NCBI GenBank assembly: GCA_021819035.1
Contig: JAKASL010000002.1
Location: 124,001 to 188,000, forward strand
Source: an archaeon
Lineage (GTDB): Archaea > Thermoproteota > Nitrososphaeria > Nitrososphaerales > Gagatemarchaeaceae
DNA length: 64,000 nucleotides
Reading direction: 5' to 3'
In this document: one piece after another, positions 1 to 64,000 of the stretch
Layout: each line of letters opens with the position of its first letter
How positions within the stretch are numbered: position 1 is the stretch's first letter
Made by a program: the position numbers and the translations under genes
Notes under the pieces: generated by a model
Databases searched by the model: none
What the model was told of the DNA's origin: nothing
The model's input: only the letters and a program-made list of their open reading frames with translations

Positions 1-2
1 GA

Positions 3-2054
3 CGTGAACTCGTATTGGGCGACACGGTTCGCCTCAGGACTGGCGACGTAGTTCCTGCGGATATCAAAGCAGCTCACGGAACGGCCGAGGTGGATCAATC
101 GGCTCTCACCGGGGAGTCGCTCTCTGTCTCCAGGAAGGAAGGAGACACAATATACAGCGGCTCGATTCTCGCAAGAGGTGAAGTTACAGGCGTCGTCACA
201 GCCACAGGTACGAGGACCTATTTCGGGAGAACGATTGAGCTTGTGCAGCTTGCGAAGCCGAGGCTCCATATGGAAGAGGTGACAGCGAGCGTGGTCCGCT
301 GGCTCATCGTGATGGTAGCTGTTCTACTTGGAGTTGCTCTCACCATTTCGTTCATACGGCACGAGGACTTGACACAGATAATTCCACTGGCAGTAGTTCT
401 CTTGGTATCAGCTATACCAGTCGCCCTGCCAGCAATGTTCAGCATCAGCATGGCTCTGGGATCACTCGAGCTCGTGAAGAAAGGCGTCCTCGTTACTAGG
501 CTCAGCGCCTCCGAGGACGCGGCAACGATGGACGTACTGTGCACAGACAAGACCGGCACACTGACAAAAAACAAACTTGTAATCTCAGGAACTAGGGCAC
601 ACAACGGTTTCGATGACGCAGATACAATTCTTCTCGGGGCGCTTGCCTCGAACGAGGCAGATCAGGATCCTATCGACATCGCATTCTTGGCCGCTGCGAA
701 GAAGATGGGATTGCCAGTGTCGAATTACTCGCAGAACGAGTTTTCCCCGTTTGATCCCTCGACTCGAATGACAAAAGCTGCAATATCCAGCGAGAAGGGC
801 AAATTTTACGTTGCAAAAGGTGCGACATCGTCAATTGCGGAACTCTGCAGACTCGAAGGCCAAAGGTATGAAGCGATGAGCCAGAGCGTAGAGGAATTCA
901 CAAAAAGGGGTTTCAGGGTGCTTGCTGTAGCACGAGGAGAATCTCAAGACACATTCAATCTCGCAGGCGTGGTCGCCCTTAGCGACGAACTGAGAGAAGA
1001 TTCGCCGAAACTTGTGCAGGAGCTCCGAGCCCTCGGCGTCTCTGTCAAAATGCTCACTGGAGATGCCTTACTTGTAGCAAGAGAAGTTGCTCAGAAGCTT
1101 TCATTGGGGCCGAGGGTGGAGAAGATGTCCGAAGTCAAGCAATTCAAAGACGAAGACAGATTTTCTCGCATCGTCGAGGAAAGCTCAGGCATCGCCGAAA
1201 TCTACCCCGAAGACAAATACGAAATCGTCAAAGGTCTCCAGAGAAGGAAGCATGTGGTCGGGATGACCGGTGACGGGGTCAACGACGCTGCTGCTCTCAA
1301 ACAGGCCGAAGTGGGTATCGCGGTCAAGAGCGCCACAGACGTAGCGAAAGGCGCGGCAAGTGCGGTGCTCACATTCGACGGGCTCGAACCCATAGTCGAA
1401 ATGGTCAAGATAGGTCGAATGGTGTATCAGAGGGTCCTCACCTGGGTCATCAACAAGATAGTGAAGACATTCCAGGTTGTGGTCTTCGTGGTGCTTGCTT
1501 TTCTGGTGACAGGAAACTTCGTAGTATCAATCTTCAGCATGGTGCTGTACCTCTTTCTCACGGACTTCGTCACTCTTTCGATTTCAACCGACAAAGTCAG
1601 ATTTTCGCAAAAACCGGACACCTGGAACATCGGCTGGCTTGTGGGGCTCGGAGTCCTAGTCGGAGCGCTGACTGTCGCTGAATCCTTCACGGCGCTATAC
1701 GTCGGCATGGAAGTCTTTGGTGGAATGAGTGGAGACTTGGCAAGGTTGCACATGTTCATCTTTGCATACCTCGTCTTCAGCGGACTCTTCAACGTATTCG
1801 TCCTGAGAGAGAGAAAGCATTTTTGGCACTCCATGCCGGGCAAACCACTTCTCCTGGCGATAATCGCAGACGTAGCGCTTGTGAGCGCCATCTCTCTATT
1901 TGGATTCTACAACCTCTCGCCAATTACTTTGGCAGAGCTCAGCTTTGCGTTGGGCTGGGCCTTCGCAAGCTCGTTTATCATCAATGACCCGATCAAGGTC
2001 GCGATAGTAGACCGCCGTACTAGCATGCCGGTGAAAGAGTCCCTACTCATGTGA
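3..2054 (+). CDS. Plasma-membrane proton-efflux P-type ATPase (5' truncated by window edge)
   Basis: ATP-driven cation pump of the P-type IIIA (H+-ATPase) family in the cell membrane. The open frame runs off the left edge (the residues before the first possible start continue the actuator domain), so the N-terminus and first two membrane helices are missing. Visible in order: actuator-domain TGES near nt 109-120, paired helices with a PVALP motif around nt 418-435, the phosphorylation motif DKTGTLT with the acceptor Asp at nt 546-548, the hinge motif TGDGVNDAAALK near nt 1267-1300, and C-terminal transmembrane helices. The PVALPAM helix and overall length favour H+ over Ca2+ or heavy metals (family inference). 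The gene looks more A+T-rich than the block beginning at 2343, so it may belong to an island ending at the tRNA. Confidence 0.93.
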   Translation, partial: RELVLGDTVRLRTGDVVPADIKAAHGTAEVDQSALTGESLSVSRKEGDTIYSGSILARGEVTGVVTATGTRTYFGRTIELVQLAKPRLHMEEVTASVVRWLIVMVAVLLGVALTISFIRHEDLTQIIPLAVVLLVSAIPVALPAMFSISMALGSLELVKKGVLVTRLSASEDAATMDVLCTDKTGTLTKNKLVISGTRAHNGFDDADTILLGALASNEADQDPIDIAFLAAAKKMGLPVSNYSQNEFSPFDPSTRMTKAAISSEKGKFYVAKGATSSIAELCRLEGQRYEAMSQSVEEFTKRGFRVLAVARGESQDTFNLAGVVALSDELREDSPKLVQELRALGVSVKMLTGDALLVAREVAQKLSLGPRVEKMSEVKQFKDEDRFSRIVEESSGIAEIYPEDKYEIVKGLQRRKHVVGMTGDGVNDAAALKQAEVGIAVKSATDVAKGAASAVLTFDGLEPIVEMVKIGRMVYQRVLTWVINKIVKTFQVVVFVVLAFLVTGNFVVSIFSMVLYLFLTDFVTLSISTDKVRFSQKPDTWNIGWLVGLGVLVGALTVAESFTALYVGMEVFGGMSGDLARLHMFIFAYLVFSGLFNVFVLRERKHFWHSMPGKPLLLAIIADVALVSAISLFGFYNLSPITLAELSFALGWAFASSFIINDPIKVAIVDRRTSMPVKESLLM

Positions 2055-2130
2055 AGGGATGCAATAGCGGAAGGGGTTGGCGAAGGAGCGAATAATCGTA
2101 TATGCCCGTCTTCACCTTGGTTGATGCGAT

Positions 2131-2140
2131 TTGCTTTTTT
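2131..2140 (+). terminator. T-rich putative transcription terminator after the ATPase
   Basis: A T run (TTGCTTTTTT) lies 77 nt after the ATPase stop codon. Archaeal RNA polymerase commonly terminates at such T tracts on the non-template strand. No strong hairpin is evident before it. The rest of 2055-2342 holds no gene I can support. Confidence 0.35.
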
Positions 2141-2342
2141 CCTGATGAGGCTCGACAGGACGACGTTGTGCATCCGGGATAGGAGCCTCTGCGCCCAGCA
2201 TCAGGTCGATGAATACTGAACGAAGGTGGCCAAGGAAGAAGGGCAGCAAGTGGCGGCCTCCCGGGCGTAGATACATGCCGGTGTGCAGGCCTGTTCGCCC
2301 CGAAGCGTCTTCTGCGGACGAAGATTCAGCGAGAAACGTCGA

Positions 2343-2440
2343 TGGGGCCGCTGGGATTTGAACCCAGGATCGCCAGCGCCCCAGGCTCACCGTGACTTTC
2401 GGTCACTCTGGTATGCTGGACCAAGCTACACTACGGCCCC
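2343..2440 (-). tRNA. tRNA-Pro (GGG) with a non-canonical 22-nt intron
   Basis: Cloverleaf on the minus strand: acceptor GGGGCCG (2440-2434) pairs with CGGCCCC (2350-2344), discriminator A at 2343, T arm CTGGG-TTCAAAT-CCCAG. The anticodon stem is continuous only if about 22 nt are removed: CCAGC pairs with GCTGG (2377-2373) once bases around 2388-2409 are spliced out of the 5' strand of the anticodon stem (junction near positions 28-30; repeated AG letters leave the exact boundary ambiguous by 2 nt). The intron holds a GTGAC-CGAAA-GTCAC hairpin, as expected for a bulge-helix-bulge substrate of archaeal splicing endonuclease. The resulting loop CTGGGGC gives anticodon GGG (2382-2380). CCA is not encoded. 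Confidence 0.9.
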
Positions 2441-2499
2441 ACGTAGCCGAGCCGAACCCGGTCTCAGTTTAAAGGTTCGCAGAGAGGTTCGACTGGAAG

Positions 2500-3288
2500 C
2501 TACGCCAGCCTGAGGCTCTCCAAGACTTTCGCGTAGGCGTAGTCCGAGAGGCCCTCCTTATAAGAAGCAAGTAGCTCCTTCAGCTTCCCCGTGTCCCGGA
2601 TCCCAATCGCCCTCTTCATGGCGGGGGCGACGGCTCCCCCGATGAAGAGGTATTGGGCGGCCGTGGTCACGTTCCTGGGCCTCCGACTGGTCCCCGCGGA
2701 CTCGAAGTCTATGATCCATGGGACTCCCTCGGCTATGACTGCATGCTTCCTGAGATTGCTGAGCTGCCCGTGGTCGATGCCCATGATATCGAGCTTCCTG
2801 CACTGGTTGAGCAGCCCGTGGACAATGACCCTGGCCCTATCCCTGCTCCCGGGGCCACGGAGCCCTTTCAGCCAATCGCCCAGCTCCATGGGCTCGAGGA
2901 GCTTCATCATGATGACGTCTCTGGTGTGGGCGTAGACCTCCGGGCCGACCCCTACCCTGTTCGCCAAGGTGGCGATTCTGACCTCCTCGTCCATGTGGGG
3001 CCTGTTGGCGTCGGTCCTCCTGATCTTCAGGGCGCAGGGTCCGCCACGGGCGAACGCCTTTACGACCACCCCCACCGTCCCGAGCCCAAGTATCCCCAGC
3101 CTCCCGACCCTAGTGCGCCCCTCGAAGACCAACTCCTCTACCCCTAGGTTCCTGAGCTGCTTGACCCTCGACTTCGCCTCTTCCAGCGAGACCCGCGGGT
3201 AGGTGACGACCTGTATGTACGGAGTCCGCGTAAGCTGACTTAGGTCAGCGCGCTCCGATGACGTCTGAAGTGATCTCCCTGACTCCAT
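2500..3288 (-). CDS. Predicted serine/threonine protein kinase (COG2112-like)
   Basis: Small (262 aa) eukaryotic-type kinase fold of a family found in archaea. A glycine-rich loop (GLGTVGVVVKAF) is followed by the ATP-anchoring lysine in ALKIRR, a catalytic loop of the form HGQLSN, and a metal-binding DFE in IIDFESAG, so the active site looks complete. The substrate is unknown. The ATG at 3288 makes the gene overlap the end of cca by 44 nt on the same strand; no better start is visible before the conserved region. It is the last gene of a minus-strand thpR-cca-kinase operon, which suggests a role around tRNA or translation (inference). Confidence 0.85.
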   Translation of the reverse strand: MESGRSLQTSSERADLSQLTRTPYIQVVTYPRVSLEEAKSRVKQLRNLGVEELVFEGRTRVGRLGILGLGTVGVVVKAFARGGPCALKIRRTDANRPHMDEEVRIATLANRVGVGPEVYAHTRDVIMMKLLEPMELGDWLKGLRGPGSRDRARVIVHGLLNQCRKLDIMGIDHGQLSNLRKHAVIAEGVPWIIDFESAGTSRRPRNVTTAAQYLFIGGAVAPAMKRAIGIRDTGKLKELLASYKEGLSDYAYAKVLESLRLA

Positions 3289-4567
3289 CTCTCAACCACC
3301 CCCATTTCGCGGCTGCCTGGGACAAGGCCCTGCCCCGGAGGACCCTTGCGCTCTCTTTCATTCCCGCCTCGACTTCCTTCGACGCCCCTATCTGACCCGC
3401 CCTCCCCCGCACGACCTCCGTCAAGAGCCGTACCAAGTCTGTGTGCTCCCTCGGGATGAGTATCCTGACCCTCGCTTCGCCGTCCACCCACACGAGCCGG
3501 GAGCTCTTCGAGTTGGCCTTCAGGAAGGCGCCTACGTCTTTCTGCCTATCCACCGTCGGACCAATCCTCTGCGCCAACGCAGGGAGCTCGCCCAACTCGG
3601 GGAGGAGTATGATCGCGCTGTGCTCTAGGTTGTCGGATGCGGCAATCGACCTTGCCACCCGGAACCCCTCTTCCTCCAGGTGCCTCACGACGTGCTTCGT
3701 GGTCTTCCTGAGCTCACCCCATAGGGTGTCCTCGGAGAGGGGCGCGTGGGAGAACACCACCGCAATGACCATCCCGTCCAAGGATGACCGGGCTCCGCGC
3801 GGCAACTCGCTGAAGTAAGCCGTGGCGGGGCGCCTTAGAAACTCTCTGCAGGCGAGCACCATGCGCCCCAGGCTCTCCGCCGATACGGCGGTCCCCAGGT
3901 CCCTCCTGTCGTCAACCGGGTCCGTGAGGCTGAACGCCTTCCCTTCGTGAGGGAGCAGGTAGGAAGCGAACCACTCGGCAACCTGCCGGAACCCTCCCAG
4001 CTTCAGGATAAGGACCTCGGCGACATAGCCGCTGAAGCCCTGGCGGCGGATCTCCGCTCCATAGACGCCGACGGCCTCCATGAAGGCCTTGAGCAGTCTG
4101 ACCTGCGCCTTCGTCTCGTCAGGGAGGGCTTTGATGAGCTCGACGTGGAAAGGGGACCTGTCCGCGGCGCTCTTCCACTCCCCCCTCTTCACGTCGAAGC
4201 AAGGGACGATGTTCACCCTTACCCCGTCGACGGTCGCTTCTGTGTAGGGGTGCTGGGCGAACTTCTTTCCGACGGGGTGGCCCCTGGTGGCCTCCTCCCC
4301 TATCTCTAGGCCGACCCTCTCGAACTCCTGTTCAGGGGTGGAAGGGTCGAACCTCACGAATATGTCCAAATCCACCCTGCGAGGGAGCCATGTCCCCTTG
4401 GCGAACGACCCACCCAGGAGCACCCCCCTGGTCTGCGGGTGCCGCGCGGCCGCAGTCTCGGTCTTCGATACCAGCGAAGAGGCCAATGCCCTGACCCTGG
4501 TGGCCTCAGCGCGCGAAGGGACCACCCCTCGCTTCGCGATGGCCACGACATCCGCCACGGCGGTCAT
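3245..4567 (-). CDS. cca: CCA-adding enzyme (archaeal class I tRNA nucleotidyltransferase)
   Basis: Adds or repairs the 3'-CCA end of tRNAs using CTP and ATP. Length of 440 aa is usual for the archaeal class. The nucleotidyltransferase signature GGSFAKGTW is followed by the catalytic acidic pair in RVDLDIFVRF, and the archaeal central and C-terminal domains follow. It starts with ATG at 4567, overlapping the thpR stop by 4 nt (translational coupling). The need for it is visible here: the tRNA-Pro gene does not encode CCA. Confidence 0.96.
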   Translation of the reverse strand: MTAVADVVAIAKRGVVPSRAEATRVRALASSLVSKTETAAARHPQTRGVLLGGSFAKGTWLPRRVDLDIFVRFDPSTPEQEFERVGLEIGEEATRGHPVGKKFAQHPYTEATVDGVRVNIVPCFDVKRGEWKSAADRSPFHVELIKALPDETKAQVRLLKAFMEAVGVYGAEIRRQGFSGYVAEVLILKLGGFRQVAEWFASYLLPHEGKAFSLTDPVDDRRDLGTAVSAESLGRMVLACREFLRRPATAYFSELPRGARSSLDGMVIAVVFSHAPLSEDTLWGELRKTTKHVVRHLEEEGFRVARSIAASDNLEHSAIILLPELGELPALAQRIGPTVDRQKDVGAFLKANSKSSRLVWVDGEARVRILIPREHTDLVRLLTEVVRGRAGQIGASKEVEAGMKESARVLRGRALSQAAAKWGWLRDGVREITSDVIGAR

Positions 4568-5115
4568 CTCAGCGGGTACACCCCGATGTCAGAGTAGACA
4601 GGTCCCGCAGGCGTCAGCCTGCTCGACTTCAGCTTGAGCTCAGTCAACTTCACAGGCCCGAAGGAGACGTTCGAACCCTTCCCTATGAGGGCCGAGAGAT
4701 CCCCGGCGTTCTTGGGCGACCTCACCCTGGCGAGGGTGACGTGCGCCTGGAAGGGCCTGGTGTCGTTTTCCCCCAGCCCCTCAAGCGCCGCGGACACCTC
4801 CTTGGCCATGGGCTCGACAAGAAGGCTGTGCGCCTTCGAGACACCGGCCCAGACCACCCTTGGCCTCAGCCTGTCTGGGAACGCCCCCACCCCCTTCAGC
4901 TCCACTTCGGCCCCCTGCAAGGAGAGGGCGGCGAGCCTGGACTTCGCCTCTGACACCGCCGCTTCAGTCACCTCTCCGAGGAACTTCACGGTGAAGTGGA
5001 GGTTTTCCCGTTCCACTTGCTTGAGGTCGGCGCCTGTCGCTGTGAGCTCCTCTTGGAACCTCACGAGCGCGTCGAGGACAGGTCCAGGCAAGTCGAGGGC
5101 AACGAAGAGTCTCAT
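4564..5115 (-). CDS. thpR: RNA 2',3'-cyclic phosphodiesterase (2'-5' RNA ligase family)
   Basis: 2H phosphoesterase of 183 aa that opens RNA 2',3'-cyclic phosphates, the kind of ends formed in archaeal tRNA splicing. Both catalytic HxT motifs are present: HFTVKFLG in the N-half and HVTLAR in the C-half. The start at 5115 (MRLFVALDLP) is the family N-terminus and lies about 28 nt from the TTTAAA box at 5141-5146, as expected for a leaderless mRNA. A longer open frame runs upstream but is antisense to the next gene. Operon with cca fits RNA end processing. Confidence 0.94.
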   Translation of the reverse strand: MRLFVALDLPGPVLDALVRFQEELTATGADLKQVERENLHFTVKFLGEVTEAAVSEAKSRLAALSLQGAEVELKGVGAFPDRLRPRVVWAGVSKAHSLLVEPMAKEVSAALEGLGENDTRPFQAHVTLARVRSPKNAGDLSALIGKGSNVSFGPVKLTELKLKSSRLTPAGPVYSDIGVYPLR

Positions 5116-5140
5116 CTGCCTCGGGTCGCCGCGTGGTTCC

Positions 5141-5146
5141 TTTAAA
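5141..5146. promoter_or_regulatory. Palindromic TATA-like box between thpR and UPF0200 gene
   Basis: TTTAAA sits about 28 nt before the thpR start (minus) and 21-30 nt before the candidate GTG 5165 / TTG 5174 starts on the plus strand. Because the box is palindromic it could serve both directions. Confidence 0.55.
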
Positions 5147-5164
5147 TTCGCTATCGGTCGGGCA

Positions 5165-5731
5165 GTGGACAGATTGCTCCGCATTGTGGCAGTGACAGGG
5201 ATGCCCGGGGCCGGGAAGTCGACTGCGACCGAGCGCCTCGTAAGCAGAGGGTGGAAGCGGGTCGTAATGGGCGACGTGATCAGGGCTGAGACAAGGAGAC
5301 GCGGTCTCGAGCCGGACGCTAAGAACACCGGGGAGGTTATGCAGCTCCTGAGGAAGGAACGGGGCCCCTCCGCTGTGGCTGACCTATGCCTGGAGGCGGT
5401 CGAACGGTCGGGGGCGGAGAAGGTGGTCGTGGACGGCATCAGGTCGGTGGTCGAAGTGGAGGCGTTCCGGAAGAAGGCGAAAGTGCTGCTGGTAGCCGTC
5501 GTCGCCTCCCCGACGAGGCGGTTCGAGCTGCTGAAGGAGCGGGGGAGGAGCGACGACCCCCTCACTTACGAGATGTTCGCATCGAGGGACAGGAGGGAGC
5601 TCGATGTGGGGATAGGGGAAGCCATAGCGTTGGCCGACGAGACTGTGTCCAACCAACGGGACTCACCGGAAGCCCTCGCCATGGAGATGGCCGGACTGGT
5701 CGGACGCTGGGAGAATGATGACGCAGCCTGA
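5165..5731 (+). CDS. UPF0200-family P-loop nucleotide kinase (dephospho-CoA kinase-like)
   Basis: P-loop kinase of 188 aa with Walker A GMPGAGKST at the N-terminus, a nucleoside-kinase-like segment MGDVIRAE after it, and a Walker-B-like VVVDGIRS. Archaeal UPF0200 proteins are often annotated as adenylate-kinase or dephospho-CoA-kinase-like, but the true substrate is not settled, so I give no symbol. GTG 5165 is chosen; TTG 5174 or GTG 5186 are alternatives. The open frame extends further upstream only as antisense of thpR. Overlaps the next gene by 17 nt. Confidence 0.85.
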   Translation: MDRLLRIVAVTGMPGAGKSTATERLVSRGWKRVVMGDVIRAETRRRGLEPDAKNTGEVMQLLRKERGPSAVADLCLEAVERSGAEKVVVDGIRSVVEVEAFRKKAKVLLVAVVASPTRRFELLKERGRSDDPLTYEMFASRDRRELDVGIGEAIALADETVSNQRDSPEALAMEMAGLVGRWENDDAA

Positions 5732-6128
5732 GTTCAAGGCCAGGCTGACCATGGAAGCTATGGTCTCTCCATCGGAAGACCAGGCGAAGGTCGTCCAGGC
5801 CATGGCGTGGGTCGCGGGCCAACTCCCAGAAGCTGTCTCAGTAGACGGAGGGATGGCAAGGCTTTCCAGCGAAGACCCGAAGGCCTTGATCCGCTTGAGA
5901 GACCAGCTCAGAGACAGGCATGTGAGGTCCGCTGCGAGGAAGCTCCTCCTGAGAGACAGGACGGACCGCTCTGCCTCTGTCATGCTGAACAGACAGGCTG
6001 CGGCCGCAGGGGTCGTCGCAACATGCGGGAGCTCTGAGGAGTCCCCCCTTGGACCCATCCACCTGACCATCTCGTCTGATGAGCTGGACGCGGTTATCGA
6101 CTGGCTGACTGGCTACGCAGGCGGATAG
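5715..6128 (+). CDS. RNA-binding protein, predicted exosome subunit (COG1325-like)
   Basis: 137-aa protein resembling the archaeal family predicted to be exosome-associated RNA-binding subunits. The N-terminus (FKARLTMEAMVSPSED) and the segment DPKALIRLRDQLRDR are the recognisable parts, and no enzymatic motif is seen. The ATG at 5715 overlaps the upstream gene; ATG 5718 is equally possible. It converges on rnz with a 16-nt overlap of the 3' ends. Placement among tRNA/RNA-processing genes supports the assignment. Confidence 0.7.
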   Translation: MMTQPEFKARLTMEAMVSPSEDQAKVVQAMAWVAGQLPEAVSVDGGMARLSSEDPKALIRLRDQLRDRHVRSAARKLLLRDRTDRSASVMLNRQAAAAGVVATCGSSEESPLGPIHLTISSDELDAVIDWLTGYAGG

Positions 6129-7039
6129 TCTACAGCAAGGGTAAGCCCGTCAGAGGCGGCGACGGTGTCAGGGAAGACCTTCTTCGCCTCCTTCAGCAGC
6201 GCCGTGACGTTCGTGTAGCGGGCGCTGAAGTGCGTCAGCGCCAGCCTCCTGACCCCAGCCTTCTTCGCGAGCTCGGCTGCCTCCACGCATGTGCTGTGCT
6301 TCCGCTCCAGGGCCTTGTCTCTGTCCGCACCCCTGAACGTTGAGTCGAATATGAGGAGGTCGCACCTCTCGAAGAAGCGAGCTAGCCTCGGAGACGGCCT
6401 GGTGTCCCCCGAGTACCCTATCCGCCTTCCTGGCCTCGGGGGGCCGGTCACCGCAGAGGAGGGGATCTTCCTCCCCCGCACCGTCACCGACCTCCCTTTC
6501 TGCAGCGCCGACCACAGCCTCCCTTCGGGGACGCCTAGGGCCCTCGCCCTGTCAGGGTGGAAGATGCCGGGGCGGTCGTTCTCTTCGACGACGTAAGAGA
6601 AGGCCTCCACCGAGTGCACGGCCCTGGCCGCCTTGACCTTGAACTCCGTGGTCCGGAGGACCACGCCGGGGCGCGCGGCCGTGAACCTGATGGGGAAGGT
6701 GAGCCCGAAGTTCAGGAGCCCGGAGGTCACTTCGAGCCAGCGCATGAGCCCTGCCGGCGCGACTATGTCCACGGGCTTGCGCCTCTGGGCGAGGCTCATG
6801 GTCTGCAGGAGACCTAGGATTCCCGTGACATGGTCGCCGTGCAGGTGAGTGACCAGTATCGTCATGTCCTTCCCCAGCCCGATGGAGTTGGCCAGGATCT
6901 GGCGCTGCACCCCCTCACCGCAGTCCATCAATATGACGTCCCCTTCCCTCCTGACCGCCATCGCCGGGAGCCCCCTGACCTTGGTCGGGGCGGCAGAGCT
7001 GGTGCCGAGGAAAGTTACCGACAGCTTTGCCGAGCTCAT
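6113..7039 (-). CDS. rnz: Ribonuclease Z (tRNA 3'-processing endonuclease)
   Basis: Metallo-beta-lactamase-fold nuclease, 308 aa, that removes tRNA 3' trailers. The zinc ligands are seen in HLHGDHVTG, later in GYSGDTRPS and in the C-terminal LTHFSARY. The N-terminal FLGTSSAAPT is the family start. The start codon overlaps the end of the upstream methylase gene by 4 nt, so prs, the methylase and rnz form one minus-strand operon. Confidence 0.96.
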   Translation of the reverse strand: MSSAKLSVTFLGTSSAAPTKVRGLPAMAVRREGDVILMDCGEGVQRQILANSIGLGKDMTILVTHLHGDHVTGILGLLQTMSLAQRRKPVDIVAPAGLMRWLEVTSGLLNFGLTFPIRFTAARPGVVLRTTEFKVKAARAVHSVEAFSYVVEENDRPGIFHPDRARALGVPEGRLWSALQKGRSVTVRGRKIPSSAVTGPPRPGRRIGYSGDTRPSPRLARFFERCDLLIFDSTFRGADRDKALERKHSTCVEAAELAKKAGVRRLALTHFSARYTNVTALLKEAKKVFPDTVAASDGLTLAVDYPPA

Positions 7040-7992
7040 CTCCTCCTGAGGACCGAGATTGTCCTCGTCAGGCGCTTATGAACCTGAAGGTCGTGCTCCT
7101 CCAGCAGGGAGAAGTCCGCCCCGGCCTCGGCTGCTACCTCCTTCTGGTGCATCAGCACCACTGTCGCTCCTGGCCTGGCGACGTCAGCCAGGGTAGAGAG
7201 AGCCATGTCCATCACCTCCCCCGGACCGAGCCCTCGGGTGCTCGAGGCCCTCCCATAGGGGACGTCGGTCGCCACAGCGTCGGCTGCGGTCACCGGGAGT
7301 AGCCCCGAGTCTGCGCGCACCGCTCCGAGCCACTCCTGGCGAAAATGACGCATGTTCCTTTTGGCTCCTCGCACCATCTTCTCGGCGACGTCGAAGGCAA
7401 CGACTCTGCATCCCACCATCGACGCTTCTAGTGGGATGCTCCCGGTACCGGCGAAGGGGTCGATGAAGATGTCTCCCTCGACGCAACGGGAGAGGTTCAC
7501 CAGGGCTCTGGACAGCTTGGGGAAGATGGCGGCGGGGTGGAAGAAGGGCCTTTGCCGGGGGCGCCGCCGCGACCAGCCCTGCGCCATGGTCACAGGGGAG
7601 GTGACCGCGAGATACTCCCTGTCTCCGCTGACAAGGGTCAGCTCGTACTCGGGGGCGCGGAGGTCGATGGTGGCCCGCAGGTCACCGAAATAGTCACCTG
7701 GGTCCGCGGGGTGGCGTTCCCCTGTCAGGTCGAACGCCCTGAACCTGACCCGGCGACCTTCGAGGAGCTCTGCGGCCTCCGAAGCGTCCCCGACCAGCCG
7801 CCCGACCCGTCGGGCGAATGCTATCCTCTCGCCTATCCGGAAGGGGTCTGCCTCTGAGTCTGCGATGAGTATCCTTGGTGAGTGGGACTCGAATCTCGGA
7901 GAAGGGTCGTATGCGTAGAACAGCGCCCTCGCCTCGGCCGCTGGAATGGTGTTGCCCTCTCCGGAGAGGAGGACCAGAGACCTAGTCTTCAA
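7036..7992 (-). CDS. tRNA (guanine-N2) methyltransferase, Trm11/Trm-G10 family
   Basis: SAM-dependent methylase, most like archaeal enzymes making m2G/m2,2G at tRNA position 10. The N-terminal half is the THUMP-containing part; the catalytic half has DPFAGTGSIPLEA (SAM loop) and the NPPY-type motif in the form TDVPYGR. The C-terminus carries VVLMHQKEV. I place the start at TTG 7992, where similarity begins (LKTRSLVLLSGEGN), giving an 11-nt overlap with prs. An ATG at 8019 in the same frame would add nine residues encoded inside prs. The DVPYG variant of the motif is slightly unusual but known in this family. Confidence 0.86.
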   Translation of the reverse strand: MKTRSLVLLSGEGNTIPAAEARALFYAYDPSPRFESHSPRILIADSEADPFRIGERIAFARRVGRLVGDASEAAELLEGRRVRFRAFDLTGERHPADPGDYFGDLRATIDLRAPEYELTLVSGDREYLAVTSPVTMAQGWSRRRPRQRPFFHPAAIFPKLSRALVNLSRCVEGDIFIDPFAGTGSIPLEASMVGCRVVAFDVAEKMVRGAKRNMRHFRQEWLGAVRADSGLLPVTAADAVATDVPYGRASSTRGLGPGEVMDMALSTLADVARPGATVVLMHQKEVAAEAGADFSLLEEHDLQVHKRLTRTISVLRRR

Positions 7993-8872
7993 TCGTCCTG
8001 AGGTGCGACGCGACTGCATCGGAGACGTCTACCTGGCTGAACCTCCCCGGCACCGTGTTCGTGCAGACAACTGTCTTCACCGAGGCCCTCTCCAGTATGT
8101 CGAGGGCGCTTCCGACGAAGAGCCCGTGGACGCAGACCGCGATTGCCCGCCTGGCCCCCTGGCTCATCACCGTCTCGGCCGCCGCCCTGACGGTCCCTCC
8201 TGTGCTTATGATGTCGTCGACTATCACGACGTCCTTCCCCTTCACCTCGAGCTTAGAGTCCGCGACGGTGACCTCTCCGCTCACCCTGTCCCTCGTCTTG
8301 GCCAGTTGGAGGAAAGGAGCCCCGTAGAGCGCTGCGAAGGCTTCGGTCCGCTTGGACCCTCCGAAGTCTGGGGAGATGACCACGGGATCCGTTGGGGAGA
8401 CCTTCTCCCTCACATACTCAACCAGGCTCGGGATGGCTGACACACTGTAGGTGGGGAAGGAGAAGAGAGCCAGCCCCTCCGCAGAGTGGATGTCCACGGT
8501 GACCAATCTGCGGACCCCGGCGGAGCGCATCAGGTGGGCCACGAACCCAAGGGTCACCCCCTCCCCCGGGAGGAACTGCTTGTCCTGCCGCGCATAGGCC
8601 AGATACGGGACCACGGCGGTGATCTTCGCCCCTTCCTCGCTGAGGTGATGGGAGGCGAGGAGCAACTGGAAGAGGTGATGGTCCGCCGGGTGGTGGGTGG
8701 ACTGGACCAGGAGGATGTTCTTCCCCGAGACCTTGTCGCTTACCGTGAACTTCGACTCGCCGTCGGGGAAGACCCTGAACTCGGCCCCTAGCAGGGGGAG
8801 GGAGAGCTTCTCTGCTATAGAACGCCCCAAGTCTTCTGAAGCAGGCCCTGGCAGCACCACCGTTTCTGCCAC
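7982..8872 (-). CDS. prs: Ribose-phosphate pyrophosphokinase (PRPP synthetase)
   Basis: Makes PRPP from ribose 5-phosphate and ATP for nucleotide, histidine and tryptophan synthesis. 296 aa, the short archaeal length. Seen are FPDGESKFTV, the flexible-loop region YLAYARQDKQF, the divalent-cation motif VDIHSAEGL and the PRPP-binding loop VVIVDDIISTGGT. First gene of the prs-methylase-rnz operon. A TATTTAA element at 8904-8910 lies about 35 nt upstream. Confidence 0.97.
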   Translation of the reverse strand: MAETVVLPGPASEDLGRSIAEKLSLPLLGAEFRVFPDGESKFTVSDKVSGKNILLVQSTHHPADHHLFQLLLASHHLSEEGAKITAVVPYLAYARQDKQFLPGEGVTLGFVAHLMRSAGVRRLVTVDIHSAEGLALFSFPTYSVSAIPSLVEYVREKVSPTDPVVISPDFGGSKRTEAFAALYGAPFLQLAKTRDRVSGEVTVADSKLEVKGKDVVIVDDIISTGGTVRAAAETVMSQGARRAIAVCVHGLFVGSALDILERASVKTVVCTNTVPGRFSQVDVSDAVASHLRTIED

Positions 8873-8959
8873 TTGTAACTCGGGACGGCTCAGCCTCAGT
8901 CTCTATTTAACGAGTTACGGCGGAGATAGGCGGACATAGAAACCGTTAAGGACACGCTG

Positions 8960-9202
8960 ATGATAAAGGACAGCGAGTCTTGTTTGGACCAGATTTGTCC
9001 TGAATGCCATGTAGGAATACTCCTGTATGACGCCCCCACCAAGAGATTCGGGTGCAAGAAGTGCGGCGCGTTCCTCACCAGAGACCAGCTGTCTGACGCC
9101 AGGTTCAAGGCTAAGATGCCTGAAGAAGACGAAAGGCGCAAGAGGTCGAGGCAGCAGGCGGACTACCTCGAGTGGTGGCTCAGCGGTAACAAGGAGAAAT
9201 AG
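8960..9202 (+). CDS. Small zinc-ribbon protein
   Basis: 80-aa protein with one zinc ribbon: CPEC near residue 13 and CKKC near residue 32, followed by a charged, Arg/Lys/Glu-rich helix ending DYLEWW. The TFIIS/TFB-like ribbon suggests nucleic-acid or protein contacts, but I cannot assign a function. An A+T-rich element (ACATAGAAA) about 25 nt before the ATG could be the promoter. The 3' end abuts the convergent Nudix gene with 1 nt between the stop codons. Confidence 0.8.
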   Translation: MIKDSESCLDQICPECHVGILLYDAPTKRFGCKKCGAFLTRDQLSDARFKAKMPEEDERRKRSRQQADYLEWWLSGNKEK

Positions 9203-9203
9203 A

Positions 9204-9674
9204 CTACAAAGCTTCCGGAGAGGGGACGCCAAGGCGGCCTGGCGGTAGGCCTCGCCCTATCTTGGCGAACTTCTCGGCGCAAGCCCTCATCTGCGGGGTG
9301 GTGTCGAGACGCAGCAGCTCTTCAGGGAGGACCCACCTATAGGCTGACGACTCTGGGTTCAACCTGACGCGCCCCTTGGTCGGTTTCGCGAGGTAGTCGA
9401 CCAGGACGACCTCCTTCCAATCCCCCCTTCCAAACTCGGCGGGCATGTAAGTGACCACGTCGAACACGCCCTCTATCTCGACGTCCAACCCCACCTCCTC
9501 CTTGGTCTCTCTTACAGCCGTCTGCATTGGCGTCTCGCCTTCTTCGACCTTCCCGCCTGGGAAGGCCCAGAGGCCGCGGTTGGGCGCTTGGGCCCTCTTC
9601 ACCACCAGGAGACGGCCCCCCTTGTGGACCAGGGTCCCGGCGCCGAGGACGATCTTCGGCAGCCGCTTCGCCAT
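9204..9674 (-). CDS. Nudix hydrolase (ADP-ribose pyrophosphatase-like)
   Basis: 156-aa Nudix protein that would hydrolyse a nucleoside diphosphate linked to another moiety. The Nudix box is intact: GG-x5-E-x7-REVGEE type, seen as GGKVEEGET followed by RETKEEVG. The preceding LWAFPGG and proline-rich tail fit the ADP-ribose pyrophosphatase/MutT group; the exact substrate cannot be read from the sequence. Start ATG 9674 lies 25 nt from the TTTTAA box at 9697. Confidence 0.9.
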   Translation of the reverse strand: MAKRLPKIVLGAGTLVHKGGRLLVVKRAQAPNRGLWAFPGGKVEEGETPMQTAVRETKEEVGLDVEIEGVFDVVTYMPAEFGRGDWKEVVLVDYLAKPTKGRVRLNPESSAYRWVLPEELLRLDTTPQMRACAEKFAKIGRGLPPGRLGVPSPEAL

Positions 9675-9696
9675 GGGGTGGCGACCTCTGCACCCG

Positions 9697-9702
9697 TTTT
9701 AA
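9697..9702. promoter_or_regulatory. Shared TATA-like box between Nudix and CinA-like genes
   Basis: TTTTAA lies about 25 nt from the Nudix ATG (minus) and about 29 nt from the TTG 9728 start (plus). Both spacings suit leaderless transcripts, so one box may serve both genes. Confidence 0.5.
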
Positions 9703-9727
9703 GGCCTGCCGGCCGGGGAGAGGCGCC

Positions 9728-10540
9728 TTGGTCAGGGTCGAGATGCTTGCCGTTGGGAAGGAGCTGCTCATCGGGAAGACGATGAACTCCAACGCCTTTT
9801 GGATTGGCAGGCGACTGGCGAAGATGGGTTCGATGATCAAAGAGATAACGACCGTGGACGACGACCTGGACGAGATAGGCGCCGCCCTCCTGGCCATAAC
9901 CCGTCGCACGCCTGACTTTCTTGTGGTCGTCGGGGGCCTGGGGCCGACCCCTGACGACATGACGCTCAAGGGGGTTGCCCGAGCCCTGCGCCTTCGGCTC
10001 GCGCCGAGCGAGGAAGCTCTCCGGCTCATCAGGGCGCACTACGCAGCCCGCGGGATGGCTGAGCCTGAGATGACGCCTCCAAGAAAGAAGATGGCAACCC
10101 TCCCGGCAGGGTCGGCGCCCCTGAAGAACGAGGCTGGGACCGCGCCAGGAGTGAGGCTGGTCGCAGGGAGGACGGTGATCTTCTGCCTCCCCGGAGTCCC
10201 CGTAGAGATGCGGTGGATATTCAGGAGGTCGGTCGAACCCGAGATCAGAGGGAAGGTGGGCGTCATATACAGGAGGAACGTCACGATGCGCCTCCTAGGG
10301 GTCCCGGAGTCAGCTCTGGCTCCAGCCCTCGCAACAGAGGTGAAGAGGCACCCAGGGGCGTACATAAAGTCGCATCCAAGGGGAGCGGCTGAGGGGGTTT
10401 CGCGAATCCTGATCGACGTAGTCGTGGCGGGTGCAGACCGGGATAAGGTCGACCAAGAGGGGGAGACGATCATGCTTGAGTTGAAGGCGGCGGTGGCGGC
10501 CCTGGGTGGGACCGTCGGCGCTGTGGAGAGCTCGGCCTAG
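9728..10540 (+). CDS. CinA-like / molybdopterin-binding domain protein (NMN deamidase-related, COG1058)
   Basis: 270-aa protein with the MoaB/CinA-type fold: N-terminus VEMLAVGKELLIGKTMN, then VVVGGLGPTPDDMT and the FCLPGVPVEMRWIF segment. Archaeal stand-alone versions lack the C-terminal NMN deamidase domain, as here, and are thought to act on ADP-ribose or nucleotide damage products by analogy with bacterial CinA; the role is inferred. The TTG start at 9728 is chosen because five residues precede the conserved MLAVGKELL and a TATA-like box lies 29 nt upstream. Head-to-head with a Nudix hydrolase, which fits nucleotide clean-up. Confidence 0.85.
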   Translation: MVRVEMLAVGKELLIGKTMNSNAFWIGRRLAKMGSMIKEITTVDDDLDEIGAALLAITRRTPDFLVVVGGLGPTPDDMTLKGVARALRLRLAPSEEALRLIRAHYAARGMAEPEMTPPRKKMATLPAGSAPLKNEAGTAPGVRLVAGRTVIFCLPGVPVEMRWIFRRSVEPEIRGKVGVIYRRNVTMRLLGVPESALAPALATEVKRHPGAYIKSHPRGAAEGVSRILIDVVVAGADRDKVDQEGETIMLELKAAVAALGGTVGAVESSA

Positions 10541-10549
10541 GGATAGTCC

Positions 10550-11308
10550 ATGGAAGTCACTTTCGTAACGGGGACGGCGGGGTCAGGGAAATCCCTCCTC
10601 ACCGGTGCCCTGAAGAACTGGTACGTCAACAGAGGCGAGGACGCCATTGCGGTCAACCTAGACCCCGGAGTGGTCGAACTCCCTTACGACCCCGATGTGG
10701 ACGTGCGGGACAAGGTCCGCCTCCAGGAGGTGATGCAGGATTACGGCCTCGGCCCCAACGGGGCCCTGATAATGGCGGCGGACCTCACCGCGACGAAGCT
10801 CGCCGAGATTCAGGACGAGATCGACTCGTTCAGGGCCGAGAACGTGATAGTGGACACCCCGGGACAGACTGAGCTCTTCGCCTTCAGGGAGAGCGGGGAG
10901 TTCATAGTGGGTGAGACGAGGGCAGACTCGAAGGTCCTGCTCTTCCTCCTAGACCCACTCCTGGCGAGCACCCCATCCAATTTCCTGTCTCTGGCACTCC
11001 TCTCGGCGTCGGTGGGGCTCAGACTGAAGGTCCCAAAGATAACAGTCCTGACGAAGAGGGACATAGCCAGAGACGGCGTGAAGCGCATCACCGAATGGAG
11101 CAAGGACACCAAGATCTTCGAAGACGCGCTTTCAGCGACCAAAGACGGCGAGCAGTATTCGCTCTACTCAGAGCTTTTCAGGAGCATAAGACGGCTCTCC
11201 TTCGGTACGGACCTCTACCCGGTCTCGTCCACCACACAGGAGGGGATGATAGCCCTCGTGGGGGAGATGACGAGGATAGCGCGCGGCGGCGAAGAGTTCA
11301 CCGACTGA
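10550..11308 (+). CDS. GPN-loop GTPase
   Basis: 252-aa archaeal homologue of eukaryotic Gpn1-3, GTPases linked to RNA polymerase assembly. Walker A is TGTAGSGKSLL, the defining insertion is GLGPNGAL, and the guanine-specificity motif is TKRD. NLDPGVVELPY and VDTPGQTELF are typical switch segments. The gene follows the CinA-like gene by 9 nt, likely in one transcript, and its 3' end overlaps the convergent hydrolase gene by 11 nt. Confidence 0.95.
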   Translation: MEVTFVTGTAGSGKSLLTGALKNWYVNRGEDAIAVNLDPGVVELPYDPDVDVRDKVRLQEVMQDYGLGPNGALIMAADLTATKLAEIQDEIDSFRAENVIVDTPGQTELFAFRESGEFIVGETRADSKVLLFLLDPLLASTPSNFLSLALLSASVGLRLKVPKITVLTKRDIARDGVKRITEWSKDTKIFEDALSATKDGEQYSLYSELFRSIRRLSFGTDLYPVSSTTQEGMIALVGEMTRIARGGEEFTD

Positions 11309-12029
11309 GCGTCGAGAGGAAGGCCTGCAGGATCAGGCCCAGGGCGCCGGGCTTCTCCAGCGGGAGCATGTGCCCCGAGTCCTCCACTAATCGCAGCTCG
11401 GACCCGGGTATGTTCGCGCTGAGGTACCGGGACAAGCTGGGGGGTGTCATCCTGTCCTTGTCTCCGCAGACGACGAGGGTCCTGGCGGAGATCTTCGACA
11501 GACGGGAGCGGACGTCGAACCCCTCGCATGCGAGATAGTCGTTGAGGAAGACGGGCAAGTTGGATATCGAGAGCGCGGTCCGGGCTTCCCTCCCCAGCCC
11601 GAGGTCAATCGCGTTGAAGCTCCAGGGGGTTATCACCCTCTCGATGGTGTCCATGGGCCTGGCCTTCAACCCTTCCAGGATCTTCCGGTTCACTTCGAGC
11701 TTGGCCCCAGTGCTCACCAGGACCAGACCGCCTAGGTCGTCCGGGTGCGCGATGGCGTGCGCCATGGCTATGGCGCCCCCCATGGAGTGGCCGCAGACAG
11801 CGGGCCTCTCGAGGCCGCTCTCGGCTATGAACCCATGCAGGGACTCGACGTAGTTGTCTATGTTCCTGCACGTGATCTCTCCGGCTGGGTGGCCAGGGAG
11901 GTTGACGGCGAACGCTTTCGACCCGCCCGAGAGATACTGCATGGTCCTCCGCCAAAGGAGGTTGTTGCCACCAGCGCCGTGGACCAGCACGACGTCGTAA
12001 GGGGCGTCGTGGGCGGTGAATCCCAGCAC
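11298..12029 (-). CDS. Alpha/beta-fold hydrolase
   Basis: 243-aa serine hydrolase. An oxyanion-hole HGAGGNN follows the first strand, the nucleophile elbow is GHSMGG, the acid is probably the Asp in VCGDKDRMTP, and the His is in DSGHMLPLEKP. There is no signal peptide, so it is cytoplasmic. The substrate is unknown: the fold covers esterases, C-C hydrolases and lactonases. Monocistronic, diverging from the prpB-like gene. Confidence 0.88.
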   Translation of the reverse strand: MLGFTAHDAPYDVVLVHGAGGNNLLWRRTMQYLSGGSKAFAVNLPGHPAGEITCRNIDNYVESLHGFIAESGLERPAVCGHSMGGAIAMAHAIAHPDDLGGLVLVSTGAKLEVNRKILEGLKARPMDTIERVITPWSFNAIDLGLGREARTALSISNLPVFLNDYLACEGFDVRSRLSKISARTLVVCGDKDRMTPPSLSRYLSANIPGSELRLVEDSGHMLPLEKPGALGLILQAFLSTLSR

Positions 12030-12076
12030 AGCTCGGACGCGCCGGCGGGCGGATTTAACACTGGCGCCGAAACTCT

Positions 12077-12085
12077 AAAGGAGGT
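12077..12085 (+). promoter_or_regulatory. Strong Shine-Dalgarno before the PrpB-like gene
   Basis: AAAGGAGGT ends 9 nt before GTG 12095, an ideal anti-16S match that decides the GTG start over the internal ATG at 12113. Most genes nearby look leaderless, so this gene is likely translated from a real leader. An ATTTAAC element about 25 nt further upstream could be the TATA box. Confidence 0.6.
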
Positions 12086-12094
12086 CGCAGAAGC

Positions 12095-13003
12095 GTGGTG
12101 GGTGATCAGGAGATGCCGTCGCAAGCGGACAGCCTGAGGAGGTTGGTTTCTGGTAAGAGGACGGTGGTGGCACCGGGGGTGTTCAGCCCGGCCGTCGCCA
12201 AGCTCGCTGAGAAGTCAGGGTTCAGGGCGATATACTTCTCGGGGGCCGGGTTCTCGAACCTTCTGGCGCTCCCGGACCTCGGGATAACCACCCTCAGCGA
12301 GGTGGCGCAGGCATCGCGCCAGATCACATCAAGGGTCTCAGTCCCGCTCATTGTTGACGCGGACACGGGGTTCGGCGAAGCGCTCAACGTCGCACGGACC
12401 GTCGAGGAGATGGTGACCGCCGGGGTAGCCGCGATCCACATCGAAGACCAGGTCCTCCCGAAGCGCTGTGGGCACCTCGATGGGAAGGAGCTGGTGGACG
12501 CCGACGAGATGGTGAAGAAGCTAGTTTCTGCCAAGGAGGCGGCAGGCGGGAGGCTGATGGTCATCGCCAGGACAGACGCGAGGGGCGTGGAGGGGATGGA
12601 GGGCGCTGTGGAGAGGGCTGCTGCCTACGCGGACGCGGGGGCCGACATGATATTCCCCGAGGCCCTGGAGAGCAAGGAGGAATTCAAAGAGATGAGGCAG
12701 AAGGTCAGAGTACCGCTCATGGCCAACATGACAGAGTTCGGCAAGACGCCATACCTTTCTGCTGCGGAGTTCCAAGCTATGGGATACAACGTGGTCATCT
12801 TCCCGGTGACCGCCTTCAGGGCGGCGATGAAGGCCGTGAAGGTCGCATTCATGGGCCTGAGGGAGAGTGGGACGCAGAAGGGCATGTTGGACTCGCTCAT
12901 GTCCAGGCAAGAGTTCTACGACCTTATCGACTACTACAGGTTTGAGGAGGCCGACGGGAAGGCAATGAAGGCGGCGAGGGAACTGATGGGGCGAAGAAGA
13001 TGA
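12095..13003 (+). CDS. prpB: Isocitrate lyase/PEP mutase family protein, probable 2-methylisocitrate lyase
   Basis: 302-aa TIM-barrel lyase. The family metal and substrate residues are visible in FSGAGFSN, VDADTGFG and HIEDQVLPKRCGH, the last holding the catalytic Cys of the KRCGH motif that separates true lyases from PEP mutases. It would cleave 2-methylisocitrate to succinate and pyruvate. The stop overlaps the next gene's ATG (ATGA), and that gene is a citrate-synthase-family enzyme, so the pair resembles prpB-prpC. Oxaloacetate hydrolase or other ICL-family activity cannot be excluded. Confidence 0.85.
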   Translation: MVGDQEMPSQADSLRRLVSGKRTVVAPGVFSPAVAKLAEKSGFRAIYFSGAGFSNLLALPDLGITTLSEVAQASRQITSRVSVPLIVDADTGFGEALNVARTVEEMVTAGVAAIHIEDQVLPKRCGHLDGKELVDADEMVKKLVSAKEAAGGRLMVIARTDARGVEGMEGAVERAAAYADAGADMIFPEALESKEEFKEMRQKVRVPLMANMTEFGKTPYLSAAEFQAMGYNVVIFPVTAFRAAMKAVKVAFMGLRESGTQKGMLDSLMSRQEFYDLIDYYRFEEADGKAMKAARELMGRRR

Positions 13004-14127
13004 CCGAGCCGGGGGAGACCATCAAGGCGCCTAGAGGCCTGGCCGGTGTGTCTGTCAGCGACACCCGCATTTCGAAGAGCAGCCCCGACGGGGGCCTCGT
13101 CTACAGAGGGTATCCTATAGGCGAGCTGGCGGCCAAGGCGACCTTCGAGGAGACGGCTTACCTTGTGCTCAACGGGAAACTTCCCACGCACGGCGAGTTG
13201 AGGAACTTCGCAGCCGGCCTCGCCGCCCTCTCCAAGGTGGACGCCGAGGTCTTCGGGATCATGAGGTCGCTCGGCCCCGGGTCACACCCCATCGACGTCA
13301 TACGGACCGGCGTATCTGCCCTCGGGAGCATCGACCCGGAGAGGTCCGGGCCCAGGCGGCAGCGCTCCATCGAGTCAAAGATGGCTGTCCTGGCGGCCAA
13401 CAGCCGCAGGGTCCCCGCAGGGGGGGCGCCCAGGCTCCCCGGGGAAGGGCAGGGGTTCGCAGACGCCCTCCTTTCGATGCTGACTCCGAGAGAGGCGACC
13501 AAGTTCGAGCGATGGGTCTTCGAGCGTGTGTTGATTTTCTACATGGAGCACGACATGAACGCGTCGACATTCACGGTCAGGGTCGTGGCGTCGACGCTTG
13601 CAGATCCCTACGCCGCCGCCTCGGCAGGTCTGGCTTCGCTGAAGGGGCCGCTCCATGGCGGGGCCAACGAGGCCGCCATGGACATGCTCCTGCAGGTCGA
13701 TGACCCCGGCAACGCAAAGGAGTTCGTGGGCTCTGCAGTCAAACAGGGGAAGAAGCTGATGGGGTTCGGTCACAGGGTCTACAAGAAATTCGACCCCCGG
13801 GCAAGGCTGTGCAAGCAGTACCTTAGGGAGATGGTCCAGAAGCGCGGGGGAGACGACGGCATCTACAGGGTCTGCGATGCGGTCGAGATGGAGATGTGGG
13901 AGAGGAAGAGGATACCTCCGAACCTGGACTACTACGCGGCCCCTATATTCTACCTGCTTGGGATCGAGATTCCCCTCTACACCCCTATCTTCGCGGCGAG
14001 CAGGGTCTTCGGCTGGATGGCCCACTATAACGAGCAGACGGAGGAGAACAAGCTGATCCGACCTGACTCGACTTACGTCGGGCCGACTGGGTTGACCTAC
14101 AAGCCGATCGGCGAAAGAGAGCCCTAG
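13000..14127 (+). CDS. prpC: Citrate synthase / 2-methylcitrate synthase
   Basis: 375-aa type I citrate synthase family enzyme condensing oxaloacetate with acetyl-CoA or propionyl-CoA. Active-site histidines are in LKGPLHGGAN and GFGHRVYKKFDPRA; the catalytic Asp lies in the C-terminal region. The short N-terminus fits archaeal enzymes that accept both acyl-CoAs. Pairing with prpB favours methylcitrate synthase, but if no other citrate synthase exists in the genome this one may also serve the TCA cycle. Overlaps prpB by 4 nt and the convergent meaB by 4 nt. Confidence 0.9.
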   Translation: MTEPGETIKAPRGLAGVSVSDTRISKSSPDGGLVYRGYPIGELAAKATFEETAYLVLNGKLPTHGELRNFAAGLAALSKVDAEVFGIMRSLGPGSHPIDVIRTGVSALGSIDPERSGPRRQRSIESKMAVLAANSRRVPAGGAPRLPGEGQGFADALLSMLTPREATKFERWVFERVLIFYMEHDMNASTFTVRVVASTLADPYAAASAGLASLKGPLHGGANEAAMDMLLQVDDPGNAKEFVGSAVKQGKKLMGFGHRVYKKFDPRARLCKQYLREMVQKRGGDDGIYRVCDAVEMEMWERKRIPPNLDYYAAPIFYLLGIEIPLYTPIFAASRVFGWMAHYNEQTEENKLIRPDSTYVGPTGLTYKPIGEREP

Positions 14128-15119
14128 CGGGCCAGGCGCTCGGCGGCGGCTTCGACGCTCAGCCTCCCTGCCATGACCTGCTCCGCCAGCTTCCCGGCCT
14201 TGGCCTCGGAGACCGAAGCGAGCTTGGCCAGGACCGCCCCCCGGGCTGTCTCGACTATCATCCCGCGGATCCCCCTCAACCTGAGCCCGGAGTCCCCAGA
14301 TGCGAACTTTGACCTGGCCACGTCTATGGTGCTCTGAAGGGCCTCGACCCCTTCACCCGAGAGGGCTGAGACCTTCAGCACTGGCGGGGAGCGGGCCCCG
14401 CCGCGGAAGAGCGAAAGGAGGTTCACGACCATGGCGTCGGCCCCCTCGAGCTCCGCCTTGTTCACCACGTAGACGTCTCCCACTTCCATCAGCCCGGCCT
14501 TCGAAGCCTGGACCCCGTCGCCTAGCCCGGGCATGATGACCACCACGACAGCATGGGAGACTCCGATGACCTCGATGTCCGACTGGCCTATGCCTACCGT
14601 CTCGAGGAACACGATGTCGAACCCTGCCGCGTCCATCAGCCTGATGGCCTGGGACGTGGCTCTGGACAGACCACCGGTCCAACCTCTGGACGCCATGCTG
14701 CGAATGAACACCCCCATGTCTCCGGTATGCTTCGTCATCCGTATCCTGTCCCCGAGGAGCGCGCCGCCGGTGAACGGGCTGCTGGGGTCCACGGCGACGA
14801 CCCCCACTCTGAGCCCCAGGGTGCGGTATGACTCGATGAGGCGGTCCACTAGGGTGCTCTTGCCTGTCCCGGGCGGGCCCGTGACGCCGACCACGAACGC
14901 CCTGCCTGGGACGCCCAGCCGCGCCAGAATCTCTGAGGCGCGCTCCGGGTCGTCTTCCGCCACGGTGATCGCCTTCGCGAGAGCGGCTCTGTCTCCCCTC
15001 CGGACGGCCGCAGCGAGCTTCGCGTATTTTGATGCCGTGGCAGCTCCGTCGGCCGGGGCACTTTTATCGGTTCGAAGGGGATTCTTTATCTCTGGGCGGC
15101 GGGCGGTCCCACCTGCCAT
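14124..15119 (-). CDS. meaB: Methylmalonyl-CoA mutase-associated GTPase (MeaB/ArgK family)
   Basis: 331-aa G3E GTPase that guards B12 loading and reactivation of methylmalonyl-CoA mutase. Walker A is GPPGTGKSTL; VAVDPSSPF, FLETVGIGQSD and the VVNKAE specificity motif follow. The N-terminal ~30 residues before KYAKLAAAVRRGD are not conserved, but no in-frame start exists nearer to the domain, so ATG 15119 is retained. That ATG shares the palindrome CATG with the mutase ATG on the other strand. Adjacent to both mutase subunits, matching its role. Confidence 0.93.
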   Translation of the reverse strand: MAGGTARRPEIKNPLRTDKSAPADGAATASKYAKLAAAVRRGDRAALAKAITVAEDDPERASEILARLGVPGRAFVVGVTGPPGTGKSTLVDRLIESYRTLGLRVGVVAVDPSSPFTGGALLGDRIRMTKHTGDMGVFIRSMASRGWTGGLSRATSQAIRLMDAAGFDIVFLETVGIGQSDIEVIGVSHAVVVVIMPGLGDGVQASKAGLMEVGDVYVVNKAELEGADAMVVNLLSLFRGGARSPPVLKVSALSGEGVEALQSTIDVARSKFASGDSGLRLRGIRGMIVETARGAVLAKLASVSEAKAGKLAEQVMAGRLSVEAAAERLAR

Positions 15120-16875
15120 GCTGAGAGGAGGGAAGGACCCCTACTGGGGTAAGAAGGCGAGGTCCGTGGCCGAGGGGCGCTCGAGAAAGGGGACCCTCTA
15201 CGACGCCAAAGCGATGGAACAGGTCAGAGAGGGGGTGAAGCAGTGGGAGAAGACGGTCTACAAAGAGTGGACAGACGATCGCCCGGAGGGAGGGAGAGAG
15301 GTCCAGACGGCGTCCGGGATACCTGTCAAACCGCTATACACACCGGCCGACGTTGCCGACGCTGACTACTCCAGTCAGGGGTTCCCTGGAGTCTACCCAT
15401 TCCTCAGGGGGGTCTATCCGGACATGTACAGAGGGCGGCTCTGGACCATGAGGATGTTCTCAGGGTTCGGCACCCCGGAGGACACCAACAGGAGGCTGAA
15501 GATGCTGCTCGACCACGGGGAGACAGGGCTCAGCATCGCCTTCGACATGCCCACCCTCTACGGCTACGACTGCGACCATGAGAGGGCGCACGGCGAGGTG
15601 GGGAGGTGCGGGGTCAACGTCTCGTCGCTCAGGGACATGGAAGTGATCTTCCGCGGCATCCCCCTCGGGGAGGTCAGCACGTCGATGACAATCAACGCGC
15701 CGGCCACGGTCCTCACTGCCATGTACGCAGGGGTGGCAAAGAAGCAGGGGGTCCCTATGTCCCGGCTCAGGGGGACGGTACAGGCGGACATGCTCAAAGA
15801 GTACATCGCACAGAAGGAGTGGGCCTACCCCCCAGAGGCTCACCTAAGGCTCGTCAGGGACCTGATGGTGTTCGCCACCAAGGAGATGCCACTCTGGAAC
15901 TACATCAGTATCAGCGGCTACCACATCAGGGAAGCGGGCTCCAGCGCCGTCCAAGAACTGGCATTCACGCTCGCAGACGGGTTCGGGTACGTGGACCTCG
16001 GCTTGGAGGCCGGGCTGAAGGTGGAGCAGTTCGCCCCGCGCCTGAGCTTCTTCTTCAACTCGACCATGGACTTCTTCGAGGAGATAGCAAAGTTCAGGGC
16101 GGCGAGGAGGATATGGGCGACCGTCCTCAGGGAGAAGTATGGCGTGAAAGACGAGAGGAGCCTGCACATGAGGTTCCATACGCAGACGTCTGGCGCGTCC
16201 TTGACCTGGCAGCAGCCGCTCAACAACGTCGTGAGGACGGCCATCGAAGCGCTGGCGGCGGTCCTGGGAGGGACTCAGTCCCTGCACACCAACTCCTACG
16301 ACGAGGCCTGGGCGCTCCCCACCGAGCAGGCCGCGGAGGTGGCGCTTCGGACCCAGCAGGTCATCGCCGAGGAGACCGGGGTGCCCAAGGTGATCGACCC
16401 GCTCGGGGGCTCATACTATGTCGAGTGGCTCACGGAGCAGCTGGAGGAGGATGCGTACAGGTACTTCGACAGGATAGATGCGGCAGGGGGGCTCCTGAAG
16501 GCTGTCAAGACCGGTTACCTCCAGCGCGAGATAGCGGAGAACTCCTACAGGCTGTCCAAGAGGGTCGAGGAGGGGAAGGACCTGGTGGTAGGGGTGAACA
16601 AGTACGCGAAACTGGAGAAGGAGCCAATAGACACGCTGAAGATAGACTTCCGGGCCCAGAGGGCGCAGGCGAAGCGCCTTGCCGCGGTCAAGAGGGAGAG
16701 GGACGAGGCCAAGGTGAGGGCAGCCCTGGCGAAGTTGGAGAAGGCATTCGAAAACGACGACGCGAACGCCATGTACCCGATGCTGGGGGCGGTGATGCGC
16801 TACGCGACCCTCGGAGAGGTGATGGGAGTCGGCCGGAAGGTCTGGGGCTCATACAAAGAACCCATGCTGCTATAG
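15118..16875 (+). CDS. Methylmalonyl-CoA mutase, large (catalytic) subunit
   Basis: 585-aa catalytic barrel domain of the B12-dependent mutase interconverting succinyl-CoA and (R)-methylmalonyl-CoA. Typical segments: FPYTRG equivalent (GVYPFLRGVYPDMYRGRLWTM, split over residues ~100-120), GLSIAFDMPTLYGYD, RFHTQTSGASLTWQQP and LHTNSYDEAWALPTE. It lacks the cobalamin domain, which is supplied by the next gene, as in other archaea. Start ATG 15118 lies about 31 nt after a TTTATC element (15085-15090); a longer upstream frame is only antisense of meaB. An internal ATG at 15214 is a less likely start. Confidence 0.95.
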   Translation: MLRGGKDPYWGKKARSVAEGRSRKGTLYDAKAMEQVREGVKQWEKTVYKEWTDDRPEGGREVQTASGIPVKPLYTPADVADADYSSQGFPGVYPFLRGVYPDMYRGRLWTMRMFSGFGTPEDTNRRLKMLLDHGETGLSIAFDMPTLYGYDCDHERAHGEVGRCGVNVSSLRDMEVIFRGIPLGEVSTSMTINAPATVLTAMYAGVAKKQGVPMSRLRGTVQADMLKEYIAQKEWAYPPEAHLRLVRDLMVFATKEMPLWNYISISGYHIREAGSSAVQELAFTLADGFGYVDLGLEAGLKVEQFAPRLSFFFNSTMDFFEEIAKFRAARRIWATVLREKYGVKDERSLHMRFHTQTSGASLTWQQPLNNVVRTAIEALAAVLGGTQSLHTNSYDEAWALPTEQAAEVALRTQQVIAEETGVPKVIDPLGGSYYVEWLTEQLEEDAYRYFDRIDAAGGLLKAVKTGYLQREIAENSYRLSKRVEEGKDLVVGVNKYAKLEKEPIDTLKIDFRAQRAQAKRLAAVKRERDEAKVRAALAKLEKAFENDDANAMYPMLGAVMRYATLGEVMGVGRKVWGSYKEPMLL

Positions 16876-16952
16876 GAGGCGCAGGGGACCCAGCTGAGAG
16901 CCGCCCGCCCGGGAGGGCGGAGCTGCAAAAGGTTTTGAATCCCTTCGGTCAC

Positions 16953-17396
16953 GTGAAAACCAGCTTGCCGAGGAAAGCCGCGGCCCTCCAGAAGAAGATC
17001 AGGATACTGGTCGCCAAACCCGGGCTCGACGGCCATGACAGGGGCGCCCTGGTCCTCGCCCGGGCGTTCAGGGACGCGGGGATGGAGGTGATCTACAGCG
17101 GGCTGCTGCCGTCCCCGGAGCAGGTCGCCCAGATGGCGGTGGACGAGGACGTAGACGTGGTGGCCCTGTCTCTCCTCAACGGCGCTCACATGACGACCTT
17201 CCCGAAAGTGAAGAAGTTCCTGGAAAAGAAAGGAGGCGAGAGAATCGTCGTGGTCGGAGGGGGCATAATCCCAGAGGAGGACAAACCGAAGCTGCGGAGG
17301 TTAGGGATAACGGGTTTGTACGGCCCTGGAAGCTCGTTTGAGGAGATAGTGGAGCATGTGAGAAGCCGCGTCAGCAAGGAGAGGTGGAAGGATTAG
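16953..17396 (+). CDS. Methylmalonyl-CoA mutase, small cobalamin-binding subunit
   Basis: 147-aa B12-binding domain partner of the upstream catalytic subunit. The base-off/His-on signature DxHxxG is present in KPGLDGHDRGA, with the downstream SLLNGAH and VVVGGGIIP strands that cradle the nucleotide tail. GTG 16953 is chosen because KKIRILVAKPG follows at the right distance; TTG 16935 or 16965 are alternatives. The stop codon is directly followed by the acyl-CoA dehydrogenase ATG, so the three genes are one operon. Confidence 0.93.
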   Translation: MKTSLPRKAAALQKKIRILVAKPGLDGHDRGALVLARAFRDAGMEVIYSGLLPSPEQVAQMAVDEDVDVVALSLLNGAHMTTFPKVKKFLEKKGGERIVVVGGGIIPEEDKPKLRRLGITGLYGPGSSFEEIVEHVRSRVSKERWKD

Positions 17397-18617
17397 ATGC
17401 CTGAGCAGGACGAGTTCGTGAAACTCTCGAAGATGAACTTCGATGTCTCGGAAGAGCAGTCGATGATCCTGGAGCAGGTCGACAGGGCGTGCAAGGAGTT
17501 CAGGCCGATCGAAGACAGGTACTACCTTGAGCACAGGGTCAACGACCAGATCAGGCCGTTCTTCGCCAGGGCGCACCTCCTGGGCCTCCCGGTCTCCAGG
17601 AAGTACGGGGACGGCCAGGGGGCGGACATGGTGACCTATGCCCTGGCCATCGAGAGGATAGGAAGGGAAGGGACCGGGGTGAGGACGTTCTTCTCCGTGC
17701 ACATGGCGCTCGGTCAGATGACTGTCCAGCATTGGGGGACCGAGGAGCAGAAGGCCCGCATACTCACCCCTGCCACCAAGGGTGACGCCATACTCGCCTT
17801 TGGGCTAACGGAGCCGAACGCAGGGAGCGACCCCGCTTCCCTCACCACCTCATTCGAGGAGAAGGGAGGGAGGTACCAGATCTCCGGTCAGAAGATGTGG
17901 ATCTCGTTGGGCTCGTCTTCGAAATACGTACTGGTCTTCGCCTACCCCAAGGGGAAGAGGGATGGGATGTACGGGTTCATAGTAGACACCGCGAGCTCAG
18001 GGTTCAAGGCTGAGCTCATACCACACAAACTCGGGCTCCCCACGGCCGACACCTCCACCCTGTACCTCGACAAGGTCGAGGTCTCCAAGGAGGACGTCCT
18101 GGGTCCACCAGGGAAGGGGATGTCCGTCGCCCTTTCCGGGCTGATGAATGGCAGGCTGAGCGTGGCCGCCGGCTGCGTAGGGGTCATGCAGGACTGCCTC
18201 GACGAGGCGGTGAAGTACGCCGGGGTGAGGTTCCAGCACGGGAAGGTGATAGGCAAGCACCAGCTGGTCCAGAGGCACATCGGGTTGATTGCCACGAACC
18301 TGGAGGCGGCTAGGCTGCTCCTCCTAAAGGCTGCATACGTCAAGCAGAAGTACGAGGAGAACCCCCGCAGCGTCGAGCTTAGGGACGCCACGGACCTGGC
18401 ATGCGCCCGGGCGAAGTACTTCGCGGCCAATGCGTCCTTCGACGCCGCCAACAGGACGGTGCAGATATTCGGGGGGAACGGCTACTCTCTCGAGAACAGG
18501 CCAGCGAGGCACTTCGCGGACACCAGGGTCACAATGATATACGAAGGGGCCAACGAGATCATGGAGCAGAAGCTCGCGCTGGGCGCCCTCGGGAAGGGCT
18601 TCGAGGCGTACTCATAG
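17397..18617 (+). CDS. Acyl-CoA dehydrogenase
   Basis: 406-aa FAD flavoprotein that oxidises acyl-CoA to trans-2-enoyl-CoA. Family signatures: AFGLTEPNAGSDPAS, KMWISLGSSSKYVL, and the C-terminal QIFGGNGYSLENRPARHFADTR region (signature 2), with the likely catalytic Glu in IYEGANEI. Zero spacing after the mutase small subunit suggests a short or branched-chain acyl-CoA feeding propionyl-CoA metabolism (inference); chain-length preference cannot be read. Confidence 0.94.
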   Translation: MPEQDEFVKLSKMNFDVSEEQSMILEQVDRACKEFRPIEDRYYLEHRVNDQIRPFFARAHLLGLPVSRKYGDGQGADMVTYALAIERIGREGTGVRTFFSVHMALGQMTVQHWGTEEQKARILTPATKGDAILAFGLTEPNAGSDPASLTTSFEEKGGRYQISGQKMWISLGSSSKYVLVFAYPKGKRDGMYGFIVDTASSGFKAELIPHKLGLPTADTSTLYLDKVEVSKEDVLGPPGKGMSVALSGLMNGRLSVAAGCVGVMQDCLDEAVKYAGVRFQHGKVIGKHQLVQRHIGLIATNLEAARLLLLKAAYVKQKYEENPRSVELRDATDLACARAKYFAANASFDAANRTVQIFGGNGYSLENRPARHFADTRVTMIYEGANEIMEQKLALGALGKGFEAYS

Positions 18618-18667
18618 CCTCTGCCTCGGGACGGGGGTTTGGCCGATCGTCTCCCCGCCGGATGCGG

Positions 18668-19378
18668 TCAGCCATGGAGCGCCATGGCCAGCAGGAACGC
18701 TGCCGTGGATATCACCGTCAATACCACCCCCTTCAATATTGCCTCGAACTTGGAGGCGAGCGGAGATGCGCTTCTCTGCTCCCGCTTGATCGCCTTGTAT
18801 GGCCTAGAAGCGCTGATCTCGACGTAAGCGGTGAAGAAGCCGAAGAGTCCGGCCCCGAGGGAGGCGAGGCTCAGGCCGTCTGTCTGGACCACGAACCCTG
18901 CGATGACAGGGAGGAAACCCCAGGAGGCCGCGAACCAGAAGTCCGTGTGGAACATCCCGCCGAAGAGCTCGAGGTTGTAGGTGAACAAGAAGAAGAGCTC
19001 CAACCCACCCACCAGGAGTAGCAGCGGGGCGTAGGCCAGGGCCAGGTAGAGGCCCAGCCCCAGAGCGGGGACCAGGGCCGCCACAGCCAGCACCGCGAGC
19101 TGCCTCCGCGAAAGGAAGCCCCCCCATGGCCTGTTGGGTGACATGGCGTCGAAGGAGTGAGCCGAGACGCCTACCGCGAGGAGATAGACCACAGCCAGGA
19201 GAGCCATCCTCTCGAAGTGGACGTCCGGGGCGACGAGCGACCCGATGAGGACGTAGCTGGCATTCATGAACGAGTACGGGTAGAAGCTGAGTCCTACGAG
19301 GAGCCTGAAGCGCCTGGGGCCCACCTTCGGCACGTACCACTCCCGCTCGCGCGTATCCTCGCCCCCGGACTGGCCCAA
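18668..19378 (-). CDS. Multi-pass membrane protein, possibly UbiA-prenyltransferase-like
   Basis: 236-aa hydrophobic protein with about seven or eight predicted helices. The loop SFDAMSPNRPWGGFLSR after the second helix loosely resembles the D-x-x-x-x-RPW...S region of UbiA-type prenyltransferases, but the classical NDxxD is not intact, so activity is uncertain. The start used is TTG 19378. It stands alone between the acyl-CoA dehydrogenase and a UbiE-like methylase; that neighbour would fit quinone synthesis if this is a UbiA relative. Confidence 0.6.
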   Translation of the reverse strand: MGQSGGEDTREREWYVPKVGPRRFRLLVGLSFYPYSFMNASYVLIGSLVAPDVHFERMALLAVVYLLAVGVSAHSFDAMSPNRPWGGFLSRRQLAVLAVAALVPALGLGLYLALAYAPLLLLVGGLELFFLFTYNLELFGGMFHTDFWFAASWGFLPVIAGFVVQTDGLSLASLGAGLFGFFTAYVEISASRPYKAIKREQRSASPLASKFEAILKGVVLTVISTAAFLLAMALHG

Positions 19379-19499
19379 GGGGCTCTAGCGCGCACCTGGC
19401 ACTATTGACCGTTTCTCGTGGGCACGTACCCAAAGGGGATAAGAGGGGACGTAGTCCCGCCCGTTGGCCGTGAGGGGTGTGCGCGCGTCTGGCGATGAG

Positions 19500-20249
19500 A
19501 TGAAGCTGGCGTCGTCGAAGATATTCGCCGGGCTGGCCGGGTCCTATGAGAAGGCCCTGGACTATGCCACCCTGTTCCAGGACAGGCGGTGGAAGTGCTG
19601 GGTAGCCCGCAGGCTCAAGGCAGGGAGGGGCGACCTCGTGCTCGACGTCGGGAGCGGGACCCTGGTCCTAGAGGAGTTCCTCGCGACGAAGAAGTGCAGG
19701 TTCATCGCCCTCGACCTGGCTCCGGAGATGATAAGGGTCGCAGTGGAGAAGGGGGTGCCGAACGTCGACCTTGTGCTGAACGGGGACGCGGAGTTCCTCC
19801 CGTTCCCGGACAGGTCATTTGATTCCGTAGTCAGCTGCTACGTCCCTAAGTACGTCGACGTGGAGAAGTTCGCGGAGGAGGTCGCGAGGGTGGCCAAGCC
19901 AGGGGCGGCCGTGGTGCTTTACGACTTCGCCAAGCCGAGGGGACCGCTCGCCCCTTTTCTTGAGATTTACATCAGGTGCGGACTGCGACTGGTAGGCGTG
20001 GCGCTGGGGCTCGTGAGGAGAGAGGAGGCGTTCACGTTCGACAGGCTCCCTCAGATAATTGAGAACACCACATGGGACCTGGACATGGTCGAGGCGATGA
20101 AGTCCAACGGATTTGTCGAAGTAGAGTCGGACCGGCTTACTGGGGGGGTCGTCTTCGCCTGCAGCGGGCGGCGCGGGGAGAGCCTAGGTGCCCGGAGGGG
20201 GGCCCCCGGGTGGAGCGGGCGGACTGGGGAGGGGCCGAGGAGGTCATGA
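19500..20249 (+). CDS. Class I SAM methyltransferase, UbiE/MenG-like
   Basis: About 249 aa. The SAM-binding motif I is LVLDVGSGTLVLEEF, motif II/III region is NGDAEFLPFPDRSFDSVVS, typical of UbiE-type methylases acting on quinone precursors. The motif I variant GSGTLV is less canonical than GxGxG. ATG 19500 starts just before the conserved IFAGLAGSYEKALDY; TTG 19464, near a GATAAG box, would add 12 residues. The Arg/Gly-rich C-terminal ~30 residues look like read-through of non-conserved sequence. Confidence 0.78.
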   Translation: MKLASSKIFAGLAGSYEKALDYATLFQDRRWKCWVARRLKAGRGDLVLDVGSGTLVLEEFLATKKCRFIALDLAPEMIRVAVEKGVPNVDLVLNGDAEFLPFPDRSFDSVVSCYVPKYVDVEKFAEEVARVAKPGAAVVLYDFAKPRGPLAPFLEIYIRCGLRLVGVALGLVRREEAFTFDRLPQIIENTTWDLDMVEAMKSNGFVEVESDRLTGGVVFACSGRRGESLGARRGAPGWSGRTGEGPRRS

Positions 20250-20391
20250 CAGCCTCTGCCAGGGGGACAGAGGAGCGTGGCGCCCGCGGTCGCGGAGGCG
20301 TAGGGCTTCAGGTCTCTCCATATCCCTCCAGCCTGTGCTGGGAAGTCAGGCTCGACGGGACGGCGAAGCCAGAGAACCCGGCGCGCTCGGA

Positions 20392-21582
20392 TTGAGTGAC
20401 AGACGGCCTCGGGGCCGGGGACCGCTCCCCGTCTATGTCGCCAAGGGAGTGAGGGTGTTCGTTTCAGGGCTGCTGAGCATCTCCCTCCCTTTCTACCTCA
20501 GGTCCATCGGATACGGTCCCTTCTTTCAAGGGCTGGTGCTGGTGGCCATCCTGGCAGGGAACGCGGCGTCCAACCTGGCTGTGACCTACCTCGACGCCAG
20601 TGTCGGGAGGAGGAGGCTGCTGCAGATGTTCAGCCTCTTCATGGTCGCAGCAGGAGCAGTGCTGGCGGTCGACGAGGCTGCCGCGGCGATACTCCTGGCC
20701 TGCTTGGCGGGGAACATCAGCAGCTCTGGAACCGAGGCCGGACCCTTCCAGTCGATAGAGGCAGGGGTCATCCCTGACCTGAGCGGGGAAGGATCCAGCG
20801 TAAAGGCGTTCGGAAGATACAACATGATAGGGTACTCGGCGGCCGCTCTGGGCCAGCTGGCGTCCTCAGGACCGGGGATATTCAGGGACAGCGCCGCGGC
20901 TTTCCACGTGGTGTTCGCAGGCTTCGCGGTGGTAGGTGTCATCCTGTTCGCCGTCTACAGCAGGCTGGGCGCCCTCGACGCGGGGAGGGCCGTGAGACCG
21001 GGGCTCGCCAACCTCAGCCCACAGGCGAGAAAAGAACTCCTGAAGCTATCCGGGCTGTTCTCCTTGGACTCCTTCGGCGGCGTGTTCGTGACGACATACC
21101 TCCTTTCGATATGGTTCAGCTCGACCTACGGCCTCCAGCTTGAGTCCCTTGGCGCCATATTCTTCGTCGCGAGCCTTGTCACGGCCGCGTCCACCTACGG
21201 CGCAGCGGTGATTGCGACTCGGATCGGCAACCTTAGGACCATGGTCTACACCCACATGGTCTCGAACGCCCTGCTCATACTCATGGGGCTCGCGGGGACG
21301 CTCCCACTCGCCCTCCTTTTCCTCTTCCTCCGCCAGACGATGTCTCAGATGGACGTCCCCACGAGACAGGCGCTGATGACCGAGATGTTCCAGAAAGGGG
21401 AGAGGGTCCAGGCGTACGCCGTCACCAACACCCTGCGGAGCGCCGGCTCGTTCGTAGGCGGTCCCGCCTCTGCGGTCTTCCTCGGGTTGGGAGCGGTCTC
21501 GGCGCTCCCCTTCGCCGGAGGGGTCGCCAAGGTCTGCTACGACCTGTTGACATTCGCCAGCTACCGGAAGCGGTACCGCTAG
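20392..21582 (+). CDS. MFS transporter
   Basis: 396-aa major facilitator protein with about 12 helices. The MFS loop after helix 2 appears as DASVGRRRLLQ. The C-half has FLRQTMSQMDVPTRQALM, a segment seen in archaeal MFS proteins of unknown substrate. TTG 20392 is chosen because the frame upstream is low-complexity and antisense-like, and helix 1 (VAKGVRVFVSGLLSISLPF) begins about 17 residues later. Substrate unknown. Confidence 0.83.
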   Translation: MSDRRPRGRGPLPVYVAKGVRVFVSGLLSISLPFYLRSIGYGPFFQGLVLVAILAGNAASNLAVTYLDASVGRRRLLQMFSLFMVAAGAVLAVDEAAAAILLACLAGNISSSGTEAGPFQSIEAGVIPDLSGEGSSVKAFGRYNMIGYSAAALGQLASSGPGIFRDSAAAFHVVFAGFAVVGVILFAVYSRLGALDAGRAVRPGLANLSPQARKELLKLSGLFSLDSFGGVFVTTYLLSIWFSSTYGLQLESLGAIFFVASLVTAASTYGAAVIATRIGNLRTMVYTHMVSNALLILMGLAGTLPLALLFLFLRQTMSQMDVPTRQALMTEMFQKGERVQAYAVTNTLRSAGSFVGGPASAVFLGLGAVSALPFAGGVAKVCYDLLTFASYRKRYR

Positions 21583-21627
21583 GGGAGACATCTGTGTGCG
21601 CAGAAGGCCGCGCCAGGGGTTTCTTTG

Positions 21628-22090
21628 TCACCTTTCCCCCGAGCCCTGAGACAGCAGCGAGGTCCCACCCAGGCATCCGGGCCGAAGCCCGTCGAGGTAG
21701 CCGCCGTCCTGCAACTCCTTCACTCCCATGGCTGAGAAGGCGGGGGCTCCGCTGGCCCCTGGGGAGTTGTAGTTGACTGTGCAAAGGGAGCGCTCCTCCT
21801 TGAAGACGAGCGCCTCGGGGACGAAGCCAGACCTGCCGACCACCGAGCTGCGGACGCCGAACACCGCCCTTCGGTTGAGGAGGTCAGGCGAGAGCCCCGA
21901 GACGAACCTCCTCACCCTGGCGCACATAGTCTTCGAGAGGGAGCTCCTCCACTCGCCTGTTACCAGGGAAAGGAAGTCGGAGTTTGCCGAAGAGTTTTCC
22001 CTTCGGTCCCATCGGCCGCTCTAGGAAGTGCGCGAGAGACGATAGGCCCGCTCCCACCACGATGACGTCGAAACCAGGGCCTTCTTCCAT
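21628..22090 (-). pseudogene. Decayed FAD-dependent oxidoreductase
   Basis: The 5' frame begins like a flavoprotein (FDVIVVGAGLSSLAHF, a GxGxxx dinucleotide loop) but within about 20 residues jumps to sequence belonging later in such proteins. A frameshift near nt 21925-21930 moves the reading to a second frame that continues MCARVRRFVSGLSPDLL, SGFVPEALVF and NYNSPGASGAPAFSA, a C-terminal pattern of COG0579-type oxidases. Total length (~150 codons) is far below the usual ~400-500. So it carries an internal deletion plus a frameshift. It lies between an MFS gene and aIF1A. Confidence 0.6.
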
Positions 22091-22127
22091 GGCGGCTTCT
22101 CGGGGCCGGAACGTTAAGGTTCTCGGT

Positions 22128-22433
22128 CTAGATGCCCTTCAGGTACCCGTTGGTGTCGAGCCACTGGGTGTGGGCCTGGATGTACCGCCAGAGTATGTCT
22201 GCCTTGCTGTTGTCGAAGTCCCAGGGGGCGACAAGGACGATGTCCCCCTCGCGTATCCACATCCTCCGCTTCAGCTTCCCCCTGATCCTGCACATCCTCG
22301 TGACCCCGTCAGCGCACTTCACGATCACCTGGTCCCCCCCTGTCATCTTTATGGCCCTGCCGAGTATCTCCCCCTGCTGGGGCATGACGAGCTCCTTCAG
22401 ATTAGCCTCGCTCAGGACCTTTCTCTTTCCCAA
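22128..22433 (-). CDS. eif1A: Translation initiation factor aIF1A
   Basis: 101-aa OB-fold initiation factor that binds the ribosomal A site and promotes start-codon selection. Typical archaeal features: GEILGRAIKMTGGDQVIVKC opening strand, RIRGKLKRRMWIREGDIVLV and PWDFDNSKADILWRY. Complete, with ATG at 22433. It follows the DEAD-box helicase on the same strand after 33 nt, a sensible translation pairing. Confidence 0.97.
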   Translation of the reverse strand: MGKRKVLSEANLKELVMPQQGEILGRAIKMTGGDQVIVKCADGVTRMCRIRGKLKRRMWIREGDIVLVAPWDFDNSKADILWRYIQAHTQWLDTNGYLKGI

Positions 22434-22466
22434 CGCGTTTCATCGCATGCCGTCATTCGGATGATA

Positions 22467-23687
22467 TTAACGATATCGCCGCCAGCGGCTGGGCCGGCCC
22501 CGGTGCCTCTCGTTGCTGCCGTGCCTCCATGGCCTCGCGCCGCTGGATGAGAGCGAAGGTCTGGGCCTCTTTCTGGCGTCTTCCTCGCGCAGCGGGTTGA
22601 TGGGCGCCCTGGCTAGTGCGGCGATGCGCGCGAAGTCCCCCTCCTCGTCCCAACTGACGAATGTGTAAGACCGGCCCTTGTCCCCCGCCCTCGCCGTCCG
22701 CCCAACCCGGTGGAAGTACACGGTAGGGTCCTCGGGGACGTCGTAGTTGATGACGCAATCCACCTGGCGGACGTCGATGCCCCTGCTCGCGACGTCGGTG
22801 GCCACCAGCACGTCTGCCTTCCCCGCCCTGAAGAGCCCCATTGAGTGGTCCCGCTGCTTCTGGGAGAGGTCACCGTGCAGTGAAGCGACGCTTAGGAAGC
22901 GCCTCTCGAGCTCCCTGGCCAGCCTGATGGTGCCGTACCTCGTCCTGCAGAACACGACGGCGCTCTTGCGGTTCTCCTTCTCGAGGATGTCGAGGAGCAA
23001 CCCGAGCTTCTTGTCCCTCTCCACCCTGGCGTAGAACTGCTCCAGGGTCTCTGCCGAGGGCTCGTTCTGGTCGACCATCACTTTGGCGGGGTCAGGGACG
23101 TACTTCTGGGAGAGCTGGACTATTGACCTGGGCATCGTCGCAGAGAACAGGGCCGTCTGCCTATTGGGCGGGGTCTTGTCGAGTATGAAGTCGACGTCGT
23201 CGATGAAGCCCATGTCGAGCATCACGTCTGCTTCGTCGATGACCACGAACCTGACCGAGTCCAGCCTGAGGGTCCCCCGCTTGATGTGGTCGATGGTCCT
23301 CCCCGGCGTCCCCACCACTATGTGGGCGCCTCTTCTGAGGGCATCCAGCTGCACGTTCATCGACTGCCCTCCGTAGACTGTAACCACCCTCACGGACGTG
23401 AATGACCCTATCTTCTGGAGTTCGAGGGTTATCTGCACCGCGAGCTCCCTGGTTGGCGCGAGCACCAGCCCCTGCACCTTCGACATAGAGGTGTCGATGG
23501 ACTGCACCATGGGTATTCCGAAGGCGAGCGTCTTCCCTGAGCCTGCCTTGGCCTGTCCTATGAGGTTCCTCCTCTCCAAGAGGGGGCCTATGGTCTGAGC
23601 CTGAATGGGGAATGGCCTGACGTACCCCGAGGAGGCCACCCCCTTCCTTATGGAAGGGCTAAGGGGGAAGGCCTCGAAGCTGCTCAA
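22467..23687 (-). CDS. DEAD-box RNA helicase
   Basis: 406-aa ATP-dependent RNA helicase. Seen: Q motif (PFPIQAQTI), motif I AKAGSGKT, Ia PTRELAVQ, II DEAD in VIDEADVML, III SAT, IV region VVFCRTRYG, V ATDVASRGID, VI HRVGRTARAG. The C-terminus is short and basic (many Arg), probably for RNA contact. Upstream of aIF1A, suggesting a role in translation initiation or ribosome assembly like eIF4A or cold-shock helicases (inference). Confidence 0.96.
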   Translation of the reverse strand: MSSFEAFPLSPSIRKGVASSGYVRPFPIQAQTIGPLLERRNLIGQAKAGSGKTLAFGIPMVQSIDTSMSKVQGLVLAPTRELAVQITLELQKIGSFTSVRVVTVYGGQSMNVQLDALRRGAHIVVGTPGRTIDHIKRGTLRLDSVRFVVIDEADVMLDMGFIDDVDFILDKTPPNRQTALFSATMPRSIVQLSQKYVPDPAKVMVDQNEPSAETLEQFYARVERDKKLGLLLDILEKENRKSAVVFCRTRYGTIRLARELERRFLSVASLHGDLSQKQRDHSMGLFRAGKADVLVATDVASRGIDVRQVDCVINYDVPEDPTVYFHRVGRTARAGDKGRSYTFVSWDEEGDFARIAALARAPINPLREEDARKRPRPSLSSSGARPWRHGSNERHRGRPSRWRRYR

Positions 23688-23807
23688 CTGCGGGCACTTC
23701 CCGACGGATGTTCTGACACTTGGCGGAGCGGCTCCGGCCCTGTATTTAAGACAAGGAAGGCGCCCTTCAGTAGCGGATAAGAAGAGGGCGCTCAGGGGGG
23801 CGGCTCA

Positions 23808-23957
23808 ATGGAGGAACCAGCTCTCCAGTCCAAGGGGCAGTACAAGGAGTGCCCCAGGTGCGGGGCCAAGGTCAGGCTCTACCGTACCCCGCGGGGACTC
23901 CGCTGCGGCGATTGCGTAAGGAAGATGGATTCTGCTGGGCTAGGCTTCAGACAGTAG
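23808..23957 (+). CDS. Zinc-ribbon mini-protein
   Basis: 49-aa protein with CPRC and CGDC separated by 17 residues, a compact zinc ribbon with a basic middle (KVRLYRTPRG). An ATAAGA box at about 23776 lies 31 nt upstream of the ATG, supporting a leaderless transcript. Similar tiny ribbon proteins are common in archaea; function not known. Eighteen nt separate it from the following MFS gene, so they may be co-transcribed. Confidence 0.68.
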   Translation: MEEPALQSKGQYKECPRCGAKVRLYRTPRGLRCGDCVRKMDSAGLGFRQ

Positions 23958-23975
23958 GACCCGGCCCAGCCGGGT

Positions 23976-25301
23976 TTGGAAGCGGCGCGCGGTTTGTCCT
24001 TTTCTTCAAGATACGGGCTCGACGGGCTCAGGGGCCTCCAAGGGGAAGCTTGGACACTCTTTGCCATCCGGACGCTGAACTCGTTCGGCTTCTCCATGGC
24101 GATGCCATTCTTCGGCCTCTACTTGCTGGAGGTCAGAGGGATCGACCTGGCAGCCACCGGGGCCGTGTACTTCGCTGCCGGGGTCCTGTCACTGTCTAGC
24201 CAACTGGTCGGGGGGAGGCTGACAGATGCCGTCGGCCCGAGGAAGGTGATGCTGGCCGGATACTTCACCTCGATCGCCACGTCGGTATCCCTCGGTTTCA
24301 TGGTCCTTGACAACTCGCCCGCCGTCTACTTCTTTGTCCTGTACCCCATGTTCTCATTCTTGAGGGGGTTCTCGAACCCTGCCACCGGGTCGATCATCGC
24401 CGGCCAGCCGGCCAGCCAGATCCGTGCTGGGTACAACCTGCTGACTATAGGCGGGAACCTCGGCTTCGCCATCGGACCGGCGCTGGGAGGGCCTATCACC
24501 GACGCCTTCGGCTACGCGACAGTCTTCTTCATCAGTGCGGTCATGGTCGTCCCGGTGATACTGCTCACGGCCTTCCGGATTGCTGGAGGGGTCAGGGCGT
24601 CCCCGGACGCGCGCGAAGGGCCGTCGAGGCGGCTGCTGTCGTGGAGCAAGGACAGGAACGTCATCAGCTTTCTGCTCCTGGCTGCGGGCCTGTACTTCGC
24701 AGTAGGATACGAAATCCAGCCCCTGGCCCTCTATGTGGCGTACTTCCTGCACTTCACCAACACGGAGATAGGATATCTTTTCGCGACGAACGGCGGCGTC
24801 ATCGTACTGCTCCAGCTCCCTCTCATCAACATGGTCCAGAAGGCGCGGACCTTGGTGTTCCCTCTCCTCCTCTCCCCGCTCCTGCTCGTCGCCAGCTTCC
24901 TGATGGCCGGGCTCTCCACCGGGTTCATCCAGTACGAAGCGGTAATGGTGGTGCTGACGCTCGGGGAGATCATGGCGACGGTCCCTTCGCAGACTGTGAT
25001 CGCGCTTTTCTCGAGGTCGGGGAACAGAGGGACATACCAGGGGTACTACTACGCCGCGACTTCTTCAGGAAGGTCCACGGCCGCTGCTGTCGGGCCGGCC
25101 AGCTTCGAGCTGTTGTCTTTCGCCCCGGCCTGGGGGTGGTACTCGGTGGCGGCTTTCGTCATGGCGATCTTCTTCGGGTTCGTCATGATAGGCCCTAAGA
25201 TACAACGCGACTATGAAAGCATGGGGGGCGGGGAGGGGGTCCCGGCAGCCACGGGAGGGGCGGGGACGCCCCCCTCCGCGAAGCTCAGGGCTTCCGGGTG
25301 A
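23976..25301 (+). CDS. MFS transporter
   Basis: 441-aa major facilitator with about 12 helices. The conserved loop between helices 2 and 3 is GGRLTDAVGPRKVML and helix 4-5 carries PATGSIIAGQ. The C-terminal ~25 residues are Gly/Ala-rich and unlikely to be structural. TTG 23976 gives a 20-residue cytoplasmic lead before conserved GEAWTLFAIR; a TTG near 23995 is an alternative. Looks like drug/metabolite efflux, substrate not readable. Confidence 0.85.
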   Translation: MEAARGLSFSSRYGLDGLRGLQGEAWTLFAIRTLNSFGFSMAMPFFGLYLLEVRGIDLAATGAVYFAAGVLSLSSQLVGGRLTDAVGPRKVMLAGYFTSIATSVSLGFMVLDNSPAVYFFVLYPMFSFLRGFSNPATGSIIAGQPASQIRAGYNLLTIGGNLGFAIGPALGGPITDAFGYATVFFISAVMVVPVILLTAFRIAGGVRASPDAREGPSRRLLSWSKDRNVISFLLLAAGLYFAVGYEIQPLALYVAYFLHFTNTEIGYLFATNGGVIVLLQLPLINMVQKARTLVFPLLLSPLLLVASFLMAGLSTGFIQYEAVMVVLTLGEIMATVPSQTVIALFSRSGNRGTYQGYYYAATSSGRSTAAAVGPASFELLSFAPAWGWYSVAAFVMAIFFGFVMIGPKIQRDYESMGGGEGVPAATGGAGTPPSAKLRASG

Positions 25302-25565
25302 GTGGCCCGACCAGATGGTAATCGATACGGGCGGCATGCCTCCGATGGGCTGGCAGCTCATCAGCTGACTGGACCGCCGGGCTTATCGTAGGCACCGGTT
25401 CGTTGGACCATGCTGCAGAAAGGAAGACGAGGCTGGCGGCCGAGCGGCGTAAAGTCATAGCGGGAGGACCCCGAGAGAGGGATTGACAAACTCTAATACT
25501 CTAGTTGGAACTGGATTAGCCGATATGGAGCACCGTGAGAAGGAAGAGGAGGGCGGACACCACAG

Positions 25566-25805
25566 TTGAGGGAGAGGCAGGCAACAGTCTTCGTCGAGGA
25601 GTGGGATGTCGAATCCGGCTGGACTACCAGCAGCCCTGCGTTCCACTCAGCTAGGGAGGCCAGGAGATACATGAAAGAGCACCGAATTGAGGAGGGGATG
25701 CACGCAAGGGTAGTGGACCACGGGAGTCTGAAGAAGAACATAGATGTGGAGCTGGAGTTCCGAAGGAAGAAGAGAAACAGGGCAAAGGAGGAGCTACACA
25801 AGTGA
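25566..25805 (+). CDS. Small hypothetical protein
   Basis: 79-aa frame starting TTG with a basic, lysine/arginine-rich C-terminus (FRRKKRNRAKEELHK) and an N-terminal half with alternating strands (ATVFVEEWDVESGW). Composition is protein-like but I recognise no family. It begins the first accessory stretch. The 264 nt before it (25302-25565) contain only an A+T-rich element near 25490-25500 that might be its promoter. Confidence 0.4.
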   Translation: MRERQATVFVEEWDVESGWTTSSPAFHSAREARRYMKEHRIEEGMHARVVDHGSLKKNIDVELEFRRKKRNRAKEELHK

Positions 25806-26167
25806 GACCGACACTCATCGGACCCACCTGACCATCAGACACTCAGAGGGGTTCGGGCGCCTCAGAAATCTTTGCCGCACATTTTTGACAGCTCGCACGA
25901 ATCAGAGGGTGAACGAATCGAGATTGGGAGGGACGTAAGTAGAGATAGGAAGATCAGACATGCGATTGTTCGCCATTCAGGTGATCAATGTCCGTGAAGG
26001 GCCCGCTCCGGTGACCACGGCCCTAGTTTTCGGATTATCTGCGCCGGCCCAGTCTGGTTCGAAGCTCACCCTTCCCTTGCATCGTACCCATCATCCGCGG
26101 CACGACCGCGGGCCCCATCGGATTTCTCTGAAGCAGAGGCTGGCTTAAGGCGCGTGTGTTTGTCCCC
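25806..26167. other. No gene seen
   Basis: 362 nt without a supportable reading frame, RNA gene or clear repeat. Confidence 0.5.
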
Positions 26168-26344
26168 TTATGCCGTTTTGATTTCTCTGTCTTCTATCTG
26201 CTCTGACTCGTGTTCTTCAGATTCTTCTTCGGTTTCTTCTTCCATAGTTTCGTCATCAGCTTCACTCGCCGGTTCGACGCCTTCGGCAGCTTCCACTTCC
26301 CGTTCCTGTTCTACAGCCTCGGCTTCATCTCTCTCTTCGCTCAT
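26168..26344 (-). CDS. Very acidic glutamate-rich small protein
   Basis: 58 codons from ATG 26344 to TAA, nearly half Glu/Asp (for example EEETEEESEEHESEQ) with few hydrophobics, so probably disordered. A purine-rich GGAGGGGAG lies about 8 nt before the ATG as a Shine-Dalgarno and an A+T-rich CTATTT element about 34 nt upstream. Such proteins can act as nucleic-acid mimics or charge buffers, but that is speculation. Its frame on this strand explains the pyrimidine-rich tract seen on the plus strand. Confidence 0.5.
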   Translation of the reverse strand: MSEERDEAEAVEQEREVEAAEGVEPASEADDETMEEETEEESEEHESEQIEDREIKTA

Positions 26345-26685
26345 CCCGGCTCCCCTCCGTGGTTCCGTACGCCCAGAAATAGGTTTTCGTTTCTAGTCGT
26401 AGGACTTCCGAGCGACAGGAAGCCCTGTGAGCCGCCCATCTCGTCGTGCCAAGCGCCATGGCAGGATTCAGTCGCCACGACCAAGATCAAGGACCTCGAG
26501 GCGGTGCTCACCCTGGAAGAGGAAGGGGCGTAGGCGCCTGGAGGCGGCGATGGCGCTGATTAAGGAGAAGGTCGGGACGATGCAGGAAGGCCCGCGCGCA
26601 GCTGGTTCCTCTCCAACGAAGTAATTCCAATCTCAAGTCGGCTCGATGAAGTCGAACCTGTCCCTGTAACATTCCCACCTTCCTC
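26345..26685. other. Remnant region
   Basis: Two short protein-like plus-strand peptides (ending DLEAVLTLEEEGA near 26532 and MALIKEKVGTMQEG near 26590) in different frames; probably debris of one gene. No family recognised. Confidence 0.35.
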
Positions 26686-27177
26686 CTAGTCGCAGGCGAA
26701 ATTGAAGCTGCCGTGCTTCTCCCAAGTGGGCGACTCGAAGCATTTTGCCACGGCATTTCGGAGGTCTAGACTAGGAGCGATGTAGAAGTCGGCGCTGTGA
26801 AACCTCGCCCCCTTGAGGCGGACCAATACACAGTAGAAGTCTCTGCTCTCGACAAGCTTCGATGCTCGCAAATTGAACTGGAAGTTATTCCGCATTCTTA
26901 ATGTGCCTGTCTCCACTTGAATGTAGGCATGCCTCAGTCTTCCGTTCGCACTTCCGCTTGCGGCGACCAGGTCCACCTTTTCTTCGATGCAGGAGGAGAA
27001 GCTCATCCACTCGCGCCTCTCGAGCTCAAGAGCGAGAAGCTTCTGGCCTACTTCTCCTTTTGTCCCGTCACTCGGGGCCAGGTTGCCTGGCGTTTGCCAT
27101 GCCCCTTGCTTCAAACTTGGCCTCTCTCCTCCATTCATTATGATCAATGATCCTCCCTCTTTCAAGAACATCGTCAA
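26686..27177 (-). CDS. Hypothetical protein with PD-(D/E)xK nuclease-like pattern
   Basis: 163-aa frame. The stretch GEVGQKLLALELERREW, then KVDLVAASGS and AYIQVETG follows the order E...D...(Q)VxT of small PD-(D/E)xK fold proteins, with strands FYCVLVRL and ADFYIAPS after it. The usual Lys of the VKT motif is Glu here (VET), so if the fold is right it may be inactive or use another lysine. The N-terminal ~40 residues overlap the preceding 68-codon frame and look less natural, so translation may start later or come from a frameshift of that gene. Confidence 0.5.
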   Translation of the reverse strand: MTMFLKEGGSLIIMNGGERPSLKQGAWQTPGNLAPSDGTKGEVGQKLLALELERREWMSFSSCIEEKVDLVAASGSANGRLRHAYIQVETGTLRMRNNFQFNLRASKLVESRDFYCVLVRLKGARFHSADFYIAPSLDLRNAVAKCFESPTWEKHGSFNFACD

Positions 27178-27274
27178 ATGATGAGAGCGCCCTATTGACG
27201 GCTTTGACCTCTTCCCTCAAGTCGTTGCTTGCTTTGTTCAGTTTCAGTTGGTCCTCATTGGAGCTCAGATTCAT
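27068..27274 (-). CDS. Small coiled-coil-like protein upstream of the nuclease-like gene
   Basis: 68-aa polar, helical frame (QLKLNKASNDLREEVKAV). It overlaps the zinc-finger gene by 20 nt and the nuclease-like frame by 110 nt. One possibility is that it is the true N-terminus of the downstream protein, separated by a one-base shift near the CCCC run at about 27075-27080. The other is a separate small gene. I cannot decide from sequence alone. Confidence 0.4.
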   Translation of the reverse strand: MNLSSNEDQLKLNKASNDLREEVKAVNRALSSFDDVLERGRIIDHNEWRREAKFEARGMANARQPGPE

Positions 27275-27515
27275 CCCCCTTCGGTGCCCTTTCTGGATTT
27301 AGATCAAGAGAATCCACGTGGGCCTTTCGTGTGTGCACGTCCAGGTGGGCTTCCGAAGCGAAAGTAGCCCCGCACGTGGCGCATCTGTAGGTGTCAGCTG
27401 CCCGTTGGGATGAAGCCAGCGTGTGCACCTTCGCGTGTTCCATCAGCTTGGTTTCAGAGTCGAATTTTGCGCCGCACGTTTGGCATTTCTGCTTCCTTCC
27501 AAAGAGACTCACCAT
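27255..27515 (-). CDS. Two-finger C2H2 zinc-finger protein
   Basis: 86 aa with two classical fingers, CQTCGAKFDSETKLMEHAKVH and a second starting YRCATCGATF and ending HTRKAH (C-x2-C-x12-H-x3/4-H). Tandem C2H2 fingers are uncommon in archaea outside small plasmid/virus and regulator proteins; DNA binding is likely. The C-terminal tail is charged. It heads the minus-strand cassette with the coiled-coil and nuclease-like frames. Confidence 0.78.
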   Translation of the reverse strand: MVSLFGRKQKCQTCGAKFDSETKLMEHAKVHTLASSQRAADTYRCATCGATFASEAHLDVHTRKAHVDSLDLNPERAPKGDESELQ

Positions 27516-27667
27516 TTCACCGGTGGGCTGTAGCCTGAATCCAATTATTTAGGCATTGGTTGTCCGAGGGCTGTGCGTAATTCACCTCCTACCCCCTGAA
27601 GCGTTTGACGCACCTCATCAGGTCTGGTCTCCCTGTGTCCAGGGCAGAACCCGTCGGACCAGCAAAG
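27516..27667. other. Promoter region of the zinc-finger cassette; otherwise empty
   Basis: An A+T-rich AATTATTTAGG at about 27541-27551 lies about 30 nt before the zinc-finger ATG on the minus strand and may be its TATA box. Nothing else supported. Confidence 0.35.
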
Positions 27668-27898
27668 CTAGTCCAATGATTCTGTGAAAGCGCCCTTCGT
27701 GATTCCGGCTTGTTAGATGGTACTAAGCAGCGTACCTGGCTTGATTTTGGCGTGCCTTGGGACTATCACCCTACGTTTACCATCCGAGGAGGCGAGTGCC
27801 ATATGACTGCCGTTTTGTCTAACTATTCTGAAACCCTTCTTCCCAAGAACCTTCACGACGTCTCTCCAAGAGGCGACCGGGAGCCTCTTGCTAGACAG
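27668..27898 (-). pseudogene. hicA: HicA-like toxin with in-frame stop and no standard start
   Basis: HicA mRNA-interferase fold: WRDVVKVLGKKGF, the catalytic-His region RQNGSHMAL, and VIVPRHAKIKPGTLLSTI. After STI a TAA (27715-27713) interrupts, but the same frame continues QAGITKGAFTESLD to a TAG at 27668, which matches the HicA C-terminus. Upstream the frame is closed by TAA and only a CTG (27898) precedes the domain. So both ends are damaged, or a CTG start makes a truncated protein. It overlaps the hicB stop by 8 nt. Confidence 0.65.
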
Positions 27899-28151
27899 TT
27901 ACCTCGACCAGCTCTCTCTTACCGGTCACTTTGCCCACTTCTTCTATGATCTTCAGCTCGTCAGGAAGAGACTCGAGATAGAGCTCTATGGCCTCCCTGA
28001 TGTTGTCTAGCGCCTCGGCCCTCGAGTCTCCTTGGCTGATTGCTGCAGGAACCTCTATGCGTCTTACGGAGTATCCACCTACTTCCTCTTTTCTGAGCAA
28101 AACAGTGAACTTTCGACCTCTCACCACGGCTCTCTTCGTGGGTGGCTTCAT
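27891..28151 (-). CDS. hicB: HicB-family antitoxin
   Basis: 86-aa HicB-type antitoxin. The partial RNase H-like fold is recognisable (KFTVLLRKEEVGGYSVRRIEVPA, then GDSRAEALDNIREAIELYLE). No separate DNA-binding domain is visible. Intact, although its partner hicA immediately downstream is damaged, so it may be an orphan antitoxin. ATG at 28151. Confidence 0.82.
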   Translation of the reverse strand: MKPPTKRAVVRGRKFTVLLRKEEVGGYSVRRIEVPAAISQGDSRAEALDNIREAIELYLESLPDELKIIEEVGKVTGKRELVEVTV

Positions 28152-28304
28152 GAACGTCGAGCGAGTATAAGTGTTCTATGCCTATTGGTTGCGCCCCAGG
28201 GGATGTCTCAATGGAAGTGTTGCATGGGAGTTCAGGTCCATTTCTGGCGCGGAATACCGAGCGTGTCCCGTCGGGCCCGCGATGAATCTGTGGGCGCCTA
28301 GGAC

Positions 28305-28748
28305 CTAAACCCGACGTGAAGCCGGCTCAACTAGGTCCTTGTATCTGTGGACGACGACGCCGTACTCATCTCGGAGAAGCTTTCTGGCTCTCAAGATCTT
28401 GGAATCCTCGCTCACCAACTGCTCATGCATCGCCGCGGCAGTCCCGACTATCACACAGTCGATGTAGTCCGTCATCCTTTCCCTCAGGCGGAAACTCGTT
28501 TCAATAACTGCCGACTTCGAGAACGGGATTACGTCGAACGTCCTCAGTACCGCCTTGGTGGAGATGCTTACCACGTCCGCGGGGATGCGAAGCTTTGCGG
28601 CCTTCGCCTGAAGCTCAAAGAGAGAAATCAGGCTGACATGGATGTCCTCCAGTCTCAACTTCGTCCTCTTCTCCGCGATGGCGAGGAGGAGGTCGGCGTC
28701 GACCCCTATCTTTGCCAGCGGGAGTAGGTAGGTCGTATCTATGATCAA
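28305..28748 (-). CDS. vapC: PIN-domain toxin (VapC-like)
   Basis: 147-aa PIN ribonuclease. Acidic residues: D in MIIDTTYLLPL, E in ISLFELQAKA, D in YIDCVIVGTA and D in SEDSKILRA make the usual four-acid centre. It overlaps the antitoxin gene by 4 nt (translational coupling). The VapC product would cleave tRNA or rRNA when unopposed. Confidence 0.86.
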   Translation of the reverse strand: MIIDTTYLLPLAKIGVDADLLLAIAEKRTKLRLEDIHVSLISLFELQAKAAKLRIPADVVSISTKAVLRTFDVIPFSKSAVIETSFRLRERMTDYIDCVIVGTAAAMHEQLVSEDSKILRARKLLRDEYGVVVHRYKDLVEPASRRV

Positions 28749-28984
28749 TGCTCGAACCTGGCTGACAGCTTACGCCGAGACTGTTCGAACTCACGTTCGG
28801 ACGTTTTAGCCAGCTTCTCGGAATAGATGAGCTCCATTATGTCCGGTTTGCCCTTGGCCTTCTCTTCTACCATGTCATTGACGACCTTCGAAATGTTCCT
28901 GGCCGAGCCGTACTTCTTCATGCTCTCGCCGACCAGCTTCACGTATACTTCGTCCTTCAGAACCAGGGTCGTTCGTTTGGGCAT
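28745..28984 (-). CDS. vapB: Ribbon-helix-helix antitoxin (VapB-like)
   Basis: 79-aa antitoxin with an N-terminal strand-helix-helix (TTLVLKDEVYVKLVGESM) and an acidic/basic C-terminal tail that would wrap the toxin. ATG at 28984 is followed directly by the strand, as in RHH repressors. Likely autorepresses the vapBC promoter; the ~30 nt upstream contain ACATCTAGATGCA, a small palindrome (CATCTAGATG) that could be the operator. Confidence 0.78.
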   Translation of the reverse strand: MPKRTTLVLKDEVYVKLVGESMKKYGSARNISKVVNDMVEEKAKGKPDIMELIYSEKLAKTSEREFEQSRRKLSARFEH

Positions 28985-29975
28985 CTACACATCTAGATGC
29001 ACTGAACGACCTTAAAAGGACACCGTGCTCTGCGATCCACCTAGTACGTTTCAAGACCACCCTTAGCTGTGAGTTTGCCGAGAGTCCCTTCCTGCTGCTT
29101 GACTTTCTACCGCTGGTTTTCCGGCTCAAACCTATGACCCAAGCGGGAGGCCGCGAGCATGCGCTTTTGGATGGGATTACTTTCAATTTCCCCTCCCAAT
29201 TTCGCTCCAGCCTCGTGCGAAGGCCTTTAGGTAGTCGTCCCCGTGATGATTCTGACAGTGACGGATTCAAATGGACGCTGGACCTTAAGGGTGGTTAGCC
29301 GACGGGCCGTTTCAGGTCCGAGAGACCAAACTCTCGTTGTTCGGGCAGTTCGTGGGAGACTGGACAGGGGAAGCGGCGATTCCAAGTCCCATGCTGCATC
29401 GATGACTCTCATTATCATGGGATAGAAGGAGTAGCCACAAGGCGGATAGTCTGATGCCGGTTGCCATCCTGCTGGAAGGCCAGCGCCGGTCCCTTCTCCC
29501 CGTTCCATCCTGCTGACCTCCAGTTTCAGGACCGCTTCTAGCCGCATTTTCACAGCGAGCCGCGTGAATGTCGCACCAAAATGAGAGGGGATGGCGTTTG
29601 GTATGCTCTTCCATCCGAACCCCTCGCGGCACCGATGCGTCCACGCAGGCGCCCGGAAGGCAGGTGGAAAGCTCAGATTCAGGCCGGCATCTATGCGGGT
29701 CGCGGGCTGGCCTGTCGGAGGCAGCGCTACTTAGCCTCCACGGCTGAGATCATCCCTTCTGCGAACGACTCGAGGAGCTGCCCTGCGGTGTTGTGGGGTG
29801 CTTTCCTGACTGTACGTTAGCTCAGTTGACCAAGACAAAGAGCTGTTGTCGGTTCGCCCTGCTCTTGCCGCTCCATCTGTCCGGAGGACCTGGCTTCTCG
29901 AAGCCCCCTCGTCGCTGGGGCAAGGTCGGAAGAAAGGCTATGGATGAAGCCATGTTCCCGCTCGGACCGATCTCC
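28985..29975. other. Gene-poor stretch with a small coding remnant
   Basis: About 1 kb with no complete gene. Nt 29732-29818 on the minus strand read TVRKAPHNTAGQLLESF and EGMISAVEAK then stop: a natural-looking C-terminus of an unidentified protein lacking its front. A palindrome just before vapB (28983-28994) is the only regulatory element seen. Confidence 0.4.
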
Positions 29976-31187
29976 TCAATGCAGGAGCTCCCATTGGACG
30001 AACTGCTGGATGATTTCAGCCACGAAGAGGGCGACGATGATTATCTCCAACAAGATCTCTCTCCTGTGAGACATCTGCTCTGAGACCAGCGAATAGATGT
30101 CCTCCAATATGCCGAGCTTCCCAGAGAGCGACGCGTCCCAGTCCTTCAGCCGGAGCTTTTCGGCAATACTGCTGTAGACTCTGGCGATGTACCACTCGCC
30201 TATGAATTTCGTGTAGTTCTTAGTGGCTTCCACAACGCTGTCTATCTCTATGCGCTGCTCCGCGACCTTCCTTGCGACCGTCCCAGAGCTCCCGAACAGC
30301 GTCCTCCTGGAGGAGCGCCTGGTCAGGTCCAGAGATGCTTTCCCCACGAGTTCGTCAAGCAGACTGTCATAGTACCGCATCTCAAGGAGCTGGAGGTTGG
30401 CCAGCTCTATCACAAGTAAGATGGCTCCGTAGTCCCCGGATGGGTCCACCGCCAGCGCAGCGCTCCAGTCGATGAACACCGCGTCGTCGGCGTAGTACGA
30501 TGTCCTGGACTTCAAGGTGCTCGCAATCTGCGACTGGGACATCTGAGTGTCGCTGGTGTCTCCTGTCAGTATCTTCGCGAGCATCTCGTCAGCGGTCCCG
30601 TCCAGGGGCGCGCAGTCCACGCAGAACGTGGTGTACTCCTCTGGCTCGGTGGTCATTCTCAGATTGTTCACGTATGGGCCGATGTCGCTCAACACTTTCT
30701 TCACGGTCGACAGAGCGAGATCCTTCACTTGGAATGTTCTGCCACTCAACACGAGAGTCGGGCTGCTGTATTTCGTGAGATTCTCCAGGGATTCTCCGTC
30801 CAGAGGGATCGATACAGTGACAGATATGGCGCCAACCTCGTAAGCCTTGGCCGCCACTGCCACCTCGACGGTGCCCTGACGAATCCCTTGGACCTCAGCG
30901 ACCTCAGAATCGGCGGTGATCAAAAGAGGCGAGGGACTGACCGTGATGTAATTGGGCATCAGCTTCGTGTACTCGAAGCCTACAGGCTTGGTCAGTTTGG
31001 CCACCCGTTCGACCTGTGTGATGTCGATTTCGCTCCCGACGTCGTAGATGTAAAGGTAGTTGACGCTCCCCCTGACTATCAAGGGCCAATCCCGACAAGG
31101 CGGGTCTACTATGTCTGCCGCTCGGTGCCTTTGTGGCTCTGCGGATGGAACGTCGGCGCATCTGCGCGATTCCGCAGGGCTGCTCAT
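29976..31187 (-). CDS. DUF155/RMD1-like protein with C-terminal membrane anchor
   Basis: 403 aa. The C-terminal MSHRREILLEIIIVALFVAEII, a predicted membrane anchor, with the preceding long helical region (LEDIYSLVSEQ) resembles the end of the RMD1/Sif2 (DUF155) family. The N-half carries an Asp/Ser/Tyr-rich insert (DCAPLDGTADE...) not typical of the family, so the assignment is moderate. Molecular function unknown. It diverges from arsR; a palindromic TATA-like box at 31210-31223 is 27 nt from its ATG, so arsenic-responsive control is possible. Confidence 0.6.
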   Translation of the reverse strand: MSSPAESRRCADVPSAEPQRHRAADIVDPPCRDWPLIVRGSVNYLYIYDVGSEIDITQVERVAKLTKPVGFEYTKLMPNYITVSPSPLLITADSEVAEVQGIRQGTVEVAVAAKAYEVGAISVTVSIPLDGESLENLTKYSSPTLVLSGRTFQVKDLALSTVKKVLSDIGPYVNNLRMTTEPEEYTTFCVDCAPLDGTADEMLAKILTGDTSDTQMSQSQIASTLKSRTSYYADDAVFIDWSAALAVDPSGDYGAILLVIELANLQLLEMRYYDSLLDELVGKASLDLTRRSSRRTLFGSSGTVARKVAEQRIEIDSVVEATKNYTKFIGEWYIARVYSSIAEKLRLKDWDASLSGKLGILEDIYSLVSEQMSHRREILLEIIIVALFVAEIIQQFVQWELLH

Positions 31188-31209
31188 AGGATGGTTCTAA
31201 TAGATTAAT

Positions 31210-31223
31210 ATATATCGATATAT
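31210..31223. promoter_or_regulatory. Palindromic operator/TATA element between DUF155-like gene and arsR
   Basis: ATATATCGATATAT is a perfect 14-bp palindrome. It sits about 27 nt from the start at 31187 (minus) and 12-25 nt from arsR ATG 31235 (plus). ArsR-family dimers bind such A+T-rich inverted repeats, so it could be both TATA region and ArsR operator for two divergent genes. Confidence 0.6.
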
Positions 31224-31234
31224 TGACACGTGGC

Positions 31235-31609
31235 ATGAGTGAGCAGAACCCTTCGCTACGGCGGCTCATCCAGCTCAACATCTGCCAGCCTTCTGACATA
31301 AGCGAGGCCAGGGCAGAGGCAGAGAAGTTGGCTACCCCGGAGTTCGCGGCGAAGCTTCGCCAGATTGAGAGGCTGTTCGGCGCAGTCGGAGAGGCCAACA
31401 GGTTGAAGATTCTCATTCTTCTTTCGAAGAGAGAGAAGTGCGTCTGCGAGCTGGAGTCAGCCCTCAGAATGTCCCAGCCGACCGTGTCGCACCACCTGGG
31501 GGTGTTGGAGCAGGCAGGCCTTGTCAAGAGGAGCAAGAAGGGGAGGTGGGCATTCTACGCGCCGATGGAATCTCCTGCGATGGACCTGATCGTGCGTCTT
31601 ACAGCATAG
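31235..31609 (+). CDS. arsR: ArsR-family metalloregulator
   Basis: 124-aa winged-helix repressor. The metal-sensing segment is EKCVCELESALRMSQPTVSHHL, whose CVC pair in the recognition helix region is the As(III)-binding type; wing residues follow (RSKKGRWAFYA). An N-terminal extension of about 30 residues precedes the HTH. ATG 31235 preferred over TTG 31223. First gene of arsR-acr3-arsC; expected to leave DNA when arsenite binds. The stop is TAG followed by seven G, and the following transporter frame is in the same phase. Confidence 0.93.
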   Translation: MSEQNPSLRRLIQLNICQPSDISEARAEAEKLATPEFAAKLRQIERLFGAVGEANRLKILILLSKREKCVCELESALRMSQPTVSHHLGVLEQAGLVKRSKKGRWAFYAPMESPAMDLIVRLTA

Positions 31610-31687
31610 GGGGGGCCGAACTCGAACGAGAAACCGAAACGTCTCTCATCTCTCGACCGGTTTCTGACTCTGTGGATATTCCTCGCG

Positions 31688-32749
31688 ATGGCCGCAGGCG
31701 TGGGCGCCGGTTACCTCTTCCCCGGCCTCTCAAGCGGGCTGAACTCGCTGAGCATCGGATCGACTTCGATCCCGATTGCCCTGGGGCTGATCTGGATGAT
31801 GTATCCTCCCCTGGCGCGGGTCAAGTACGAGGACCTCGGGAAGATAGTGGGCGGGAAGGGGTCCAAGACGATGCTCTCAGCCTCGTTGGCCCTGAACTGG
31901 GTGGCCGGACCACTGCTCATGTTTGCTTTGGCGTGGGTGTTCCTCGCAGGATATCCTGACCTCAGGGACGGGCTGATACTGATTGGGATCGCGAGGTGCA
32001 TAGCCATGGTGATCGTCTGGAACGGGCTCGCCGGAGGCGACAGCGAGTGGGCAGCGATCCTCGTGGCCTTCAACTCAGTCTTCCAAGTGCTGCTCTACAG
32101 CGTCCTCGCCTACTTCTACATCACCGTCGCCAGCGGCTGGATAGCGGGGCAGGCAACAGTGGTCAACATCTCGCTTCTAGCTGTGGCGCAGTCGGTCGCG
32201 GTCTATCTCGGCATCCCGTTCCTTGGAGGGATAGCCACCAGGTTCTACTTCATGAAGCGCAAGGGGCAGGAATGGTACGCGAAGACGCTTGTCCCCAAGT
32301 TGGCCCCGACATCCCTCTTGGCGCTTCTCTTCACAATCTTCGTGATGTTCTCTCTCAAGGGATTGGTCATCGTCACCATACCCTCCGGCGTCGTCTTGGT
32401 GGCGGTCCCCCTGCTGATTTACTTCTTCGTCATGTTCTTCGCCTCGTTCGCCCTCGGGGTGTACTCGAAGCTGGACTATCCCAAGACCACCACCCTCGCG
32501 TTCACGGCTGCCAGCAACAACTTCGAACTTGCGATAGCGGTGGCCGTGTCGGTGTTCGGTCTGGCATCGCAGGAAGCGTTCGCCACTGTCGTCGGGCCGC
32601 TCATCGAGGTCCCTGTCATGATAGGCCTCGTCCACGTCGCCCATTGGTTTCGAAGGAGATACTTCGCCCGAGCCCCCCTCGATGGTGGAGCACCGACCCC
32701 CCGGGGCGAAGGGCATGTGGTGGGCGGGGTATGGCAGGAGATCCGCTAG
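31688..32749 (+). CDS. acr3: Arsenite efflux transporter ACR3
   Basis: Bile/arsenite/riboflavin-family exporter with about ten helices; the key Cys lies in the loop of [17 protein letters not shown] and the C-half has [14 protein letters not shown]. The first ATG is 31688, but the conserved first-helix start ([12 protein letters not shown]) is encoded upstream in the same frame from about 31643, and between it and the arsR stop (31607-31609) there is no ATG, GTG or TTG. So either translation begins at ATG inside helix 1, or a non-standard start or readthrough of the arsR UAG is used. Stop is followed at once by arsC. Confidence 0.88.
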
Positions 32750-33184
32750 ATGGGGGCAACAGGGGGGCATGGCGTCAGGACGCGGTTCCTCTTCGTCTGC
32801 GTGGAGAACGCTGGGAGAAGTCAGATGGCCGAGGCGTTCGCCCGGCGGGCGGGGCTCGACGCTGCAAGCGCTGGGACGGTCCCTGCCGGGTCGGTGAACA
32901 GGGTGGTGGTAGAGGCCATGGCAGAGAAGGGGCTCGACCTGTCAGCCAACGAGCCGAAGATGCTCTCCTTTGAAATGATCGACCGGGCCGACGTAGTGGT
33001 CACCATGGGATGCTCGGTCGAGAAGGTGTGTCCCAGGCCGATGCTTGACAGGATGCAGAAGAAGGTGGTCGACTGGGGCCTCGAAGACCCGAAGGCGAAG
33101 GGCATCCCGGAGGTCAGGAGGATCAGGGACGAGATTGAGAGGAGGGTCGAGGAGCTCGCCCGTTCCGCGCAGGGCTCTTCCTAG
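32750..33184 (+). CDS. arsC: Arsenate reductase / low-molecular-weight phosphatase family
   Basis: 144-aa LMW-PTP-fold reductase converting As(V) to As(III) for ACR3. The P-loop is CVENAGRSQMAEAF (typical CxxNxxRS) and the acid loop DWGLEDP contains the catalytic Asp. Further Cys in MGCSVEKVCP would form the redox relay of the thioredoxin-coupled type. Start overlaps the acr3 stop. The 3' end overlaps the convergent mannosidase by 62 nt. Confidence 0.93.
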   Translation: MGATGGHGVRTRFLFVCVENAGRSQMAEAFARRAGLDAASAGTVPAGSVNRVVVEAMAEKGLDLSANEPKMLSFEMIDRADVVVTMGCSVEKVCPRPMLDRMQKKVVDWGLEDPKAKGIPEVRRIRDEIERRVEELARSAQGSS

Positions 33185-35759
33185 CCTTAGGCCGGGCTCC
33201 ACCTTCCCTCTTTAGGTCTGCGGCCAGGCCCGCCCTAATCGTAGCGATTTCGTTCCCCGAGACTTCGAGTTCTATCCGCCTGCCGACAGGGCGCATCTTT
33301 CTTTCTGCGGTCTCCAAGAGGTTGGTCGTGACCGCGACCCGGGGGGCCCAGGCGAGCTCCACAGTCGCCTTGGCGGCTCTCCCCGACGTCTCATAGAGCC
33401 GGAGGACGACATCGTCAGATTCCTCCGCCTTTTTGAAGACCGTCAGAATGATGCCCTCAGGGCCGGCTGAGACGAAAGACATCTCTTTGGGCAGTCGCCC
33501 CTCGTGCCCAGACTCTAATACTGTCGCCAGCGGATAGTTGAACTCGTATGCCTTCCTGGCGGTGGCCGCCTTGTTGAAGTCCGAGGCGTGAGGGTAGAGG
33601 GCGTAGGTTGCCTCGTGCGCGCCCTGGTCTGTCAACAACCCCTTTGACCCTGCGACCGGAGGGAGGCCGAACCCCGCCCGGAGCCTGAACGGGTACTCTG
33701 CGCTCCTGAGCAGGGTCATCCGCATGACGTCGTTCGCCACGTCGAACCCATATTTGCAGTCGTTCAGGAGGCTCACTCCATACGCGCGCTCTTCCGAGGA
33801 ATGGTCTATCCACTTCTGACCGGGCACCTCGTACTTCGACCTCTCAGCGAGGGTCGCCTCGGGGGAGACCGGGTTCCTGCGCCTTATGTGCCCGTATGGG
33901 GCCTCATACGTGGTAAAATCGTCGTGGACCGCCAGCGGGAAGGCGACCTTCGCGAGCCTGTGCTCGGCGTGCCAATCAGCCAGGAGTTCGAACTCGACAA
34001 GGGGAGAGCCCGTAGACAGGACGATTTCTTGGACGAACCGCGAATCCGCCCTCCCCTTCTGGGCGTACTTGTACTGCGCCCTCACACGCGCCCTCACCGG
34101 CCCGCGCTCGACCAGTGCTACCTCCTCCGGGGAGCGTAGTTCGACAGACTTCACTCCGCCCCCCTGTTGGTAGATGAACACCTCCCAGGCGTCGAAGACC
34201 GCCGCGTCCGTCCGCGAGCTTACGCAGGACCTGCCCCTCACCGGATAATCCTCAAAGACCTGAATCACACCTCCCGGACCCTTCAGGACCTCCCTGTGCG
34301 CAGTCATGTCGTAGACGCTGTTGACCAGCCCCGTCCTCTTGTCTATCGTGACGGAGAGGAACTCGTTCTCAAGGCTGATCTCCTCCCTGCTCTCCTTAAC
34401 AGACATGGAACTCCTCCGCTGCATTCCCCGTCTCCCTGCGACCGCCCTGTACTCCTTGTATCCGACGGATGGGACGTCGTCGGCCCTGAATATGCGCTTC
34501 CCACCGGCGACCTTCTGGGAGGGGACCGCATTCCCCTTCGCATCAAGCAACCCGCGCTCGTCCCCCAGCACATCCTCCGGCACTTCCACGATGCCGCCCC
34601 TCCTCCACGACAGCGGATTGAATACGAGCAAGGACTGCCCCTCCCCTGTCGTGTCGACCATCCCTGCGATGGCAGCCAACGAACCAGAGACTGCCCGATT
34701 GGCGGCGGAGAATATCCACTCGAAATCCTTCTGGGAGTCCACGTAGACTTCCGGAAGCGAAGAACCGGAGAGGATGTCATGGAACTGGTTCAGGAGCAGC
34801 TTCTCCCAGGCCTCCCTGAGTTCGTCAGCCGGGTAGGCCAGGCCGAGCCTGTAGGCCACTGTGGCGAACTTCTCGGCGACCTCCAGCAGGCACTCCGCCT
34901 TCCTGTTGTTCCGCTTTGTCCTGGCCTGCGTGGTGTAGGTCCCGCGGTGGAACTGGAAGTAGAGCTCGTCAGCGACCTCGGGGAGCCTCTCTTCTGCAAT
35001 CTTCTTGGCTACCCTATCCAGGTAGTCTAACGAGGTCGTGATCGTCCCTTTGACGGGCCCCTCCCCATGTACGAGCCCCAGCGCCCTGTGCACCATCTCA
35101 TCGGTGACTCCGCCTCCGTGGTCCCCCTCCCCGAAGAGGACAAGGATGTCATCGACCTGATGGCGCGCCTTCAGCTGCTTCAGCTGCTCGAGCACCTTCG
35201 CTTCGTCCACCTTCTCGTCGTAGGCGCCGACCATCTCGTGGGCGAGTATCGAAGAGCCGTCTGGCGAAGTCCATCGAAAGAAATAGTGAGGGAATGCTAT
35301 TGTATCGTTCCAGTTCAGCTTTTGTGTGAGGAAGAACTTCATCCCTGACTTCCGCATTATCTGGGGGAGCGTCCAGGGGAACCCGAAGGAGTCCGGGTAC
35401 CATGCTACCTTCACATCGACTCCGAACTTCTTCGTGAAGTAGAGTTTCCCGAGTAGGTACTGCCTGACCAGGGATTCCCCGGACGGCATGTTGGTGTCTG
35501 ACTCGACCCACGCCCCCCCGACAACCTCCCAGGCCCTTTCCTCCACCTTCTTCCTCACCCTCTCGAAGGTCTCGGGGTGCTCCTCCTCCAGCCATTTGTA
35601 GTACTGCGCGCTGCTCTGACAAAATGTGAAAGGGTACTTCTCCATCAACCCGAGGACCTTCTCGCACCCCTCGCCGAGGGCCCGTCTCGTCTCGCCGAAC
35701 GACCAGAGCCAGGCTGCGTCCAGGTGGCTGTGGCCCAGGAGGTGGGCCTTCCCTTGCAC
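33123..35759 (-). CDS. GH38 alpha-mannosidase
   Basis: 878-aa glycoside hydrolase family 38 enzyme cleaving alpha-mannosides. The zinc-binding GHSHLDAAWLW opens the domain, and the nucleophile Asp is in VESDTNMPSGES; LFGEGDHGGG and FHRGTYTTQ are further family landmarks. No signal peptide, so it is likely cytosolic (glycan turnover). GTG 35759 is the first start in frame. The last ~30 residues are basic and disordered-looking. Transcribed towards the arsenic operon. Confidence 0.94.
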   Translation of the reverse strand: MQGKAHLLGHSHLDAAWLWSFGETRRALGEGCEKVLGLMEKYPFTFCQSSAQYYKWLEEEHPETFERVRKKVEERAWEVVGGAWVESDTNMPSGESLVRQYLLGKLYFTKKFGVDVKVAWYPDSFGFPWTLPQIMRKSGMKFFLTQKLNWNDTIAFPHYFFRWTSPDGSSILAHEMVGAYDEKVDEAKVLEQLKQLKARHQVDDILVLFGEGDHGGGVTDEMVHRALGLVHGEGPVKGTITTSLDYLDRVAKKIAEERLPEVADELYFQFHRGTYTTQARTKRNNRKAECLLEVAEKFATVAYRLGLAYPADELREAWEKLLLNQFHDILSGSSLPEVYVDSQKDFEWIFSAANRAVSGSLAAIAGMVDTTGEGQSLLVFNPLSWRRGGIVEVPEDVLGDERGLLDAKGNAVPSQKVAGGKRIFRADDVPSVGYKEYRAVAGRRGMQRRSSMSVKESREEISLENEFLSVTIDKRTGLVNSVYDMTAHREVLKGPGGVIQVFEDYPVRGRSCVSSRTDAAVFDAWEVFIYQQGGGVKSVELRSPEEVALVERGPVRARVRAQYKYAQKGRADSRFVQEIVLSTGSPLVEFELLADWHAEHRLAKVAFPLAVHDDFTTYEAPYGHIRRRNPVSPEATLAERSKYEVPGQKWIDHSSEERAYGVSLLNDCKYGFDVANDVMRMTLLRSAEYPFRLRAGFGLPPVAGSKGLLTDQGAHEATYALYPHASDFNKAATARKAYEFNYPLATVLESGHEGRLPKEMSFVSAGPEGIILTVFKKAEESDDVVLRLYETSGRAAKATVELAWAPRVAVTTNLLETAERKMRPVGRRIELEVSGNEIATIRAGLAADLKREGGARPKARKSPARNGRAPRPSSQSRP

Positions 35760-35932
35760 TCTCTCCCGACCCGTCTGTTCTCCTCTCCCGCGCGCCGAGG
35801 GCTGATGGAGTCAGATAAACGACCCTGCAGCCTGAGGGCCCCCGGGGGGCCTCGGCCCCTTCCGGCCTCCTGCCGGCTGCGCATTGGAGCTCGGTCGTAG
35901 GTTAATGAAGGGGTGCCCGCTCCAGGAGCCCT

Positions 35933-36070
35933 ATGTTCGTCTGCAGGGACCACCTCGAGTGTCCACAGGACAAGGGCTTCGACGAGCACTATCACTCGTT
36001 CGAGAAGTGCGGCGCCTGTGGGAGGATGACCACCTGCGCCGAATGCCTCTGCGGCCTCGGACGCTACTGA
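35933..36070 (+). CDS. Cysteine/histidine-rich mini-protein
   Basis: 45 aa with seven Cys (CRDHLEC, KCGACGRMTTC, AECLC) and three His, likely binding one or two zinc ions. A GGTTAATG element lies about 29 nt before the ATG, so a leaderless transcript is plausible. No function assignable. It sits alone between GH38 and a PH-like protein. Confidence 0.58.
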   Translation: MFVCRDHLECPQDKGFDEHYHSFEKCGACGRMTTCAECLCGLGRY

Positions 36071-36181
36071 CGTCCTAGGCGAGGCAGGAGGTCGGTCGCA
36101 CCTTCCGCCGCGGGCTCTCCCGGCGCTGACGCCCGAGACCGCAGAACCCTTATCACCAGAGGCCGTCAAGCTCGAAGTAGC

Positions 36182-36898
36182 ATGAGCAGTGCGCAGCCCG
36201 AAGTGATCCTCGCCCAGGAACAGGGGGCCGAGATGCGAGCCGGGGGAGCCTCGAAGGGGCTGGAGGCGGAGTTCGGGGCGGGCGTTAAGGAAGGGACCCT
36301 CGTCCTCACCAACAGGCGGCTGATTTTCGTCTGCACCAATGACAAGGGCGAGGAGCTCCCCGTAGGATACTTCTCAGAACACCTCCTGCTGTACTCCGAA
36401 GTGGAAGACCTCGACAACGTCCCCGACAGGGCCCCTAACGTGTTCATCCCGCTCGCCTCCGTTTCCGTGAAGGGGCACAAGGGGGAGTTCGGGAGGCCCA
36501 GCCTCCAGGCCTCGTGGAAGGACGAGGCCGGGACCCACGATCTCGTATTCATCGAGACGCTCACTGGAAGGAGGAGGCGGAACCTGAACGACTGGGCCTC
36601 GGTCATCGAGGGAGTCAGGGACGGGACCCGAAAGCTGCTGTCACTGCAGATCCCTTCCTCCAGCACCTCGCTCGAAGGCAAGGTGATGCACGTGCTGGCC
36701 GACATGCAGGAGAAGGGGGTGCTTGAGATTGAAGAATCGGTGGAGGGCGAGTACAAGGTCGACCTGGACCCGGACGAGGTCCAAGCAGCCTGTGACCGGC
36801 TCTCTTCGCAGAAGCTTCTGGTCCGCTTCCCAGACCCGAGCGGGGACATCTTCTACCGGAGGGCCTCGGCCCTGGGCGATGACGGCTTCTCTAGCTGA
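36182..36898 (+). CDS. Hypothetical protein with GRAM/PH-like and winged-helix-like parts
   Basis: 238 aa. The segment KEGTLVLTNRRLIFVC is the opening of GRAM/bacterial-PH-like domains, continuing to about residue 130. Residues ~160-220 (LEGKVMHVLADMQEKGVLEI) look like a winged helix or partner-binding helical domain. No signal or membrane helix. A CTTATC box lies about 30 nt before the ATG. Role unknown; the pairing hints at a membrane- or protein-recruited regulator. Confidence 0.75.
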   Translation: MSSAQPEVILAQEQGAEMRAGGASKGLEAEFGAGVKEGTLVLTNRRLIFVCTNDKGEELPVGYFSEHLLLYSEVEDLDNVPDRAPNVFIPLASVSVKGHKGEFGRPSLQASWKDEAGTHDLVFIETLTGRRRRNLNDWASVIEGVRDGTRKLLSLQIPSSSTSLEGKVMHVLADMQEKGVLEIEESVEGEYKVDLDPDEVQAACDRLSSQKLLVRFPDPSGDIFYRRASALGDDGFSS

Positions 36899-37072
36899 GC
36901 TGAAGACCAGTCCGGTCGGTTCTTCGGGGTGCTCGCGCGGGGTCGGCCTCCAGGTCAACGCCGACCGAGCCAATTGATTAGGGGGACTGTTTCCAATCGT
37001 CGTCCCGATCAGGCGGCGGACGCTCACATCACAAAAACAGGGGGAGAGACCCGTGGTGAGACCACAGGTCAC

Positions 37073-38410
37073 TCAGTCATCTGAGCCGCGAAGTACGCTG
37101 CAGCTTGTTGGAGAGACAGGGAGGGCGCACGCAACCTGCGCGTTGGCGCCCTGAGATGCGATGGCGTGGACGCCATAGACCTGCCCGGAGAGGGTGGACG
37201 GGATCAGGATGCCTCCTGACTGACCGACCGGGATCTCGCCGACGAATGTGAGGACCACGCACTGGCCGGCCGAAAGGACAAGGCCGTGGGCCCCGGTCTC
37301 GCCGAAGTCTCCGGAGACCAGTTGCATCTTCAGCGCGACGCATCCTGTACCGGACACCGTGGAGTTCACGGGGACGAATACCAGCTGGTCGGCGTGCTCA
37401 GCCTCGCAGCCGTCGTGCTGGTGGCTGTCGTGATTGTTGCTTCCTGGCGCGGCGTTGTCGCTTGAGTTGGAATCATTCGAGGCCGTGTTCGTCTGGGTGG
37501 TCGTCGAAGAGCCTGGGTTCCCGTCACCTTGAGGCGGTCCATCGCTGGAGTTGCCGTTGTGCGCGGGGCAGGAGAGCCCTGCCGCCGTAAAATTGCCGTG
37601 GATCCCTATGGCGTTGAGGACCACCGGGATGCTCCCGGTGTTGTTGACCTGGACTGAGATGGTGGTGGTGTTCAGGTGGACTGACAGGGCGCTGAGCTGG
37701 GCGCTCAGGTTGCCCTGGGCGTGTTGGAGCTGGCTCTGGTCCTCCGAGCTGAGGTGCTGCCTGAATCCTATCTGGTCCTCGTTGTCGTTCGCAGTCCCCG
37801 CCGTCCTGATGATGCCGACCGCCGACGGGATCATCTGGTAGCCGGTGGACGTGCTCACTATCACGGGGTTGAGCTGAAGGAGCGCGACGCTGTTCCCAGC
37901 GAGTGACGCCGGCCTTCCCAAAGTCACCGTCAGCGAGTTCCCGCCGGTAGCCAGGGTGACCGTTGACGTAGTCCCGTTGACGTCGATTTTGATGCTGGTC
38001 ACGTTGAGGGTGAAGGAGTAGATGATGGAGGCGTTGGGGAGCTTAGCCAATGCGATGGTCTGTGAGATGTTCTGAAGGCTGAGCAGGTTGAGCGTCGCGG
38101 ACCCGCCCTGAGGGATGACCGTCAGGGTCGTTATAGTCTGCTGGCCCCCCGACGCGGGTTCCCCCGCAAGCAGCCCTATTGACGAGTAAGTCAGGTTGAG
38201 AGAGGTCGTCCCCTTGGGGACGGTGGGCGGGTCGGTGAGCTGGATGGCCAGCTGGGCCGACGTGCCTCCCTGGGCCCCCGAAGCTCCGGTGGTTGTGGTT
38301 GTGCCGAAGTTTACGCCCAGATAGAGCGTGGATGAGACTATGATGATCGCAGCCACCGCTATGGCGGCCGCAGTGTACTTCAGTGCTTGTTTTCCTACGG
38401 ACATCGGCAC
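37073..38410 (-). CDS. Secreted or membrane-anchored DUF4382 protein
   Basis: 445 aa. An N-terminal helix (YTAAAIAVAAIIIVSSTLY) acts as signal/anchor, followed by a Thr/Gly linker and a DUF4382 beta-domain beginning AIQLTDPPTVP. Many N-x-S/T sites suggest surface glycosylation. Around residues 300-345 is a low-complexity Asn/Ser/Gly segment ending in a His/Asp-rich patch (NNHDSHQHDGCEAEH) that could bind metal. A final beta-domain with two Cys pairs closes the protein. Extracellular function unknown. Confidence 0.82.
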   Translation of the reverse strand: MPMSVGKQALKYTAAAIAVAAIIIVSSTLYLGVNFGTTTTTGASGAQGGTSAQLAIQLTDPPTVPKGTTSLNLTYSSIGLLAGEPASGGQQTITTLTVIPQGGSATLNLLSLQNISQTIALAKLPNASIIYSFTLNVTSIKIDVNGTTSTVTLATGGNSLTVTLGRPASLAGNSVALLQLNPVIVSTSTGYQMIPSAVGIIRTAGTANDNEDQIGFRQHLSSEDQSQLQHAQGNLSAQLSALSVHLNTTTISVQVNNTGSIPVVLNAIGIHGNFTAAGLSCPAHNGNSSDGPPQGDGNPGSSTTTQTNTASNDSNSSDNAAPGSNNHDSHQHDGCEAEHADQLVFVPVNSTVSGTGCVALKMQLVSGDFGETGAHGLVLSAGQCVVLTFVGEIPVGQSGGILIPSTLSGQVYGVHAIASQGANAQVACALPVSPTSCSVLRGSDD

Positions 38411-38516
38411 ACCTGTCTATGGGCGCCCGGATATTGCTAGGCCCTTGAACCTCCGCCCAGCGGGCCCCTGCCTGCCTTTCAAAGAGCTTGAATGCGCCGT
38501 CTCATGCCAGAGACCT

Positions 38517-38957
38517 TCATTTCCACGAAGCGAGCCGTCGCCACACCCTGGCCGTCTCGTACCACACCACCGCCACCAGGGCGAGGGAGGCCAAGATCAG
38601 CAATGGGACGTAGGACGCCGAGCTGTAAGACATCGCGGAAAAGTAGCCTACCAGCAGGGTGAACAGCACAGAGACGAAGAGGAGCTGTGGGACGACGACG
38701 GCGCCCACCTTCACATATCCCTCAAGGATCTGCCCTGCAGCGTCCTTGGACGCCAGGTACCTCCCATAGTTGTCCTGGGCGGCGTATCCGCCGTCGATAA
38801 GGCGCTTCAGATGGTAGGAGGCGAGGGAGGCGGTGGAGAACCCCAGGCCCGACTGGACGTCCTTCAGCTCGCACGGCCCATGCTGGAGCACGTAAAGATA
38901 GACCCGGAGGGTGTTCCCCCTCACCCCAGGACCCGACCCCTGGACCTGTTTGCTCAA
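38517..38957 (-). CDS. Membrane-bound winged-helix regulator
   Basis: 146 aa: N-terminal winged helix (NTLRVYLYVLQHGPCELKDVQ, STASLASYHLKRL) followed by two transmembrane helices (VPQLLFVSVLFTLLVGYF and PLLILASLALVAVVWY). One-component regulators of this layout are frequent in Nitrososphaeria. It probably senses envelope state. Encoded just upstream, on the same strand, of the DUF4382 surface protein, which may be its target. Confidence 0.82.
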   Translation of the reverse strand: MSKQVQGSGPGVRGNTLRVYLYVLQHGPCELKDVQSGLGFSTASLASYHLKRLIDGGYAAQDNYGRYLASKDAAGQILEGYVKVGAVVVPQLLFVSVLFTLLVGYFSAMSYSSASYVPLLILASLALVAVVWYETARVWRRLASWK

Positions 38958-39121
38958 GCCTAGACTGGTCCCTCTCTAGACCGCGATTTAACGATAGAGT
39001 CCTTTGGAAGGCGAACGCTGACCCTCGCCCTCGCACGGCTCGAGCTGAGGGACCGATTGGCAGAGGACCCGAGGCGCAGCTCCTCGCCGCCAGAAAACGA
39101 CTTCTGAAGGCCCTTTGTCCC

Positions 39122-40252
39122 CTATCGCCCTGGAACGCCGTCGGGCCGACGCGCAGCCAGCACGAAGGCCGTCCCGGCGATTACCGCTCCGACCGCGAAG
39201 ACCCCCTGGAGACCAGCCGTCGGTATCAGGGCTATCGCCAGGACGGGCGACAGGACCTCCGCCCCCCCAGAGGAAGCCTGGAAGGCATAGCTGGCATTGA
39301 TGACGTCCGCCGTCTCGACGGACCTGAAGGCGAGGAAGTTCGCGACGGGGAAGACCATGGCGTGCGGTATGCTGAACAGGAGCATCCCTGCCACGAACAC
39401 AGGCCAGGATGGGGCGAGGGTGACGCACATCGCAGACGCGGTGAGGAAGCCTGCCGAGACCATGAGGACCCTACCAGGGTCCCTGGTCGTACCGATGGAG
39501 GCGTAGCGTATCGCAGCAGACGCCAGGAACACCAGGGTGAAGAGGAGGAACGCCTCCCCGGACGAGAACCCGAACCTCTCTTCGGCATAGACGCCGCCGT
39601 ATGAGAGGAAGACTGGGAGGAGGAGCGAGTACAAGAGGTTCACCATGAAGGCGCGCCTGAATATCGGCCTCCGCAGGGCTCGCGCCCAGGTCGCCATAGA
39701 GGGGACAGGGGGCTTCGGGCGCCCCACAACGCCCCTTCTGCCTACCCATGCGCCGGCGACCCCCAGGGCTGAGACGAGGGCGAGGGCCTTGAAGACCCCT
39801 GAGAAGCCGTAGAGCTCGAGCACCCCGTAGGCCACCAGGGGACCAAGGACGAGCCCGATGCCCAGCGCCGTGGAATAGACCCCGAGCCCCGTGGAGGGCC
39901 GCTCCGGCGCCGAGTCCAAGTGCATGACGGCGGAGAGCAGAGGCTGAGGGAGCCCCATGCCTGCCCCGGCCACCAGGACTCCGAGCGAGAGAGGGGGGTA
40001 GGGGGCCCTCAAACCTAGGACAAGCATCGAGGCACCCAGAATAAGGAAGCCGCCCACAGAAGAGACTGACTGGTCCCTCACGACAAGGGTGGCCGCCGCA
40101 GCCCCGACCCCGTTCCCGAGCCAGAGCAGGACGACGAACACGCCCGCTTCAGAAGGAGTCGCGCCCAAGGAGATGGCGTACAGTGGGATGACTATCGCCA
40201 AGGACGACGTCAGTAGCCGCAAGGAGACGGCGATGGTGAATCCTGGACGCAT
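39122..40252 (-). CDS. MFS transporter
   Basis: About 376 aa, 12 helices. The motif after helix 2 is weak; PVANFLAFRSVETADVINA and GYGVLELYGFSG-type segments fit the MFS fold. ATG 40252 is chosen because helix 1 (FTIAVSLRLLTSSLAIVIP) follows immediately; TTG 40276 would add eight residues and sits only 12 nt after the glycosyltransferase stop. Same strand and close spacing suggest an operon with the glycosyltransferase and the sulfoquinovose synthase-like gene. Substrate unknown. Confidence 0.84.
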   Translation of the reverse strand: MRPGFTIAVSLRLLTSSLAIVIPLYAISLGATPSEAGVFVVLLWLGNGVGAAAATLVVRDQSVSSVGGFLILGASMLVLGLRAPYPPLSLGVLVAGAGMGLPQPLLSAVMHLDSAPERPSTGLGVYSTALGIGLVLGPLVAYGVLELYGFSGVFKALALVSALGVAGAWVGRRGVVGRPKPPVPSMATWARALRRPIFRRAFMVNLLYSLLLPVFLSYGGVYAEERFGFSSGEAFLLFTLVFLASAAIRYASIGTTRDPGRVLMVSAGFLTASAMCVTLAPSWPVFVAGMLLFSIPHAMVFPVANFLAFRSVETADVINASYAFQASSGGAEVLSPVLAIALIPTAGLQGVFAVGAVIAGTAFVLAARRPDGVPGR

Positions 40253-40288
40253 GTACCCACGGCCCGACGGAGTCAATTCGACTCGCGT

Positions 40289-41392
40289 TCACTCCCCGAG
40301 GCGGTACACCTCTCTGAGCGCCCTCCCGACTTTCTCAGGTGAAAACAGCGCCGCGGCCCGTCTCTTCGCGTTCCTCCCCATCTCCTCCCTCGTCGTAGGG
40401 TCGTCGACGAGCCTCTGCATACGTTCTCGCAGGCCATCTTCGTCTCCCGCCTCGCAGAGTAGCCCGGAGACACCGTCCTCGACCACCTCGGCGATGGGTG
40501 GTATCTTCGTCGCGACTACAGGGACCCCCCTCCTCATGGCGTCGACGACCGCCAGCGCGAAGGCGTCCGCCCTTGTGGGAAGAACAAAGATGTCTGTGGC
40601 CGGCCAGACATCGTCCCGAAGGGCGGCTCCGGCGAGGCTGTCTGATTGCCTGATTCGCGGGTCAGACCTGACGATGTCCCTGGCCTCCGGCGTGCCCAGG
40701 GGGCCTACGAACGTCAGACGACATCCGGCGCCCCCCCTGAGCGACCTGAAGGTCCGGAGGACGGCGTCCCCTCCCTTCCTCCTGAACTCCCTCCCGATGT
40801 ACAGTATGTTACACCCTTGGTGCTGACGCCTGAAGTCGACTGTCTCGAAGGGGGGAGGTATCACGAAGAGCTTCGAAGGGTCGACGCCGTCCTCGACGAA
40901 GCCCCTCTTCGCCCACTCGGACCAGGTGACCGCGCCGGCGCACCACTTTGAGTTCAGATAAGACGAGAACCCTTCGTTGGCTAGGCGGCGCACCCTCCCG
41001 CCGATGTTGTTGTACCCCAGCATGAACTGACCGAAGGATTGGTCGCTCTCGTGGACCCAGCGGCGGTCGTACTTCCTGACGTCCCAGAAGAATGAGTGGA
41101 TGATGGCCGCCCCCTTCGGGTCGATCGGGATGAGGTGCTCCAGAGCGAAGCGAGCCGCCCCCAGGGCGACGTTCGTAGGGTTGAACTCGTAGCTGGCCGC
41201 CCGCCTCGGATATTTCAGCCGGTCGGTCGTGAGCCTGTATCTCACCCCGGCGGGGGGGTTCAGGAGCCTTCTGAGCGCACCTGTCCTAGGCCCGCCCGTG
41301 AGAGGGTCCGTGGGGGCGACGAGGAGGCAGTTCAGGCTGCGGGGCGTCCTTGCCGTCTGCCCGCCGGCGGCCTCTTCTGGTGTGTCTTCCAA
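40289..41392 (-). CDS. Glycosyltransferase family 4 (GT-B fold)
   Basis: 367 aa. GT-B C-terminal donor-binding domain: ILYIGREFRRKGG, LTFVGPLG, then the EX7E-like region DIFVLPTRADAFALAVVDAM and GVPVVATKIPPIAEVV. The N-terminal acceptor domain is variable as expected. Four nt separate it from the upstream UDP-sulfoquinovose synthase-like gene, so it may transfer a sulfosugar or other hexose to a lipid or protein glycan (inference). Confidence 0.9.
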   Translation of the reverse strand: MEDTPEEAAGGQTARTPRSLNCLLVAPTDPLTGGPRTGALRRLLNPPAGVRYRLTTDRLKYPRRAASYEFNPTNVALGAARFALEHLIPIDPKGAAIIHSFFWDVRKYDRRWVHESDQSFGQFMLGYNNIGGRVRRLANEGFSSYLNSKWCAGAVTWSEWAKRGFVEDGVDPSKLFVIPPPFETVDFRRQHQGCNILYIGREFRRKGGDAVLRTFRSLRGGAGCRLTFVGPLGTPEARDIVRSDPRIRQSDSLAGAALRDDVWPATDIFVLPTRADAFALAVVDAMRRGVPVVATKIPPIAEVVEDGVSGLLCEAGDEDGLRERMQRLVDDPTTREEMGRNAKRRAAALFSPEKVGRALREVYRLGE

Positions 41393-41396
41393 GCGC

Positions 41397-42674
41397 CTAT
41401 GATGGGACCCTGGCCGCCTGGTCTTTAGCCAGTTCTATCAGCTCCTGCGACGCCGGCCAGCCGGTGAGGTCCCTCGGCAGCTGGAACGCGTCAGAGGCGA
41501 TCTTCTTGCGCCCGCCCCAGGTGACCGAAGGCGCCAGCAGCGCCTTCATCTTCATGGCCCTCGGCTTGTATTTCGTCACCGTCTGGAACATCTCCCTGAT
41601 GACCTCGTCGATCTGCTTCGTCCTTGAGAAGCCCAGCGAAGGTAGGATCTTGTGCTGCACTTTGTAGTAGTGCGCCTCGCTCTCGACCCGCGGGTTCCTC
41701 ACCTTCTCGAATCCCACCCTGTATCCGAACTCTCCGGCGATGACCTTCACCTTCTCAGCCAGTTGTACCGTGTCGAACGTCTCGTCTATCTGGTTGACGA
41801 CCCTGTACTCACCTTCCGTGGGAGGGTTGTCGAGGAGCAGGCTCAGGCATTTTATGCTGTCGTAGAGGGAGAGGTAACCCCTCGTCTGCCTCCCCTTGCC
41901 GTAGATGAGGAGCTTGTTGTAGACCACCGCCTGGGCCACGTACTTGTTGATAACAGTCCCCCAGATGGAGTCGAGGTCGAACCTCGTGGAGAGCGCCTCG
42001 TCGACTATCTCCCCGGTCTGGCTCCCATAGACCACCCCCTGCATCACGTCGGTCGCCCGAAGGCCGTGGACCTTGTTGGCTAGCATCACGTTGAAGGTGT
42101 CGAAAATCTTGCTCAGATGATACCAGCTCTGCGCGGCCCTGGGGAACATAGCCATGTGTCGCCGGCCGTTCCTCCGTATCTCCACCGGGCCTTCAGTGAT
42201 CTCTATGTTCGGTGTCCCGTACTCTCCCATGGTCCCCATCTTGAGGAGGTGCGCCCCAGGGACGTGCCTTGTCATAGAGAAGACTATGTTCAAGTTCGTG
42301 GCTACGTTGTTCAGCTCGGTATAGAGTGCGTGCTCCTGGTCTATCATGCTGAACGGCGCGCTCCTCTGCTGTGCGAGGTGGACGACCTTCTGAGGCTGGT
42401 ACTTCGAGATTACCCAGTCTACTTCTTTCGGGTCTCTGGCGTCTGCCCGGACGAAAGTCAGGTTGTCCTTCCCCGAAGCGCGGCGATAGGCTTGCACCCT
42501 GGACGAGGGGCTCCCGATCGGAACCAGCGAGTCGGACCCCACTGACTCGACCAAGCGCCGTGTGACAAGGTTGTCGACCACCACGACGTCGTCGTCGGTG
42601 CGCCACGCCAGGTTCAGCGCAAGCGGCCACCCTATGTAGCCGTCCCCCCCGAATATTATGACTGTGTCCCTCAT
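41397..42674 (-). CDS. agl3: UDP-sulfoquinovose synthase-like epimerase (SQD1/Agl3 family)
   Basis: 425-aa extended short-chain dehydrogenase. The NAD loop is FGGDGYIGWPLAL and the active-site pair Y-x3-K is WYHLSK. The downstream GVVYGSQTGE, GYLSLYDSIKCL and VNQIDETFDT segments match SQD1/Agl3 rather than ordinary epimerases. In Sulfolobus, Agl3 makes UDP-sulfoquinovose for the N-glycan. A TATATAGG element lies about 60 nt upstream at 42728-42735. Operon with GT4. Confidence 0.88.
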   Translation of the reverse strand: MRDTVIIFGGDGYIGWPLALNLAWRTDDDVVVVDNLVTRRLVESVGSDSLVPIGSPSSRVQAYRRASGKDNLTFVRADARDPKEVDWVISKYQPQKVVHLAQQRSAPFSMIDQEHALYTELNNVATNLNIVFSMTRHVPGAHLLKMGTMGEYGTPNIEITEGPVEIRRNGRRHMAMFPRAAQSWYHLSKIFDTFNVMLANKVHGLRATDVMQGVVYGSQTGEIVDEALSTRFDLDSIWGTVINKYVAQAVVYNKLLIYGKGRQTRGYLSLYDSIKCLSLLLDNPPTEGEYRVVNQIDETFDTVQLAEKVKVIAGEFGYRVGFEKVRNPRVESEAHYYKVQHKILPSLGFSRTKQIDEVIREMFQTVTKYKPRAMKMKALLAPSVTWGGRKKIASDAFQLPRDLTGWPASQELIELAKDQAARVPS

Positions 42675-42786
42675 CGGCTCCGCCGTTTCGCCAGGACCCC
42701 CGTCAACTCGAAGAACCTCCCTAGCGGCCTATATATCCACAGAGAACGTTGCGTATGAACGCACCGTTCAGGGGCGCCTGCCGGCC

Positions 42787-43080
42787 TCAGATCGACACGC
42801 CGAAGGCTGAAAGGAAGCTCTGCGCCTTCCTGACTTCGCTGACGAATTCCCTGCCTTTGGGGGTTATGGTGTAGTATCGGTTTCCACCGTTGCTGACCTC
42901 TACAAGGAGCTCTCTCTTCTGGAGTTCGCCAAGGTGCTTCATGAGCCTGTCGTGCGGGAGGTTCGCCCTCTGGATGAGCCTGGTCGTTTTCGCGTTGCCT
43001 TCTTCGTCGGCAGCGCTCAGGATGTCGAGATAGATCCTGATTGTGCTTCTCTGCTTTTCAGACTGAGCCAACTCTTCCAC
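42787..43080 (-). CDS. Winged-helix transcriptional regulator
   Basis: 97 aa from GTG 43080. Winged helix with TTRLIQRANLPHDRLMKHL as helix pair and YYTITPKGREFV as wing, similar to archaeal COG3432-type regulators. Longer in-frame starts lie inside the upstream membrane-protein gene and are unlikely. The GTG overlaps that gene by 23 nt, so the two are translated together. Confidence 0.82.
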   Translation of the reverse strand: MEELAQSEKQRSTIRIYLDILSAADEEGNAKTTRLIQRANLPHDRLMKHLGELQKRELLVEVSNGGNRYYTITPKGREFVSEVRKAQSFLSAFGVSI

Positions 43081-43717
43081 TCCGAATAACGAACAGGAGG
43101 AGAAGACAGAACCCCGCAAGGTTGGCCGTCCCGCCAAGGAGGTACAGGTCCCCCGACGCCAGCAGGCTCCCGAGCAGCTCGCCCAGGTGGGAGAGCGCGA
43201 TGAGCGCGAAGCCTAGCAGCACGTAGAGCGACAGCCGGTTCCTCGACTCCGAGTACGCCATGGCCCCCTGGAACACAACGAATGAGACGAGCACTAGAAT
43301 CACAAGTTCCCCGGCGTCGAGGACGAGGGTACCGAAGAGGAGCGGCGTCGCCTGCAATGCGAGGAACGCGGCGGGCGCCTCCATCCCTTCAGAGCGCACC
43401 CCCCTCTGGACCCGGATGGTGTACCCGGTCCCGATAAGAAGGTAGGCTGCGGACTGCAGGACGAGGTAGACGCCTGTGGCGCCGTAGACCAGCGCCTCCC
43501 TGTTTGCGAACCTCCCGACGTTGAACTCAGCCAGGAGGTATATCGAGCCCTGCACCAGCAGGCCGACTCCAAGCAGCATGAACCCGACGCTGAGGAGCCT
43601 GAGGAAGCTAGAGCCGGTCACCCTCCTGTACCTGAAGGCGTAGTAGCTCACGGCGAGGGCCACCAACCCGCTGATGAGGCTCAGGAAGGAGTTCTCGATG
43701 AAGTACGGGTGGACCAC
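43058..43717 (-). CDS. Seven-helix membrane protein
   Basis: 219 aa, about seven helices (FIENSFLSLISGLVALAVSYY onward), with no catalytic motif. Such proteins encoded with a small winged-helix regulator recur in Nitrososphaeria; a signalling or sensing role for the pair is inference. Divergent from the DapA-family gene. Confidence 0.75.
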   Translation of the reverse strand: MVHPYFIENSFLSLISGLVALAVSYYAFRYRRVTGSSFLRLLSVGFMLLGVGLLVQGSIYLLAEFNVGRFANREALVYGATGVYLVLQSAAYLLIGTGYTIRVQRGVRSEGMEAPAAFLALQATPLLFGTLVLDAGELVILVLVSFVVFQGAMAYSESRNRLSLYVLLGFALIALSHLGELLGSLLASGDLYLLGGTANLAGFCLLLLFVIRSGRVGSV

Positions 43718-43964
43718 TTTCTACGACCACCCTGGCTACAGCGCGGACCGGCGGATTGGATGCGTGTCTGTTAGCCCTGTTTTCAAGGAGCGCCTTGCCA
43801 TAGTTTTGTTGGGCGGTGATATAGGGATTTTTGATGGCCACGGGCGTCCGCCCAACTTTCTCCCGGTCATGGCACGGTAGGCGGAGGGACGTATCGGGGA
43901 GGTGAGGCGGGGAGTCGATGGAGGAGCGCCAAGGATAAGTCTCACCCTGAGGCGCCCCCCCCAG

Positions 43965-44855
43965 TTGGCCAGGCTCGCCTCCAAGGTCAAAGGACTTTAC
44001 ACCGCGCTCCTGACCGCCTTCGACGACGGAGGGCGGGTGGACACTGACCGCATGGCGAAGCTTGTCCGCTTCCAGGTGTCGAAAGGGGCCGACGGGATCT
44101 TCCCATGCGGGAGCACAGGGCTCGGCCCGATGCTCACGGTCGAGGAGAGGAAGTCGGTGGCCGGGGCGGCCCTAGAAGCCTCACGTAAGAGGGTCCCGGT
44201 CGTGGTCCAGGTCGGGGCGGCCGACACCACTTCCGCTGTCGACCTGGCGAAGCACGCCGAGGACGCCGGCGCATACGCCGTGGCAAGCCTCACACCATAC
44301 TACTACAGGCCCGGGGACAGGGCCGTGGCGAAGCACTTCGAAGCACTCTCCGAAGCTGTGGAGATACCAGTCTTGGCCTACAACATACCGCAGTTCACCG
44401 GGAACAACCTCCAGGCTAAGACGGTCGCCGAGTTAGCAAAGAAAGGCATCATCTCCGGACTCAAGGACTCTTCGAGGGACTTCCTGCACCTCATGGAGCT
44501 CGTAGACTCGGTCCCAGCCGACTTCCCGGTGATGAATGGGACCGAGGAGTACGGGCTTTTCGCGATTTATTCGGGCGCCTCCGGCCTGGTCTCCGGGGGG
44601 GCCAGCGCCATCCCTGAGCTCTTCAAGTCGATGCTCACCGCGGTGGGAATGAGGGACCACGCCGCGGCCCTGGCTGAGCAGAACCGTGTCCGAGCGTTCA
44701 AGGGGCTGGTGAGACAGAACCAGATCTCAGCATACTACGAGATACTGAGGGAGCGGGGGATGGACTGCGGGTCCCCAAGGAGGCCGCTGCTCCCTCTGGA
44801 CAGGGGCGAGACGAAGAGGATCATCGACGGAGTGAAAGCCCTTGGCCTCCTCTAA
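43965..44855 (+). CDS. DapA/NAL-family lyase (dihydrodipicolinate synthase-like aldolase)
   Basis: 296-aa TIM-barrel Schiff-base aldolase. The substrate loop GSTGLGPML, Tyr in YNIPQFTGN and the catalytic Lys in SGLKDSS are present. It may be dihydrodipicolinate synthase, KDG aldolase or a relative; the G-S-T-G (not GTTGE) loop leans to the sugar-acid aldolases. TTG 43965 is chosen because conserved VKGLYTALLTAF follows and a GATAAG box at about 43933 is 30 nt upstream; GTG 43902 would add 21 non-conserved residues. Confidence 0.86.
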   Translation: MARLASKVKGLYTALLTAFDDGGRVDTDRMAKLVRFQVSKGADGIFPCGSTGLGPMLTVEERKSVAGAALEASRKRVPVVVQVGAADTTSAVDLAKHAEDAGAYAVASLTPYYYRPGDRAVAKHFEALSEAVEIPVLAYNIPQFTGNNLQAKTVAELAKKGIISGLKDSSRDFLHLMELVDSVPADFPVMNGTEEYGLFAIYSGASGLVSGGASAIPELFKSMLTAVGMRDHAAALAEQNRVRAFKGLVRQNQISAYYEILRERGMDCGSPRRPLLPLDRGETKRIIDGVKALGLL

Positions 44856-45433
44856 GAGAGCCGCGTGATCTCCTTGTGCCTGAAACAGCCCGTGACGTGG
44901 TCGTTCACCATCCCGGTGGCCTGCATGTGCGCGTAGCATATTGTGGGTCCTACGAAACTGAATCCCCTGGCAATCAGATCCCTGCTCATGGCCCGCGCCT
45001 CCAGGGTCGCCGCCGGGATGTCATTGGGCGTCCGCCACCTGTTCGTCTTCGGCCTCCCCCCGACGAACCTCCAGATGTACTCGTCGAACGACCCGAACCC
45101 CTCCTGGACATTGACGAACGCCTTCGCGTTCTGCACCGCAGAGTTCACCTTGAGGCGGTTCCTGACGATCCCCGGGTCCGCCAGCAGACTCCGGACCTTC
45201 TGTTGGTCGTAGTTCGCCACCCGCTTCGGGTCGAACCCTTCGAAGGCCCGCCTATAGTTCTCCCGCTTCCTCAGTATCGTGTACCAGTTAAGGCCAGCCT
45301 GGGCCCCCTCAAGCACAAGGAACTCGAACAGCAGCCGGTCGTCGTGCAGGGGGACTCCCCACTCCTTGTCGTGATACTCCTGGAGGAGCGGCATGTCCGA
45401 CGAAGACCAGCCGCACCTCTTCACGGGCTTCAC
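44852..45433 (-). CDS. tag: DNA-3-methyladenine glycosylase I
   Basis: 193 aa. Removes 3-methyladenine from DNA. The N-terminal Cys/zinc region VKRCGWSSSDMPLLQEYHDKEW, the helix-hairpin LLEGAQAGLNW-type segment and FVGPTICYAHMQA are TagI signatures, with C-terminal His/Cys zinc ligands in VNDHVTGCFRH. GTG 45433 is used; upstream residues of the open frame are not conserved. 4-nt convergent overlap with the aldolase gene. Confidence 0.93.
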   Translation of the reverse strand: MKPVKRCGWSSSDMPLLQEYHDKEWGVPLHDDRLLFEFLVLEGAQAGLNWYTILRKRENYRRAFEGFDPKRVANYDQQKVRSLLADPGIVRNRLKVNSAVQNAKAFVNVQEGFGSFDEYIWRFVGGRPKTNRWRTPNDIPAATLEARAMSRDLIARGFSFVGPTICYAHMQATGMVNDHVTGCFRHKEITRLS

Positions 45434-45514
45434 GTCGCAAGACCCTCCCTTGCCCTGATTCAACCCTTCTGGTCTGAAGGAAGACGTATACGCCGCCACG
45501 GAGGGGCTGCGGGT

Positions 45515-45649
45515 GTGCCGGTCTGCCCAAAGTGCGGGAAGTTGATCAGCGCCAAGAAGTTCAAGAGGCACTTGGAGCGGTGCGGTTCGACTCACAAGCA
45601 CCACACGGCGCCACTCGCGTCTGGGGACAACTTCCTCGAGCGGGTATGA
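45515..45649 (+). CDS. Zinc-finger mini-protein
   Basis: 44 aa from GTG: CPKCGKLISAKKFKRHLERC is a C-x2-C-x11-H-x4-C finger. A GTATAC element about 28 nt upstream suits a leaderless GTG start. The tail is hydrophilic with several His. Function unknown. It lies directly before tRNA-Asp. Confidence 0.62.
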   Translation: MPVCPKCGKLISAKKFKRHLERCGSTHKHHTAPLASGDNFLERV

Positions 45650-45687
45650 AGCTTAAAACCACCCTGTGAGCCAGCTCTTTTTCGGGT

Positions 45688-45798
45688 GCCCTGGTCGTAT
45701 AGAGGTCAGTATGCTGCCCTGTCAACGGCTGCGAGCCGACAGAGCGGCAGCGACCCGGGTTCGAAATCGCTGAGACGAAAGTCCCGGCCAGGGCGCCA
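45688..45798 (+). tRNA. tRNA-Asp (GTC) with two introns, CCA encoded
   Basis: Acceptor GCCCTGG (45688-45694) pairs with CCAGGGC (45788-45794); discriminator G, then CCA 45796-45798. The anticodon stem CTGCC pairs with GGCAG (45746-45750); the anticodon GTC is 45721-45723. A 20-nt intron (about 45725-45744) sits at the canonical 37/38 site. A second intron of 16 nt (about 45766-45781) interrupts the T loop near 59/60: removing it gives T arm CCGGG-TTCGAAT-CCCGG. D arm GTATAGAGGTCAGTAT is like that of other tRNA-Asp genes. The accessory region begins at its 3' end. Confidence 0.92.
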
Positions 45799-45984
45799 AC
45801 GTTTCAACTTCGACTCCCGGCCGTTAAAAGGCGAGAACCTCCTTTCCCTCATGAGCGGGAGATGGGGCTACGACATCCACGGATACGCATAGAAGGTGGA
45901 GCTGTACCCGGCACAGATATCCGCGTCCAGCGTCCCAGATTCGGACGGGAGTTACCCTGGCCCTGCAAGACTTCTGCCGCAGGG

Positions 45985-46230
45985 TCAAAGAGGATGAGCC
46001 CAATCGGGCCCTTTCCTCCGTTTCACGACGTTGTAGGCCAACTTCCCCCTGTCAAGCTGGTCTGCATGGTCAGGACATACCGTTACTCGGATCTCGTTTC
46101 GCGTCAAGGTCGAGACGACAACATACTCCCACCCCGCACGGACATGTGGCCTCCCCTCATCTTCGCATAGTGTGCATAAGAACTCCACACCCCCGGTCGA
46201 AGACACAATCCTTCGTCTAAGGTCCTCCAT
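45985..46230 (-). CDS. Small hypothetical protein with CxxC and CPDH
   Basis: 81 aa from ATG 46230 (a longer start exists at 46326). FLCTLCEDEGRPHVRAGWEY and VTVCPDHADQLDRGKLAY read like one zinc site (CxxC...CxxH) with conserved-looking surroundings. No family recognised. First gene after tRNA-Asp. Confidence 0.5.
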   Translation of the reverse strand: MEDLRRRIVSSTGGVEFLCTLCEDEGRPHVRAGWEYVVVSTLTRNEIRVTVCPDHADQLDRGKLAYNVVKRRKGPDWAHPL

Positions 46231-46766
46231 CAAATGTCGCCTGGCTACTACCGGAGTCACCGTGCGGACGGAGGGATTCCTTATTCTTTGCGGTGTTGTT
46301 TCATTGCTATTACAGTGTTCCGCCAATCAGGCTTCAATTGGCGCAAGAGGGCGGCCGTTCTGCAAGCGGCCTTTGCAGCCCTTTCCTGTTACCGCACCCC
46401 ATCTCCAGGCCATCCAGGTCCTCCCCCAGTCGATGGCCCGACGTGCTGTCTCGGTGGCACTCTTTGAGTTCGTCGCGGTCAGCATCGTAATACCTAGGAA
46501 CTCAAGTAGGAGACAGGAGGAGTTTCTCGAAGAATACCTGGAAGAAGGAAGCTCTTAGCGGAGTGCCCCAAGCAGCGGAGCTCTTACTGATTCCTGGTGC
46601 CTTTCGCCAATTGGGCCAGGATGGCCGCGCCTCCAGTTGCGAAGAACGCCCCAATGGCCTTGAGTATAAAACTGGTAGTCCTCCGCCGGCGTTCCTTCCG
46701 CGTGTCACGGTGCTGCCCTGTACCATGAAATTCGACGCGGCCTCGCCGGGTGCTTGCCGTTGTTGC
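46231..46766. other. No complete gene; possible membrane-peptide remnant
   Basis: On the minus strand about 46590-46680 read TTSFILKAIGAFFATGGAAI and a stop, like the hydrophobic C-terminus of a small protein, but with no usable start. Nothing else supported. Confidence 0.35.
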
Positions 46767-47198
46767 CTAGAGATGGGGGAAAAATGACGAAGGAACGGTC
46801 AGACCGAAGAGAGCTCCGAGAATCACGCTGATGATAGCAAAGATGATTATCGAGAGTACGGCTATCCCGAGTCCGCCCAGCCAGCCTGTTCCGAAGCTTG
46901 ATTTGTACACCCAAATCCAGGCTATGAAGGCCAAGATCAATGCGATTATGTACGCCCCTGACCCAATCACCGTTCCCAGGAAGAAATCCACCGCAATCAA
47001 GACCACAAAGTAGACTATTGGGCCGACCAGGGTGGCGACCATGGCGTCGCCAAAGGTGGACTTCCCCGCAGTTATCGCCTTGCCCGCCAGCCACGCTGGT
47101 ATCGAGATGACTATCCACAGGATGACAAGGCCGATGATGGTCACAAGCAGATCCGTCAAGGTCAGGCTTCCGAGGCTGGGAAGGACTACGCTGCTCAA
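46767..47198 (-). CDS. Small membrane protein, four helices
   Basis: 143 aa from TTG 47198, with four predicted transmembrane helices (LTDLLVTIIGLVILWIVISI first; the last near IIIFAIISVILGALFGL). The TATA-like TTATAAATA at 47228-47236 on this strand lies about 33 nt upstream and rules against the much longer open frame. No family recognised. Confidence 0.66.
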   Translation of the reverse strand: MSSVVLPSLGSLTLTDLLVTIIGLVILWIVISIPAWLAGKAITAGKSTFGDAMVATLVGPIVYFVVLIAVDFFLGTVIGSGAYIIALILAFIAWIWVYKSSFGTGWLGGLGIAVLSIIIFAIISVILGALFGLTVPSSFFPHL

Positions 47199-47536
47199 CG
47201 CCTTTCCTGTTCCATGCCCTCTCGTCTTATAAATATTGACGCGCCACACAGCAGTCGAGTATGAACTTGCCTCTTGTTCGCGGCATGCGGTGGCCGGTCG
47301 GCTCGGTTGCGTCTTGTGGCCCGATACGCTGTACTCTCCCGCGCCCTCTTCCTCGGGGGACGTATCCGCCAGTTCACATTTGCACGAGCGAGCGACTAGT
47401 TCCAGGGTAGACCGACCCTCACGTATTCTGACGAGACTTGGCACGCTCCTGTGGTGTGCGCCGTTCTTGCGCCGGAGCTAGTGTGGTGCTCACTTTCCTA
47501 ACAAAGAACCTCTCATCGTATGAAGTTGTAATCGGC
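47199..47536. other. Promoter of the membrane protein; otherwise no gene seen
   Basis: Holds the TTATAAATA box (47228-47236). The rest has open frames on both strands but none with convincing composition. Confidence 0.4.
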
Positions 47537-48028
47537 ATGGAATATTGCTACAAGATGACATCGACATCTGAGATGAATATGCCACCCGACTACCTGAAGA
47601 AGACTCTTGGAAAGGGCGAACAGGTCCAGCATTACATGAGAGAGAAGTTCTACCACCATTTGATCAATGTCGACTCGATGGCGTTCACCAACGCGAGGAT
47701 AACCCTCAGGCAGCCGCATGGCCTCAGACTGAAGAAGGACTACTACAACTACCGGGATACCGCAAACGTCGAATTGAAAAAAGAGACTACGCGCTCTCCC
47801 CTGAAGTGCACCATGAGGCTTGGAGGAGAGCCGTTCTCGTTGGGAGACCTGTCCAATTCCGGTGCTGAGAAAGCCTCCGGCATCATCAGGGGGAACCTAG
47901 CGAGAACAAGACGACCTCTACCGCAGCAGCTTCAGGACGAATTCAGCATTAAAGATCAGGCGATGGGAACAGACAGCGGGTCACAAAAGGGGCGAGGGCC
48001 ATGGCACGCCTCAGGAAGGCTGAATTGA
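47537..48028 (+). CDS. Hypothetical protein with PH-like domain
   Basis: About 163 aa from ATG 47537 (ATG 47555 equally possible). LGKGEQVQHYMREKFYHHLINVDSMAFTN with later alternating strands and a C-terminal helix resembles bacterial-PH/YdbT-like domains, which begin with a similar helix and a F/TN motif. The last 40 residues are polar and may be junk. No function assigned. Confidence 0.5.
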   Translation: MEYCYKMTSTSEMNMPPDYLKKTLGKGEQVQHYMREKFYHHLINVDSMAFTNARITLRQPHGLRLKKDYYNYRDTANVELKKETTRSPLKCTMRLGGEPFSLGDLSNSGAEKASGIIRGNLARTRRPLPQQLQDEFSIKDQAMGTDSGSQKGRGPWHASGRLN

Positions 48029-48146
48029 AGAGCGGGCCCCGGCGGATTCATCTCTTCGCTTATTTTCTGTCTGATCACTGGGGTGGCACTCCGGCAATGA
48101 AGAGCATGCCGGGGGCCAGCGGAAATACGAAGAGAGACGAATTCTG

Positions 48147-48977
48147 ATGGGCTTCATGACGGTCGGCAAGGAAAACTCAAGTGACATTGACCTCTATTAC
48201 GAGGACCACGGGAAGGGCAAACCCGTCATATTGATTCACGGGTGGCCCCTGAGCGGCGCCTCTTGGGAGAAGCAGGTCGATGTCCTGCTCAATGCGGGTC
48301 ACCGGGTGATCACCTACGATCGCAGGGGATTCGGCCACTCGAGCAAACCGGCATCCGGTTACGACTACGATACATTCGCCGCTGACCTGCACAAGCTCGT
48401 GACAACGCTCGAGCTGAGAGACCTGGCGCTGGTCGGGTTCTCAATGGGCGGCGGTGAAGTCGCCCGCTACCTGGGTTCCTATGGATCAGAGCGCGTGACC
48501 AAGGCCGTGTTCATATCTTCGGTCCCGCCATTCCTGCTGAAGACTGGCGACAACCCTGAAGGGTTGGACGAGAGCGTCTTTGCTGGGATTAGGAAGGCCA
48601 TCGTCGCGGACAGGCCGGCATTCCTCTCCGCCTTCTTCAAGGACTTCTACAACGCCGATGTCCTGGGCGGCACGCGCATAAGCGACCAAGCAATCCAGAA
48701 CAGTTGGAACGTGGCCGCTGGTGCCTCAGCCAAGGGCTCTCTCGACTGCGTCTCAGCCTGGGGGACCGACTTCCGGAAGGACCTCCGGAAAATCAACGTG
48801 CCTACGCTCGTCGTTCAGGGTGATGCAGACCGGATTCTCCCCATTTCCGCAACTGGAATCCGTACGAACAAGGCCGTCAGAGGCAGCCGACTTTTGGTGG
48901 TGGCCGGAGGGCCCCACGGCATCAACTGGACCCATGCGGACGAATTGAACCCTGAACTGCTGAGCTTCCTCAAGTAG
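48147..48977 (+). CDS. Alpha/beta hydrolase, non-haem chloroperoxidase/arylesterase-like
   Basis: 276 aa. Oxyanion motif HGWPLSGASW, nucleophile elbow GFSMGGGEV, acid in QGDADRILP and His in GGPHGINWTHADE, as in perhydrolase/chloroperoxidase esterases. Close to bacterial proteins in appearance and isolated in the accessory region, so horizontal transfer is likely (inference). Cytoplasmic. Confidence 0.9.
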   Translation: MGFMTVGKENSSDIDLYYEDHGKGKPVILIHGWPLSGASWEKQVDVLLNAGHRVITYDRRGFGHSSKPASGYDYDTFAADLHKLVTTLELRDLALVGFSMGGGEVARYLGSYGSERVTKAVFISSVPPFLLKTGDNPEGLDESVFAGIRKAIVADRPAFLSAFFKDFYNADVLGGTRISDQAIQNSWNVAAGASAKGSLDCVSAWGTDFRKDLRKINVPTLVVQGDADRILPISATGIRTNKAVRGSRLLVVAGGPHGINWTHADELNPELLSFLK

Positions 48978-49361
48978 TGGCCGACCAAGATGACCGCACG
49001 AACGGAGTCCCTGGTCTCTTGAGAGTGCTGCGCATCACAATTCAGAGGCATCTCCCCGAGTAGGAAGGCACGTACTGCCATGTGCGTAGGCTGGAACGGA
49101 GGACACGAAGGCCCGTAACATTCTAGAGACTGCGGATTGGGGATTTGGGCTCCGGGAACACAAGGAATCTCGCTCCTTGTCATTGAGCCCATCGCCGGCA
49201 GCGTGGAGGCCACGGCCGAAGAGCCACTCAACGCTGGATGGGATTCGCAAAGACTGTCAGGATGCGCCCGCCAGGCTCGTTCCCAATGTAACCGCGTCGA
49301 ATGACCCAAATCTCTCGATTGGAACAGAACAAATGGTGAGATCTTCTGGCACCGTCAGCCT
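48978..49361. other. No gene seen
   Basis: 384 nt with no convincing frame or RNA gene. Confidence 0.45.
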
Positions 49362-49529
49362 TCAATTGGAGGTGACGCACTCCTGGTAGAGGCAGGTGCC
49401 CACGGACCCGAGGAACTTTATCAGCCTCCTCTAGTACTGCTCGCTGGTGTACCTGCTCCGGATGGCCTCGAAGAAGACCTTCGTCGACTCCCCCTCGACT
49501 AAACGACCTTTCCTCATCCGGCCGGTCAT
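49362..49529 (-). pseudogene. N-terminal remnant of a tyrosine integrase
   Basis: From ATG 49529 the frame reads ESTKVFFEAIRSRYTSEQY, stops at TAG (49433-49431), and continues RRLIKFLGSVGT before a TGA at 49362. The pattern FxxAIxSxxTxxxYxxxLxxFL is the core-binding (SAM-like) domain at the start of archaeal tyrosine recombinases. The catalytic domain is absent. ATTTAAC at 49552-49558 lies 26 nt upstream of the ATG, inside the duplicated module. Confidence 0.55.
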
Positions 49530-49645
49530 CGCGTGATAGGTAGGCCTGGACATTTAACCCCCGCCTTTTGATATCAAGTTTAGCTACAAATTTGAAGTGG
49601 GCCCGACCGGAACCTGGATGCATTTTCGCAGCTGAAAATGGTATG
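49527..49645 (-). repeat. Promoter/tRNA-end repeat, copy 1
   Basis: Composite repeat. 49527-49612 aligns without gaps to 56856-56941 (start codon CAT, ATTTAAC box, TTTTGATA and CAAATTTG blocks, then a GGGCCCGAC tRNA-end-like block). 49597-49645 also matches 63006-63055 (GCATTTTCGCAG shared). It therefore joins two modules that occur separately elsewhere. Contains a 7-bp inverted repeat CATTTTC/GAAAATG. Confidence 0.75.
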
Positions 49646-49772
49646 AAACCCCCCCGGGTTCGTTACGCCACGGGTTCTAACCTGTTCGGCGCATTTCGGG
49701 GCGAGCAGGGCGGGCCGGGACACGCACTCTTGACCCTGACTGAATGTCGGAGTTTCCCTGTGCCGGGCGGGG

Positions 49773-50158
49773 TCAGACCATGATTGCGTGTGGCAGACCT
49801 CCAAAGTGCCTGTCTCCGGTCACGACCTTAGCCGACGCGCTTCTGGCAGTCGCCAAGATGACTGAATCGGCCATTCCCCAATCCTTGATGGTCTTCTTGC
49901 GCTTATGGTTCAACTCACCACCGAGAAGAGCTATCGCGTTATCTACGGGGCAACAAATGTTCGCGCAGACATGAACCCCAGGTCCTCCTCAAACGACGGC
50001 CATCTCTCTCTTAGGTACTTCTCTTTGAGCTCGGCAAGGGATACGGTCGAAGTGGCGGCACGGTCACCCTCCACATACGGGCGGACGACCGTCCCCGACC
50101 GAGTTCCCTTGAAGTATTCGATCCAGGCGTAAGAATCTATGACGTACTCAAAGCTCAT
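49773..50158 (-). pseudogene. vapC: PIN-domain toxin broken by a one-base shift
   Basis: MSFEYVIDSYAWIEYFKG opens the PIN fold; the frame stops after SARTFVAP, while a shifted frame continues VDNAIALLGGELNHKRKK, DWGMADSVILATARS and VVTGDRHFGGLP to a TGA at 49773, completing all PIN acids. The break lies in a GCCCC run near 49945. Either a pseudogene or a base-call error. Overlaps its antitoxin by 11 nt. Confidence 0.75.
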
Positions 50159-50349
50159 GGAGCTTTGCCTCGTCCTCTCGCCTGAACGCTTTCATTTCGG
50201 GATGGGAACCGAACTTAGAGTCCGGGATGTTCTCCGCCTTGCTTATGAGACGCCTTACCGTCGCATCGATGCTCTTCACCCCCATACTTCCTCTTCAGCT
50301 CCTCCAACGCCCTTGCCGTGTTCCTCTTGACCTCGACCGCCGTAGACAT
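50148..50349 (-). pseudogene. vapB: VapB-like antitoxin broken by a one-base shift
   Basis: MSTAVEVKRNTARALEELKR is followed by a shift in a GGGGG run near 50280; the other frame continues VKSIDATVRRLISKAENI and ends KAFRREDEAKLHEL. With one G fewer the whole reads as a ~66-aa antitoxin. It lies in the usual position before the PIN toxin. Confidence 0.7.
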
Positions 50350-51352
50350 GGCTATGGACTATAGACTATGGATGGTTAAGCCTGTCGACCATCGAGTCTG
50401 CAGAAAGGGCCAAGGAGGGACCCGCCATGCAACCCCTCCTCGGCTTCGAGGGGGCGGCAGGCGATAGGCAAGGTCTCCTCAATCACTGTAGCCGCAGGCC
50501 AGGGCGTCACGCTGAGCTTCAGCGGTGTCATCGGCGTCCAGGTGTCCAGCCCTGCGGGCGGCCACACCCCCGTTGCACCGCCCATAGCCCTGGCGCCAGT
50601 CGCCGGACTGAGCTACACGACTCGCCTGGTGGGTCAAGGCTTCCTAACGTTTCAGGCGACAGCGTCCTAGCGACGCTCACCTGAACCCCCGCTCTTTCAG
50701 GTATGTTTCTCGAATTTTGAGCGGAGGACGAAAGCGTCGTAAACGCTGTCAAATCCATTCGAGACGAGCGCGGCAAATGGCTCGTATACGTCTGCTAGCA
50801 GCGCGGCTTTCGATTCACTCCACATCTGCAGATTCTGCTCTTCGGCAACAGGAAGGGAACCTGAATGAGGAAGGAGAAAACGGCGCCTGTGATGCAAAGC
50901 TCCTTTCTGGCCAATCGCATGCGTTCCACAAGTCACTTATGTAGCGGTCTATAGGATAGCGGGACTGTTGCGCAGATTAGCCGACGAAAGTTGAGGACAT
51001 CAAGGCTAGCCGTAATGGGCGTACTGACGACTTTGGGCGTCGTCTTTTCTTTTTATCCTGGCCTCATACCTGTTGGCCCGACGCCTGTGTGGAATCGAGC
51101 AACGAGATGCTGCGATGAAGGCAGGAGCCGCCGGTGCCACCACCTACGTTGCCAAGGGAGCCGAGTTTCAGACCGCCGCCGGTTCAAGGACTGTGAGAAT
51201 GACTTCCCCAGCAGCGCGTGGGAAAGACCAACGGATGAACTCGACTCTAGGGATGGCGACGCACTTATCATCTGCGGGTCCGATGACGAGTTGACCTACA
51301 AAATTGGGGCGGTTCCCGCCGCACCGGCCCTTTTTGCATAGGGAGAGCTGTT
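50350..51352. other. Debris region with two gene fragments
   Basis: 50463-50670 (+) reads VSSITVAAGQGVTLSFSGVI ... LVGQGFLTFQATAS then stop, like the C-terminus of a secreted beta-rich protein. 50991-51100 (+) reads RLAVMGVLTTLGVVFSFYPG, like the first helix of a BioY/ECF-type membrane component, then becomes non-conserved. Neither is complete. Confidence 0.4.
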
Positions 51353-51709
51353 GTGTGCATGGTCGACAGAATTTTCATCGACAACCTGCGACTCAAGTGC
51401 AGGGTAGGCACCACAGACGAGGAGAGGAGCGCGTCGCAGGAGATTCTGGTGAACATCAGTCTGACCGTTGAGCTTGGGCGAGCAGGTACAAGCGACAATC
51501 TAGACGACACGATAGATTACATGGATACGACGGAGCGAATATCGCAGTTTGTGGCGGGCGGGGAATTTAAACTCCTGGAGAGTCTCGCAGAAGGAATCGC
51601 TGCTATTGCACTGAAAAACGCTGGTGTGGAGAGGGTGACCGTACAGGTGCGCAAGGCAAGGTACTCGAACGAACCCTCAATTGGCATCGAGATCGAGAGG
51701 CGCAGATAG
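51353..51709 (+). CDS. folB: Dihydroneopterin aldolase
   Basis: 118 aa. Converts dihydroneopterin to 6-hydroxymethyl-dihydropterin. FIDNLRLKCRVGTTDEER is the FolB start with the catalytic Glu, and the C-terminal VQVRKARY contains the conserved Lys. Most archaea use a different aldolase (MptD), so a bacterial-type FolB suggests acquisition by transfer. Followed by folK after 6 nt. Confidence 0.92.
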   Translation: MCMVDRIFIDNLRLKCRVGTTDEERSASQEILVNISLTVELGRAGTSDNLDDTIDYMDTTERISQFVAGGEFKLLESLAEGIAAIALKNAGVERVTVQVRKARYSNEPSIGIEIERRR

Positions 51710-51715
51710 TTAGCC

Positions 51716-52225
51716 ATGGTCGAATCGATCATAGAACTCGGTACCAACCTAGGGGACAGGGCGGATAATCTCCGGAGAGCGATCGGGACGATCGGCCGGA
51801 AGATGAGACTGGTCAAGGCGTCATCAGTTTACGAAACGGAGCCGATGTACTACGAAGATCAAGGCTGGTTTCTCAATTGCGTGGTGGCCGTCGAGACCGA
51901 TTTGAGGCCGCGGGCGCTACTCCAGGGGTTGCAGGCCATGGAGATGGAATTGGGAAGGAAGCGCACTGTGAGATACGGTCCACGGGTTATCGACCTGGAC
52001 ATTCTGTTCTATGGCAGCGAGGTCGTGTCTGAACCTGGGCTCGAGATACCGCACCCCAAAATCGCGGAGAGACCCTTCGTGCTGGTGCCCTTGAACGAGA
52101 TAAGACCAGACCTGGTCCATCCTGTTCTTGGGAGAAGGGCGTCCGAACTGCTTGGCAATCTGAAGCCCGGTGGGGAGCAGGTCATCAAGAGACCGGGCCT
52201 GCTCGCTGACCTCGTCTCCTCCTAG
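51716..52225 (+). CDS. folK: 6-hydroxymethyl-dihydropterin pyrophosphokinase
   Basis: 169 aa. LGTNLGDRADNLRRAI opening, SSVYETEPMYYEDQGWFLNC and the HPPK signature RYGPRVIDLDILFYG are all present, then PHPKIAERPFVL. Transfers pyrophosphate from ATP to the pterin. Ends overlapping the convergent folP by 41 nt. Confidence 0.95.
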   Translation: MVESIIELGTNLGDRADNLRRAIGTIGRKMRLVKASSVYETEPMYYEDQGWFLNCVVAVETDLRPRALLQGLQAMEMELGRKRTVRYGPRVIDLDILFYGSEVVSEPGLEIPHPKIAERPFVLVPLNEIRPDLVHPVLGRRASELLGNLKPGGEQVIKRPGLLADLVSS

Positions 52226-53090
52226 TCATCGCTTCGACGACCCTGACTGCTTGTACCGTCTCTCTCACGTCGTGAGTCCTCACCATGTGGGCGCCATTCA
52301 TCACCGTAACTGCGGTGGCGGCCAGCGATGCCGGCAGCCTTTCCTCAGGATTCCCAAGATTCAGAATCTTTCCTAGGAATGACTTCCGCGATAGACCCAC
52401 GCACAGTGGCCTGCGGAGTGTTTCCAGCTTACGAAGATTTGCCAGGACGTGGCAGTCCCATTCATACCAAGGCATTACCTTCTGGGGAGAGTACGCTCTC
52501 CCAGCTCCCTCCTCTCTGAAGAAGCCGATCCCTGGATCCAGCACTATGTACCGTTCGTCTATGCCTGCTCTCTCCGCTATTCGCATCGTCTCGCTTAACG
52601 CTTGGCGAACCTGTACGATTGGCGCCATTTTCGAGGTTCTTGAAGAATGCGCCATCGCCAAGAGCGAAGCGCCGTAATCCTTGATCACACGCGCCATTCT
52701 GGCATCGTTTTTCAGACCGGACACATCGTTAATTATTGAAGCGCCGTTCTTGAGAGCAACGTCGGCAACGGATGCGCGGAGCGTGTCGACCGATACCGTA
52801 ACGTCGTCTATTTCCATAATCGTTCGCAGCGCAGTCCTTATACGGGTTAACTCCACTTCTTGGGAGATTTCATTCTTCAGGTACGGCGCCGTTGACATTG
52901 CGCCGATATCTATTATGTCCGCCCCTTCTGTTGAGACTTTCGAGGCCATCGTTGAAATCTTTTCAGGAGTGTTAGCGACGGAACCTCCGTAGAATGACTC
53001 TGGACTCACGTTGATTGCTGCCATTATCCGAACCGGAAAGCCCGAACCGACTTTCACGGAACCTAACTTGGCTATTCTTTTCAACGTCAT
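52185..53090 (-). CDS. folP: Dihydropteroate synthase
   Basis: 301 aa from ATG 53090 (in-frame ATGs at 53120 and 53138 are alternatives). Makes dihydropteroate from pterin pyrophosphate and p-aminobenzoate. IMAAINVSPESFYGGS is the NVTPDSF loop, ADIIDIGAMSTAP the GGEST-like loop (variant), SIINDVSGL and the C-terminal VGLSRKSFLG are conserved. A weak TTTACA lies 26 nt upstream of 53090. The GAMS variant of the usual GGES loop is notable. Confidence 0.9.
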   Translation of the reverse strand: MTLKRIAKLGSVKVGSGFPVRIMAAINVSPESFYGGSVANTPEKISTMASKVSTEGADIIDIGAMSTAPYLKNEISQEVELTRIRTALRTIMEIDDVTVSVDTLRASVADVALKNGASIINDVSGLKNDARMARVIKDYGASLLAMAHSSRTSKMAPIVQVRQALSETMRIAERAGIDERYIVLDPGIGFFREEGAGRAYSPQKVMPWYEWDCHVLANLRKLETLRRPLCVGLSRKSFLGKILNLGNPEERLPASLAATAVTVMNGAHMVRTHDVRETVQAVRVVEAMTRRRRGQRAGPVS

Positions 53091-53206
53091 GACTATGGTC
53101 ACTTGGTGCTGTAAAGGCATTGGTCGCCTGTAGGTCATTAATCGACCGCCTTCCTCCTATCGTCTTGCGGCCGATGAGGAACGTAAAGACCTCAATCTAG
53201 CAAGGG

Positions 53207-53231
53207 TGCGGGCCCGGTGGGATTCATACCC
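53207..53231 (-). repeat. tRNA 3'-end-like fragment
   Basis: Minus strand reads GGGTATGAATCCCACCGGGC followed by CCGCA: a T-arm-plus-acceptor pattern of a tRNA (GGGTTCGAATCCC with changes) without the rest of a tRNA. One of at least five such fragments between 49 and 63 kb. Confidence 0.5.
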
Positions 53232-53406
53232 TTGAGCATGTCATTGCATTATCTTGATGCGGATAAGAGGACCCCTGTTGGCCTCCGCCTAGAGCCAGTA
53301 GGCGAGCGGTGTCTGTACACGCATATACTCGCGGGCCGCCTTTGGCAACAGTCAAAACGCTTGCCAGACGTAACCGTAGTTACAGCTGTGATGGGTGACA
53401 CGGAGA

Positions 53407-53768
53407 ATGGTGATAGCATCCACTGACAGAGACCTCGAGGAGAACTTGATCAACAAGCTCCGGGCGCCAAACCTAGAGGCTGACGGAGGTCTCCGATTGG
53501 TACGACCCCTAGAATCCCCGCGAAAAAGGAACTGAGATGCTTCTTCGAAACAGTCCTGGAATGGTGGCTGGACAACAGACCGAGGAATGTTACCGTTACG
53601 ATACGCATGTCGAATGGCGAGGTCTTTGACCTTAAACTTCGGTCGCCTCAAACGTCAGGAAGAAAACAGAAGGACTGGACTAAGGAAAAGGGGCCGCGTC
53701 TGCTCGACTGTTACTCCCTGATTGTTTCGAGCTTCGAGAGCGCAGTCCATAGGCCCACGCGCGTGTAG
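53407..53768 (+). pseudogene. Small broken protein, weakly EACC1-like
   Basis: MVIASTDRDLEENLINKLRA ... LVRPLESPR runs to a TGA at 53533; one added A in the AAAAA run (53523-53527) would join it to KELRCFFETVLEWWLDNRPR and NVTVTIRMSNGEVFDL. The order (short strand, helix, LV.P strand, helix, RxVTVTI-x-x-x-DGxxxxL) resembles effector-associated constant component EACC1, a module of conflict-system proteins. Weak, by eye only. Its end overlaps the UPF0147 remnant. Confidence 0.4.
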
Positions 53769-53925
53769 GAGGGCATCTTGGGATTCTGTGCCAGTTCGTC
53801 GAAGATGCTGATCGCGTTGGCGGCCCTTTCGCCGATGCTCCGTCTCGTGTCTCTGAGGGCTGCAAGGGAATCGTGTGCCGCCTTCTTGGCGTCCCCTCGC
53901 GTCCGGTAGGAGTCTGCGATGTCGC
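53711..53925 (-). pseudogene. UPF0147-family protein, 5' end lost
   Basis: RRSIGERAANAISIFDELAQ, NPKMPSYTRVGLWTALSKLE matches the small archaeal UPF0147 pattern (helix, D/N-x-x-x-P-xx-R, helix). No start codon exists in frame until 54019, inside a fragment of an unrelated gene, so the 5' end was cut at about 53925. Confidence 0.5.
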
Positions 53926-54253
53926 TCCAGGTGATGAGCTCTACAAGTACATCACGAAGGAGGGAGCAGCTCACCTGGAGGTCAAAAGGGCGGATCTCCT
54001 TTTGCTGGGGCACACCCACGTGCCTTATGAGATTAGGGACTGGACGAGATGGATAGTCAATCCCGGGAGCGTCGGCATGCCTAAGGACGGAGATCCCAGA
54101 GCCTCCTACGCCGTCCTTGACACAGCCTCACGCGGAGTGACCTTTGGAAGGGTCGAGTACGATATCGAAGAGGTAATCTCGAAGCTTAGGACCACGCTCA
54201 GCGGACACAGGGACGTGTTCGAGCTGATAGCGAAGACTCTTAGATCAGGATAG
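53926..54253 (+). pseudogene. Metallophosphoesterase (YfcE-like), C-terminal half only
   Basis: DELYKYITKEGAAHLEVKRA, LLLLGHTHVPYEIRDW, VNPGSVGMPKDGDPRASYAV are the C-terminal metal ligands (GHTH) and NPGSVG motif of YfcE-type phosphodiesterases. The N-terminal D-x-H and GD/GNHD motifs are missing, so it is probably inactive. Truncation point coincides with the UPF0147 cut. Confidence 0.7.
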
Positions 54254-54281
54254 CGCCGTTACATCCAAAATAAAAAGTGGG

Positions 54282-55343
54282 TCAGCCTTTGATCACGGGA
54301 GTCCCAGCAAAGCATGCACTCGCGCCCAGTCCCTCCTCTATGCGGAGGAGCTCGTTGTACTTCGCGACCCTCTCCCCTCTGGCCGGGGCGTCGGTCTTGA
54401 TGAGCTCGCTTTCGATGGCGGTAGCAAGGTGGGCGATGAAAACGTCCTCCGTCTCGCCCGACCTGTGAGAGGCCACGACGGCAAGCCCTGCGGCCCTCGC
54501 GATCCCCACCGCCCCCATGGTCTCATTAACGGTCCCTATCTGATTCGGCTTGACCAAGACTGCGTTCGTGGCTCTGAGGGAGACTCCTTTCCTGATACGT
54601 TCGGGGTTTGCGACATAGAGGTCGTCCCCCAGTACCATGACCTTTCCTTTCAAACGCCTGGTGATTCTCCGAAAGGCAGAAAAGTCTTCTTCGTCGAACG
54701 GGTCTTCGATGGTAAGAAGCCTGTATTTCTTCACGAGGCTGAGGTAACAGTCAAGCATTTCGTCACCACTGCGCTCTCTGCCGTCCATCCTGTACTTCAA
54801 AGTCCTCTGGTCATAGAAGCTCGACGCGGCAGAGTCGATTCCGAGCCTGATTTCCGATTCCGCGAAACCCGCCTCGGATATGGCGTCGATGATTACATCC
54901 AGCGCCTGTGCGGAGTCTCCGAACGGAAGCGCGAAGCCTCCCTCGTCGCCGACGTTAATTTAGGAAGTACCGAACCGCCCCTTTAGTGTTGACCGCAGCG
55001 CGTGGTAAACTTCACTGCCGAACCTTACCGCTTCGTTCATGCTCTTCGCTGCGACGGGTTCTATCAAGAACTCCTGGATTGCCAGTCTGTTGCCAGCGTG
55101 CTTTCCGCCATTGATTATGTTCATCATCGGGACAGGGAGCCTGTACTTCGCCCTCCGCCGTAGGCGCTTGTAGAGCGGTTCACCGCCGGCCGCGGAAGCA
55201 AGCCGGGCAGCCGCCATCGACACCGCTCTTCTCACTGTCAGCCTCCTGGGCCTCATCGAGCAGATGGGCTCGTGCGAGCCTAGCTTCTCGACGTAGTGGA
55301 AACGGGCACAGAAGAAGCACCTCGCAGTGGGCCCGAAGGACAT
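54282..55343 (-). pseudogene. eno: Enolase lacking its N-terminus, with in-frame stop
   Basis: Enolase barrel: VPMMNIINGGKHAGNRLAIQ, INVGDEGGFALP, LTIEDPFDEEDF, GDDLYVANPERIRKG, VKPNQIGTVNET, SHRSGETEDVFIAHLA. A TAA (54962-54960) sits just before INVGDEGG in the same frame. The first ~100 residues are missing. Instead, from 55343 to about 55240 the frame encodes MSFGPTARCFFCARFHYVEK and CSMRPRRLTVRR, a Cys-rich start of another small protein fused in frame. Not functional as glycolytic enolase unless the stop is an error. Confidence 0.85.
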
Positions 55344-55394
55344 GCAAGGAACCCCGGCCAGATGATAAAAGCGGCGGTCGACGCTGCCCGCCGG

Positions 55395-55610
55395 CTACAG
55401 CAACTCGAGGAATTCTTCTTCAGAGATCCCGACGTCGTCCACTATGCTCTTCATGGTCCCGGCCTTGATCGGGTCGTGGCGAGGGACGACCGTCCACCTG
55501 CCGTCGGCGTGCTCCATTATCACGTGGCTTCCTGACTGCCTCTTGACCACGAACCCGAGCTTGCCGAGGGCTTTGACTACCTTTCTCCAGTCCTGGTTTC
55601 TCAGGCTCAC
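55395..55610 (-). CDS. hicA: HicA toxin (intact)
   Basis: 71 aa from GTG 55610, overlapping the hicB stop (GTGA). WRKVVKALGKLGFVVKRQSG, SHVIMEHADGRWTVVPRHD, IKAGTMKSIVDDVGISEEEF is a complete HicA with its catalytic His in GSHV. mRNA interferase. Confidence 0.9.
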   Translation of the reverse strand: MSLRNQDWRKVVKALGKLGFVVKRQSGSHVIMEHADGRWTVVPRHDPIKAGTMKSIVDDVGISEEEFLELL

Positions 55611-55825
55611 CGGATGGTGATCTCCAGGACGTCGCCCTTCTCTTTCCTGGCCTTCTCCTTGATGTAGTCCACGGCGAGGGTGAGGGCGTCGCGCATGTTC
55701 CTCTTCACTTCGGCCATCGTCTCTCCCTCGGTGTGCACCTGGGGCAGCTCTATGCACCTGGCGGTGTACCCGCCCTCTTCCGCCTTCCTGACGACGTATG
55801 TGTAGGTCCGGCCCCTCACGTTCAT
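55607..55825 (-). CDS. hicB: HicB antitoxin
   Basis: 72 aa. TYVVRKAEEGGYTARCIELP, VHTEGETMAEVKRNMRDAL is the compact HicB fold. Intact pair with the downstream hicA; gene order hicB-hicA as at the other two loci in this window. Confidence 0.9.
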   Translation of the reverse strand: MNVRGRTYTYVVRKAEEGGYTARCIELPQVHTEGETMAEVKRNMRDALTLAVDYIKEKARKEKGDVLEITIR

Positions 55826-56063
55826 GTCCGCTTCACATCTCCTCCGGGCATATAACCGTCACGCCCCCGTCAGCCGTCGAGGCGAGGACCGGGAAGATTC
55901 AGTTCGTGTTGTTCGCCTTTTGTGACCGCCTAAGGGTCAAGAAAGGGGAGCCAGAAATGACCGCCAAGCGGTACCAAAACACGAACAAGGCGAACGGCCC
56001 GAGTCGTAGTGTCTTCCATTTGATTGATGCTGATGATGTTGCCTTGTGTTTCTCCACTCGTCG

Positions 56064-56579
56064 TCAACCGGGACCTCTGGCGCCGAGAACGCGCCTTATC
56101 TCGCTCTCCGGTACCTTCCTCCTGGCCGACGGTGGAAGAACAACACAGCGGATCTTGCCTTGGTCGTCCCACTTCTGTATCGCTCTGACAGTGACGCCTA
56201 GCATGGCTGACGCCTCCTTCAAGCTGTACGTCCTCTCTTCTTCCTTCCCCTCTCTATTCGCGCCTTCGACCTCTCCTCCTCGCCGTTCCAGGCTTCTTCC
56301 GCTTCCGCGCATCCTGTGCAGCCAGTCCTCCTTGAGGAAGGAAAGGAACGCGCCCATCCGCCGCTCGCCCCAGTCGAACATGCCGTAAGCCACGAAGAGG
56401 AAACTGTGGATGCAAGGCCATCCGACGGGGTCGTGCCTGGGAGCCACAATGCGGACGCCTTCTTGGTTGCGGAGCAGGATGTGGCTCGAAGAATGCCTGA
56501 CCGGGACGAACCCGGACCTTCTAAGGATCTTCAGGACCTCTCTCCAGGACAGGCTCGGGAGCTTCTGCGGCCCCGACAA
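56064..56579 (-). pseudogene. HicA N-terminus fused to an IS607-type helix-turn-helix
   Basis: Residues 1-50 are HicA (WREVLKILRRSGFVPVRHSS, IVAPRHDPV) but lose the KPGTL...EEF end. After about 60 non-conserved residues the frame encodes TYSLKEASAMLGVTVRAIQK WDDQGKI ... RRKVPESEIRRVLG, the MerR-like N-terminal DNA-binding domain of IS607-family serine recombinases. The recombinase catalytic domain and tnpB are absent. Either an IS607-like element inserted into hicA and decayed, or a new chimeric protein. Confidence 0.65.
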
Positions 56580-56858
56580 CTAAACGGCTACCTGAATCAG
56601 CCTTGCCTTCTGCTCTTTCGCCTGGGCGTGCACGTCCTCAAGGTAGAGTTTTATCGCACCTTGGACGTTCTTGATCGCCTCGGCTTCTGTCTTACCCTCG
56701 TTCATGCACCCCGGGAGCTCAATGCACCTGGCCACGAACCCCTCCCCCCGATGGCGCTTGAGAGACACGTGATAGTTCCTTGATTCCATCGATGGGGAGA
56801 AAGGGGGTCGCGGGCATCTATCCTGCTCTGTCTGAGATGAATGCCAGCGGGCGGTCAT
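56580..56858 (-). CDS. hicB: HicB antitoxin under a captured integrase-type promoter
   Basis: The HicB fold starts at ATG 56789 (NYHVSLKRHRGEGFVARCIE, MNEGKTEAEAIKNVQGAIK). An in-frame ATG at 56858 lies 26 nt after the ATTTAAC box of repeat copy 2, exactly the spacing found before the integrase remnant at 49529. A leaderless mRNA from that box would add 23 residues (MTARWHSSQTEQ...). Its hicA partner is the damaged chimera downstream. Confidence 0.78.
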   Translation of the reverse strand: MTARWHSSQTEQDRCPRPPFSPSMESRNYHVSLKRHRGEGFVARCIELPGCMNEGKTEAEAIKNVQGAIKLYLEDVHAQAKEQKARLIQVAV

Positions 56859-56941
56859 TGCGATGTAGGCGGGTCGGGAGATTTAACCCCCACCTTTTGA
56901 TACCAAATCCAGCTGCAAATTTGACGCGGGCTCGATTGGAC
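56856..56941 (-). repeat. Promoter/tRNA-end repeat, copy 2
   Basis: Gap-free match to 49527-49612: CGGTCAT before the start, ATTTAACCCCC, CCTTTTGATA, CAAATTTGA, then GCGGGCTCGA corresponding to GTGGGCCCGA. Most differences are single substitutions, with the TATA box and CAAATTTG best conserved. Confidence 0.8.
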
Positions 56942-56961
56942 CCTCACGGCATACCGTGCTA

Positions 56962-56976
56962 GAATCGAACCCGAAC
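56962..56976 (-). repeat. 15-bp tRNA T-arm repeat, left copy
   Basis: GAATCGAACCCGAAC, identical to 57586-57600. Read on the minus strand it is GTTCGGGTTCGATTC, a T-arm sequence. The two copies bracket the relBE-like pair. Confidence 0.6.
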
Positions 56977-56987
56977 TCCCAGACCAC

Positions 56988-57239
56988 TCAACCATAGGCC
57001 TTGCTCCTGTGTCTGATTCGCAGCACAAGTACATCCTCCCCAACCAGCGCGTAGATGACCCGATAATCTCCAACTCTCAGCTTGAAGAGCCCCGCAAACT
57101 CACCATGCAGAGGCTCGCCGCCCGTTGGACTGCTTGCTAGAGACTCACCAATCTGATGAAAGATCTTCTCCTGGTTCCCCTTGTCAATATTCTTCAAATC
57201 ATGGCAGACTGATGCTTTGTAGAGAATCTTACTGGCCAA
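56988..57239 (-). CDS. relE: RelE/ParE-type toxin
   Basis: 83 aa. ASVCHDLKNIDKGNQEKIFH, LHGEFAGLFKLRVGDYRVIY and VLVLRIRHRSKAYG are the RelE fold with C-terminal R-H-R of mRNA-cleaving members. Overlaps the antitoxin gene by 11 nt. Confidence 0.9.
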   Translation of the reverse strand: MASKILYKASVCHDLKNIDKGNQEKIFHQIGESLASSPTGGEPLHGEFAGLFKLRVGDYRVIYALVGEDVLVLRIRHRSKAYG

Positions 57240-57444
57240 GCTTGACCAGTTCTTTCTCTGAGACTGCTCTGTCGTCCTTGTCGTTCAACCGATGCAATGC
57301 TATGAGGTAGTCTTCGTATTCCTCTAGGTACTCCCTCAACGCTCTGGTTACGATGTAGGTCTTGGGGCGGTCCAATGACCTCGCTAACTCATCCAAGCGC
57401 TTGGCTATATCCCCGGGGAGCCGAACCGACACTGCTTCGCTCAT
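57229..57444 (-). CDS. Ribbon-helix-helix antitoxin of the RelE-type toxin
   Basis: 71 aa from ATG 57444. AVSVRLPGDIAKRLDELARS, RPKTYIVTRALREYLEEYED is a standard RHH domain, then a toxin-binding helix. TATATAA at 57469-57475 lies 28 nt upstream, giving a leaderless mRNA; a longer upstream frame is excluded by that box. Confidence 0.88.
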   Translation of the reverse strand: MSEAVSVRLPGDIAKRLDELARSLDRPKTYIVTRALREYLEEYEDYLIALHRLNDKDDRAVSEKELVKLGQ

Positions 57445-57468
57445 TACTTGTGATACAGTGCAGACTTG

Positions 57469-57475
57469 TATATAA
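57469..57475 (-). promoter_or_regulatory. TATA box of the relE-type operon
   Basis: TATATAA centred 28 nt before ATG 57444; likely overlapped by the RHH repressor. Confidence 0.6.
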
Positions 57476-57572
57476 CCCTCGTGCCGTCGTCGGGATGACA
57501 GCACGGTCCCTTGAACTAGCTAATGACCAGATTCTGGCCTCCTTCGGTTAAACAGACATCATTTCGAGCTTT

Positions 57573-57606
57573 GCGGGCCCGACGGGAATCGAACCCGAAC
57601 GGGTTC
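57573..57606 (-). repeat. tRNA 3'-end fragment next to integrase remnant
   Basis: Minus strand reads GAACCCGTTCGGGTTCGATT then CCCGTCGGGCCCGC: T arm and acceptor 3' strand of a tRNA. No matching 5' half is present upstream. Contains the right copy of the 15-bp repeat (57586-57600). The plus-strand integrase C-terminal frame begins 41 nt away. Best read as an attachment-site remnant. Confidence 0.6.
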
Positions 57607-57646
57607 AGGTCTCCCCCTGTTAATAGGAAGAAGAGCCACCTTTAAG

Positions 57647-58048
57647 ATGGAAGTAGAAGAGAAGCCGGTCCTGTTCCCGAGGAGCGCGTAGAAGGACCTC
57701 TTCGAGGAGATGAGGCAGGCGTACGCCGGGGCGGCACAGAAGCATTTGGAGACCGTGGTGCAACCCACGATAGACAAGGGGGAGGTCGTGAGCACAGCCG
57801 GGGTGGAGGCGCTGAAGATGTTCGGGTACACGGACGAGGAAATCTCAACCCTGGGGGACGTGAAGGGAGTCACCAAGGAGGGGCTGCAGGAGCTGATCAA
57901 CGAGAGGACGAAGAAGATGCTGAGCCTGAACGGGGGGACCCAGAAGGTGATCCTGGCGGAGGAGCTGAGGAAGTGGATGGAAGAGGGGTGGGACTGCAAA
58001 AGGGACCTGCCGAACGGGAAGGTCGTGATAGGGCTAAGGGTGGGCTAA
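57647..58048 (+). pseudogene. C-terminal fragment of an integrase-like protein
   Basis: From ATG 57647: KPVLFPRSA, a TAG at 57689-57691, then DLFEEMRQAYAGAAQKHLET and VTKEGLQELINERTKKM, ending QKVILAEELRKWMEEGWDCK RDLPNGKVVIGL. The last block (QKV-x-x-x-E-x-x-x-x-x-x-EGW-x-x-x-x-x-LPNGKVVI) is the tail typical of archaeal tyrosine recombinases. The catalytic R-H-R-Y domain is missing. In-frame stop and truncation make it a remnant. Confidence 0.55.
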
Positions 58049-58284
58049 GACGGCGGGGCTGGAAAGCTGGTAGGTTTCGAGCTCTCGCTCGAGCTTGCGG
58101 AGGTAGTGGGGAATGAGGGTTGCTGCACTGTCGGCGGGTATAGGGTCGGGCTCCAAGGGGAGGTCGGAGTAGGATCAAGAAGCGCGGTGGCACCACCCTT
58201 CCATCCACTAGACTCGCCAGCGAAGTACATTTTGTGCTGAATCAGAAACTCGGTGGTGTCTACGGGCGGGGATTTGTCGATGCA

Positions 58285-58551
58285 TCACGGAAGCGGCGCC
58301 CCGCCCAACCTGAATTGACCCTCTTTGATGTAGCAAAGGAGTCTCTCCTCAAGGGTGGTAGAACTGTAACCCGCGTACCAGATGTACTTGTCAGAACGTG
58401 AGTGGGACATTTGGATTGTGTTCACTCTTTCATTCATGAATTCCTCGAAGCTAAAGCCCTTGGCACCGATTTCGGAGAGTGTGACAGCGTATATCGCCCC
58501 TTGCAAGCCCACGGATTCAAAGAAACTCTCGACTTGCGACTTCCATGGCAT
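58285..58551 (-). CDS. Hypothetical protein
   Basis: 88-aa frame (GAIYAVTLSEIGAKGFSFEE, DKYIWYAGYSSTTLEERLLC) with natural composition but no recognised family; may itself be a fragment. The 236 nt before it (58049-58284) hold no supported gene. Confidence 0.35.
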   Translation of the reverse strand: MPWKSQVESFFESVGLQGAIYAVTLSEIGAKGFSFEEFMNERVNTIQMSHSRSDKYIWYAGYSSTTLEERLLCYIKEGQFRLGGAPLP

Positions 58552-58652
58552 GCCGGTTTCTCCGCGGTCTCTCGGTCTCTTCCAGTCATCTGGATACCAA
58601 TGGTATCAGAGACATTCAGCTGTTGCAGCCCCCCAGGCAAGTTGCAGAGGCT

Positions 58653-59699
58653 TCAGGAGCTGCGGAAATCCGGGAGCCCCCGCAAGAACCACTTCCACGC
58701 CGGGACCACATCGACCGTCTTCCCTCCCTCAGGGTCTTCTCCTCCCTCGAAGTCACTTTGGTGAGCCTGTCGATCCCGAGGGTCGCCGACGCCTCCAGCT
58801 GGGCCCCCACTTCCCGGTTGCGGGTCGCCGGGTCGGAGATGCTTCAGGCCACCTGCACCAGCTCCTTCCCGCCGACGACGAAGCCCGCCTCTCTTCCGGT
58901 GGTCCTGCTCCTCCAGTACGACACAGCCGCGTCTCTGCGGAGGAGGTTCACGAACACCTGGTTCTCGAGCCTCTTTGACGAGTCTCCGCCGACCAGCGCG
59001 AGGAACCCCGAGTCCAGGGCGTAGACCTTGGGGTTCACCCTCCTTTCCTTGGGCTTCTTCGAATAGGGATAGACCCGCCGTATCATGAAGACGTCCTCCG
59101 CCCCGTCCAAGTAGCTCAGCGCCGTCTGCCTTCCGACCTTCAGCCCCTCGCCTGCGAGCCAGCGGGATATCGAACGGGCGGAAAGTGGGTGGCAGGCTGA
59201 CCCGAGCGCCGCTGCGACGAAGGTCCGCAGCATGGACGGCTTTCTCGCCTTCAGCCTCTCTATCATGTCCCGCTGTATGACGGTGTCCAAAAGCTCCTGC
59301 AGTATCCTCGTCTTGAGCTGGGCTCCGTCGGCGAGCACGACGGCCGGGTACCCGCCATACTCGATGTATTATTCTGCGAAAGACGCCATCCTCCCTGTCT
59401 TCTCGGGGGTCAAGTACCCCGCAGCTTCGACTCCCCTTGTCCGGAGGAACTCTGCAAACGAGAAGGGGAGGACCAGGGTGTTGAGGGCCCTCCTCCTGAG
59501 CACCGAGTGGAGCCTGTCCGTCGAGAGCTCTGAAGTCGAGCCCGTGACCATGACCTTGTACCTTCCGGAGTCGTGGAGGGTCCTCACCCAGCGCGCTTAG
59601 CTGGGAAACCTCTGGACCTCGTCGATGAAGAGCCGCACTTCCTTCGTCGTGTCGGTCTGGGATCTGCTTCCCAAATCTGAGACGGTTTTGTCAAGGACA
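58653..59699 (-). pseudogene. AAA ATPase with DUF4143 domain, multiply broken
   Basis: Reads VRLFIDEVQRFPS (Walker B), TAA 59599, WVRTLHDSGRYKVMVTGSTS (sensor), TAA 59371, YIEYGGYPAVVLADGAQLKT, then DUF4143 (MLRTFVAAALGSACHPLSAR, VYALDSGFLALVGG, LENQVFVNLLRR, FVVGGKELVQVA), TGA 58846, SISDPATRNREV, and a one-base shift before DVVPAWKWFLRGLPDF. All stops are in the same frame. Walker A and N-terminus are missing. Confidence 0.8.
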
Positions 59700-59881
59700 C
59701 ATGTCCGGGGATGAACCCTCGGACACCCACGCGGATCAGGCAGTCTAGCTTTCATTTTCCCGGCCGCTTTTCCATGAAGTGTGGGGCTCCGGGGCGGCGA
59801 AGGGTTTCCGTCCCATCGAAGCCGAGAAACGTTCGCCCGGAACAATTCGAGTGCTTCCGTCTGCTGGGGCCAAAGCCGTCA

Positions 59882-60382
59882 TCAGAACACGAACTTGACC
59901 AAGCTTCTGTGCATTCGTGGGTTCTTCCACGCGTGGGCTACCTTGGGAACCACTCGATAGACAACTTGACCTGATTCCTCGGACCATGAGGGCGTGTAAT
60001 CATATTTCTTTGAGTAGTGTGCCTGCAGCTTCTTCAGCTCCGACGCGGACCGCTCAATCGAGGCCGTGCCTTCGACGATTACTGTGTCGCCTCCGTCCTG
60101 TAAGTGTACGACGACGCTCGGGTTCCTGGAGAGGTTGACGCCCTTGACTGATCGAGGGTCGGTTTCAAAGTGGAAGATGCAGTCCGACCATGCCCCCCAG
60201 ACAGGAGCGGCATGAGGCCGGCCGTCTGGGCGCGTAGTAGACACCCAATAGATCTTCTCCTGCTCCAGCTTCCCGTTCGCATGTTCCCAGGTAATCCATT
60301 TCTTCGGGTCGTTAGACACATGCCATTCGGGCGGGAACTCTGGCCGAATACGATGGGGCGGTCCATTCTTGCAGGAAGTCAT
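59882..60382 (-). CDS. Pyridoxamine 5'-phosphate oxidase-family FMN/F420 protein
   Basis: 166 aa. KIYWVSTTRPDGRPHAAPVW is the split-barrel cofactor-binding opening, then NPSVVVHLQDGGDTVIVEGT. Family members bind FMN or F420 and reduce or oxidise small substrates. Start ATG 60382 overlaps the upstream F420 reductase gene by 4 nt, which makes F420 the likelier cofactor. Confidence 0.87.
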   Translation of the reverse strand: MTSCKNGPPHRIRPEFPPEWHVSNDPKKWITWEHANGKLEQEKIYWVSTTRPDGRPHAAPVWGAWSDCIFHFETDPRSVKGVNLSRNPSVVVHLQDGGDTVIVEGTASIERSASELKKLQAHYSKKYDYTPSWSEESGQVVYRVVPKVAHAWKNPRMHRSLVKFVF

Positions 60383-61002
60383 GCCGATGCTCCAATCACT
60401 CTGAAGCCGATGTCGGCACCGTAATTAGACGTCCCATAACCCAGCTTGCCGTTCAAGACCCCGAGCGACTCTATCCAGCGGGAGTTCTTCAGGGGACCTG
60501 CGTCCACAGGCAGGAACCCTATGGCCCGACCAAGATTCATGACCCGCCGCTTCGCGTCGGGATCGTCCCCCGTTACGAAAAGGCTGATGGCTTCGCCGCC
60601 CACCTTCCCGGTTCTCATGTGCCTGGCGAAGACTGTGTTGAAGGCCTTCACCACCTTCGTATCGGGAGCATTCGCCTGTAGTTCTTCGGCTCGGCTCTTT
60701 ACGGGAGGCTCGTCACCAAAGTCGTTGGTGACGTCGACTAATATCTTCCCTTTGGCGCTCTCGCCCATCTCCTTCACGACTTCGCCGACTGCGGAAAGTG
60801 GAACGGCGAGGATGATTACTTCTCCCCATGCGACGACATCCCTGACCAGCTTGCGGTCGTGCGGTGCAGCCTTTACTTCATACCCCGCCAACTTCTCGAT
60901 TCCTGCCTTCAGGGCGCCCCCCACTTCGCCGAACCCGATTATGCCGATCCTTATCGCACGTCCTCCCCTCTCAGAGTCAACGGGTGCGCTCATGGGGGCC
61001 AC
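60379..61002 (-). CDS. npdG: NADPH:F420 oxidoreductase-like protein
   Basis: 207 aa. IRIGIIGFGEVGGALKAGIE is the Rossmann loop; VIILAVPLSAVGEVVKEM, VDVTNDFGDEPP and VVKAFNTVFARHM are typical of F420-dependent NADP reductases. GDDPDAKRRVMNLGRAIGF ends the domain. Transfers hydride between NADPH and F420, supplying the neighbouring PPOX enzyme (inference). Overlaps the histidine phosphatase gene by 13 nt. Confidence 0.88.
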   Translation of the reverse strand: MAPMSAPVDSERGGRAIRIGIIGFGEVGGALKAGIEKLAGYEVKAAPHDRKLVRDVVAWGEVIILAVPLSAVGEVVKEMGESAKGKILVDVTNDFGDEPPVKSRAEELQANAPDTKVVKAFNTVFARHMRTGKVGGEAISLFVTGDDPDAKRRVMNLGRAIGFLPVDAGPLKNSRWIESLGVLNGKLGYGTSNYGADIGFRVIGASA

Positions 61003-61493
61003 GCTTTGCCGTCGAAGAGCTCACTGGGAGGAAGAAGCCAGACAAGCTCCCCTTTTCCCGGGCCGGGGAGAGATTTGCACTGGAAGCAGGCGACAGAGCC
61101 TTGATACAGCCCAACCTTCGACTTTCCGCCGATGAGATCTGCAATCAGATTGTCGATCAGGGGCTGAGTGGAGACAAGCAGCACGCTGCCGACCCTGTTC
61201 AGCTTACGGAGTCTTGCGTAAACCACCTTCGGTTCGCCCTCTGGAAGCAGGCAGTCGTCACTCGTGAGCGTGGACTCCTTGCCAAGGACCTTCGTGACGA
61301 CCTCCGCCGTCTCCATCGCTCTGAGAAGCGGACTCGAGACTATCGCTTTCGGATTGAATCCAAGCTCTCTCCTTGCCACGTTCACGAGCGCTGTGGCCCA
61401 CCTCCGCCCCTGAGGGGTGATGTGGCGCTCTTCCACCCTCGGCAGCCCTTCCCCGAAGGGGATTCGGGCGTGCCTCATGACGTAGACTATCAT
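60990..61493 (-). CDS. Histidine phosphatase family protein (SixA-like)
   Basis: 167 aa. MRHARIPFGEG holds the catalytic RH-x motif (RHA), VSSPLLRAMETAEVV the second Arg, and VLLVSTQPLIDNLI the region where a second His is usual; here it reads STQP rather than GHxP, so the second catalytic His may be lost. Same operon as npdG. Confidence 0.82.
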   Translation of the reverse strand: MIVYVMRHARIPFGEGLPRVEERHITPQGRRWATALVNVARRELGFNPKAIVSSPLLRAMETAEVVTKVLGKESTLTSDDCLLPEGEPKVVYARLRKLNRVGSVLLVSTQPLIDNLIADLIGGKSKVGLYQGSVACFQCKSLPGPGKGELVWLLPPSELFDGKAWPP

Positions 61494-61990
61494 GACCGCG
61501 CCCCCAGCTTCCTGATTGGAACCTGGAGCTCAACCTGTGTCCTTGCTACAGGGTCGACCCATGGGTTCCCGACGAAGACTTCGCGCGTCGGGCCCGCCTC
61601 CTCAAACTCGCCCTGCTTCGTCCTCCAGTCGAGCCAGCATTCAAGCCCATGGAACACCAACCTGTCGGAAACAACCTCCGGGTTGAAAGTCACGCTTGCC
61701 ACGAGTTCGGGCGACAGGAACTTTGCCTCCATTCTCGGAGGTAGGGTCAGAGTCCTCCCCCTGTATGCGATGCTGGCCCACCACCTGCGCTGATCCGAGG
61801 GTGATCCGACCGCGTATTTGTCAAGGTAGATCCTGAACCACTTGGAGGTTCTGATGCCGTTCTTCTTCGCCCATCTTTCGAGCTCCGTGAATTCCTCGCG
61901 AAGCATGTCGTCTCCGGTCCATGGACCCATGTACGATTTGACTATCACCTTGTGCCCAGGCTCCCTCTTCGTCACGATGTCGACGACCAC
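61490..61990 (-). CDS. GyrI-like effector-binding protein
   Basis: 166 aa. VIVKSYMGPWTGDDMLREEF, FRIYLDKY, DQRRWWASIAYRG and VFHGLECWLDW fit the GyrI-like small-molecule-binding domain (SOUL/AraC-C fold), without a DNA-binding part. First gene of the 61990-59882 operon, with 4-nt overlap to the next. Confidence 0.78.
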   Translation of the reverse strand: MVVDIVTKREPGHKVIVKSYMGPWTGDDMLREEFTELERWAKKNGIRTSKWFRIYLDKYAVGSPSDQRRWWASIAYRGRTLTLPPRMEAKFLSPELVASVTFNPEVVSDRLVFHGLECWLDWRTKQGEFEEAGPTREVFVGNPWVDPVARTQVELQVPIRKLGARS

Positions 61991-62040
61991 TTCGAGACAA
62001 GAGGTATTAGCTAAGTTGGTAGTTAAGCGACCCTGTTTGC

Positions 62041-62073
62041 TATAAGTTCATATAAGCTCTTATAAGATCTTAT
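62041..62073 (+). promoter_or_regulatory. Three helically phased TATAAG repeats and palindrome
   Basis: TATAAG occurs at 62041, 62051 and 62061, exactly 10 bp apart, and the last overlaps the perfect 12-bp palindrome ATAAGATCTTAT (62062-62073). The third copy lies 26 nt before ATG 62089, so it can be the TATA box. Arrangement suits cooperative binding by the encoded RHH-like protein. Confidence 0.65.
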
Positions 62074-62088
62074 GGTCGCTCAAGCCGA

Positions 62089-62325
62089 ATGTCGCAAGAA
62101 GCTGAGGAGGGGACTTCGAGCTTCAGGCCTCGAATGACGACGATCGCCATCGCGGCCTACGACAAAGCCAGGCTCGACAGGCTGAAACTTCACAGGTCGG
62201 AACCTTATGGTGATGTCGTAAGCAGACTCATCGATCACGCGGAGAAGACCGGGAGCGTAGGGGGCCCACAATATCTTAGGGGATTAATCGACTCCCTCGC
62301 AGATCAAACTCGGACGAAGCCCTGA
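62089..62325 (+). CDS. Antitoxin-like small protein (VapB type)
   Basis: 78 aa. RMTTIAIAAYDKARLDRLKL, HRSEPYGDVVSRLIDHAEKT has the strand-helix-helix layout of archaeal VapB-type antitoxins. No toxin gene is evident downstream, so it appears orphan. Confidence 0.7.
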   Translation: MSQEAEEGTSSFRPRMTTIAIAAYDKARLDRLKLHRSEPYGDVVSRLIDHAEKTGSVGGPQYLRGLIDSLADQTRTKP

Positions 62326-63005
62326 GTCGAGAAATCGGGAAAGCTCCGCCGAGGGTCTGGCCAACTTTGTTCCTCCGGACCTTACACATCCCTGTTGGAG
62401 AAACCAGGCTTGTCCGGTGCAGTTTGACACCCCAAGTGCCTTTCCAACTGAGTAGAAGGGGTTGCGCTTTGCTCGCGAAGAGACGCAGAGAGACGAGGGA
62501 ATCCACTGGGAAGATTTCCTCGAAAAAAGCCCTGAAGTTCGCCTCAGAGCCCGACTCAAGGTCGGGGGTATTCCCGAAACACTTTCAGGTCAAGAATCCC
62601 CTAGTGTATCATCGCTAGCGGAAGATCACCGACACGAAGACCTCCTATTCCCTGTCCCTTCTAGTTGTGGAGGCGCATTTGGGAGAGAAGAGCCGTAATT
62701 GGATTTCAAAAAGGACACCCTTGAAGCGATGAGGAACACTCCGTATCATCAAAACGGCAACACCGAGTGTGCGGTTTACCCCAAGGACTTCGTTCTATCA
62801 CCGTAGCCCTCCGCTAGACTGGGATTGACACGAAAACATTCACAAATCTGTATCAGAACCAATGTAGGCACGAAAAGTGTTACCCTAGCCGAGATGGCCC
62901 CGCCGTCCGGGAGAACCGTGGTATTTTTAGCGCCCAGATGGGTTAATCGCTGATATATTGGAACCCCGAATTGACGAAAAGATCCGGGGAACCGACCTCG
63001 GGTGA
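62326..63005. other. Debris region
   Basis: A protein-like peptide at 62462-62600 (+) (EETQRDEGIHWEDFLEK, VRLRARLKVGGIPETL) without family. Nothing complete. Confidence 0.35.
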
Positions 63006-63055
63006 GTGCGGGCCAGACGGGAACCGGTGCATTTTCGCAGCCAGAAGCGGTATCG
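63006..63055 (-). repeat. tRNA-end repeat, copy 3 (partial)
   Basis: Matches 49597-49645: GTGCGGGCC..GACGGGAACC..GTGCATTTTCGCAGC...GGTAT against GTGGGCCCGACCGGAACC..ATGCATTTTCGCAGC...GGTAT. The promoter half of copies 1 and 2 is absent. Confidence 0.6.
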
Positions 63056-63148
63056 AAATGAACGAGTCCGATTCTCACGGGCCTGACTCGAGGCATGATA
63101 GTCTAGAATGTGGTCGCCGGGACTTCTGACCGGTTCCCGGTCGGAGAT

Positions 63149-63571
63149 TCACTCGGTTTTCCTATTGCCGCCTACACGTTCAATCTTCAGGTCCTTTACT
63201 TGTTCGAACTCGACGTCGCTGCCTGTTACAAGCGTGCCCTTGTGCAGGAGTGCTGTCGAGGCTGCGAAGGCATCGGCAAGCGAGAGGGCGTTTCCGGCTT
63301 TAATGGCAGCAGCTTTCTTCCACAGTGGAGAATTATGAATTATAGGCACTATCCTCACTCCGAAGCTCAGCAGATTCCTCTCCTTCTCCTCAGCTACGCT
63401 TCCGTTCCTTCTCCGCAGAATGTAGTATAGTTCAGTGAGGTTGATGATGTTCATGTAGCCCCTCACCTTCAGTTCTGAGACACGTTCCAGATAGGCTTCG
63501 ACCTCCCCAGATCCTGCTTCTCCCAGATACAGGACTAACAGGGCTTGAGTGTCGAATACAATACTGCGCAA
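63149..63571 (-). CDS. vapC: PIN-domain toxin (VapC-like)
   Basis: 140 aa. IVFDTQALLVLYLGE, INLTELYYILRR, LSLADAFAASTALL and VTGSDVEFEQV place the four PIN acids. Follows the AbrB-type antitoxin by 3 nt. Confidence 0.9.
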   Translation of the reverse strand: MRSIVFDTQALLVLYLGEAGSGEVEAYLERVSELKVRGYMNIINLTELYYILRRRNGSVAEEKERNLLSFGVRIVPIIHNSPLWKKAAAIKAGNALSLADAFAASTALLHKGTLVTGSDVEFEQVKDLKIERVGGNRKTE

Positions 63572-63574
63572 ACG

Positions 63575-63838
63575 CTACTTCGCTCGTCTTCGCGAGACCT
63601 TCTCTTCGTACATGGACTCCTCCCCCCTGACCTCGTCCATAATTTCTCCAGACCGCCTCCCCTTGAAAAGGGTCCGCAGAGAGCCCCTTTCCATCGAGGG
63701 GCTAGGAAGAGGCTTCAGCAGGACTCCTTCTTCGGTATCTTCAACAAGTGCCTTTCTGCCGATGCTATGCCTCTCGCGCATCTTCTTGGGTATCGTGGCC
63801 TGCCCCTTCTTCGTCACTGTAACGACAGCTTCGGCCAT
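63575..63838 (-). CDS. AbrB/SpoVT-type antitoxin
   Basis: 87 aa from ATG 63838: VVTVTKKGQATIPKKMRERH is the swapped-hairpin AbrB DNA-binding domain; the C-terminal half is charged for toxin binding. ATG 63838 preferred over 63850 because CTTAAGTA (63861-63868) is 27 nt upstream. Confidence 0.88.
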   Translation of the reverse strand: MAEAVVTVTKKGQATIPKKMRERHSIGRKALVEDTEEGVLLKPLPSPSMERGSLRTLFKGRRSGEIMDEVRGEESMYEEKVSRRRAK

Positions 63839-63856
63839 GGTGGCTTTCATGGCTTG

Positions 63857-63881
63857 GTAATACTTAAGCCTGTGGTATTAC
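63857..63881. promoter_or_regulatory. Inverted repeat operator of the AbrB-PIN operon
   Basis: GTAATAC (63857-63863) and GTATTAC (63875-63881) form a perfect 7-bp inverted repeat with 11-bp spacer around the TATA-like box; likely autoregulatory site. Confidence 0.6.
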
Positions 63882-64000
63882 TACGTGGTCCAACGGAATG
63901 GAGTTGAGTGAAAGCGATCCTCCATGGCCGGGTTTGCACGAGTTGGCCCTCAACCAGATAACCTGATTCTTGCCGTTATTAGCAAACAGAACCCTAATCA

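What the first reader, a model, noticed from the sequence alone, without database searches (positions are those of the whole stretch)
49527..63055. Array of tRNA 3'-end-like fragments marking serial integration scars
At least five places (49597-49616, 53207-53231, 56926-56943, 57573-57606, 63006-63025) carry variants of GYGGGCCCGACNGGAA, all reading on the minus strand as the T arm plus acceptor end of a tRNA without a 5' half. They are interspersed with integrase fragments, TA modules and truncated core-type genes. This looks like repeated integration/excision at a tRNA-like site leaving nested att remnants. The parental tRNA is not in the window.
Basis: partly seen in the sequence, partly recalled or inferred. 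Interest (0 to 1): 0.72.

Follow-up and report, generated by a model that had tools for sequence, protein, structure and literature searches.

The report
Mobile gene cassettes behind tRNA-Lys
In a soil archaeon, small sets of genes sit in a row behind a lysine tRNA gene, many ending in a copy of that tRNA's tail, and several of the same sets turn up in related species in a different order, so this looks like a natural gene-swapping rack.

Summary
The five tRNA-tail-like copies are real. Their parent, tRNA-Lys(UUU), lies 770 bp beyond the window. They are less scars than boundaries of discrete cassettes (median spacing 1.04 kb, 58 intervals) carrying toxin-antitoxin pairs, folate genes and other cargo. 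The VapBC cassette is 1013/1019 identical in another genome, cut exactly at both cores, with different neighbours. Five own segments recur in G016 in another order, at 82-95% identity against 76% for the DNA on the tRNA's 5' side. Of 48 cassette ends examined, 35 fit one alignment with a hairpin whose sequence varies while its pairing is kept. A divergent tyrosine recombinase family sits directly behind tRNA-Lys in two relatives, and in G005 it holds the att core inside its 5' end; its remnant lies at own site 57573. Best reading: an integron-like cassette array in Gagatemarchaeaceae-related archaea, using the tRNA-Lys tail as entry point and mobilised in trans. Cassette addition at tRNA genes is a known kind ("additive islands"); this hairpin-bearing archaeal form is a new variant. 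Recombinase activity and hairpin function are inferred, not shown.

The parts
63008..63070 (-). cassette-end recombination site (hairpin + tRNA-Lys 3' core)
   Evidence: R1 model 69.2 bits, a training sequence; identical site in G024 L077:6212-6274
63008..64000 (-). VapBC cassette (continues to core at window-equivalent 64024)
   Evidence: 1013/1019 identical to G024, core to core; 95.3% in G016
63149..63571 (-). VapC-like PIN toxin gene
   Evidence: PF01850 1.1e-15
63575..63850 (-). VapB-like MazE/AbrB antitoxin gene
   Evidence: PF04014 4.9e-5, just under its cut-off
57573..57623 (-). att copy with T arm (23 nt identical to tRNA-Lys 3' end), inside the 5' end of an integrase remnant
57542..58048 (+). 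remnant of the divergent tyrosine recombinase: N-terminal 56 aa and C-terminal 118 aa, middle missing, stop inside
   Evidence: 60.7% and 75.4% identity to G005 integrase L212:250-1677:-
56926..57590 (-). RHH/ParE-type TA cassette, core to core
   Evidence: 86% to G016 L201:11655-12326, 77% to G005 L212; PF01402 and PF05016
56926..56988 (-). degenerate cassette-end site
   Evidence: R1 31.4 bits
53208..53225 (-). degenerate core at left edge of the folate cassette
   Evidence: 3 mismatches; flank resembles L098 and L075 site flanks
50417..53222 (.). folate cassette: folB 51353-51709(+), folK 51716-52225(+), folP 52185-53138(-)
   Evidence: PF02152, PF01288, PF00809; 84% to G024 C51 ending at an att site, 91% over 50913-53195 to G016
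49597..50418 (-). small cassette with an ORF 49943-50158 that looks PIN-like by eye (no Pfam hit) and its end site 49597-49661
   Evidence: R1 54.3 bits, a training sequence; 82% to G016 L201:10856-11671; same site in G004 L075 10961
27651..28280 (+). solitary cassette away from tRNA-Lys with HicB/HicA-like ORFs (by eye), end site 28218-28280
   Evidence: R1 55.8 bits; 85% to G002 over exactly 27651-28280 and 71% to part of a G016 array cassette

Best explanation
An array of mostly non-autonomous mobile gene cassettes inserted one behind another at the 3' end of tRNA-Lys(UUU). Each cassette has a left end that follows the core and a right end made of a conserved box, usually a hairpin, and a copy of the last ~18 nt of the tRNA. 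A tyrosine recombinase exchanges strands near GGGCCCGC. The cassette enters directly behind the tRNA, whose own 3' end stays intact, and older cassettes move outward. Shown: tRNA-derived cores; core-to-core units; the same units in other species with other neighbours and order; in one species pair (own, G004) a conserved distal part and different proximal cassettes; pairing-conserved hairpins. Inferred: the recombinase is the family found behind tRNA-Lys in G003 and JOPF051 and as a remnant at own site 57573; it acts in trans; the crossover lies near GGGCCCGC; movement between cells uses an unknown carrier.
For: tRNA-Lys and copies. VapBC cassette identical core to core in another genome with other neighbours. 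Five own segments reordered in G016, cassette identity above that of the DNA beside the tRNA. Other shared full-length cassettes among relatives. Solitary cassette matched in G002 over exactly its own length. Distal 9.2 kb conserved in G004 while proximal cassettes differ. Hairpin covariation. Integrase family. Left end shared by own cassettes and the integrase att site of G005.
Against: No excision circle or movement was observed. The own copy of the tRNA-Lys integrase is broken, and only 2 of the 20 stretches match the G005 enzyme (L067, L074). The integrase family is common in the order (48 of 71 genomes), so its presence alone does not link it to the cassettes. Only 7 of the 20 stretches show a further core with at most 2 mismatches, several stretches being cut short by contig ends. 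Nearly all genomes are MAGs. The 57573 site lacks the aligned hairpin, 13 of 48 ends examined were left out of the alignment, and the proposed outer stem fails its control. The own array contains a stretch (about 62.3-59.9 kb) that in relatives lies near tRNA-Lys without cassettes, so some segments between sites are probably ordinary chromosome.
Confidence: 0.8

Rival explanations
1. Ordinary serial integration of independent integrative elements (viruses, plasmids) at tRNA-Lys, followed by decay. The short segments are what is left, and shared segments are inherited or moved by homologous recombination.
For: Tandem re-use of one site is known for archaeal elements (PMC6563490, passages). The own array holds an integrase remnant, broken genes such as the enolase pieces, and non-cassette chromosome.
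Against: Whole 0.6-1 kb units without a match to the G005 integrase are shared core to core at up to 99.4% with different neighbours. Homologous recombination would have to work on the short site homology alone (inference). The hairpin is conserved by compensatory change.
Confidence: 0.14
2. Cassettes move by a Cas1-like or other transposase that duplicates the tRNA end as a target-site duplication.
For: A thaumarchaeal casposon sits in a tRNA-Pro gene (PMC6563490, passages).
Against: Cassette ends differ in the first core bases, and own and G024 share a core variant, CGTCTGG, at the end of the same cassette, as for a recombination site carried by the cassette. No inverted terminal repeats were recognised by eye. 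No Cas1 search was run.
Confidence: 0.03
3. True integron: attC sites and an IntI-type integrase.
For: Array form, TA cargo, structured sites, integrase gene abutting a site in G005.
Against: The core is tRNA-derived; the attC boxes (recalled: GTTRRRY and RYYYAAC) were not seen in alignment A1 (by eye). The integrases beside tRNA-Lys have no PF00589 match above its cut-off (G005 and G003 scanned).
Confidence: 0.03

Closest known systems
Additive flexible genomic islands at tRNA genes (Actinomarinales PMC7771536, Alteromonas PMC4119200, Methylopumilus PMC10872708; passages seen)
   Same: A conserved tRNA as target, cassettes added behind it, direct repeats of the tRNA 3' end, differences between close strains; one case uses the last 20 nt of tRNA-Lys.
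   Different: Those are bacterial. The passages seen name neither a structured site nor a dedicated recombinase for the tRNA cassettes. Here many units are 0.6-1 kb, most sites examined carry a covarying hairpin, and a candidate recombinase family abuts the same tRNA in relatives.
Integrons, including archaeal integrons (PMC9668308, passages seen)
   Same: Arrays of small cassettes, each with a recombination site; arrays without an integrase beside them (called CALINs there). Folded sites and TA cargo are recalled for integrons in general; TA cargo is also in a PMC4119200 passage.
   Different: Different site sequence, tRNA instead of attI, a recombinase family barely recognised by PF00589; the find in that paper returned no occurrence of tRNA.
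Archaeal SSV-type suicidal integrases (PMC8371274, passages seen)
   Same: Archaeal tyrosine recombinase with the att core inside the 5' end of its gene (G005).
   Different: No PF16795 hit; in G003 and JOPF051 the frame is whole behind the tRNA.
Tycheposons (PMC10872708, passages seen)
   Same: tRNA-flanked cargo elements with tyrosine recombinase.
   Different: Described there as 4-200 kb with a tyrosine recombinase; here mini-cassettes, several with no match to the candidate recombinase.
Thaumarchaeal integrated elements (PMC6563490, passages seen)
   Same: 39 of 68 mapped elements use tRNA genes; tandem integrations known.
   Different: Its cryptic elements are recognised by an integrase and range from 2.6 to 98 kb; no cassette array in the passages seen.

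Membership tests
Additive flexible genomic island at a tRNA | conserved tRNA with direct repeats of its 3' end at cassette ends | tested here: met
Additive flexible genomic island at a tRNA | presence/absence of cassettes between relatives at the same locus | tested here: met
Integron | array of several cassettes each with its own recombination site | tested here: met
Integron | attC core boxes (motif recalled) | tested here: not met
   alignment A1, read by eye only
Integron | folded site with conserved structure and variable sequence | tested here: met
   inner hairpin; the outer stem is not supported; that the site acts as folded DNA was not tested
Integron | IntI integrase with its extra domain | not tested
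   no IntI model was run; the G005 and G003 enzymes lack a PF00589 match above cut-off
SSV-type suicidal integrase | att site inside the integrase gene | tested here: met
   G005: part of the N terminus is encoded by the core; not so in G003 and JOPF051
SSV-type suicidal integrase | Phage_integr_3 domain (PF16795) | tested here: not met
   Pfam scan at E up to 1 of six integrases, including G005, G003 and the own C1 one
Tyrosine recombinase | catalytic R, K, (H/Y)xxR, H, Y | tested here: met
   invariant in the 6 rows of A4 (assignment as catalytic is my reading); hhalign 99.8% to a PF00589-positive family, partly through a shared tail; phrog_1 integrase 7.7e-12 for G057, 1.2e-8 for JOPF051, 6.8e-4 for G005, none for the own C1 member
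Tycheposon | tyrosine recombinase carried by the element | tested here: not met
   the 64007 and VapBC units show no match to the G005 enzyme; other integrase families were not searched for inside them beyond Pfam of the VapBC and coiled-coil ORFs
Casposon | Cas1-type integrase | not tested
   no Cas1 search was run

The most novel reading that the evidence does not exclude
An independently evolved integron: an archaeal cassette-exchange system in which the tRNA-Lys tail is the entry site, a hairpin joined to a copy of that tail (possibly recombined as single strand) is the cassette site, and a divergent tyrosine recombinase shuffles cassettes in trans between species.
Probability: 0.3. Interest if true: 0.88.

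Novelty: new variant of a known kind. Interest (0 to 1): 0.67.

Why it matters
It would show that integron-style cassette exchange has a counterpart built on a tRNA tail, and explain how little-known soil archaea swap toxin-antitoxin and even vitamin (folate) genes. The site, the cassettes and a candidate enzyme are defined well enough to test directly whether folded recombination sites arose twice.

Tried and rejected
Rejected or led nowhere: ARAGORN found no tRNA in the window, though the Rfam tRNA model shows an intron-bearing one at about 2343-2440. The outer stem 17-22/50-55 of the cassette end is not supported: slid controls do about as well. PF00589 as a guide to the recombinase missed the relevant family. 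A structure prediction of the JOPF051 integrase alone was useless (mean pLDDT 42), so no fold search was made. Viral contigs gave 2 stretches with the core; only the context of L183 was looked at, and it looks like chance. No integrase relative was found in viral contigs. The element with integrase and a D5-like helicase near tag in G006 has no core with fewer than 4 mismatches. Pfam tallies cover 152 of 157 cassette ORFs (5 duplicates dropped; mechanical longest ORFs), and show only 25 of 84 and 25 of 64 families, so they cannot exclude an integrase among them. The PDB search with A4 gave 4a8e at 1.1e-4, but also TAL effectors at 2e-4 and weaker that look spurious. The tblastn ran three integrases but printed the matches of the G005 one only. 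Alignment A1 holds 35 of 48 ends, chosen by eye; 13 with another arrangement were left out. Therefore the hairpin was retested on 35 sites picked by core and box, not by the hairpin: 32 with a 16-nt window were scored, 3 with 17 nt were dropped, and one chance bacterial site was kept; the box itself was read from the same kind of sites. The search for an empty site of the solitary cassette found relatives with the cassette, not an empty site.
Full report
What is there. The window is contig C2, bases 124001-188000, of an unnamed archaeal genome of 1.67 Mb in three contigs. The exact 23-nt tRNA tail occurs twice in the genome: at window 57573 and at C2:188770, the 3' end of an intact tRNA-Lys(UUU) gene with extra intron-like stretches, 770 bp beyond the window (anticodon and introns read by eye). 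A third copy with another upstream half lies at window-equivalent 64007. On the tRNA's 5' side are core genes (read by eye as endonuclease IV, proteasome alpha and exosome subunits), with no integrase recognised by eye.

The five copies. 49597, 56926, 57573 and 63008 are matched by a covariance model of cassette ends at 54.3, 31.4, 28.8 and 69.2 bits. The model was built from 35 sequences, three of them own sites (49597, 63008, 64007), so those match partly by construction. 53208 is not matched, but its flank resembles the flanks of sites in G024 and G004. The bare consensus with three mismatches is only twice the chance level (15 against 7.2, 2 of 100 shuffles reach 15). The strength comes from the flanks and from relatives.

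Relatives. The tail pattern (two mismatches allowed) is in 34 of 61 genomes. Of 20 stretches fetched beside matched copies (several end early at contig ends), 18 show the tRNA-Lys anticodon-to-tail context and 2 do not. Seven of the 20 (L069, L070, L074, L075, L077, L079, L082) hold at least one further copy with at most 2 mismatches, on the tRNA strand; no match on the other strand had fewer than 4. With the model, 47 of 121 genomes match at E up to 0.01, including weak matches to tRNA-Lys itself; this scan used stricter filters. At best E below 1e-6 it is 23 of the 46 genomes listed for the own family and 1 of the other 75 (my count from the listing). In 39 relative loci and the own one, 58 intervals under 12 kb between successive cores have a median of 1037 bp; this counts some near-identical arrays more than once and includes five intervals under 200 bp.

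Cassettes move as units. The own VapBC unit is 1013/1019 identical in G024, from core to core, while the neighbours on both sides differ. The DNA on the 5' side of tRNA-Lys is 89-93% identical between these two. Against G016, where that DNA is 76% identical over 1137 bp, five own segments recur: VapBC 95.3%, most of the 64007 unit 90.6%, RHH/ParE 86.2%, the PIN-like unit 82.1% and the folate genes 91.3%. Their order on the G016 contig is VapBC, 64007 unit, PIN-like, RHH/ParE, folate; the own order from the tRNA is 64007 unit, VapBC, RHH/ParE, folate, PIN-like. Whether that G016 contig joins a tRNA-Lys gene is not known. In G004 the distal 9.2 kb (window 44001-53215) is kept at 93.6%, but the tRNA-proximal cassettes differ, as expected if new cassettes enter next to the tRNA; this is one species pair. 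In G020 and G011 a PNPOx-like gene, which lies at 59.9 kb in the window, follows the tRNA by about 300 bp with no cassette. Among 52 intervals compared (some from near-identical genomes), further full-length pairs include G004/G024 at 93.5% and L070/L150 at 87.9%. A solitary cassette at 27651-28280 with HicB/HicA-like ORFs (by eye) is 85% identical in G002 over exactly that length and 71% over part of a G016 array unit.

The site. In A1 the inner six-pair hairpin is formed in 80.9% of cells, with a covariation score of 0.433 against 0.196 shuffled (0 of 500) and at most 0.112 when slid. On 32 sites chosen by core and box only, 80.7% of pairs form against 62.6% when the 3' halves are swapped between sites (0 of 2000); on 14 mutually distant ones 77.4% against 59.1% (0 of 2000). 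The proposed outer stem fails its control. Thirteen of 48 ends examined have another arrangement. Fifteen distinct sites, including three own ones and the integrase site of G005, are followed by a left end beginning AAAGCTC or like it, under a loose pattern; at least two of the fifteen resemble it only poorly.

The recombinase. The own remnant 57542-58045 matches the two ends of a 476-aa protein of G005 (61% over 56 aa and 75% over 118 aa, middle absent). In G005 the att core encodes part of the protein's N terminus. In G003 a 73% identical protein starts 53 bp behind tRNA-Lys, and in JOPF051 the frame of a 39% relative begins about 20 bp behind it. A fragment lies there in G006 (34% over 129 aa). 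Six family members share invariant Arg, Lys, YxxR, His and Tyr positions. The family aligns with a recognised integrase family at 99.8% probability, partly through a shared C-terminal tail. phrog_1 integrase is hit at 7.7e-12 by the G057 member, 1.2e-8 by JOPF051 and 6.8e-4 by G005, and not by the own C1 member. The G005 protein has no Pfam match at E up to 1, the G003 one only PF00589 at 0.0039, below cut-off. A homologue of 429 aa with an open frame is in the own genome on C1, beside a fragment resembling the 3' end of the own tRNA with anticodon GAT. An integrase-like ORF of 363 aa lies about 1 kb from a site on C3 (PF00589 only 0.15; A4 profile 9.5e-11). So an enzyme could act in trans, but which one is not shown.

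How it most likely works. A cassette circle recombines with the tRNA-Lys tail near GGGCCCGC. The core variant CGTCTGG (for CGTCGGG) stays with the VapBC cassette in both own and G024, while the sequence right of the core differs, which places the exchange to the right of that base, unless the variant arose independently. The tRNA keeps its own sequence up to there and regains an identical end, and the former neighbour is pushed outward. Excision would be the reverse. The hairpin may mark the cassette side for the enzyme; that it works as folded single-stranded DNA, as recalled for integrons, is only a possibility.

Known or new. Cassette addition behind a tRNA with tail repeats is known in bacteria as additive islands (PMC7771536, PMC4119200, PMC10872708; passages). 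Tandem integrations are known in archaea (PMC6563490, passages), as are archaeal integrons with attC sites (PMC9668308, passages) and integrases with an internal att (PMC8371274, passages). A find in the Gagatemarchaeaceae genome paper gave no occurrence of integrase, mobile or cassette (PMC10640624). Nine searches of the open library listed nothing that describes this array by title or opening of abstract; some listings were shorter than the number of papers found, and most subscription papers are not held. I therefore call it a new variant of a known kind.

Noticed in passing
window 2343-2440, minus strand: Intron-bearing tRNA seen by the Rfam model (46 bits) but missed by ARAGORN.
   Followed up: no
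window 54282-55343, minus strand: Enolase gene in two pieces (C-terminal part by Pfam; N-terminal part by eye) with a stop between. Part of it matches a region of G025 near att sites at 65% (L202). Whether the own genome has an intact enolase elsewhere was not tested.
   Followed up: no
window 51353-53138: The folB-folK-folP region recurs in G004, G024, G016 and G028; in own, G024 and G016 it lies beside att sites: vitamin genes on a cassette.
   Followed up: partly
L267 1495-2784 and upstream (own C1): Open 429-aa tyrosine recombinase of the same family beside a 3'-end fragment of another tRNA; the family may serve several tRNA targets.
   Followed up: partly
L205 8988-9603 and 10085-11176 (own C3): A cassette-end site and, by eye, a second one, about 0.5-1 kb from a 363-aa integrase-like ORF that overlaps an ATPase-like frame.
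   Followed up: partly
L195 8171-12151 (G006 C11): Element with a D5-like helicase (by eye) and a zinc-ribbon integrase beside the tag gene, about 20 kb behind tRNA-Lys.
   Followed up: partly
L241 5375 (G003 C3): Fragment like the 3' end of a different tRNA within a few kb of two integrase matches: possible second array type.
   Followed up: no
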